33,712 bases of DNA, taken from NCBI GenBank assembly GCA_900317885.1, contig ONIM01000012.1, positions 1 to 33,712 of the forward strand, read 5' to 3'. The position numbers and the translations under genes are program-made. Below are positions 1 to 33,712 of the stretch, piece after piece. The notes beneath the pieces are model-generated. The model had not been told where the DNA came from. It saw only the letters and a program-made list of their open reading frames with translations, and searched no databases. Within the stretch, counting starts at the first letter, position 1. Each line of letters opens with the position of its first letter. The stretch comes from an uncultured Bacteroidales bacterium. GTDB lineage: Bacteria; Bacteroidota; Bacteroidia; Bacteroidales; Paludibacteraceae.

Positions 1-276
1 TTTGACAATACCAATCTGATGTATGCCTTATCGCCGAACTCGGATATGGGTACGTTGCGCGAGACTTTTATGTCTAATATGCTATGTTCGCATAAACTGG
101 CGATGCCTGCCAAAGGTGACTTGTTGATTGATAGTACCTATATCTTTGAAGTCGGAGGAAAGAGCAAAGGATACGGGCAGATAGCCGATATACCGAAGAG
201 TTATGTCATAGCAGATGGTATTGATGTAGGGTTTGGCAACAAAATCCCTCTTTGGATGTTTGGCTTGCTCTACTAA
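1..276 (+). CDS. DUF4143-type ATP-binding protein, C-terminal end (partial)
   Basis: Frame 1 is open from the first base and ends with TAA at 274-276, so this is the last 91 residues of a gene that begins before the window. The visible part is the C-terminal domain found in AAA ATPases of the DUF4143 group. It has NTNLMYAL, then GTLRETF, then a GDLLID...FEVGGK stretch that resembles a PD-(D/E)XK-like core (D and E-x-GG-K), and ends in IPLWMFGLLY. The Walker motifs lie outside the window. The biochemical role of these proteins is poorly known. The subfamily differs from the complete ATPase at 5048-6316, which lacks the EVGGK signature. A weak terminator follows at 322-340. Confidence 0.8.
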   Translation, partial: FDNTNLMYALSPNSDMGTLRETFMSNMLCSHKLAMPAKGDLLIDSTYIFEVGGKSKGYGQIADIPKSYVIADGIDVGFGNKIPLWMFGLLY

Positions 277-321
277 GAAAGCAATACATTATACATTAAT
301 CTTAAAAGTGGTGATCCAATC

Positions 322-340
322 AAGCGGGTTACCGCTTTTT
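322..340 (+). terminator. Weak intrinsic terminator after the partial ATPase gene
   Basis: A 6-bp stem (AAGCGG 322-327, CCGCTT 332-337) with a 4-nt loop runs into a short T run (336-340). It lies 45 nt after the stop codon. The stem and T tract are short, so efficiency is uncertain. Confidence 0.5.
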
Positions 341-379
341 GTGTATCTTTAATCCCACAACCCCTTAACTGGATTGACG

Positions 380-447
380 TTTTTTGTGCAAAAACGCAGT
401 AAAAATGCATAAAATCGCATATTTTTTCTTGCATATGTCATAAAAAA
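380..447 (+). promoter_or_regulatory. Phased A/T-tracts (likely bent DNA) upstream of the araC promoter
   Basis: Runs of A or T fall at about 380-385, 390-394, 401-405, 411-414, 422-427 and 442-447, that is, close to one helical turn or a multiple apart, separated by GCA-containing spacers. Such phasing usually gives intrinsic curvature. It sits directly upstream of and over the araC promoter. The stretch 277-428 contains no gene that I can see. Confidence 0.4.
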
Positions 448-459
448 GCAGTATCTTTG
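429..459 (+). promoter_or_regulatory. araC promoter (Bacteroidales TTG-N20-TAnnTTTG)
   Basis: TATCTTTG at 452-459 matches the Bacteroidales -7 consensus TAnnTTTG, and TTG at 429-431 is placed 20 nt upstream as a -33 element. This is the same geometry as the ATPase promoter at 4952-4982. It leaves a short leader before the ATG at 503. A TGGCACT sequence (490-496; AGTGCCA on the other strand) lies in that leader and could be an autoregulatory site. Confidence 0.65.
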
Positions 460-502
460 CGGCGGATTTTGGATAACAGACCTAAAACATGGCACTTTTT
501 TG

Positions 503-1396
503 ATGTCTCAGGTAGAAAAAAAGGAAATATTACAAGAGATCACTCCTTTGGAGGAACATGATTTCATGTACGTTGCAGATCGTCATAAGGCCGGATATGA
601 TTATCCGCTTCACCGGCATGATCTGTTTGAACTCAATTTCGTGGAGAATGGTGCCGGTTGCGAACGCATAGTAGGGGATTCAGTGGAAACCATAGGAGAG
701 TATGATCTTGTCCTCATCACCTCGCCAAATCTCGAGCATCAATGGTTGCAAGGCGATTGCCATAGCAATGATATTCACGAAGTGACCATTCAGTTTTCTT
801 TGGATTTTCTGGATAATTGCTTCTTTGACACCAACCCCATGTGCTCTATTAAGAATATGCTGATGCGTGCCCAACGAGGTCTTGCTTTTCCCCTTGCTGC
901 AATCATGACTATCTACCCTCGTGTCATTAAGATATCGAGTATTAAGGAAGGATTCTATGCGGTCATAGAGCTCTTCAATATTCTCTACGAACTATCTAAA
1001 TTCGATGATGCACGCGAACTGTCTTCATCCTCTTTTGCGCAAGTCAAGCCCAATATGGAGAGCGCGCGTGTAGCACGCGTAAAAGACTATATCTCTGCGA
1101 ATTATATCGAAGATATACGTCTGGAGCAGATGAGCAAACTTGCGAACATGTCGCCTACTGCCTTTTCCCGTTTTTTCAAACTGCGGACAGGAAAAACGCT
1201 GGCGGAATATATTGTCGATGTACGACTGGGGCATGCGTCCCGTATGTTGATAGACACCAACGAGCCGGTGTCGCAAATCTGTTTCTCTTGCGGATTCAAT
1301 ACGCTCACCAATTTCAACCGCCTTTTTAAGAAGCGGAAAGGTTGTTCTCCAACCGAATTTCGGGAAAAATATGCCAAAACAAAGGTAATAGTGTAA
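503..1396 (+). CDS. AraC-family transcriptional regulator
   Basis: A 297-residue protein with the classic two-part AraC layout. The N-terminal part (about 20-110) is a cupin-like sensor with HRHDLFELNFVENG (38-51), the usual sugar-responsive arm and barrel. The C-terminal part (about 188-290) carries two helix-turn-helix motifs: IRLEQMSKLANMSPTAFSRF, then PVSQICFSCGFNTLTNFNRL followed by the family signature FKKRKGCSPTEFRE. I chose the ATG at 503; the TTG at 500 is in frame but adds one residue only. It is the only transcription factor in the window and the best candidate activator for the mannan locus and the two large surface proteins, because AraC-like direct repeats sit at their promoters (1390-1416, 6394-6430, 12266-12293). 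That link is inference. The gene ends just before the first of these promoters, and its stop codon overlaps the upstream half-site. Confidence 0.93.
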   Translation: MSQVEKKEILQEITPLEEHDFMYVADRHKAGYDYPLHRHDLFELNFVENGAGCERIVGDSVETIGEYDLVLITSPNLEHQWLQGDCHSNDIHEVTIQFSLDFLDNCFFDTNPMCSIKNMLMRAQRGLAFPLAAIMTIYPRVIKISSIKEGFYAVIELFNILYELSKFDDARELSSSSFAQVKPNMESARVARVKDYISANYIEDIRLEQMSKLANMSPTAFSRFFKLRTGKTLAEYIVDVRLGHASRMLIDTNEPVSQICFSCGFNTLTNFNRLFKKRKGCSPTEFREKYAKTKVIV

Positions 1397-1445
1397 TATC
1401 TGCTAAAAAAGTGTCAGTGAATCTCGGAAAATAGCAGTAATTTTG
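1390..1445 (+). promoter_or_regulatory. Promoter of first mosaic protein with AraC-like half-sites
   Basis: TAATTTTG at 1438-1445 is the -7 box. There is no TTG at the -33 position; instead AGTGTCA occupies 1410-1416, leaving 21 nt to the -7 box. A one-mismatch copy, AGTGTAA, lies 20 bp upstream (1390-1396) over the araC stop codon. The same AGTGYCA-N21-TAnnTTTG layout recurs at 6424-6459 and 12287-12322. Lack of a -33 box together with repeats abutting it suggests an activator-dependent promoter. Confidence 0.6.
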
Positions 1446-1576
1446 CGGCGTGTTTGGAAAATACACAACAAAACACGCAACTTTAAAAACACTATACCTA
1501 TGAAAAAAACATTTACTTTCTTTGCAATTTCTGCATTGTTTTTAATGCTCTTGTTCCCAGTTTCCGTGAAGGCGGA
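1401..1576 (+). repeat. Duplicated promoter-leader-signal-peptide cassette, copy 1
   Basis: This 176-bp stretch matches 6415-6590 without gaps at an offset of exactly 5014 bp, with 14 mismatches by hand alignment. It covers the AGTGTCA element, the -7 box, the 5' leader and the first 25 codons (signal peptide). Identity stops abruptly after the signal peptidase region, where the mature proteins diverge. Only one mismatch falls in the coding part. Confidence 0.9.
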
Positions 1577-4500
1577 TCCGATTGTAAAATCATTTCAGTT
1601 TACGAATTCTGCACAGAATGGCGATGCTTCAGATGATAACTGCAACGGAGGAACGGTGAGTGGCTGGAATACAGTAACTACTAGCGATTTTCATTTCTCG
1701 GGAGCATTGTATAATGTTGTGAAAACACACGAATATAATAGCGAAAGATGGACTGGATTTGACGGCGGTGCTAAGGCTTGTACACGCGAAGATGTTTCTT
1801 TGACTGCCGGACACTATACGTTCACTTTGCGGGCAATGAAAACGGAGCATTCTAATGATTTCCGCGTTCCTCAAATAACAGTGGATAATCACACTTATTC
1901 TATAGACAATGTAAATTGGGTGAATGATAATGAAGAAAAAAATCTTCAGTACGAAGTAACAATTAGTACGTCGGGAGATTATCCTATTTTAATTACATGC
2001 GTTGATGGGGATAAAGATAAATTTTGGATGCAGAAATTAACTATTACTCCGAATTGTACGCAACATTCGGTGACCGTTGCCGCAGATGATAATGATAAAG
2101 GAACCGTAGCAGGAGGTGGTAGTTATTGCGAAAATTCGGAGGTTACAGTTACCGCCACTCCCAATCCGGGATATAATTTCGTTAATTGGACTGATAATAA
2201 TAACTCAAATGCAGTAGTTTCTACGAATGCTTCTCACACATTCACTCTTACTGCTAATGTTAATTACCGCGCAAACTTCGCTGCTTGCGAAGGAGCTGCC
2301 GTTACGGTAAATAGAAATAATAATGATTATGGAACCGTTACTGGTGAGGGTAGTTATTGCGCCGGTTCACAGGTAAATTTGACGGCAACTCCGAATAGTG
2401 GTTATCGTTTTGTGAATTGGACGGTAACGAGCGGATCGGCTTCTCTTGATAATGTGAATAATGCCTCTACCCACTTCACAATGTCCGATCCTGCTACTGC
2501 AGTCACCATACAGGCGAACTTTGAAGAAGACATAAAAGCAGATAGAACATATACGTATCGTGCGGTAGAAGATAATACAGGGCATAATACAAATGCTGGA
2601 GAAAGTACTGACGAATATCTCTTTATAGGGGCGGATGGTCAATACATTGACTTTACGCACTATTCTGCAGTCGCTACTACATGCACCATTGAGGTTGGTT
2701 TTTATGCTCCCTGGGATGGTAAAGAATTTAAAGTTTATGTGAATGATGGTCAAGAAAAGGCGAATTGGACTTGGAATACTACTGAAGGAGAAAGAGATAT
2801 GGGAGAGTTCAATTTATCTGCCGGTTATAATAAAATAACAGTTGCGGCATCTTGGACTCATTTTGGTATTCGTTATATCAAAGTGATTGTTAATGAATCT
2901 AAATATTCTGTAACCGTAGTTAACAATGATACGTATGGCACGGTAACTGCAGCTTCTTCAAATTTTGCCGGAGAAGTAGTGAATATAAGTGTGGATGCTA
3001 ACCCTGGCTACTTCTTCTCGGGCTGGGCATCCGATGATGTGACCTTTGATAATGCTTCGGCGACAAGTACTACTTTCGAGATGCCGTCAAGCGATGTGAC
3101 GATTACGGCAAATTATACCACCTGCACTCAACACACTGTAACATTAGCGGCCAATAATGGTTCTTATGGGTCTGTAGATGGTGGCGGCTTACAATGTGAA
3201 GGTTCGGTAACCGTTACAGCTACTCCTAATTCCAGTTATCGCTTTGTGAATTGGACTATCACCTCAACCAGTGAGGCCGTTTCTACCGATGCAAAATATA
3301 CCTTTGATTTATCGGCAGACATCAGCCTGACCGCCAACTTTGCAGTAGAAATATGCTCTAATAATCTAACAATTCAGTGTGAGGAGGGAACTTATCAAAT
3401 CAATTCTGCATTACTAACCAAAGGAACATCTATCCCGAATTATAAAATTGCGAATAATTGGTATTCAGGAGCAGATGGAAATTATGTAGATTTTAATAAT
3501 CACACAGGAGAAATATACTACATAATAGATTTACCTGCTGCTACGTATTCATTCACAGTCTATAAAGCGCATGCCGGAGATAGTTGGCTGAACATTTGGG
3601 AGGCTGGTTTAGGTAATGCACTTACGTATGATGGAGTAGATTATGGAAAACATCAAGGTTATGGCTATGATATAAAAGGTGATAATACGGGTTATCAAAA
3701 TACCCCTATTCATAATTCTACAATCAGCAATGTAACCCTTTCTGCGGGAACGTATATTATCGGTCTGTATGGAAATGATTATGCTGTATATGACAAAATC
3801 GTCATTACTGCTAACTCGAATGTCTTCTGTCCGACGTATGACATTACGATGGTGAATAACATGGGAGGTGCAGCGCCGACGGCAGATAAGGTGAAAGCAG
3901 AAGAAAATGCATCGGTTTCCATCAGTGCTGCCGCAACTATTGGTGAATTCTCCTTTACCGGTTGGACGGCTTCGCCTGAAGTGACTTTTGCGGATGCGTC
4001 GGCGATAAGTACTACCTTTACTATGCCGGCTGAGGCTGTAGCTATTACCGCGAACTATAATACGTATTCTCGTACCGGTGCGCCGATTGCTGCCGGTAAT
4101 TATGGAACAATATGTCTTCCGCTAAATGGTACAGTAACCGGTGCAACGCTGTATAGCGTGGCTGGAAAAGAGATAAGTGAAAAAACATATATTGTTCTGG
4201 AAGATAAAGGTACTTCTCTTGAAGCTGGCAAACCGTATATTTTCCAATTGTCTGCCGATGAGTTAAGAGTAGCGCTGGATGGGACCTATACAGATCTACA
4301 AGCCGGGAACGGCCTCGAAGGAACGTATGAGCTTATTAATCTTACCCCGTATGATGAGACTCACCATAACTATTTCCTTTATGCAAACGCCTTCAAGAAA
4401 GCGGGTACTGGTGTTACAGTGGGAGCCTATCGTGCATACCTGAACTGGGACGAAGTGAGTGCACCTGCGCCGGCACCGAGTGCACGTCGTATACGCATGG

Positions 4501-4640
4501 TGATCGAAGGACAGGAGGTTCAAACCGGAATGGAAACGGTGACCGCTATGCCGAAGACGACAAAGGTGCTGATAGACGGTCAACTTTTCATCATCCGCGA
4601 AGGCAAGCGCTATACGCTCACAGGCGCGCGTGCTCAATAA
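1500..4640 (+). CDS. Large secreted mosaic protein with InlB-type repeats and carbohydrate-binding-like modules
   Basis: A 1046-residue exported protein. The ATG at 1500 starts a good signal peptide ending VSVKA (21-25); the longer reading from TTG 1443 would begin inside the -7 box and is rejected. Modules: a beta-sandwich at about 25-185; divergent InlB B-repeats at about 188-261, 266-342, 469-540, 543-615 and 780-854 (signature TVTATPNxGYxFVNW...ANF); a CBM-like module at about 345-465 ending WTHFGIRYIKV; another at about 620-770 ending YDKIVIT; and a C-terminal domain at about 860-985 starting NYGTICLPL. The last residues (VLIDGQLFIIREGKRY...) form a short tail shared with the proteins at 6514 and 12373. 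The CBM-like module resembles that of the GH5 mannanase at 19873, so binding of plant glycan at the surface is plausible, but no catalytic domain is seen. The 49-aa peptide gene follows 32 nt downstream. An adhesin role is the alternative. Confidence 0.85.
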   Translation: MKKTFTFFAISALFLMLLFPVSVKADPIVKSFQFTNSAQNGDASDDNCNGGTVSGWNTVTTSDFHFSGALYNVVKTHEYNSERWTGFDGGAKACTREDVSLTAGHYTFTLRAMKTEHSNDFRVPQITVDNHTYSIDNVNWVNDNEEKNLQYEVTISTSGDYPILITCVDGDKDKFWMQKLTITPNCTQHSVTVAADDNDKGTVAGGGSYCENSEVTVTATPNPGYNFVNWTDNNNSNAVVSTNASHTFTLTANVNYRANFAACEGAAVTVNRNNNDYGTVTGEGSYCAGSQVNLTATPNSGYRFVNWTVTSGSASLDNVNNASTHFTMSDPATAVTIQANFEEDIKADRTYTYRAVEDNTGHNTNAGESTDEYLFIGADGQYIDFTHYSAVATTCTIEVGFYAPWDGKEFKVYVNDGQEKANWTWNTTEGERDMGEFNLSAGYNKITVAASWTHFGIRYIKVIVNESKYSVTVVNNDTYGTVTAASSNFAGEVVNISVDANPGYFFSGWASDDVTFDNASATSTTFEMPSSDVTITANYTTCTQHTVTLAANNGSYGSVDGGGLQCEGSVTVTATPNSSYRFVNWTITSTSEAVSTDAKYTFDLSADISLTANFAVEICSNNLTIQCEEGTYQINSALLTKGTSIPNYKIANNWYSGADGNYVDFNNHTGEIYYIIDLPAATYSFTVYKAHAGDSWLNIWEAGLGNALTYDGVDYGKHQGYGYDIKGDNTGYQNTPIHNSTISNVTLSAGTYIIGLYGNDYAVYDKIVITANSNVFCPTYDITMVNNMGGAAPTADKVKAEENASVSISAAATIGEFSFTGWTASPEVTFADASAISTTFTMPAEAVAITANYNTYSRTGAPIAAGNYGTICLPLNGTVTGATLYSVAGKEISEKTYIVLEDKGTSLEAGKPYIFQLSADELRVALDGTYTDLQAGNGLEGTYELINLTPYDETHHNYFLYANAFKKAGTGVTVGAYRAYLNWDEVSAPAPAPSARRIRMVIEGQEVQTGMETVTAMPKTTKVLIDGQLFIIREGKRYTLTGARAQ

Positions 4641-4672
4641 TAAGGTTTAATTGGATTAAATCGGGAAAAACT

Positions 4673-4822
4673 ATGAAACGTATGTATCAACAACCCTCTA
4701 TACAAACAACGGAAAACATCTATACCGCGCAAGTATTGTGCGCTTCGGGATGGCCTTCTTTAACACCTAAGTTAGAGGTAGACACCGGTGGTGAACCGCA
4801 AGGCGGCGTGCCCGCCTGGTAA
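4673..4822 (+). CDS. 49-aa peptide, small Bacteroidales type, downstream of mosaic protein
   Basis: A short open frame (ATG 4673, TAA 4820-4822) begins 32 nt after the large gene and shares its transcript up to the terminator at 4895-4930. The peptide starts MKRMYQQPSIQTTENIYTAQ, continues VLCASGWPSL, and ends GGEPQGGVPAW. It resembles the many short Bacteroidales proteins with a basic start, a YxxPxxxxxE-like segment and a (L/M)CASG core followed by a Gly/Pro/Asp-rich end. The function of these is not established. No signal peptide or membrane span is evident. The position, directly after a surface-protein gene and before a strong terminator, supports it being real. The alternative is a chance ORF. 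Confidence 0.6.
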   Translation: MKRMYQQPSIQTTENIYTAQVLCASGWPSLTPKLEVDTGGEPQGGVPAW

Positions 4823-4894
4823 CGCGCCCCTCGACGAACCATCCCGGATGTGAGATCCGTTCTTACCCTATCATTCCTGCCCTCGTCCAACGGG

Positions 4895-4930
4895 GCAGGG
4901 ATGCTTTGTGGTAATATCCCTGCTTTTTTT
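4895..4930 (+). terminator. Intrinsic terminator of the first mosaic-protein unit
   Basis: An 8-bp perfect stem (GCAGGGAT 4895-4902, ATCCCTGC 4916-4923) is followed at once by seven Ts (4924-4930). The left arm can instead pair with an upstream arm (4873-4882), which would disrupt this hairpin. Confidence 0.85.
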
Positions 4931-4951
4931 ATCTTTTTTTCCTCCAAATCC

Positions 4952-4982
4952 TTGTGTATATCAAAAAAAAATTGTACTTTTG
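4952..4982 (+). promoter_or_regulatory. Promoter of the AAA/DUF4143 ATPase gene
   Basis: TACTTTTG at 4975-4982 with TTG at 4952-4954, 20 nt apart, is the housekeeping Bacteroidales layout. No AGTGYCA element is present, so this gene is probably outside the regulon of its neighbours. Confidence 0.65.
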
Positions 4983-5047
4983 CAGCGGATTTTATAAAAT
5001 GCTATTTAATAAAGATGTATTGAATTATAAAATGCGATTTAACATAT

Positions 5048-6316
5048 ATGGATAAGCTAATACTCAAACAAGTCCTTTTGGACAATGCACAATTGGTGGA
5101 AAAGTTGGAGGTTTTACCTCGTGCGTACGAACTGGAAGAGTCGGTGAACTATGTCTTCACCGGTGTGCGTCGTGCGGGCAAGTCGTATATGATGTACGCT
5201 ATCATCAAGCAGTTGTTACAAAACGGTTGCTCGATGGCAGATATCCTCTATCTCAATTTTGAGGACGAGCGAATAGATAATTTTACAGCGGCGGATTTCA
5301 ATCTCTTGTTGGAATGCCATCAAGAGATGTACGGTCGAGAACCGCGTATCTTCCTCGATGAGATGCAGAACATCACTGGCTGGGAGAAATTTGCGCGCCG
5401 CATGGCGGATAGCAAAGCGCATATATGTCTCACCGGTAGTAACGCTAAAATGTTAAGCAAAGAAGTATTGAGTACCCTCGGCGGGCGATTTATCCCCAAA
5501 GATATCTATCCGTATAGTTTCAAGGAGTATCTGAACGCCATGCAGGTGCCCTATGACGAGAAAGCGCTGCTCACTACTTCCGGAAGGGCCTTATTCTTTC
5601 AGCACTACCAGGAGTACTTCTTCTGGGGCGGCATGCCGGAATCAGTGGGGATGAAGACCAAACGAGACTACCTCAGCAGCACTTATCAGAAGATTTATCT
5701 GAACGACATAGTCTCTCGCAATAAAATCAATAATATCGCGGCCTTGCGTCTGCTAATAAAGAAGATGGCGGAGTCGGTTAAACAACCGGTGTCCTACAAT
5801 CGAATGAGCAATATCCTCTCTACCATCAACGGCAAAATCTCTGTGCCGACCGTGCAGAGTTATATCACCCATACCGAAGATGCATGGTTCTTACTGCGCT
5901 TGCGTAACATCACCGGTGCGTTGTCTGAAAAAGAGAGTATTTGCAAGTATTATTTCATTGATAACGGGTTTCTGAATCTCTTCTTGTTGGATGGGAAATC
6001 GTCTTTATTAGAGAATATGGTAGCGCTGGAACTCTTCCGCCATTATGGTCACGATCCCGAGAACGACACGGTCTATTTCTATAGTGCCGGCGAAGAAGTG
6101 GATTTTTATATCCCCGAGGAGGAGTGGGCCATACAGGTAGCCTATAACCTATCCGAAGATGCAACTCGACAACGCGAAGTGACCGCATTAACTAAGATTG
6201 CTAATGCACTACCTTGCAAGCGACGCACTATTATCACCTATGATATTAAAGACACCATTACTGATGCGCATGGTGAAATTGAAGTAGTACCTTGTTGGGA
6301 ATGGCTCGTTCGTTAG
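5048..6316 (+). CDS. AAA-family ATPase with DUF4143 C-terminal domain
   Basis: A 422-residue cytoplasmic protein with no signal peptide. The N-terminal AAA_14-type core has Walker A GVRRAGKS (39-46), Walker B RIFLDEMQ (100-107) and a sensor-like CLTGSNAKML (127-136). The C-terminal DUF4143 region includes YYFIDNGFLNLFL and the VDFYIPEEEWAIQV stretch, which may be a degenerate nuclease-like core. Length is typical of the family. The cellular role of these common, scattered ATPases is unknown; toxin-antitoxin-like or mobile-element-linked roles have been suggested for relatives without proof. It has its own promoter and lies between two co-structured surface-protein units, which looks like an insertion or a hitch-hiking gene. 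No terminator is obvious after it. Confidence 0.88.
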   Translation: MDKLILKQVLLDNAQLVEKLEVLPRAYELEESVNYVFTGVRRAGKSYMMYAIIKQLLQNGCSMADILYLNFEDERIDNFTAADFNLLLECHQEMYGREPRIFLDEMQNITGWEKFARRMADSKAHICLTGSNAKMLSKEVLSTLGGRFIPKDIYPYSFKEYLNAMQVPYDEKALLTTSGRALFFQHYQEYFFWGGMPESVGMKTKRDYLSSTYQKIYLNDIVSRNKINNIAALRLLIKKMAESVKQPVSYNRMSNILSTINGKISVPTVQSYITHTEDAWFLLRLRNITGALSEKESICKYYFIDNGFLNLFLLDGKSSLLENMVALELFRHYGHDPENDTVYFYSAGEEVDFYIPEEEWAIQVAYNLSEDATRQREVTALTKIANALPCKRRTIITYDIKDTITDAHGEIEVVPCWEWLVR

Positions 6317-6393
6317 GAATTGCTATTTCGTCGTAGGCCCCACATTCAAAAATATTCTATTTTCTCACATTTTGAGCTAAAAAAGATCAAAAA

Positions 6394-6459
6394 AGTGCCA
6401 AAGGGTGCAATTACTGCTAAAATAGTGTCAGTATATTTGGTGAAATAGTAGTAATTTTG
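6394..6459 (+). promoter_or_regulatory. Promoter of second mosaic protein with AraC-like half-sites
   Basis: TAATTTTG at 6452-6459 is preceded by AGTGTCA at 6424-6430 with exactly 21 nt between, as in the other two promoters of this type. A further exact AGTGCCA lies at 6394-6400 and a weak match (GGTGCAA, 6404-6410) 20 bp upstream of the proximal site. Apart from this promoter, the 6317-6513 gap holds nothing I can identify. Confidence 0.6.
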
Positions 6460-6590
6460 CAGCGTATTTGGAAAATACACAACAAAATACGCCACTTTAA
6501 AAACACAATACCTATGAAAAAAACATTTACTTTCTTTGCAATTTCTGCATTGTTTTTAATGCTCTTGTTCCCCGTTTCCGTGAAGGCGGA
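6415..6590 (+). repeat. Duplicated promoter-leader-signal-peptide cassette, copy 2
   Basis: Second copy of the 176-bp cassette at 1401-1576, in direct orientation. It starts at TGCTAA and ends right after the signal-peptide codons. Homologous recombination between the copies would delete 5014 bp and place copy 1's promoter before the 1765-aa protein. Confidence 0.9.
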
Positions 6591-9500
6591 ACTTGTTAGT
6601 TCTCTTAAAGTAGAGGCGGAGGACGGTTTGAGCATAGAAGTTATTAATAGTAGTAATTGTTCTCCGAGCAACATGAGCCTGAATACTGAGGAACAATTTG
6701 GAGGTTATTCCGGTACAGGTGGTATGATCACAGAAAGTGGAGAGGTATATCTTCCTTTAGTGATAGACTATAATGGCGTTTCGTATGGATCTATGACTTT
6801 GGATTTCCAGATTCGTTGTGGTAATAATGAGAATGATCGAACCTATATTAACTTTTATCAAGAGTGCGCAGGAAATGAATCTCCCGATTTACGAATCTCT
6901 TCTCCCGGTTCTTATTACAACAAATATTATAAAAAAGTTGAGTATAAAAAGGTGTATGATGGGGGGTGGTACCGAGCATATCAAACGCATACAGTGAATA
7001 GGAGTTTTACCGAAGGAAGTTATTTGATCGGATTGTATGCACGCAATTGGGCTATATACGATTATGTGCAGATCAATACCTCTGCAGCCATTATTCAAGA
7101 TGGCGATGCAGAACCCTCCTGCACCGCGCCTAATCATGTGGATATTAGCGGTAATTGGGATTATTTCGTAGGAGAGACAATCAGTCTTTCCGCACAGGCG
7201 TATTCTTCTGCAGGTACAGGTTCTCCGATTGCAGAGGGCAATATCACCGGCTATCAGTGGAAACACAATGGTGTGAATATTGTTGGTGCGACATCCAAAA
7301 CATATTCACTAACGACCACCTCTCCTACCGATGGCGGTGATTATAGTTGTGTTGTTTCTACCGGCGCAACATGCAGTACAGAGGGCGTAATAGGTACGAA
7401 AGTCTATGCTCTGCAGTGTTACACAGACGGGACAACAACCTATAATTTTACACGTGTTGGTACAGATAAAGTTGGAACAGTAGAAGTGCCGCTAAACTCG
7501 GGGCAAAAAGAATTTAAGATTTATGCCGGTGCTTTGCAATACTACGGCAATAACACATCTGCGGTCTATTCCGATATTTCCAATTATGAGTTCAGAGATA
7601 GCGAGGGTAATTTTAAACTGGAAGCAGGCTTAGGTGGTACTTTTACCTTTACAATTGATTATACCGATAATGGCGGTGCACCCAAAGTATCAGTAACTTA
7701 TCCCCGCAAGACGATATATCTTACTCCGGGTGTCTGGGATATAGACGATGCAAAGTTTGCTATCTACTATTTTATTAGTGAAACTGTCAAAGGTTGGACG
7801 GATTTCATGACGGCGAATGACTGTGGCATGTCGGCAGAGATACCACTGTGGAATGGCGTGAAAATGATTGCCGCGCGTATCAATGGAAGTTTGGATGCGC
7901 CGGCTTTTGGAGATGGCAAATGTTATAACCAAACGAGTGACATTACAGTAGAATCTTCCAAGGACTATATTTCCATTACTGGTTGGAATAATAGTGACTA
8001 TACCTATGGCACTTTTTCTCCCTCTACTTATACCATTTCCTTTGCAGGCAACGGCAATTCGGGTGGTTCGATGAGCAATGTGACGGCTATTCCTTGTGGC
8101 GAAGATCGTACATTGGTTGCGAATGGATTTACGAAAACCGGTCATTCCTTTACGAACTGGATTGCTAATGTAGCTGTCAAGATCAACGGAGCAACGGTTA
8201 CGGCTGGTAGCTCGATTAGTAACGAAGCAACCATCCAAGACATTACTCAAAACATCACCCTCACCGCTCAATGGGCTCCGAAAACCACCTCTGTCACTCT
8301 TGATGCAAATACCGCTAATCATGGTGCTACGGGTAGTAGCGTCACCGCCACATGGGGAACTGCTCTGCCGGTTTTTGACGCAGCTACGGGTGTGAGCGGT
8401 TATGCATTAACCGGATATTTCACGGATCCTACCGGTGGTACAAAAATCATTAACGCTGATGGTACATTAGCAGCAAGTACCACCTATACCACAGCGGATA
8501 GCAAATGGAATAGCGAGTTAAGCGCCTTAACGCTTTATCCGCAATATGAATCGTCTATCAGTCCTAAAACGGTTCCTTGTTCTTTGGGTTTCTACTATAC
8601 AGAGGTTGGAACCGGTGCACAGGATAAGGTTATTTTAGATAGCGATTTCAGTTATAGTTGTAATAAAGATAATGCTAAAAATGACCAGCATAATCCTTAT
8701 CAACAGGTCTGTTTCTCCGGCTCCGGTCATATACTAACCTCCCGCATGAACGTTGTTTTCCCGCAAACGGGTACATATATATTTACTTTTCCTCTGTATA
8801 TTAAGGAAAGCGGCAACTATGACGCGCCTCGCGTAACGGTGAACGGTCAACAATCAGCAGCCGCTACTATTTCAACTACCGGCGAGGAAAATCGGAACTA
8901 TGAAACAACCCTCAATGTAACAGCAGGAACATATACCGTATCGATTTGGATTGGAAATACGAATGAGAAAGTGTTCTTCTCCACAATGGAAATCGATTCC
9001 TATCAATGCCGTAATATAATTACTACCGGTGCGGTGGGATTGTTCGATTTGTATATAAAATCTGGAGGCGGAGCAAGTTATACATGTTCCAGCGTTGCCG
9101 ATCCGGAATGTCATTTTGATCATAATGTCTTCTGTTTTGAATACTCGAATATGGGTGGTAACGGTAGCAACTATTATGGTTGCCGCTTAACGAGTGGACC
9201 GGCTTATACCCCGAATGCAGCTGCTACCGGCTTTGCTTTCTGGTATAGGACGGAGAGTAGTTCGGATCACGTATATATGGAGTTTGCAGATAAGACCTAT
9301 AACTTAGAAGCTACCGACGGCGCTTGGCATTATACCTATGTAGTGTCGAGTAGGGCGGGTTCTCAGAGTGGAGAGTTCGATATATATATCAACGGAGAGA
9401 AAAATGGATTCTCCACTACTCAATCTTCCGGCAAGATTTATCTATCGGAGTTGCAAGCAACGAATGTCACTTCAGCCGATCCGATAGCGCCGGCAACCAC

Positions 9501-11811
9501 TCATACCATTACCGTCGCCAGCAATAACAATACATACGGAACGGTTAGTAGTACGCCGGCGAGCGGAAGCAGCGTAACGGATTGTGCGTCTATCACCGTG
9601 ACAGCTACTCCTGAAAGCGGGTGCTCATTCGTAGAATGGAAAAAAGGAGACACCCAGGTATCTACGGAGGCTTCATATACCTTTACGATGAGCGATCTCA
9701 ATGACGGAAGCGATTTAACTTTAACCGCCTATTTCCAGCAGGACGAACTTACCATATCTTCCTTGCCTTGGGCGGGGGATCAGGATCTGACGGGACAAAC
9801 AGTAGTCTCGGCGGATGCCATTAATTCGTGCTTTGATTCGGAGATCACTTTCACGTTCACGGGAGAGGGTCCGGTGAGTTATTATGATAATACTAACCGC
9901 TCGTCTTCTCTCGGTACCGTCACCAGCGGAACGGCAATCACGCTCAACAACAACTTGCGCGCGCACGGTATATATATAAGGTGTACCTCCGGTGCTGCTA
10001 CCTTGACTGCGGTCAGCAAGACGACCATCGGCTCTGTATATCAAATATGGAGCGGCAATGTGGCAGTAGGCGATTGGAGCCAGCAAGTAGTATTGGGTCC
10101 GGAGCATTTCCAGACCGCAGCAGAAGGCGATGTTCTCCGCGTTAATACCTCCGGTGAGGGTGGGGACGCGCAAGGCGCTTTGCAGTATATCTATACAGAC
10201 GGCGATAGCCATACTTACAAGGGACTGGATAATTCTACCGGTGGAGGTTTACGAGACTGGAGTCTGAGTAGCGAAGATAAGTCCCGACACTATTTCGAGA
10301 TAACAATAAACGAAACGCATTTGGCGAACCTACAACGCCATGGCGTAATTGTCAAGGGGCGCAATTATACGATTCAAAGTGTAGAACTCCGTGCGTCGTG
10401 TTCCAACCAAGCGATGCGCACCTCCGCGCCGAATGTAACGACTTATGGAGATGATGGAAGAATCAATATCATGACCGATAAGTTGGAGCTTGATGGCGAA
10501 GGTTTTGACTTAGGTGATTGGGAGAACAAACTGGAATTGGATGAGAGGTGTTTTAACAATGTCACAGTTGGAAGTATAATCAACTTTTACATGAAAGTGG
10601 AGGACGGAGCCACTCTCTCTTTCCGTTGTAACGTGGATAGCGTACATGCGAAGAGTTATGAGGAACCACCTCTCTGCCCCAGCTACGGAGATATCTCGTT
10701 TGATCGTACGATAGACGATTTATATGGTGACGCCCCGACTCTGATAGGCAGAATTGAAGGATACAAGGTGCTCTATCTGTTGGTGGATGCTGACATGCTC
10801 CGCCGACTGAAAGAAACAGGTATGATCCTTTGCGGAAAAGGAACTCTTATCAAGGTCGTTGAGGGCGTTCCGGAAACAGTAGTGGTTAATCCGGGAGAGG
10901 GAAAGAAAGTACCTACCGTGGTGAATAACCTGACTATCTATCAGGGAGGCGAGGTCACCAACACCGAAGATATTGAGGTCTTGGGTAAAATCACCTATAT
11001 CCGTCCGGCGAAAGATGATGGTACGAGCTACAAATTGGGCAATAAGCTGGATCAATGGTACACTTTTGCCTTGCCGTTTACCGTTAGCGATGTAGAGGTA
11101 TATGACGAGGCCGAAGAGACGTGGTATGACATCAACGCCGTCTATTACTCAAGCGACGTGACGGACCAGGTTGCCAATAACCCCGATGGCGCAGGGCATT
11201 ATTACCTGCAATATCTGAAAGCGGAAAACGAGACCGTGCCGGGAGCTTTTGCCGCCCGATGGCAGTATATAACCCCGGGACATAGTCTCGCTTGTGTTAG
11301 CGAGTACGTGGCGAATGACGGTACCCGTTACGGTTATCCGAAAAAAGATGAGGCATATATTATCCTCTTCGATAGCGAGCAGCCGATAGGTTCTTATTTC
11401 GAGACGAATACGCAAATCCGCTTCGTCGGTGTCGGACCGCAAACAATCGATGGTGTAGCTAAGGAATGGAAAGTAGAAGCAGATGGTGAGCAGTATTGGA
11501 TGTATGCCAATAATACGCTGCATAGTTTTACCTTGACCGATGCCTATATTCTCAATGAGGCAGGTACCTATTTCGAACTGCAGTCCGAGCCTACCATTCG
11601 TCCGTTTGAATGTTATGTACAGGCAACAGTGTCGCTCAAGAATAAATATCCCGCACTCCCCATGCGTGGCTTCCATATAGACAACACGCCTACCGGCATG
11701 GAGAGTATGCAAGGCTCAGCTATCCGCGCAGAGAAAATACTGCGCAATGGTCAACTCATCATTATTCGCAATGGTGTGGAATATGACGCTACAGGAGCTG
11801 TGATTCGTTAA
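6514..11811 (+). CDS. Very large secreted mosaic protein (1765 aa)
   Basis: The ATG at 6514 starts the same 25-residue signal peptide as the 1046-aa protein. Modules visible: an N-terminal CBM-like sandwich (about 25-190, ending YLIGLYARNWAIYDYVQI, like residues 751-769 of the smaller protein); an Ig-like domain (about 210-315, with YQWKHNGVNIVGA and GGDYSCVV); Listeria-Bacteroides-type repeats (from about 505, with GFTKTGHSFTNW and LTAQW); a sandwich at about 690-835 related to the first module of the 1046-aa protein; a concanavalin/LamG-like stretch at about 850-985 (FAFWYRTES, WHYTYVV, FDIYINGE); one InlB B-repeat at about 995-1077; then further beta-rich modules and the tail ILRNGQLIIIRNGVEY. 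I see no catalytic motif. It is probably a surface glycan-binding protein or adhesin. The 151-aa gene follows 21 nt downstream, so the two are likely co-transcribed. Confidence 0.85.
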   Translation: MKKTFTFFAISALFLMLLFPVSVKAELVSSLKVEAEDGLSIEVINSSNCSPSNMSLNTEEQFGGYSGTGGMITESGEVYLPLVIDYNGVSYGSMTLDFQIRCGNNENDRTYINFYQECAGNESPDLRISSPGSYYNKYYKKVEYKKVYDGGWYRAYQTHTVNRSFTEGSYLIGLYARNWAIYDYVQINTSAAIIQDGDAEPSCTAPNHVDISGNWDYFVGETISLSAQAYSSAGTGSPIAEGNITGYQWKHNGVNIVGATSKTYSLTTTSPTDGGDYSCVVSTGATCSTEGVIGTKVYALQCYTDGTTTYNFTRVGTDKVGTVEVPLNSGQKEFKIYAGALQYYGNNTSAVYSDISNYEFRDSEGNFKLEAGLGGTFTFTIDYTDNGGAPKVSVTYPRKTIYLTPGVWDIDDAKFAIYYFISETVKGWTDFMTANDCGMSAEIPLWNGVKMIAARINGSLDAPAFGDGKCYNQTSDITVESSKDYISITGWNNSDYTYGTFSPSTYTISFAGNGNSGGSMSNVTAIPCGEDRTLVANGFTKTGHSFTNWIANVAVKINGATVTAGSSISNEATIQDITQNITLTAQWAPKTTSVTLDANTANHGATGSSVTATWGTALPVFDAATGVSGYALTGYFTDPTGGTKIINADGTLAASTTYTTADSKWNSELSALTLYPQYESSISPKTVPCSLGFYYTEVGTGAQDKVILDSDFSYSCNKDNAKNDQHNPYQQVCFSGSGHILTSRMNVVFPQTGTYIFTFPLYIKESGNYDAPRVTVNGQQSAAATISTTGEENRNYETTLNVTAGTYTVSIWIGNTNEKVFFSTMEIDSYQCRNIITTGAVGLFDLYIKSGGGASYTCSSVADPECHFDHNVFCFEYSNMGGNGSNYYGCRLTSGPAYTPNAAATGFAFWYRTESSSDHVYMEFADKTYNLEATDGAWHYTYVVSSRAGSQSGEFDIYINGEKNGFSTTQSSGKIYLSELQATNVTSADPIAPATTHTITVASNNNTYGTVSSTPASGSSVTDCASITVTATPESGCSFVEWKKGDTQVSTEASYTFTMSDLNDGSDLTLTAYFQQDELTISSLPWAGDQDLTGQTVVSADAINSCFDSEITFTFTGEGPVSYYDNTNRSSSLGTVTSGTAITLNNNLRAHGIYIRCTSGAATLTAVSKTTIGSVYQIWSGNVAVGDWSQQVVLGPEHFQTAAEGDVLRVNTSGEGGDAQGALQYIYTDGDSHTYKGLDNSTGGGLRDWSLSSEDKSRHYFEITINETHLANLQRHGVIVKGRNYTIQSVELRASCSNQAMRTSAPNVTTYGDDGRINIMTDKLELDGEGFDLGDWENKLELDERCFNNVTVGSIINFYMKVEDGATLSFRCNVDSVHAKSYEEPPLCPSYGDISFDRTIDDLYGDAPTLIGRIEGYKVLYLLVDADMLRRLKETGMILCGKGTLIKVVEGVPETVVVNPGEGKKVPTVVNNLTIYQGGEVTNTEDIEVLGKITYIRPAKDDGTSYKLGNKLDQWYTFALPFTVSDVEVYDEAEETWYDINAVYYSSDVTDQVANNPDGAGHYYLQYLKAENETVPGAFAARWQYITPGHSLACVSEYVANDGTRYGYPKKDEAYIILFDSEQPIGSYFETNTQIRFVGVGPQTIDGVAKEWKVEADGEQYWMYANNTLHSFTLTDAYILNEAGTYFELQSEPTIRPFECYVQATVSLKNKYPALPMRGFHIDNTPTGMESMQGSAIRAEKILRNGQLIIIRNGVEYDATGAVIR

Positions 11812-11832
11812 ACATGTTAAATAAGTGCAACC

Positions 11833-12288
11833 ATGGATAAGCAATTATCTACATCAATCGTGTTGGCTGTCCTCTTGTTCGGATTCGCTATATCGCTGTC
11901 CGCCCAGAATTATGGTAAGCCCTACCAACCCTCCCGTCCCTATCAGAGGGGGATGGCGGAAGTAGAGTTCGCTACGATGCCAACGGCTAAGATGTCCGGC
12001 AATATCGGTGGCTCGTCTGCCTATATGTCGGCAACCGCTATGCCGCAAGGGGAGATATACGAACCCTTTACTGCCTCAACTCCTTCAGGCGCCACTCCTC
12101 GTCGTTCCTCGGGCCCGGGTGGTGGTGGTACGGGCAAAACGGATACTGAGAACCCCGGATTGCAACCTATCGGCGATGGGATAGGCTGCCTCTTGATGAT
12201 GGGATTGCTATATATGATGCTTAAATATGTTTTAAAACATGTTAAAAATAGCACTTTTTTAACAAAGTGCCATCAAATGATAGAATAG
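11833..12288 (+). CDS. Small exported protein with C-terminal membrane segment, partner of the mosaic protein
   Basis: A 151-residue protein with an N-terminal signal peptide (hydrophobic core about 9-22, cleavage near LSAQ), a low-complexity Ser/Gly/Pro middle (SSGPGGGGTGK), and a hydrophobic segment IGCLLMMGLLYMML near residues 125-140 preceded by NPGLQPIGDG. The PIGD-plus-hydrophobic end resembles short hypothetical proteins that follow large surface proteins in other Bacteroidales; this is from memory and not checked. I do not know the function. Anchoring or assisting the upstream 1765-aa protein is a guess from position. The last 20 or so codons overlap a dense cluster of palindromes (12227-12272) upstream of the mannan promoter, so this C-terminus may be shaped by regulatory DNA. 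Confidence 0.7.
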   Translation: MDKQLSTSIVLAVLLFGFAISLSAQNYGKPYQPSRPYQRGMAEVEFATMPTAKMSGNIGGSSAYMSATAMPQGEIYEPFTASTPSGATPRRSSGPGGGGTGKTDTENPGLQPIGDGIGCLLMMGLLYMMLKYVLKHVKNSTFLTKCHQMIE

Positions 12289-12322
12289 TGCCAAAAGAAA
12301 CAAAAAAAAAGCGGTACCTTTG
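12227..12322 (+). promoter_or_regulatory. Mannan-locus promoter with AraC-like direct repeats and palindromes
   Basis: TACCTTTG at 12315-12322 is the -7 box. AGTGCCA at 12287-12293 sits 21 nt before it, and a second exact AGTGCCA at 12266-12272 is 21 bp further upstream, the spacing of the classic araI half-sites. An inverted near-copy (TAGCACT) is at 12249-12255. Overlapping symmetry elements: ATGTTTTAAAACAT (12227-12240, perfect palindrome), GTTAAAAA/TTTTTAAC (12241-12263), and GCACTTT/AAAGTGC (12251-12270). The transcript would lead with the gene at 12373. Confidence 0.65.
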
Positions 12323-12372
12323 CACCGTCAAAACAAACCCTTATTGTTTTATTAATTAAATTTAAAATCATC

Positions 12373-13701
12373 ATGAAAAAATTATTCTCTTTTGCTCTCG
12401 CAGCTTTTGCTGCCGTTAGCATGAATGCAGCCCAATTAGATCTGGGTATTGGTGAACTGACCGACGCAGGTTGGGGTGGTTGTACTTACAACGCAGCGAC
12501 CCACACGCTGACTTTCCCCTCCGCATGGGGTTGCGGCATGGGCTGGTGGCTGGAAGCTGATTTCTCGGCTTATGACCGCGTAGTAGTTGAATTCGAGAGC
12601 GCTCCGGCTCAGATCGCTCTGAATGTGAACTATACGACGCCGGATGGGAATGGTCAACAGTATGTTCAGCAATTGGTAGGAGCTGGATCGAAGAGCGCAG
12701 AGATTCAGCTTGATCCTGCTCGTAAAAACAGCGTAGAGAAAGTCTATCTGCAGGCAGGTGCGCCATGTTCGCTTGTGCTCAAGGCAGCGTATGCCATCAG
12801 CGGTCAGGCTGTTGATCCGCTGGACGGTCTTACAGGAGAGAATGTAGGTGAGATGACCGAGCCGGGCAAGACCTGCTATCTGCCGTTAGCCGTTATCCGC
12901 GAATATGCGTATTTCGAGATCCTGGTTTCCAACAAGACCGATGAGGCGCAGAACGGATGGGGTATCGGTAAGATCGTAGCTGTTAGCGATTGGAATACGC
13001 CGGCTTTCGAACTGTCATGCAACAATCCCGGTACGGGCAATGTAAACCGCTTCGTCATCGAGCAGGCAGACATGCTGGAATATGCTAAGAAGAACGGTGT
13101 ATATCATACCGATGAATATGGTCAGCAAGGTGTACATATCAATGTATATGACGACAAAGCGACTCTCGTTTCTGTGAAGGGATATGGCGAAGGCGGAACC
13201 GGTGGCGGTTCTTCTACGGCTACCAAAACCGATCTCGGTACGCCGAACGAGTACGGATGTGTGGAGCTCTTGCTCGATGAGATCAATAGTTATGACGAAT
13301 TCGAAATAGTAGTCAACGTAACGAACGCAGCAGTAGGCGCAAACTGGGGTATCGGTAAGATTGTGCCGATCAATAACTGGAACGGTCCGTTCTTCGAGTA
13401 CAAATCCGTTAAGGCCGGTGCCGGTGAGCAAACAATCGTCATCACGAAGGCAGATATGCAAGAGTATGCCAAGGTGAATGGCGAATATTATACCGACGAA
13501 TATCAACGCCAAGGCGTTACCATTAATGCCTATGACGACAAGGCGGCTTTGGTTAAAGTGGTCGGCGTCAGCATGAGCGGCGGTAGCGCAATCGTTAATA
13601 CGACTTCCGCAGTCAAGGCAACGAAAGTCATTGAAAACGGACGCGTATATATCCTTCGCGGTAACCAACGTTACACCATCACCGGTGCTATCGCTGAGTA
13701 A
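12373..13701 (+). CDS. Secreted three-module beta-sandwich protein leading the mannan operon
   Basis: A 442-residue exported protein (signal peptide about 1-20, ending MNAAQ). It contains two clear tandem modules, about 168-270 and 296-399, that share NWGIGKIV/GWGIGKIV, ...DWN/NWN, ADM(L/Q)EYAK, Y(H/Y)TDEY, QGV and YDDKA. A more divergent first module (about 22-145) has the same YDRVVVEFE start. The linker between the last two is Gly/Ser/Thr-rich. The tail VIENGRVYILRGNQRY matches the short C-terminal tail of the two mosaic proteins. I do not recognise the family with certainty; the aromatic-rich repeated modules and position suggest a glycan-binding protein exposed at the surface. It is the first gene after the promoter at 12315 and is followed by a strong terminator, so it is likely made in excess of the downstream genes. 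Confidence 0.8.
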   Translation: MKKLFSFALAAFAAVSMNAAQLDLGIGELTDAGWGGCTYNAATHTLTFPSAWGCGMGWWLEADFSAYDRVVVEFESAPAQIALNVNYTTPDGNGQQYVQQLVGAGSKSAEIQLDPARKNSVEKVYLQAGAPCSLVLKAAYAISGQAVDPLDGLTGENVGEMTEPGKTCYLPLAVIREYAYFEILVSNKTDEAQNGWGIGKIVAVSDWNTPAFELSCNNPGTGNVNRFVIEQADMLEYAKKNGVYHTDEYGQQGVHINVYDDKATLVSVKGYGEGGTGGGSSTATKTDLGTPNEYGCVELLLDEINSYDEFEIVVNVTNAAVGANWGIGKIVPINNWNGPFFEYKSVKAGAGEQTIVITKADMQEYAKVNGEYYTDEYQRQGVTINAYDDKAALVKVVGVSMSGGSAIVNTTSAVKATKVIENGRVYILRGNQRYTITGAIAE

Positions 13702-13718
13702 TCTCTACCTGCATTTCC

Positions 13719-13758
13719 ATTAGCGGCGGTTATCTCGCCGCCGCTAATCTTTTTTTTT
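13719..13758 (+). terminator. Strong intrinsic terminator between the lead gene and susC
   Basis: A perfect 11-bp stem (ATTAGCGGCGG 13719-13729, CCGCCGCTAAT 13738-13748) with an 8-nt loop is followed by C and nine Ts (13750-13758). It ends only 26 nt before the susC start, which leaves no room for a separate promoter. Confidence 0.92.
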
Positions 13759-13784
13759 CTTGATTAGCCTAATCTCTACTACAA

Positions 13785-16700
13785 ATGATGAAAAGATTAA
13801 TCATTTTATTTCAGTTATGTATCTTCTCCCTGCTGGCTGTAGGTCAGACCATGGAGGTACATGGTCGCGTGCTGGATGGCGCGCAAAAAGGCGAACCGAT
13901 GATTGGAGCCACCGTCATGGTCAAAGGTACAAATCAAGGGACCGTGACGGATATTGATGGTCTGTTTGTGTTACAGGTTCCTAAGAATGCGGTTCTCGTG
14001 ATCTCCTCCGTAGGATATAAGACGCAGGAAGTCAAGGCGAACAAGGATCAGTTGACGCTGACTATGGAGGAAGATACACAAGTGCTGGACGAATTTGTAG
14101 TAGTGGGCTATGGTTCGATGCGTAAAGTGGATCTGACCGGTTCTGTGGGCTCGATTACCGGCGACAAACTCAAAGAATCCATAGTGACGAACGCGGATCA
14201 GATGCTGCAAGGACGTGTCTCCGGTGTTCAGGTTACCCAGAATACCGGAGCTCCCGGCGGCGCTACCAGTATCCGCGTTCGCGGCGCAAGCTCCATCACC
14301 GGAGATAACGAACCCCTCTATATCATCGATGGTGTCCCGATGTCCGGATCCGGGGCGGATATAGGTGGATTTGATTGGGCGGGAGGGTCCAACGGTCAAA
14401 CCAAAGTAAACCCCTTAGCTACCATCTCTCCGCAGGATATCGTCTCGATGGATGTTCTCAAAGATGCCTCTGCGTGCGCTATCTATGGTGCTGCCGGCGC
14501 TAATGGCGTCGTCATCATCACTACCCGGCGCGGGGAGGCGGGGAAGATGCATGTCAATTATGACGGATATGTCGGATTGCAGACTTTTGTGCGCAAAATC
14601 AGCATGATGAACCTGCACGACTATGCCGTTTATCAGAAAGATCTGTATAACCAAGGCTTCAGTACCTATCTCAACCCCGTTTATCAGGATCCTTCTCTGT
14701 TAGGACGCGGTACGGATTGGCAGGATGCGGTTGTACGGGATGCCTTGATGCATTCTCATCAGATCTCGCTCACCGGCGGTAACGCCAAAACCCAATTCTC
14801 TATCTCCGGAGGATATATGAATCAGGAGGGTACCGTGATCGGCTCTAATTTCGAGCGTTTCTCGGCGCGTGCCAACATCGATCATGAGTTTGCCAAATGG
14901 TTCAAGTTAGGCGGTTCGCTCTCTTACGCACGCACCAAAGAGAAGATCATCAATAATGATGGCGAATCCGGTATCTTAATGTCCGCCATCACGATGCAAC
15001 CCGATATCCCCGTCAAGGATAAATTCGGCAATTGGTCAGGACCCTCTAACTTGAGCGCCTCCGCCAACTACAACCCCGTAGCCATGGCGCAGTTGTTCAA
15101 TAACCGCCTCCAACGCGACCGTATCATGGGTAGTTTCTACGGACAGTTCAATTTTACGGGCTATCTCAATCTCCGCACGGAGTATAGTTTTGATAGCAAT
15201 ACTTCGCTCAACAAGGGATTTATGCCGACCTACCAATTCGGCGTACGAATTAATAATATCAATAAGATCTATCAACGCGAGGAGCATTCCTTCTATTGGA
15301 TATGGAAGAATTACCTGAATTATAACCAGACGATAGGTAAACATACCATCGGCGCTATGTTAGGTATGGAGATGTCCCGCTCCGCATGGGAGGGTACAGC
15401 CTTGCAGAAAAATAATCTCACCAACAATGATATCCAGGTCATGGGTGAGGATGGTACCTATGTCACCAACTCGGGATGGAAGGACGCCAGCACCACCATG
15501 TCCGTTTTCGCTCGCGCAAACTATAACTATGATAACCGCTATCTGATCACCGCAACTATTCGTGGTGATGCGTCCTCTAAGTTCGGTCCCGCGCATCGAT
15601 GGGGCGCGTTCCCTTCCGTCGCCTTGGCATGGCGTATCAGCAATGAGGCTTGGATGAGGGATGTCAAGCAGATTAGCAATCTCAAACTGCGCGTAGGATA
15701 TGGTCAGGTCGGAAACTCCAATATCGGTACCTATCTCTACGCGGCGAAGATGCGCGCGTATGCTTCTTTATTCGGAACCAGTTTCCGAATGGCTACGAAT
15801 GCGAACCCTGACCTTAAATGGGAAGCATCCGAGCAATGGAACATAGGTGTCGATTTCGGTATGTTTAACAGCCGAATCGATCTCTCAGTCGATCTCTATC
15901 AAAAACAAACCAAAGACCTTCTTTTGCAACCCTCTGTACCCGCTATCATCGGCGGTAACGGATGGGATGATATAGCTACTCCGATGACCAATATCGGACG
16001 AGTACGAAACAGAGGTATCGATATATCGCTCAATACAGCCCCTGTACAAACACGCGATTTTCAATGGAATAGCAACCTCGTTATCTCCGTAAACCGCAAT
16101 ATGGTACTCGCTATGGATGCCAATAATACGCCTATCTACGGGAATATTGACTGGTATTCGGAGTTCCAAACAGCTACCGCCATAATGGTCGGACAACCCA
16201 TGGGCGTGTTTTACGGATTCCAGACCGACGGACTCTTTGAGAACAAAGAGGATATCGAGCATTGGGCGGTTCAGGTGGATGACGGAACAGGGCATAATAA
16301 GATTGACCGAAACACCGGCGTCTGGGTAGGAGATATCCGTTTCAAAGACCTCGATGGAGACGGATTTATCACCGATAAGGACCAAACCGTCATCGGTAAT
16401 CCTAACCCCGATTTTACATTTGGATTTACGAATAATTTCAGTTATAAGAATTGGACCTTGGGCATCGTCCTTAATGGTTCCGTAGGAGGACAGATCCTCA
16501 ACTACACGCGCGTCAAGACCGAAGGTATGACCTCGATATGGGATAACCAATCGACACGTGTCAATGATCGCGTGCAGTTCGGCTACTACGATGGAGACGA
16601 TACCAATAAAGATATTTCCAATCTCTATATCCTCAATAATATATCGACGACCTTGCCTCGATGGAATACGACCGATGTCAACCGTAATAACCGTATGTCG

Positions 16701-16964
16701 GACAGATGGCTCGAGAGCGCATCGTTTATGCGTATCAGTAATATCTCCCTCAGTTATACCTTCCCGGATAGATGGATGAAAAAGATTCATATCGCCAAAC
16801 TGAAACTGTATGCAAATATCCAAAACGTATGGATATTTACCGCCTATAGCGGTTACGATCCTGAGATTGGAGCGTATAACCAGCAAGCCGGCAAACTCAA
16901 TATCGATACCGGCCGCTATCCCTCACCAAGGGTATATACGTTTGGCCTCAATCTATCCTTATAA
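13785..16964 (+). CDS. susC: SusC-like TonB-dependent outer-membrane oligosaccharide transporter
   Basis: A 1059-residue protein of usual SusC length. After the signal peptide (MKRLIILFQ..., cleavage near VGQ) come a carboxypeptidase-regulatory-like domain (about 24-98), a TonB box region DEFVVVGYG (102-110), the plug domain with IRVRGASSITG and PLYIIDGVP, and a 22-strand-type barrel ending in LNLSL. Two adjacent ATGs (13785, 13788) are possible starts. SusC forms the import pore with SusD as a lid and takes up oligosaccharides using TonB energy; the neighbouring enzymes point to manno-oligosaccharides. The gene is 27 nt from susD. No promoter is visible between the terminator at 13719-13758 and the start, so expression must come from readthrough or from a promoter inside the 12373 gene. 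Confidence 0.96.
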   Translation: MMKRLIILFQLCIFSLLAVGQTMEVHGRVLDGAQKGEPMIGATVMVKGTNQGTVTDIDGLFVLQVPKNAVLVISSVGYKTQEVKANKDQLTLTMEEDTQVLDEFVVVGYGSMRKVDLTGSVGSITGDKLKESIVTNADQMLQGRVSGVQVTQNTGAPGGATSIRVRGASSITGDNEPLYIIDGVPMSGSGADIGGFDWAGGSNGQTKVNPLATISPQDIVSMDVLKDASACAIYGAAGANGVVIITTRRGEAGKMHVNYDGYVGLQTFVRKISMMNLHDYAVYQKDLYNQGFSTYLNPVYQDPSLLGRGTDWQDAVVRDALMHSHQISLTGGNAKTQFSISGGYMNQEGTVIGSNFERFSARANIDHEFAKWFKLGGSLSYARTKEKIINNDGESGILMSAITMQPDIPVKDKFGNWSGPSNLSASANYNPVAMAQLFNNRLQRDRIMGSFYGQFNFTGYLNLRTEYSFDSNTSLNKGFMPTYQFGVRINNINKIYQREEHSFYWIWKNYLNYNQTIGKHTIGAMLGMEMSRSAWEGTALQKNNLTNNDIQVMGEDGTYVTNSGWKDASTTMSVFARANYNYDNRYLITATIRGDASSKFGPAHRWGAFPSVALAWRISNEAWMRDVKQISNLKLRVGYGQVGNSNIGTYLYAAKMRAYASLFGTSFRMATNANPDLKWEASEQWNIGVDFGMFNSRIDLSVDLYQKQTKDLLLQPSVPAIIGGNGWDDIATPMTNIGRVRNRGIDISLNTAPVQTRDFQWNSNLVISVNRNMVLAMDANNTPIYGNIDWYSEFQTATAIMVGQPMGVFYGFQTDGLFENKEDIEHWAVQVDDGTGHNKIDRNTGVWVGDIRFKDLDGDGFITDKDQTVIGNPNPDFTFGFTNNFSYKNWTLGIVLNGSVGGQILNYTRVKTEGMTSIWDNQSTRVNDRVQFGYYDGDDTNKDISNLYILNNISTTLPRWNTTDVNRNNRMSDRWLESASFMRISNISLSYTFPDRWMKKIHIAKLKLYANIQNVWIFTAYSGYDPEIGAYNQQAGKLNIDTGRYPSPRVYTFGLNLSL

Positions 16965-16991
16965 ATCAACGAATATACAATCTTAGAAACA

Positions 16992-18638
16992 ATGAACAAT
17001 ATGAAACGCAGTAACCGTATCATTCATCTTGTTGTCGTCGCGATCGCCATGGTCATGAGCGCTTGTTCGGATTTCTTGACGGTAGAGCCCGAGGATAGTA
17101 TCGCTATGGGGGAGTTCTATAAGACCGAAGCCAATATCCGCCAAAATACCGCTACCCTCTATACTATGAAATCCTGGCAAGCTTTTGCCCACCAATTCAT
17201 GTGGATGGCAGGAGACGAGTTGTCCGGGGACTTGTACTATACCTATGATCAGGAGGGACAGTTTTATTATATGTCCTTTGGCGCCAATAACTCCTTCTTG
17301 ACTCAGGGCTGGCAGGGCTTATACCGAATCATCAGTTTTGCCAACAATATCATCAATACCATGCCCGACTTAGCGCGCGCCAACGGTATAAGCGAAGAGG
17401 CTATCAACCGAGGACTCGCAGAAGCAAGAGGCATTCGTGGTACCGCCTATTGGATCTTAACGGAGTATTGGGGCGATGTGACTATCGTCGAGAATAATGT
17501 GGCGATGCAATCCTCTATCTTGCGCCGCAATACCCAGGAGTCCGTCTATCGCTTTATCGTCGATGATCTGACCTTTGCTATGAAGCATCTGCCCAAGGCG
17601 GATCAGCAACCCGGCCGGTTGACCTATTGGAGCGTAGAGGGTATGTTGGCTAAAGTGTATCTCTCTATGGCTTCCCATCTGGAAAATGCCCAATCGGATA
17701 ACTATTTCGCCAAAGCAAAGTCTCTGGCGGCTGATGTGATCAATAATAGCGGTTTGTCCCTCTGGCCTAACTATGCTACTTTGTTCGATATAGAAGCCAA
17801 TAACAATCCCGAGTCGCTCATCGCTATCCAATGTATCGTCGGTGGGTATGGGTACGGCAACGCGCATAATTGTAACTGGAGCCGTACGTCATGCGCCGAT
17901 CAGGCATGGGGAGACGGCAAAGGTCCTACCGTCAACCTGCAAAAACAATATGACCCTGCAGACTTGCGACGCCAATGGGTGTATATGAGCGATGGGGACT
18001 TCTATCCTAATATCAACAAAGCGGACGGTGGCTATACCTATCATATCGCTGTGGTCGATGAGCAAGGCAATGATCTGGAGTCGGCGAATGAGATGCTGTC
18101 GCATTGCAAGAAGTATTGTATCGGTCGAGCAGCAGACTGCAATGGAGGAGTAGGCGATGCACAAGATGCTGCCAATAATATCTATCTTCTTCGCCTCGCG
18201 GATGTGTATATGGTGTACGTGGAGGCTTGTATAGGTAGAGGAGAGGCTACTTCCGATGCCTTGGCGCTCGATGTCTATGCACGCATTCGTGCGCGTGCCG
18301 GTCTAACCGCCGATGAGGATGGCGCTATCACCTACGACGAACTGATACATGAGCGCCGGTGCGAGTTCGCTTTTGAAGGAATTAATTTCTTTGATATCAA
18401 ACGCATGTTCTACCGTAATCAGGAGAAAGCCCTGGCATACCTCAACGGCATGAACCGTGAGCAGGGATATTATAACTCCGACCCCTCCAAAAAGACTGTT
18501 AGAGAGGGATATACGCTTGATCTCACAAGAGCGCTCATCACCGTCAGCGCCTCGCAGATGTATCTTCCTATTCCCGGCTCTGAGTTAACCGCTATGCCCT
18601 CCCTGGCGGAACCGGCTGTAGATTATTATGCTAAATAA
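16992..18638 (+). CDS. susD: SusD-like surface glycan-binding lipoprotein
   Basis: A 548-residue lipoprotein with lipobox VMSAC (Cys25 from the first ATG; a second ATG at 17001 would shorten the start by three residues). The segment CSDFLTVEPEDS is typical of SusD proteins, and acidic residues after the Cys fit surface export. The RagB/SusD signatures follow: an N-terminal TPR-like region, GLYRIISFANNIINTM, ARGIRGTAYWILTEYWGDV, and near the end ERRCEFAFEGINFFDIKRM. The closing LPIPGSELTAMP is also characteristic. It captures oligosaccharide on the SusC pore. It lies 27 nt after susC and 10 nt before the next start. Confidence 0.96.
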   Translation: MNNMKRSNRIIHLVVVAIAMVMSACSDFLTVEPEDSIAMGEFYKTEANIRQNTATLYTMKSWQAFAHQFMWMAGDELSGDLYYTYDQEGQFYYMSFGANNSFLTQGWQGLYRIISFANNIINTMPDLARANGISEEAINRGLAEARGIRGTAYWILTEYWGDVTIVENNVAMQSSILRRNTQESVYRFIVDDLTFAMKHLPKADQQPGRLTYWSVEGMLAKVYLSMASHLENAQSDNYFAKAKSLAADVINNSGLSLWPNYATLFDIEANNNPESLIAIQCIVGGYGYGNAHNCNWSRTSCADQAWGDGKGPTVNLQKQYDPADLRRQWVYMSDGDFYPNINKADGGYTYHIAVVDEQGNDLESANEMLSHCKKYCIGRAADCNGGVGDAQDAANNIYLLRLADVYMVYVEACIGRGEATSDALALDVYARIRARAGLTADEDGAITYDELIHERRCEFAFEGINFFDIKRMFYRNQEKALAYLNGMNREQGYYNSDPSKKTVREGYTLDLTRALITVSASQMYLPIPGSELTAMPSLAEPAVDYYAK

Positions 18639-18648
18639 CTTGATCAAT

Positions 18649-19863
18649 ATGAAAACCACTGTTTATGTACTCCCCTTAGCGATGTGGATAGTCGTTTTGG
18701 GTATAGTTATGGGACTTTCTTCCTGCTCCGATGAATATATACGTGATCACGGAAACGGTAAACCGGCTGTGATTGATTATGTACGTCTTTGTGATCCGGC
18801 GAAAGCCGATTCAGCTATCTATGAGGCAGAGATGCTATCTACCATAGCTATTGTAGGAACGAATCTGCAATCGGTTAACTCCATCTTTTTCGGCAAGACC
18901 GAAGCAGCGCTCAACTCCTCCCTCGTCAGCCCTCGGGCAATCATCGTTACGGTGCCTTTCTCACTGGAGATATCGGATAATATGCGGCTCGTGACGGTGG
19001 ATAATAAAATCACCGATTATTCCTTCCGTACCTATATCCCTGCTCCCGTCTTACGCAGCATGGTGTGCGAATATGTGGAGGATGGTGATACGGCGGTGCT
19101 CAAAGGAGATTATTTCTATGAACCCCTGCAGCTCGTCATGGCGGACGAAAAGGCGGTGGAGATTGTCAGCTGCTCCGCAACCGAGATCGCCTTCATCGTA
19201 CCCGATGGTGCCGTAGAGGGACCGCTGACCGTAACGACATCCTATGGTAGCACGTCTTCTGACTTCTATTTCCGGGACAAACGGGGATTGATAACGGATT
19301 TTCGTACCCATGAGTGGGGGAACTCCTATCTCAAAGGAGCCGTTTCGGATGTGGATGGCGTAGATGGTAACTATCTGCTTTTAGCCGCTCCGGCGGTAGG
19401 CGCGTGGGTCTGGAATAATGACCTGTCCGGTTGTTATTGGGCTAAAGACGGGCGAGGTATAGAGCCTATCGCGCAAGGCATGGCGGATACGCTCGCACTG
19501 AAATTTGAGGTGAATATCATCCAATGGAGTGATGTGCCGATGCTGTTTTGGTTTAAGACATCCGACCAGGAGTTCTCCGTCGATGACAATAACGCCCAAT
19601 ATCATTGGAAACCATGGTTGAACGAAGACGGTACGGTATCTGATGCCGCTACCGGAGGATGGACTACCGTCTCTATCCCTCTCGCGGATTTTAATACGAA
19701 TAAGGAAGAAACCAGCTCTGAGAGAATACTGGGCGAGATGTCGCAATATACCGATTTCAATATGATGATCTTTGGTGCGCAAACGGACGCAAGCAAGAAA
19801 TATCCGGTAGAAATAAGGATTGACAATCCGCGTATCGTTCCTTATCATGTGCAATCTAAATAA
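18649..19863 (+). CDS. IPT/TIG-domain surface glycan-binding lipoprotein (SGBP)
   Basis: A 404-residue lipoprotein. I start it at ATG 18649, giving a signal peptide with lipobox LSSC (Cys26) followed by SDE, consistent with surface export; the ATG at 18628 overlaps susD and only adds seven residues. Residues about 45-215 contain IPT/TIG-like Ig folds (IAIVGTNLQSVNSIFFG; VLKGDYF; IAFIVPDGAVEGPLTVTT). Residues about 225-400 form a C-terminal beta-sandwich with exposed aromatics (GAWVWNNDLSGCYW, YHWKPWL, GGWTTVSIPL), the part that binds glycan in related proteins. In polysaccharide utilisation loci this gene position just after susD is standard for SGBP-B. Mannan binding is inferred from the neighbours. 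Confidence 0.88.
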   Translation: MKTTVYVLPLAMWIVVLGIVMGLSSCSDEYIRDHGNGKPAVIDYVRLCDPAKADSAIYEAEMLSTIAIVGTNLQSVNSIFFGKTEAALNSSLVSPRAIIVTVPFSLEISDNMRLVTVDNKITDYSFRTYIPAPVLRSMVCEYVEDGDTAVLKGDYFYEPLQLVMADEKAVEIVSCSATEIAFIVPDGAVEGPLTVTTSYGSTSSDFYFRDKRGLITDFRTHEWGNSYLKGAVSDVDGVDGNYLLLAAPAVGAWVWNNDLSGCYWAKDGRGIEPIAQGMADTLALKFEVNIIQWSDVPMLFWFKTSDQEFSVDDNNAQYHWKPWLNEDGTVSDAATGGWTTVSIPLADFNTNKEETSSERILGEMSQYTDFNMMIFGAQTDASKKYPVEIRIDNPRIVPYHVQSK

Positions 19864-19872
19864 CTGATAACG

Positions 19873-21378
19873 ATGAACTACTTTAAAAGACATATTTTTT
19901 CCCTTCTGATCACCCTCTTTGCCTGCTCGCTCTCCGCTCAGACATGGCAGGCAGAATCTGCTTCCTACAGCGGCACCTTGAATGATGGAGTGGTATGGTT
20001 CTATACCGATGATGCCAACGGCTATGTACTTTTTAATATTTCCGCTTCTGCCGTATCGTCCGTGACGGTGTATGTCGGGGTGCAATCGCCGTATGGAGAC
20101 AAAGTGATGGCATGGCAGGTCTGCGGCCAATCGGGAACGACCCAACTGACGCAGCAAAACGGTACGTATGAGGTGTGTTTGGGGACTTTTACTTTTACCG
20201 CGGGCGTTAATACGATACGTTTAGCGCCTGACTGGACATGGTTTGGTATCGATTATATCCGTCTCACGGGGCTGAATGGCGGATCATCCGGAGATGGCTC
20301 TACTACCCAGATGGGGGGCTTTAAAGTAAGTGGAAACCAACTCTTGGACGGATATGGTCAGCCTTTCCGAATGATGGGCGCTAACTTGGCATACGCTTGG
20401 TTTAAAGGCTATGGTTATGACCGCCAGATGCAGGCGATGAAACGCGCGGGGGCGAATGCAGTACGTGTAGCCCTGTCGGATGGGACGCAGTACACCAAAG
20501 ACACTTATTCTACCATCCAGGGCATGATCGCACAAGCGGAAGCGCTGCAGATGATCCTCGTGCTTGAGATACATGACCATACCGGATCGGATGAGTCCTC
20601 TGCGTTGCAAACGGCTGCTGCCTATTGGGTGGAGATGGCGAATGCCTTGAAGGGACATGAGCATTCGGTGATTATCAATATCGCCAACGAATGGAAGGGA
20701 ACGTGGAAACAGCATTCCGCCTATGCTTCTGCGTATTCTACCGCCATTCAAACCATCCGGAATGCCGGCTTGACCCATTGTCTGATGGTGGATGCTGCGG
20801 GGTGGGGGCAGGAAGTAGCCAGCCTCACCAACCAGGCGCAGAATATTCTGAATGCCGATCCGCAAAAAAATGTCATCTTCTCTATTCATATGTACGAGGT
20901 GGCAGGTGCTCCGGGACGTGTGCGGACTAATATCGACAATGTCCTGAGTCATGGCGTCGCGCTATGTATAGGAGAGTTCGCATGGGCGCACAAGGGTGAT
21001 GATGTAGATGAAGATGAGATCATTTCCTACACCCGTCAGAAAGGAGTCGGATGGCTCGCTTGGTCCTGGTGGGGAAACGGCGGAGGATTGAACTATATCG
21101 ATCTCGTTACCAACCAATATGACGAGAACTCTGCCACTACGCAAACAACTGGCAATATGAGCTGTAATTGGGGACAGAAAGTAATGAACGCATGGGCTGC
21201 TGATGCACAGGTATGCTCCGTGTATCTGGATCCTCCGGTCTTGTCGTCAGATGTTTCTCCGGTCGGGGAAAATCCTGTGGATAACAACTATTATGACATG
21301 CTGGGCCGACCTGTCGCCAAACCGCAACCCGGAGCTATCTATATACATGCCGGACAAAAAATAGTAATCGCAAATTAA
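19873..21378 (+). CDS. GH5 subfamily 8-type endo-beta-1,4-mannanase with N-terminal CBM
   Basis: A 501-residue secreted enzyme (signal peptide about 1-22, LSAQ). Residues about 24-135 form a carbohydrate-binding-like sandwich ending WTWFGIDYIRL. Residues about 148-420 are the GH5 barrel, with the GH5_8 signatures MMGANLAYAWFKG, GANAVRVALSDG, ANEWKGTWK with Glu273 as acid/base, FSIHMYE, CIGEFAW with Glu368 as nucleophile, and GWLAWSWWGNGGGLNYID. It should cut internal beta-1,4-mannosyl bonds. The end (YYDMLGRPVAKPQPGAIYI to the C-terminus) looks like a type IX-type tail (MLGR...G.YI), so cell-surface display is likely. Spacing to the genes on each side is 9 and 12 nt. Confidence 0.93.
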   Translation: MNYFKRHIFSLLITLFACSLSAQTWQAESASYSGTLNDGVVWFYTDDANGYVLFNISASAVSSVTVYVGVQSPYGDKVMAWQVCGQSGTTQLTQQNGTYEVCLGTFTFTAGVNTIRLAPDWTWFGIDYIRLTGLNGGSSGDGSTTQMGGFKVSGNQLLDGYGQPFRMMGANLAYAWFKGYGYDRQMQAMKRAGANAVRVALSDGTQYTKDTYSTIQGMIAQAEALQMILVLEIHDHTGSDESSALQTAAAYWVEMANALKGHEHSVIINIANEWKGTWKQHSAYASAYSTAIQTIRNAGLTHCLMVDAAGWGQEVASLTNQAQNILNADPQKNVIFSIHMYEVAGAPGRVRTNIDNVLSHGVALCIGEFAWAHKGDDVDEDEIISYTRQKGVGWLAWSWWGNGGGLNYIDLVTNQYDENSATTQTTGNMSCNWGQKVMNAWAADAQVCSVYLDPPVLSSDVSPVGENPVDNNYYDMLGRPVAKPQPGAIYIHAGQKIVIAN

Positions 21379-21390
21379 TCGTGTAGATCT

Positions 21391-22755
21391 ATGAATACTT
21401 TGTATCACAAATCACATCATGTGTCGCTTTGGCTGCTGACGCTGCTTTTATTGGGATTCGGTTTCTCCGCATGTGAGAAAAAGGAATTGCCTGATTTCCA
21501 CGTGGTACGCCAAACATTGGCGGAAGGAGAGGTCGTGGACTCCATGATAAGTACGATCATGTTTACTTATTCGCAGCCTATTCTTCTGCTGGATTCGACG
21601 CGTATCACGCTGGATGGCGTGTCGATTTCGCCATGGGTAAAAGGCGCTCAGCTGCATATTGAGGTATCCGGTCTTCGCGGAGAATCGCAATATACGCTTT
21701 GTATCAATAAGGGGGCAATTGCCGATATCAACGGACAGCAATTACCGGATATGAAACTGGTGTTTAATACCTTGGGAGAGCGCGAACTAACTTTGCAGTT
21801 AGCTACTCAGAAGGCCTTGGGAACGGCTGCATTACCCGCCCTTAAGGTATATAAGTTCCTGCGTGAGAATTACGGTATCAAAACCCTTTCTGCTACGATG
21901 GCAAATGTATCCTTTAATACCAACGAAGCGCAATGGGTGTATAAACATACCGGACATTGGCCCGCCATGAACTGTGTCGATTTTATCCACATGGGCGAAC
22001 CCTATGCCAACTATTCGGATATGACGCAAATGATAGATTGGTGGGATAATAATGGAATCGTATTGGCATGCTGGCATTGGCGTGTACCCGTAGCACAAGG
22101 AAGCGAAGCAAAAGATTTTTATGCCAAAAACAATACCTTCAATCCCGCTAATGCCGTTATCCCCGGAACGTGGGAGAATCAGTTTATCGAAACCGATATT
22201 GAGAACCTTGTTGTCATTCTCAAGCAATTTCAAAGTGCAGGTATCCCCGTCATCTGGCGTCCTTTCCATGAAGCAGCCGGTGGTTGGTTCTGGTGGGGAA
22301 CAGGAGGCGGAGAGACCTATGTGAAATTATGGAGATGGATGTTCAATAAACTCGTAGTGGAGCATCGTATCAATAACCTCATTTGGGTATGGACAACGGA
22401 GACTAACGATGATTCATGGTATCCCGGCGAGGATTACGTGGATATCATCGGTCGTGATATGTATAACCAATCTTCAGCAACAGCTATGGCTTCGGAGTTC
22501 TCCGCGGCGCAACGGAGATTCCCTAATAAGATAATCACCCTCTCCGAATGCGGATCTGTGGCTACCGTCAATAATCAATGGCAAGCAGGTGCCCGATGGA
22601 GTTGGTTCATGCCGTGGTATGACGCAGGTAGAACGAGATCGGTGGTCAGCAATGAGTTTAATGGTACTAATCATGAGCATGCCAATATTACGTGGTGGAA
22701 TGCCGCTTTTGGCAACCGGTATGTGCTGACGCGGGATGATCTGCCGGATTGGTAA
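21391..22755 (+). CDS. GH26 endo-beta-mannanase lipoprotein with N-terminal Ig-like domain
   Basis: A 454-residue lipoprotein with lipobox FSAC (Cys28) followed by EKKE, suggesting surface exposure. Residues about 35-130 form a SbsA/Big_5-type Ig-like domain (ISTIMFTYSQPILL; ESQYTLCINKGAIADINGQ). Residues about 145-450 are the GH26 barrel. Key sites: FHEAAGGWFWWG with Glu294 as acid/base, LIWVWTTE, DIIGRDMY, and TLSECGSV with Glu386 as nucleophile. GH26 enzymes cleave beta-1,4-mannan with retention. By comparison with two-GH26 mannan loci, this longer, acidic-tagged enzyme is the likely surface endo-acting one and the GH26 at 31611 the periplasmic one. The start gives a somewhat long n-region (MNTLYHKSHH), but no closer ATG exists. 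Confidence 0.93.
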   Translation: MNTLYHKSHHVSLWLLTLLLLGFGFSACEKKELPDFHVVRQTLAEGEVVDSMISTIMFTYSQPILLLDSTRITLDGVSISPWVKGAQLHIEVSGLRGESQYTLCINKGAIADINGQQLPDMKLVFNTLGERELTLQLATQKALGTAALPALKVYKFLRENYGIKTLSATMANVSFNTNEAQWVYKHTGHWPAMNCVDFIHMGEPYANYSDMTQMIDWWDNNGIVLACWHWRVPVAQGSEAKDFYAKNNTFNPANAVIPGTWENQFIETDIENLVVILKQFQSAGIPVIWRPFHEAAGGWFWWGTGGGETYVKLWRWMFNKLVVEHRINNLIWVWTTETNDDSWYPGEDYVDIIGRDMYNQSSATAMASEFSAAQRRFPNKIITLSECGSVATVNNQWQAGARWSWFMPWYDAGRTRSVVSNEFNGTNHEHANITWWNAAFGNRYVLTRDDLPDW

Positions 22756-22770
22756 TAACTTGAATGAGAT

Positions 22771-25041
22771 ATGATTGTTGCATTCTTTTTGGTTCTGGTA
22801 ATGTGCTTGTCTGCTTGTCATCACGCCGATACACCGGCGTATAAGGATTCGACCCTTACCCCCGCTCAGCGAGCCGAGGATTTGTTGAGTCGTATGACCC
22901 TCGAGGAGAAGGTCGGACAAATGAATCAGTTTGTCGGATTGGAGCATATACGCCTCAATTCCTCGGTCATGACCGAAGATGAACTCTATCGTAATACCGC
23001 AAGCGGCTATTACCCGGGCTACTCCATCAGCGATGTTGAACAGATGATTCGCGAGGGTAAAGTAGGATCTTTTCTGCATGTACTCACCATGGAGGAAGCC
23101 AATCATCTGCAGCAACTATGTCTGGAGAGTCGGTTGGGCATCCCATGCCTCATAGGTATAGATGCTATTCATGGGAATGCGAAATGCTATGGCAATACGG
23201 TGTATCCTACTCATATCGGTTTAGCATGCTCGTTTGATACCGCATTGGCTTATACCATCGCTCGCCAGACCGCACAGGAGATGCGCGCCATGAACATGTA
23301 TTGGACCTTTGATCCGAATGTAGAGGTGGCGCGTGACCCCAGATGGGGACGAGTAGGAGAGACGTTCGGAGAGGATCCTTATCTTGTATCTTTAATGGGT
23401 GTCCAAACTACCCGAGGACTCCAAGAGGGAGGCGTGCTGGCATGCGTCAAACATTTTATCGCCGGCTCGCAGTCCCAGAACGGAACCAATGGCGCACCGG
23501 CGGATCTGAGCGAACGAACGCTGCGGCAGGTATTCTTCCCGCCTTTTGAAGCTAACGTAAGAGCCTCTGTAGCTACGCTCATGCCCTCACATAACGAACT
23601 CAATGGTATACCTTGTCATAGCAATTATGATCTTATTGAGAATACTGCACGTCGTGATTGGGGTTTTAAGGGATTGGTTATCAGCGATTGGATGGACATA
23701 GAGCATCTCCATGATCTGCATTTTACCGCAGTGGATAATAAAGATGCTTTCCGGCAAGCTATCTTGGCTGGCATAGATGTACATATGCATGGTCCCGAAT
23801 GGAATGAAGCCGTTTGCCAACTCGTACGCGAAGGCGCTATCTCGGAGCAACGTATTGATCAGAGTGTGCGTCGCATCCTTGAAACCAAATTCCGGTTAGG
23901 CATATTCGAGCATCCTTTCAGTCGTGCGGAAATACGTGATAGTATTTGTTTCTGCCCCGAGCATCAGCAAACGGCTTTGCAAGCCGCTCAACAATCTATC
24001 GTTCTCCTCAAAAACGAAAACCTGTTACCTATTCACCCGGAGCAATACCATCGGATTATGATTACCGGTATCAATGCCGATGATGAGAATATTATGGGTG
24101 ATTGGTCTGAGCCTCAGCCGGAGGAAAATCTATGGACGGTGGTCAGGGGATTGCATACCGTATTACCGCAGGCGGATATACACTTCGTTGATCAGGGGTG
24201 GGATCCGCAACACATGAGCCCTACTCAGGTAGCTCGCGCAGAAGCGGAAGCCCAGAAAGCCGATCTCAATATTATCGTGGCCGGAGAGTATATGATGCGC
24301 AAACGATGGATGGAACGTACCGGAGGTGAAGATACGGATCGCAGCAATATAGACCTCGTAGGACTCCAAAATCAACTCATTGAGAGAGTCGCTGCTTCCG
24401 GCAAACCTACGATCCTCATTCTTATTTCCGGACGTCCTTTGGGAGTTACCTATGCGGCGGAGCATTTGCCGGCTATTATTCAGGCCTGGGAACCGGGACA
24501 GTTCGGCGGCTTGGCGATAGCCCAAATCATAGTGGGCAAAGTCAATCCTTCCGCTAAATTAGCGGTTACTATCCCGCGCCATGTGGGACAAGTGGGCATG
24601 TATTATAATCATCTGCCCTCGATGTACTTCCATCCGTACGCCGCAGGTGAATCAAGCGCTCCCCTTTGGCCCTTTGGCTATGGATTGAGTTACAGCACCT
24701 TCCGCTATAGTAACTTGAAGGTGAGTGATACGCTCCCCATCCGAGTGTCGGCGCAAATTACCAATACCTCTCAACGAGATGGCGTGGAGATAGCGCAATT
24801 GTACATACGCGACCGGTATAGTGCCATTACGCGCCCTGTCAAAGAACTCAAAGGATTTAAACGCATCGCTCTGGCAGCCGGAGAGACGAAACAGATTGAG
24901 TTCGTCCTTACCCGGCAGGATTTGCAATATATAGGTCCTGAGATGAAGCCGGTCTTTGAACCCGGAGAGTTTGAGATAATGGTAGGTGCAAGCAGCAGAG
25001 ATGAAGATTTGCTGAAACAAACAATCAATATTGACAAATAG
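22771..25041 (+). CDS. GH3 beta-glycosidase lipoprotein (beta-glucosidase/beta-mannosidase type)
   Basis: A 756-residue GH3 enzyme with the usual three parts: the barrel (about 30-375; IGIDAIHGN, RDPRWGRVGETFGEDP, KHFI, and VISDW with Asp306 as nucleophile), the alpha/beta sandwich (about 400-620; YMMRKRWMERTGGEDTDR with Glu520 the likely acid/base), and a fibronectin-III-like end (about 660-755). The FGYGLSYSTF motif joins the last two. In this setting it would remove glucose or mannose from the ends of gluco/manno-oligosaccharides; the sequence alone does not fix the sugar. The N-terminus is very short (lipobox CLSAC, Cys16) and lacks a basic residue, which is unusual; no in-frame start lies upstream because a TGA at 22765 blocks it. 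No acidic tag follows the Cys (CHHADTP), so a periplasmic site is more likely. Confidence 0.93.
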   Translation: MIVAFFLVLVMCLSACHHADTPAYKDSTLTPAQRAEDLLSRMTLEEKVGQMNQFVGLEHIRLNSSVMTEDELYRNTASGYYPGYSISDVEQMIREGKVGSFLHVLTMEEANHLQQLCLESRLGIPCLIGIDAIHGNAKCYGNTVYPTHIGLACSFDTALAYTIARQTAQEMRAMNMYWTFDPNVEVARDPRWGRVGETFGEDPYLVSLMGVQTTRGLQEGGVLACVKHFIAGSQSQNGTNGAPADLSERTLRQVFFPPFEANVRASVATLMPSHNELNGIPCHSNYDLIENTARRDWGFKGLVISDWMDIEHLHDLHFTAVDNKDAFRQAILAGIDVHMHGPEWNEAVCQLVREGAISEQRIDQSVRRILETKFRLGIFEHPFSRAEIRDSICFCPEHQQTALQAAQQSIVLLKNENLLPIHPEQYHRIMITGINADDENIMGDWSEPQPEENLWTVVRGLHTVLPQADIHFVDQGWDPQHMSPTQVARAEAEAQKADLNIIVAGEYMMRKRWMERTGGEDTDRSNIDLVGLQNQLIERVAASGKPTILILISGRPLGVTYAAEHLPAIIQAWEPGQFGGLAIAQIIVGKVNPSAKLAVTIPRHVGQVGMYYNHLPSMYFHPYAAGESSAPLWPFGYGLSYSTFRYSNLKVSDTLPIRVSAQITNTSQRDGVEIAQLYIRDRYSAITRPVKELKGFKRIALAAGETKQIEFVLTRQDLQYIGPEMKPVFEPGEFEIMVGASSRDEDLLKQTINIDK

Positions 25042-25052
25042 TATTTATCACC

Positions 25053-26738
25053 ATGAAACGCATTTTTACACTTTTGGCAGCATGTTGGGTCATGCAAAAA
25101 GCCATGGCGGCATTTATTCCGGCAGGCACCGTGTTGTATTTCGATGCTTCTCGTGCCTGGTCCGCTGAGTCAGCTATAGAGGCATGTTTTATCGTCGATA
25201 ACCCTTCGGACGAACAATGTATGGCGATGACTCTTGTCCCGGGTGAGAATCATATATGGCAAGCCACTGCTCCTTCGCCGGGGCCGTGGACGTATGTCGT
25301 CTTTCGTACCGCTACAGGCTTGAAAACCGATACCCTGGTATGGAGCGGAAACCAGATTCTTTATGCTGTTACCTGTGATGATTGCGGTACGGACAAGCAT
25401 GCGCAAGGGCAATGGCAGTTTTTTATTCCTATGCCTGCTGCGGCTCCTTCATCGATGGGAATAAGTTATACCGATAGCTTGGTATGTGAACAAATGGCGG
25501 ATTCCGTAATCTCCATCAGCATCGGCTCTTCGCCGGACTATATGGATTATCAATGGTTTGCTTATACCGGCTCCAAGTGGACGCGTATATCGGGTTCTCC
25601 GGAATCAATGACGGCTTCTTTGCCTTCTGATACGGAACAGGATATATGGTTCTTATTTGCCGGAGAACGTGTGACGAAGGCGGGCTCTGGAGTCATCAAT
25701 GGAGATTTTGAGCAGGGGAATACTTCCTTCCTGACGGACTATACCTATCGTACCCCGGCGGGAAATAATACTCTCTATGATGAAGGGGTCTATACCATCA
25801 CCACCGATGTTAACCAGGTACATTCTTCTGCGCCTTCACCCGCTTGCTCGCATGATCATACAACCGGCTCGGGAAAAATGATGGCGGTGAATGGCGGCTC
25901 GGATGTCAATAAGACCGTTTGGCAACAAACCGTAAGAGGATTGCACACTTATACCAGCTACGTCTTCTCTGCATGGGTGATGAATTGGGACCAGGAGAAT
26001 TTAGCCATGGCGCAATTGGAGTTTAGTATCAATTCGCAATTGCAAGGCGGCCGTGTCTCTCCACAAGGCGGTTATGGTCATTGGACACAAGTCTATGCCG
26101 TATGGAATAGTGGCAAGGCGGATACGGCTACTATTCGATTGGTGAACTTTCAGGATGCAGCCTATGGCAACGACTTCGCTATTGATGATATATCCTTATC
26201 TGAACTTGTGACAGAGAACCGCTTGTTCCATTTTAGCTTCAAATCATGCGATCCCCCCTTGCCTGAATGCACCAATGACCTCGTATATCGCAAATGGAAT
26301 GACGTCCTCTTCTGCGATAATCATGATAGTACCTTGGTTAGTTGGCAGTGGTACTTGGACAGTGTGGCTATAGAGGGCGCTACGAAGCAATTCCTGTATA
26401 TGCCGGATGGTATGGCTCCCGGAGAGTATTATGTCATAGCACGGTGCGTCGATGGGGAACTGAAAGTGTCTTGTCCTATCACTTTCGAAGAGGCACCCCG
26501 TAGTGCCGTCTCTTCCCCTAAGATCCCATCGCATGTCGCTAAAAATGAACCTATTCGCATTCAAATGAATGGACGTTCAGCTGAGCTCAATATATACGAT
26601 ATAATGGGGCGAAGACGCTTGCTGACCTATACCCGTGGAGAGGATATCGAACTTCCTCATTATCTTGATAACGGGATGTATATCATTCTCTTACAAATGG
26701 GTAACGAATCAGTGGCTCAACGAATCAGAGTTTGGTAA
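25053..26738 (+). CDS. Secreted multi-domain carbohydrate-binding protein with type IX sorting tail
   Basis: A 561-residue exported protein (signal peptide about 1-20). The N-terminal region (about 22-125) is a small beta-sandwich with YFDASRAWSAESA and WTYVVFRT, reminiscent of starch-binding-like modules; the family is not certain. Residues about 213-385 are a CBM4/9/16-like jelly roll running from NGDFEQG (216-222) to DFAIDDISL (374-382). Residues about 400-480 contain an Ig-like piece (VSWQWYLDSVAIEGATKQFL). The last 65 residues are a type A sorting tail (LNIYDIMGRRRLL, LDNGMYIILLQMG, IRVW), implying secretion by the type IX system and surface attachment. No catalytic motif is seen. It most likely tethers cells or enzymes to mannan. 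It sits 11 nt after the GH3 gene. Confidence 0.82.
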   Translation: MKRIFTLLAACWVMQKAMAAFIPAGTVLYFDASRAWSAESAIEACFIVDNPSDEQCMAMTLVPGENHIWQATAPSPGPWTYVVFRTATGLKTDTLVWSGNQILYAVTCDDCGTDKHAQGQWQFFIPMPAAAPSSMGISYTDSLVCEQMADSVISISIGSSPDYMDYQWFAYTGSKWTRISGSPESMTASLPSDTEQDIWFLFAGERVTKAGSGVINGDFEQGNTSFLTDYTYRTPAGNNTLYDEGVYTITTDVNQVHSSAPSPACSHDHTTGSGKMMAVNGGSDVNKTVWQQTVRGLHTYTSYVFSAWVMNWDQENLAMAQLEFSINSQLQGGRVSPQGGYGHWTQVYAVWNSGKADTATIRLVNFQDAAYGNDFAIDDISLSELVTENRLFHFSFKSCDPPLPECTNDLVYRKWNDVLFCDNHDSTLVSWQWYLDSVAIEGATKQFLYMPDGMAPGEYYVIARCVDGELKVSCPITFEEAPRSAVSSPKIPSHVAKNEPIRIQMNGRSAELNIYDIMGRRRLLTYTRGEDIELPHYLDNGMYIILLQMGNESVAQRIRVW

Positions 26739-26746
26739 TTATAACG

Positions 26747-28525
26747 ATGAAGAATATGAAACGAATCTTTGCTTACATTATTCTTTCTGTACTGAGTGTG
26801 ACGGTTGTCTGTGCTGCGCCCTCTAAACGCTTGACTAAGCGGTATAAAGGTGCACGTATGGAGGTAGTGCTGCAGGACTTGGCTAAAGCCACAGGATATA
26901 AACTCAATATCGCGCCAGAAGTGAACGTGGACGTGCCGGTATATGCGAATTTTAAGGAAGCTTCGCCTAAACAGGTCCTCTCTAAAATCCTGGATTCGAA
27001 TATCCAGTATACGATTAAGAAACGTGTCGTTACAATATCTCCCAAAACGATATCGGATACTACGTATGTTGTGCAGGCATCTACTCCTTCCGATATTGCC
27101 AATAACGATACGGCAACTGTTACGACATGGCTTGATACGGTTTATACCATTCGTTGCCATTATGAGCAACAGCCTTTGACCTCTGTTCCTGTCCGCGAAG
27201 AACCGAATAATGACTTCTCGCTCAAAGGGCACCATCTCCAATCATGGCTCGGTCTGGGCTATGGCTCCATGGGATATAAGTTACGCAATGCCGATAATAG
27301 TTCAGCCGGAGCAGAGGTGGGTTTTGCGGCAGGTAAAGTGCAGCTTAATTATGCTTGGTATTTTACCGAAAACTGGGCGCTTGCTGCCGGTGTTGGATGT
27401 AGTAATTATACCTCCACCGGTACGCTCAATGCCTCCAAGCAATGGACAGGTATCACCGATACTGACGGTGAGAACTACACCCATATCGCCCAAACTCATG
27501 ATTGGAGGGAAAGGCAGACGGCCTTGATGATAGATATTCCTGTTATGATTCAGATGCAGTATCCTCTTGTGCCCAAATGGAATATCTATGCCGGATTAGG
27601 TGCCAAAATAGGCTTACCAATTGCCAATCGATGGAGCCTGAATGGCGGGCAGGTAGAGCATAAGGGATACTACCCGCAATGGAACCTGCTGCTTGAAGGC
27701 ATGGACAAACATGATTTCTATACCGAAGAAGCCGCATCATTCGGATCGTCCGACCATAACCTGTCTTTGCGCATGCCTTCTGCTGCAATCATGGCGGAAT
27801 TAGGCGTCGCCCACCCGATAACGCCGCAGATAGAATTGTTAACCGCTTTGTTTTTTGATTTATCATGCAATTCTATCCGTCCGGATAATGGAGTGGCAGA
27901 TGGGAATATGGGGTGGCAACGGACCGATCAATCCGGGGAGTTGGCATATAGAAATCATACCTTCATGTCCCCATATAATGGTATGATTATGTCTGAATAT
28001 GTAACCGCCGTCCGACCATGGGCTATCGGTATCAAAGTAGGCATAAGTTGGCATCCCAAAGCAAAATCAAAGCCCGCTCCTCCCCAATTTGAGAGTGTGC
28101 TGCGATGCGATACATCCATGGTGTTAGACGAACGGGTAGAATATAATAGGAAGATGCAGCCGGTAGTAGTGCAGCAAATCGTAAAAGTGATGGAGAAAGC
28201 CGTCATTTGGTTTGATCTCAATTCTACTGAGCCCAAATTAAAACCCGCAGATGTATTAGTTAAAATAGCTGATCTATTGAAGCAAAACCCGGAACAAAAG
28301 ATACTAGTTTACGGCCATGCCAGCAGAGAGGGAAATGAGCAGTACAACCAGCGACTATCCGATTTGCGCGCAGAGGTAATAACGAAAATGCTCATAGATC
28401 TGGGCGTGAATCCGAACCAGATAACGCAAAAGGGATTTGCCGCATCTGTATCTTATGAGCAAGGCGAACATGCTATATCGCTTGATCGACGCGTGGAAAT
28501 CATACCCGTATTGAATGAAGAGTGA
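26747..28525 (+). CDS. STN domain - outer-membrane barrel - OmpA C-terminal fusion protein
   Basis: A 592-residue envelope protein. ATG 26747 (or 26756) starts the signal peptide ending VVCAA; the TTG 26732 reading is less likely. Residues about 33-100 match the secretin/TonB short N-terminal (STN) fold (MEVVLQDLAKATGYKLNI, KQVLSKIL, VVTIS). Residues about 160-437 look like an outer-membrane barrel (alternating strands, GLGYGSMGYKL to IKVGISWHP). Residues about 478-588 are an OmpA C-terminal peptidoglycan-binding domain (FDLNSTEPKLKP, ILVYGHASREGNEQYNQRLS, LRAEVI). STN domains normally pass a signal or ligand state in the periplasm, and OmpA domains anchor to peptidoglycan; combining both with a barrel is unusual. 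The barrel is paralogous to that of the next gene, whose start overlaps this stop by 11 nt. The role in mannan use is unknown; a sensor, anchor or accessory to the SusCD pore are possibilities. Confidence 0.8.
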   Translation: MKNMKRIFAYIILSVLSVTVVCAAPSKRLTKRYKGARMEVVLQDLAKATGYKLNIAPEVNVDVPVYANFKEASPKQVLSKILDSNIQYTIKKRVVTISPKTISDTTYVVQASTPSDIANNDTATVTTWLDTVYTIRCHYEQQPLTSVPVREEPNNDFSLKGHHLQSWLGLGYGSMGYKLRNADNSSAGAEVGFAAGKVQLNYAWYFTENWALAAGVGCSNYTSTGTLNASKQWTGITDTDGENYTHIAQTHDWRERQTALMIDIPVMIQMQYPLVPKWNIYAGLGAKIGLPIANRWSLNGGQVEHKGYYPQWNLLLEGMDKHDFYTEEAASFGSSDHNLSLRMPSAAIMAELGVAHPITPQIELLTALFFDLSCNSIRPDNGVADGNMGWQRTDQSGELAYRNHTFMSPYNGMIMSEYVTAVRPWAIGIKVGISWHPKAKSKPAPPQFESVLRCDTSMVLDERVEYNRKMQPVVVQQIVKVMEKAVIWFDLNSTEPKLKPADVLVKIADLLKQNPEQKILVYGHASREGNEQYNQRLSDLRAEVITKMLIDLGVNPNQITQKGFAASVSYEQGEHAISLDRRVEIIPVLNEE

Positions 28526-29462
28526 AAACGGAAGATATCGATTATTATTCATCCTCGGTTTGATTTGGGCGGTGAATAGTTCTTTGTTCGCTCGGGTCAC
28601 ATCTGTTATAGAAATCGCAGCAGGAGGAGGCTGGAGCACGCTGAATTATGCCGTTTCCTCTCCTATAGAGGGACTTAATGTTCGCCAAAACGGAAGTTGG
28701 TCAGTGACTGCTCATAGTGAATACATCATAATGTTTAACCGCTACATTGGCATTGGGGCAGGAGTAGATATTACTCATTATGGTGCAATAACCGCAATAG
28801 ACGGCAGGATGCAATGGACAGGTGTTACTGACACCGATGGAGAGGTGTACAACCACCATCTATCCATTACGGGATGGCGTGATAAGCAAGATGTTTGGTT
28901 TCTACAACCGGGATTGTTCATCCATGCAGATATACCTGTGGGCGACAATATAGCGATTACCTTTGCCGGAGGAGGACGTTACGGATTACCGATAGCGCAG
29001 CGGATGAGTTATGGTGGCACTACATGCCACACCGGGGTTTATCCACAGTGGGGGTTAACTTTGTCCGAGATGGAAAACCACGGGTTCTATACCACAACAG
29101 CCACTATGCAAACGACCGATTGGAAAGCCAATAGAATGATCGACCTCGTCTTACGGGCTGGAGTACAATACCATATCGGCAAATATACAGCCTTGATGGT
29201 GCGGGCATGGGTGGCTTGCGGAGTAACAGATGCATTACGAATCACATCCTCCAACCAGGCCTTGGGGTTCGCAAACGATAAGCCGGGAATGGAGAAAATA
29301 CATTATTTTATGAATGACTATACCTCCGTGTTGGCTACCAATCTGGTGACAGATCCACATTCAAAACCCATTGCTGCCGGATTGGAAATAGGTGTACGAT
29401 GGATATTCCCTCATCCGTCGAAGCGAACGAATATATGCCGATGTTTAAATGTATATAGATAG
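28515..29462 (+). CDS. Stand-alone outer-membrane barrel, paralogue of the preceding fusion's barrel
   Basis: A 315-residue protein with a signal peptide (about 1-27, ending LFA) and a beta-barrel pattern through to GVRWIFPHP. It shares clear stretches with residues 160-437 of the preceding protein: QWTGVTDTDGE against QWTGITDTDGE, GLPIAQR against GLPIANR, and GVYPQWGLTL...HGFYT against GYYPQWNLLL...HDFYT. It lacks the STN and OmpA domains. The ATG at 28515 overlaps the upstream gene by 11 nt, so translational coupling is likely and the two proteins may be made in fixed ratio. Function unknown. The final residues (KRTNICRCLNVYR) are poorly barrel-like and may be a 3' extension. Confidence 0.78.
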   Translation: MKSENGRYRLLFILGLIWAVNSSLFARVTSVIEIAAGGGWSTLNYAVSSPIEGLNVRQNGSWSVTAHSEYIIMFNRYIGIGAGVDITHYGAITAIDGRMQWTGVTDTDGEVYNHHLSITGWRDKQDVWFLQPGLFIHADIPVGDNIAITFAGGGRYGLPIAQRMSYGGTTCHTGVYPQWGLTLSEMENHGFYTTTATMQTTDWKANRMIDLVLRAGVQYHIGKYTALMVRAWVACGVTDALRITSSNQALGFANDKPGMEKIHYFMNDYTSVLATNLVTDPHSKPIAAGLEIGVRWIFPHPSKRTNICRCLNVYR

Positions 29463-29487
29463 TGTGTTGAATAACGTAATCTGTCAT

Positions 29488-31614
29488 ATGAAACGAGTAA
29501 TTCAAATACTTTTGGTGATGGTCGGTCTTCTGGCGAGCACACAGTTGCATGCCATAGAGCTGCTTCCTACTTTCGGCGATATAGACCATATCCATCTGCC
29601 GGCGCTCATGGTGCAGCATGCCGATGGAGATCAGAGTCTGCAATTACGGGCACAGGACACCACCTATATCGACAATCCGCAATACAAGGAAATGATCATC
29701 GCTACCAAAGATTTGGCGCAGCCGTTCTATGTGACGATCCATGTGCGGCAATGGAAGGCGGTGGAGATGACCGAGACATGGTACGATATTTCCCACACCG
29801 AGAAGAGACCTGTGCGCTTGCAGCGGTACGACAGCGGTTATCTGCCTATCGAGGGAGACAACCCGCACTTGCTGCATATTCATGGTAACTGGGCGGCGGA
29901 AGGTGTGCCTACCGTCGAACGTCTCACGCGTGGTATCAAAACCATCCGTAACTCTGACGGCGCACGTAACGCCCATCTGGATGCACCCGAAGTGATGATC
30001 TCGTTGGACGGTGTACCGCAAGAAAACAGCGGTCGCGTACTCGGTGCTGCCCTCTGCTGGAGTGGCAACTTTGAGATACGGGTAGCCGCTACCGACGAGA
30101 AAGGATTCCATTTCTATGCCGGTATCGATCCCATGGCCTCTGAGTATATCCTATCTCCGAAACAAGTCTTCACTACACCCCATCTGGCTTACACCTATTC
30201 GAACGAAGGAATGGGTGGAGTCTCCCGTGCGTTCCATCGTTGGGCTCGCACTTGTGGCATGATGCATAACGGTAATGCGACACGTTCTATCCTGCTCAAC
30301 TCGTGGGAAGGCATCTACTTCGACATCACCGAGGAGAAGATCCTCGCCATGATGAACGACATCGCTTCTTTCGGCGGTGAACTCTTCGTTATGGACGATG
30401 GATGGTTTGGCGCGAAGTACCAGCGCAACAGCGACAATGCCGCCCTCGGCGACTGGGTGGTTGATACCCGCAAACTGCCGAATGGACTGGAAGCCCTTAC
30501 CGATGCCGCCAAAGACCGGCATATCAAGTTCGGTATCTGGATCGAACCCGAATCAACCAACACGCTCTCCGAACTCTATGAGAAGCATCCCGACTGGGTG
30601 CTCCAAGAACGCGGACGCGAACTCAAACTCGGGCGCGGCGGTACGCAGCTTGTGCTTGATATGACGAACCCAGAGGTGCAAGATTTTGTATTCTCCATTG
30701 TTGATAACCTGCTCACCAAACATCCCGAGATAGTCTATATCAAATGGGATGCCAATGCCTCTATCCAGAACTGCGGTTCCACGTACCTACCTCGTGATAA
30801 GCAGTCGAACCTCTACGTGGACTACCATCTGGGTCTCATCAAGACGCTCGAACGCATCCGCGCCAAATACCCGAACGTGGTTATCCAGAACTGCGCCTCG
30901 GGTGGGGGACGGGCAAACTACGGACTCATGCCCTATTTCGATGAGTTTTGGGTGTCGGACAACAACGATGCCCTGCAGCGCGTCTATATCCAATGGGGCA
31001 CCTCGTATTTCTTCCCCTCCAACGCCATGGCGCAGCACATAGGCGGTTCGCCGTATCTCATGACCGGCCGCACGACACCTATCAAGTTCCGTTGCGATGT
31101 GGCTATGTCCGGTAGGCTCGGTATGGAGTTGCAGCCGGCGCACATGACCGACGAGGAGCGACTGCAGTGTACCGTCGCTTTCAGGGACTACAAAGCCCTC
31201 CGCGAACTGATCCAACTCGGTAACCTCTACCGTCTGGTATCTCCTTACAATGACAAATGTCAAATGTCAAATGTCAAATTGCCGGAAACGCAGAGCGTTG
31301 CGGCATTGATGTATGTGAATGATGCGAAAGATCATGCAGTGCTCTTTGCTTATGGTCTCTCGTCCTTCATGAAGCAGGCATCACGACGTATACGTCTCGC
31401 CGGACTCGATCCTAACCGCACTTACACGCTCTATGAGAAAAACAAACAAGTGCGTTGGGGCTCCCTCCCTTCGGGGGAGGGCTGGGGAGAGGTCTCTAGT
31501 GCGTTAGACGGCAAGTCTTTCACCGGCGCCTACCTCATGTCCGTCGGACTGGACATCCCCCTCTCCACGGAATATAATATAGATTACCCATCCCGCATCT
31601 TTGAATTGAAATGA
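29488..31614 (+). CDS. GH36 alpha-galactosidase
   Basis: A 708-residue enzyme. I use ATG 29488, which gives a signal peptide (MKRVIQILLV...QLHA); ATG 29449 would add 13 residues and overlap the gene before. The GH36 layout is present: an N-terminal sandwich (about 25-260), then the barrel with NSWEGIYFD, ELFVMDDGWFG, FGIWIEPE, YIKWDAN with Asp421 as nucleophile, QNCASGGGR, and WVSDNNDA with Asp491 as acid/base, and a C-terminal sandwich. It removes alpha-1,6-galactose side chains from galactomanno-oligosaccharides and exposes the mannan backbone. The Cys follows the periplasmic pattern (no lipobox seen). Two short low-complexity inserts (31251-31278 and 31461-31496) interrupt the C-terminal domain in frame. 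The stop overlaps the next ATG (ATGA). Confidence 0.94.
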   Translation: MKRVIQILLVMVGLLASTQLHAIELLPTFGDIDHIHLPALMVQHADGDQSLQLRAQDTTYIDNPQYKEMIIATKDLAQPFYVTIHVRQWKAVEMTETWYDISHTEKRPVRLQRYDSGYLPIEGDNPHLLHIHGNWAAEGVPTVERLTRGIKTIRNSDGARNAHLDAPEVMISLDGVPQENSGRVLGAALCWSGNFEIRVAATDEKGFHFYAGIDPMASEYILSPKQVFTTPHLAYTYSNEGMGGVSRAFHRWARTCGMMHNGNATRSILLNSWEGIYFDITEEKILAMMNDIASFGGELFVMDDGWFGAKYQRNSDNAALGDWVVDTRKLPNGLEALTDAAKDRHIKFGIWIEPESTNTLSELYEKHPDWVLQERGRELKLGRGGTQLVLDMTNPEVQDFVFSIVDNLLTKHPEIVYIKWDANASIQNCGSTYLPRDKQSNLYVDYHLGLIKTLERIRAKYPNVVIQNCASGGGRANYGLMPYFDEFWVSDNNDALQRVYIQWGTSYFFPSNAMAQHIGGSPYLMTGRTTPIKFRCDVAMSGRLGMELQPAHMTDEERLQCTVAFRDYKALRELIQLGNLYRLVSPYNDKCQMSNVKLPETQSVAALMYVNDAKDHAVLFAYGLSSFMKQASRRIRLAGLDPNRTYTLYEKNKQVRWGSLPSGEGWGEVSSALDGKSFTGAYLMSVGLDIPLSTEYNIDYPSRIFELK
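31251..31278 (+). repeat. Four tandem heptads (TGNCAAA) inside the GH36 gene
   Basis: TGACAAA followed by three copies of TGTCAAA, in frame, coding for DKCQMSNVK. It looks like a spacer insertion in the C-terminal domain. Similar TGTCAAA runs are familiar as dispersed simple repeats between Bacteroidota genes, from memory. Confidence 0.75.
31461..31496 (+). repeat. GC-rich hairpin repeat inside the GH36 gene
   Basis: CTCCCTCCCTTCGGGGGAGG followed by GCTGGGGAGAGG contains a 7-bp stem (31463-31469 with 31475-31481). It is translated as LPSGEGWGEV. The sequence resembles a dispersed intergenic repeat of Bacteroidota genomes, here captured in a reading frame. Confidence 0.65.
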
Positions 31615-32729
31615 GACCCTTATTTTCCTTCGTACATAAATCGTACATCGTACTTCTGTCCCTTGTCCTTCTCGCGGCTTGCCGCCCTGCAAAGGAAGAT
31701 ACTGCCGCACAACTACTGCTGCAGCGTTTGGATTCATTGCAGAAGCAAGGCTGCATGTTCGGTCATCAGGATGACCCCATGTATGGCGTTCACTGGCAAT
31801 ACGAAGCCGGACGAAGCGATGTGTTGGAGTCGTGCGGCGATTATCCTGCTGTCATGGGCTTTGACCTTGGAGGCATAGAGATCGGAGCCTCCAGGAACCT
31901 CGATTCTGTGCCTTTTGACCGCATACGTACCGAGATACAGGAGCATCACCGTCGCGGGGGCATAGTGACGCTCAGCTGGCATCCGCGTAATCCTATTACT
32001 TCGGATGAGACTATCGGTGCTCCGTGGCCGGCCGGTACATCCTGGGATGTCACATCCGGGGCGGTCGCTTCACTGTTGCCCGGAGGCGCGGAGCATCAGC
32101 GGATGTTGGTGTGGCTCTCCCGCGTCCGCGATTTCTTGGCATCGCTCACGGACGATCAAGGAAACCCCATACCGCTTATCTTCCGCCCTTGGCATGAGAA
32201 CATAGGAAGCTGGTTCTGGTGGGGAGGCAATCTATGCTCCGCTGAGCAGTATAAAGCCTTATTCCGCCTGACAAGGGAGAGGCTTGAAGAGAAAGGTGTC
32301 GAGAACTTGCTTTGGTGCTATTCCCCGAACGGGCCGATTTCCAAGGAAGATTACCTGTCCCGTTACCCTGGAGATGACATTGTGGACATTTTAGGCACTG
32401 ATATTTATGAATATAACAACGGTGACCTCGATGCCGCCGGTGTCGCGTATATGGCGAATCTGAAACAGATGCTCACCACTCTTACCGAGATCTCGAAAGA
32501 GCACACGAAACTCATGTGCCTTTCCGAGACCGGCCTAGAGGGGATTCCTGACCCCCATTGGTGGACAGAGAGGCTTTATCCTGCCATTCAAGGTTTCCCT
32601 ATCTGCTATGTGCTTACTTGGCGTAACGCCCACGATCGCCCCGGCCATTTCTATGGTCCCTGGAAAGGCTTTGAGAATGCGGAAGATTTCAGACTGTTCA
32701 GTGAGAAGAAAGAAATTGTGTTGTTATGA
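31611..32729 (+). CDS. GH26 beta-mannanase lipoprotein, mannobiose-releasing type
   Basis: A 372-residue single-domain GH26 lipoprotein (lipobox LAAC, Cys24, followed by RPAKED). The barrel starts at [14 protein letters not shown] and carries [28 protein letters not shown] with Glu196 as acid/base, [18 protein letters not shown], and CLSETGLEG with Glu306 as nucleophile. The arrangement resembles the Bacteroides fragilis/ovatus GH26 enzymes that release mannobiose and act in the periplasm, and here too it is placed next to GH36 and directly before GH130. Its product would feed an epimerase and the phosphorylase. ATGA overlaps link it to the genes on both sides. A CGTACA-type simple repeat (31631-31655) forms part of its signal peptide codons (FVHKSYIVL). 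Confidence 0.94.
31631..31655 (+). repeat. CGTACATnn-type simple repeat in the second GH26 signal peptide
   Basis: CGTACATAAATCGTACATCG followed by TACTT: three CGTAC units spaced 8-11 bp. It is coding (signal peptide), and resembles CGTACATCGTACA dispersed repeats of the phylum. Confidence 0.5.
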
Positions 32730-33712
32730 CGTACGAAGAGAGATTGGAGCGGCTTAAGAAGTCGCATGAGGAACTTATTTCCAAAAAGAACGTCCCGATT
32801 GAGGGTAATGGTGTTTACGAGCGCTATGTGAATCCGGTGCTTACCGCGGCTCACGCTCCGTTGGAATGGCGTTACGATCTCCATAAGGAGTCCAACCCTT
32901 ATCTGATGGAAAGGTTCGGCATCCACGCCGTCATGAATTCCGGTGCCATCAAGTTCGACGGGAAGTATATCCTTGTCGCCAGGGTTGAGAGCGCTGACCG
33001 CAAGTCTTTCTTCGCCCTCGCGGACAGCCCGACCGGGGTGGACCGGTTCCGGTTCCATGAGCGCCCGCTGACCCTTCCCGAGTACGGGGAGCCCGCGACG
33101 AACGTCTACGACATGCGACTGACGCAACACGAGGATGGATGGATCTACGGCGTGTTCTGCGCCGAGCGACACGACGACTCACAGCCCGGCAACCTCAGTG
33201 CCGCAACGGCAACGGCTGCCATTGCCCGCACAAAGGACTTGAAGACCTGGCAGCGACTGCCCGACCTCGTGAGCCGTTCGCAACAACGCAACGTGGTGCT
33301 CCATCCGGAGTTCGTCGACGGGAAGTACGCCTTCTACACCCGTCCGCAGGATGGTTTCATCGACACCGGCTCGGGCGGTGGCATCGGCTGGGCATTGGTC
33401 GACGACATCGAACATGCCGAGGTGAAGGAGGAGCGCATCATCAACGCTCGCCACTATCACACCATCATGGAAGTGAAGAACGGCGAGGGGCCGCATCCCT
33501 TGAAGACTGCGCAGGGCTGGCTGCATCTCGCCCACGGCGTACGTGCCACGGCCGATGGTCTGCGCTATGTGCTTTATATGTATATGACCGCCCTCGACGA
33601 CCCCACCCGCGTCATCGCTCAGCCCGGCGGCTGGTTCCTCGTTCCTGAAGGTCAGGAATACCTCGGCGACGTGATGAACGTGGCATTCGCCAACGGCTGG
33701 ATCATGGACGAC
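32726..33712 (+). CDS. GH130 4-O-beta-D-mannosyl-D-glucose phosphorylase (partial, 3' end missing)
   Basis: ATG 32726 overlaps the GH26 stop (ATGA) and the frame stays open through the last base (329 codons), so the gene runs out of the window. There is no signal peptide, as expected for a cytoplasmic enzyme. Family signatures: [17 protein letters not shown] (36-52), [25 protein letters not shown] with Asp129 the likely catalytic acid, [28 protein letters not shown], and LHLAHGVR. This matches GH130 subfamily 1, which splits beta-1,4-mannosylglucose with phosphate into mannose-1-phosphate and glucose. The substrate arises from mannobiose by a 2-epimerase, expected together with a transporter just downstream. 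The base composition is clearly richer in G+C from about 32990 onward than in the left of the window. Confidence 0.95.

Follow-up and report, generated by a model that had tools for sequence, protein, structure and literature searches.

Does a shared promoter sequence bring two secreted-looking mosaic proteins into one regulon with a neighboring mannan locus, and is the adjacent araC-family gene the source of the regulator that reads it? The question arises from a stretch of 33,712 nt (contig ONIM01000012.1, positions 1 to 33,712; hereafter the window) from an uncultured Bacteroidales bacterium (Paludibacteraceae). A first-pass annotation had proposed an AraC-bound promoter class here, AGTGYCA-N21-TAnnTTTG (the basic motif), represented by three promoters (P1, P2, and P3 in what follows). 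The features concerned are the following.

503 to 1396, plus strand: araC, an AraC/XylS-family one-component regulator of 297 aa (PF12833, 1.2e-23; PF00165, 7.5e-15).
1390 to 1396, plus strand: P1 distal half-site AGTGTAA, which overlaps the araC stop codon and sits 20 bp ahead of the proximal copy.
1410 to 1445, plus strand: P1, from motif scans, with proximal AGTGTCA (1410-1416), N21, and the -7 box TAATTTTG (1438).
1500 to 4640, plus strand: P1 target, a secreted-looking mosaic protein with InlB-type repeats, a CBM35-like domain, and a C-terminal tail (PF18998, 6e-66).
6394 to 6410, plus strand: P2 upstream half-sites read from the sequence, GGTGCAA at 6404 and AGTGCCA at 6394, which lie 20 and 30 bp ahead of the proximal copy, respectively.
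6424 to 6459, plus strand: P2, from motif scans, with AGTGTCA (6424-6430), N21, and TAATTTTG (6452).
6514 to 11811, plus strand: P2 target, a second secreted-looking mosaic protein of 1765 aa with a tail (PF18998, 4.8e-11).
12266 to 12272, plus strand: P3 distal half-site, an AGTGCCA lying 21 bp ahead of the proximal one.
12287 to 12322, plus strand: P3, from motif scans, with AGTGCCA (12287-12293), N21, and TACCTTTG (12315).
12373 to 13701, plus strand: P3 target, a secreted-looking 442-aa protein with a tail, the first gene ahead of SusC/SusD.
13785 to 18638, plus strand: SusC-like and SusD-like pair (PF00593, PF07715, PF07980).
18628 to 33712, plus strand: remainder of the beta-mannan PUL, assigned with Pfam except for 28515-29462 (unscanned).

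All motif coordinates given earlier were right, with AGTGYCA exactly 21 nt ahead of the -7 boxes at 1438, 6452, and 12315. The weak distal copies claimed at 1390 and 6404 and the second exact AGTGCCA at 12266 were likewise found, whereas the direct AGTGCCA at 6394 had been overlooked. Scanning the whole genome (2,119,167 bases), as had been proposed, gave three exact forward matches to the basic motif, 3/3 in the window; the reverse strand of the genome and a reversed-pattern control gave 0. When up to two mismatches were allowed, 71 matches were obtained versus 54 for the control, and this near-background set was discarded. Across 61 genomes, 26 matches to the basic motif were found in 18 genomes (reversed control, 10), 11 of which were also sites of a longer motif. 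The remaining 15 of the 26 fell outside longer-motif sites, compared to the 10 control matches, and the basic motif is therefore near background beyond the araC loci. As the pattern had been derived from these same sites, the strong test is a comparative one.

Orthologues of the window araC (at least 65% identity) were detected in 25 of 151 genomes of the genus, and the longer motif occurred at 44 sites in 24 of the 151 (reversed pattern, 0). It was present in 22/25 genomes with the orthologue versus 2/126 without (Fisher 3.9e-21, which overstates independence because the genomes are related); this tracking of the orthologue supports the AraC-bound promoter class. The two motif genomes in which no orthologue of at least 65% identity was detected (G001 and G131) are MAGs with a stated completeness of 82% and 93%, and their motif sites sit on contigs of <4 kb. 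Of the three orthologue genomes without the longer motif, one contig ends inside araC (G150), one genome carries a GTGTTAG variant at unchanged spacing (G152), and one a degenerate site (G009). Downstream regions were compared in 23 orthologous loci, omitting G150 and G144 (araC in two pieces). The motif promoter lay downstream of araC in 21 of them, and in 13 of those 21 the distal half-site overlapped the araC stop codon. Among 197 other genomes of the order, a single longer-motif site was found (G289), from which the distal copy was absent. The gene behind that site was judged by eye to encode a mannose-6-phosphate isomerase.

The claimed class II geometry was also supported. With 15 spacer lengths (14-28 nt) allowed, N21 accounted for 44/45 matches. 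Further counts refer to 41 distinct 80-mers, with the G128 stretch not included and with G028 and the G029 copy of P3 merged with identical rows. A second GTG[TC] was found 20 bp (13 sites) or 21 bp (18 sites) upstream in 31/41, compared to at most 4 of 41 for any other distance from 12 to 35 bp. A TTG at N19-N22 ahead of the box was found at 0/41 sites, and at N18 once. The promoters thus show tandem direct half-sites, with the proximal copy in place of a -33/-35 element, which is the class II arrangement at the sequence level.

A PWM was built from 18 of the 21 downstream promoters, omitting G147, G170, and G028 as near copies. Over the window and 26 fetched stretches it gave 38 matches above 14, every one of them on a single strand of its stretch as oriented beforehand, whereas three column-permuted PWMs gave 0 on the same stretches; in its leave-one-out version only the same genome was taken away, so that close sisters support one another. 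P3 scored low on this P1-type matrix (18.8) and its G009 counterpart lower (6.9); there, a degenerate tandem promoter lies between the araC orthologue and the downstream orthologue of the 12373 gene. At 42 loci elsewhere with basic-pattern matches (0-2 mismatches), the best score was 3.9, save for one site on another G009 contig (32.4). This site precedes a GlcNAc 2-epimerase-family gene, and GH130 and an MFS_2 transporter are encoded on the same contig; these are the kinds of gene involved in mannobiose catabolism.

Ordinary promoters and inverted half-sites complete the picture of the window.

429 to 459, plus strand: ordinary promoter of araC, TTG-N20-TATCTTTG.
490 to 501, minus strand: operator copy in inverted orientation (reading AAAAAGTGCCA), lying after the -7 box of araC and before its ATG, from sequence and comparison.
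4952 to 4982, plus strand: TTG-N20-TACTTTTG, the ordinary promoter serving the AAA_14/DUF4143 gene at 5048-6316, an internal contrast outside the regulon.
12249 to 12260, minus strand: inverted half-site AAAAAAGTGCTA upstream of P3.

Both ordinary promoters carry the TTG and N20 ascribed to them (429-431 before the box at 452; 4952-4954 before the box at 4975) and were assigned to their genes by position. The two inverted sites, of which the one in the araC leader contains AGTGCCA (490-496), had been overlooked; in G009, the P3 counterpart is preceded by GGCACTTTTTTGCA, which resembles the inverted site ahead of P3. A comparable inverted site was present 5' of the araC start in 20/22 loci examined, the exceptions being G008 (none detected) and G152 (weak); G147, with only a partial locus match, was left out. 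This recurrence suggests autoregulation of araC, and the inverted leader copy is probably an autoregulatory site.

The leader site also bears on an alternative, namely that AraC binds the target promoters but represses them, with mannan relieving the repression. AraC-family members can both activate and repress, and an inverted site 5' of araC suggests an ability to repress. However, the target promoters are without the -33 TTG at N20 (0/41), whereas those of araC and the AAA gene have it; because this element is missing, the target promoters look activator-dependent, and we give repression a small chance.

The AraC protein has a C-terminal domain of two helix-turn-helix motifs (PF12833 and PF00165 above cut-off), and this region matched 18 PDB sequences, among them E. 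coli AraC (2k9s). In the N-terminal part, where AraC/XylS-family proteins carry a cupin-type ligand-binding domain, no Pfam match was found ahead of residue 211. The structure prediction was poor (mean pLDDT 53.5), with strands at 41-99, yet a pLDDT of <50 for residues 1-100. In the Pfam scan only HTH families were recognized; periplasmic sensor, histidine kinase, and receiver domains were absent, which sets the protein apart from hybrid two-component systems (HTCS).

A different regulator, for example an HTCS, could nevertheless bind the tandem site, araC being a mere neighbor. The excerpted text of PMC3878776 describes the HTCS operators of B. thetaiotaomicron as direct repeats too, averaging 21 bp, and that of PMC5217682 places an HTCS regulator in the beta-mannan PUL of B. 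ovatus; furthermore, G001 and G131 carry the motif without a detected orthologue. We nonetheless give this only a small chance, given that the motif follows araC in 22/25 genomes, that the promoter stands directly after araC in most loci, that the inverted leader copy recurs, and that AraC homologues of ~50% identity adjoin a different, AGTC-type core promoter in 5/6 loci.

These six loci (L108-L113) were intended as negative controls. Their PWM maxima were 7.4, 17.3, 9.9, -27.1, 16.2, and 9.9; L109 and L112 exceeded the threshold of 14, and most of the agreement with the matrix came from the -7 region. A further five loci (L170-L174), whose homologues share 42-49% identity, scored 4.7, -3.3, 1.0, 26.5, and 17.4. 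They were dropped as clean controls, as L173 and L174 resemble the system, with GTG half-sites ahead of 12373-like genes; judged from these half-sites, the operator system may extend to both.

It is hardly credible that the shared sequence merely reflects the copying of 5' cassettes comprising promoter, leader, and signal peptide and has no regulatory meaning of its own. P1 and P2 are, as claimed, copies, with 91% identity across 186 bp, and the mosaic genes seem to undergo recombination. P3, however, resembles them only in the half-sites, a few preceding bases, the spacing of 21 nt, and the -7 box. Moreover, the 44 genus sites stand ahead of genes from several unrelated families, their intervening sequence has diverged, and N21 is fixed. 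A DNA search with the P1 leader gave many short matches, of which only those adjoining araC were used.

The genes behind the 44 sites comprised 23 PUL-type genes (19 GH26-type, and one each of SusC, SusD, GH36, and SASA-type esterase) and 21 encoding secreted-looking proteins. GH26-type targets were assigned by Pfam in two cases and otherwise by BLAST similarity to the window GH26, that of G128 being called from DNA alongside that of G147; signal peptides were judged by eye. A GQLxIxRxGxxYxxxG-type tail, as in the window mosaic proteins, was found in 17/21 secreted-looking targets (16 by pattern, 1 by eye). As genus sites precede both kinds of gene, the proposed tie between the mosaic proteins and the mannan locus is supported. 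The first-pass annotation had also named scatter at promoters unrelated to glycan use as evidence against it; this was not seen for the longer motif in the genus, although the function of the 21 secreted targets is not established.

In the window, the SusC/SusD pair together with GH26, GH36, and GH130 genes identifies a beta-mannan PUL. Behind the pair lie genes for an SGBP-type protein, GH5+CBM35, GH26, GH3, three others (one with an OmpA domain), GH36, GH26, and GH130. The CBM35-like domain found in the P1 target (residues 359-468) matched the CBM35 region of this GH5 (phmmer, 7.3e-8). Both mosaic proteins and the 12373 protein carry the same kind of C-terminal tail, with no Pfam or NCBIfam T9SS sorting-domain match in any of the three; the 12373-13701 protein had no Pfam match at all. 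Type IX secretion of the tail-bearing proteins is only a suggestion.

Compared to G029, AraC, SusC, SusD, SGBP, GH5, the first GH26, and GH3 were 98-99% identical, whereas the mosaic proteins gave partial matches only (best stretches 74% and 64%). Other PUL proteins also diverged (GH36 89%, second GH26 69%, 12373 protein 93%, three others 75-90%), which weakens a sharp contrast. The regulator might also drive a mannan-inducible secreted family with constant ends and fast-changing middles, that is, diversifying glycan-binding surface proteins, a tentative reading to which we give slightly less than an even chance. The constant ends would be the promoter-leader-signal cassette and the C-terminal tail.

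Overall, we consider it highly probable that a one-component AraC regulator acts through class II-like tandem operators to activate both the beta-mannan PUL and the associated mosaic proteins. We infer that the protein encoded at 503-1396 uses this motif as its operator and that, as a dimer, it would occupy a pair of direct (A/T)GTGTCAGT repeats spaced at 20 or 21 bp. The half-site closer to the -7 box (TAnnTTTG) would replace the absent -33 TTG; as it sits at the -33 position, with a constant spacer of 21 nt, bound AraC could contact RNA polymerase, resulting in class II-like activation. A manno-oligosaccharide is the probable ligand. P3 (box at 12315) would drive the 12373 gene and, beyond it, SusC/SusD and the glycoside hydrolases of a PUL that appears to be of the galactomannan type, while P1 and P2 would drive the two mosaic proteins within the same regulon. 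Through the inverted leader copy, AraC could limit its own expression from its ordinary promoter.

For a largely uncultured Bacteroidales group, this amounts to a testable regulon with one regulator, a fixed-geometry operator, and defined targets. The target list connects the uptake of mannan with functionally uncharacterized secreted proteins, and operator matches could suggest substrates for genes unnamed by domain searches. The operator could also serve as a mannan-responsive promoter part.

At araI1-araI2, the class II site of E. coli AraC, direct half-sites are ~21 bp apart and the proximal one lies at the -35 region. The sequence here is a different one, set in a Bacteroidota -7/-33 promoter. 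With the HTCS regulons of Bacteroides (alpha-mannan HTCS_Man motifs), as excerpted from PMC3878776, the system shares an AraC-type DNA-binding domain and tandem direct-repeat operators averaging 21 bp; those systems are assigned there to alpha-mannans, whereas the PUL here is a beta-mannan one. The B. ovatus HTCS bacova_02097 shares the setting of a GH26/GH36 mannan PUL (PMC5217682, excerpt). In contrast to HTCS, the regulator described here has 297 aa, an AraC HTH domain as the sole recognized domain, and no sensor-kinase domains. The beta-mannan PUL of Muricauda, according to the excerpt of PMC9860051, differs in that an HTCS is also present, and no operator is described there; like the locus here, it has an AraC-type regulator with the PUL, FG28_RS02325, which is both encoded and expressed with it.

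The product of the araC-family gene very probably recognises a tandem half-site motif and would thereby control a polysaccharide utilization locus (PUL) and two mosaic-protein genes. By its Pfam gene content the locus is a beta-mannan PUL, and its GH36 points to a galactomannan type. The relevant features, from sequence (promoters and sites) or Pfam (genes), are as follows.

429-459: araC's own promoter, TTG-N20-TAnnTTTG
490-501: inverted site upstream of the araC start
503-1396: araC
1410: AGTGTCA half-site, exactly 21 nt ahead of a TAnnTTTG box
1500-4640: InlB-repeat protein (mosaic gene 1)
4952-4982: promoter of the AAA_14/DUF4143 gene, TTG-N20-TAnnTTTG
6424: AGTGTCA half-site, exactly 21 nt ahead of a TAnnTTTG box
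6514-11811: InlB-repeat protein (second mosaic)
12287: AGTGCCA half-site, exactly 21 nt ahead of a TAnnTTTG box
PUL genes: SusC/SusD pair, SGBP-type protein, GH5 with CBM35, GH26, GH3, GH36, GH26, GH130

The first-pass annotation had grouped the promoters at 1410, 6424 and 12287 by their N21 spacing, and the window sequence bears out these positions and spacings as well as the TTG-N20-TAnnTTTG elements ascribed to the two ordinary promoters. In the genome-wide scan it had proposed, AGTGYCA-N21-TAnnTTTG was found three times in 2,119,167 bases, each time within the window, and the control not at all. Across 61 genomes this basic pattern gave 26 matches versus 10 for its reversed control; as 15 of the 26 fell outside sites of a longer motif, the short form is unspecific by itself.

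The longer pattern, TGNNARRAWWGTGYCR-N21-TANNTTTG, matched 44 sites, spread over 24 of the 151 genomes available for the genus (reversed control, 0). An araC orthologue (at least 65% identity) was present in 25 of the 151, and 22 of these carried the motif, compared to 2 of the 126 genomes without one (Fisher 3.9e-21, a value that overstates independence because the genomes are related). In the two exceptions, G001 and G131, the sites precede secreted-looking proteins on contigs shorter than 4 kb. Among 198 genomes of the order, the motif occurred solely in the window's own genome and in G289, where the site lacks a distal copy and precedes a gene reading by eye as mannose-6-phosphate isomerase; this match is possibly due to chance.

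When spacers of 14-28 nt were allowed, 44 of 45 matches had exactly 21, and the remaining one (G119) had 27. An upstream GTG[TC] lay at 20 bp in 13 and at 21 bp in 18 of 41 distinct sites, and at no other single distance from 12 to 35 bp in more than 4; the 20-bp class comprises mostly promoters directly following araC. TTG-N20 was found at none of the 41 sites and TTG-N18 at one. This promoter geometry suggests that AraC activates rather than represses, and gene content points to a manno-oligosaccharide as its probable ligand.

Downstream of the 44 sites are 19 GH26-type genes, one each of SusC, SusD, GH36 and SASA-type esterase, and 21 secreted-looking proteins; since the functions of the latter are not established, a recognised PUL type is found in only 23 of the 44 targets. 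Seventeen of the 21 share a GQLxIxRxGxxYxxxG-type C-terminal tail (16 by pattern, that of G131 by eye). Two of the remaining four are truncated where the stretch or contig stops, and the last two terminate without such a tail. A weaker site in G009 (PWM score 32.4), on a different contig, precedes a GlcNAc 2-epimerase-family gene; the same contig carries GH130 and an MFS_2 sugar transporter. All three are gene types of mannobiose catabolism.

The DNA beyond araC was read for 23 of the 25 orthologue genomes (all except G144 and G150). A motif promoter lies downstream of araC in 21 of the 23 loci, with the distal half-site overlapping the araC stop codon in 13 of the 21. In G008 the promoter is more than 150 nt from araC, and G152 has the variant GTGTTAG. 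The G009 orthologue of the 12373 gene, which precedes SusC/SusD in the window, has a degenerate form of the tandem promoter ahead of it: AGTGTCA, followed 21 bp further by TTGTGGTAG, then N21 and TACCTTTG. The gene that follows araC is GH26-type in 19 of the 23 loci; within the stretches read, in which several contigs end early, 15 of these 19 also contain a SusC and 12 a GH36 homologue. In G101, the genes adjoining GH26 on the contig concerned are not recognisable as PUL genes. Judged from neighbour genes and promoters of the 23 loci, araC accompanies mannan PULs of two kinds, with the putative operator following it in both. Those relatives that carry names in the genome collection are MAGs labelled as Bacteroidales or Paludibacteraceae, some with goat rumen or red deer in their titles; RUG in genome names denotes rumen genomes. 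Of 19 matched loci among them, 17 are orthologues of 70-98% identity and two are weak matches.

In 20 of 22 loci an inverted site (AGTGYYA, AGTGTAA or near core) precedes the araC start (shuffle P ≤ 0.02), mostly between the -7 box and the ATG; it is weak in G152, and none was detected in G008. Negative autoregulation of araC through this site would be the simplest reading. A further inverted half-site (12249-12260) precedes the tandem pair of the 12287 promoter and recurs, at a different distance, upstream of its counterpart in G009; it is a possible extra AraC contact.

A domain of the 1500-4640 protein (residues 359-468) is homologous to the CBM35 region in the locus GH5 (phmmer 7.3e-8), which offers a reason for the place of this mosaic protein in a mannan regulon; phmmer gave no such match to the GH5 for the 6514-11811 protein. 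Between the window and G029, the ends of the mosaic proteins are constant and their middles differ; seven locus proteins are 98-99% identical, and several other PUL proteins diverge (69-93%). The two mosaic genes are separated in the window by the AAA_14/DUF4143 gene (5048-6316) under its own ordinary promoter. No ORF was called at this position in G029, so the gene may be an insertion. A 49-codon ORF (4673-4822; MKRMYQQPSIQTTENIYTAQVLCASG..., read by eye) lies downstream of mosaic gene 1, ahead of the AAA gene.

Six loci (L108-L113) with AraC homologues of ~50% identity have promoters with another repeated core (AGTC-type) near five of the six, perhaps a sister regulon. In two others (L173, L174), where the AraC homologues are 43% identical, GTG-type tandem sites and 12373-like genes come next, which suggests an older version of the araC-operator-12373-like layout.

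A title- and abstract-level search of the literature returned nothing on this AraC-operator mannan regulon, and the operator is not mentioned in the excerpts examined from a hemicellulase-regulation review (PMC10766802) or a rumen Segatella/Xylanibacter transcriptome study (PMC11107044). According to excerpts of the respective papers, the DNA-binding domains of hybrid two-component system (HTCS) regulators in B. thetaiotaomicron are AraC-type, and their tandem operators average 21 bp (PMC3878776), an HTCS regulator belongs to the B. ovatus beta-mannan PUL (PMC5217682), and a Muricauda beta-mannan PUL has an AraC-type factor alongside an HTCS (PMC9860051). Unlike the B. thetaiotaomicron HTCS, the AraC of the window is a one-component factor; its operator spacing is HTCS-like.
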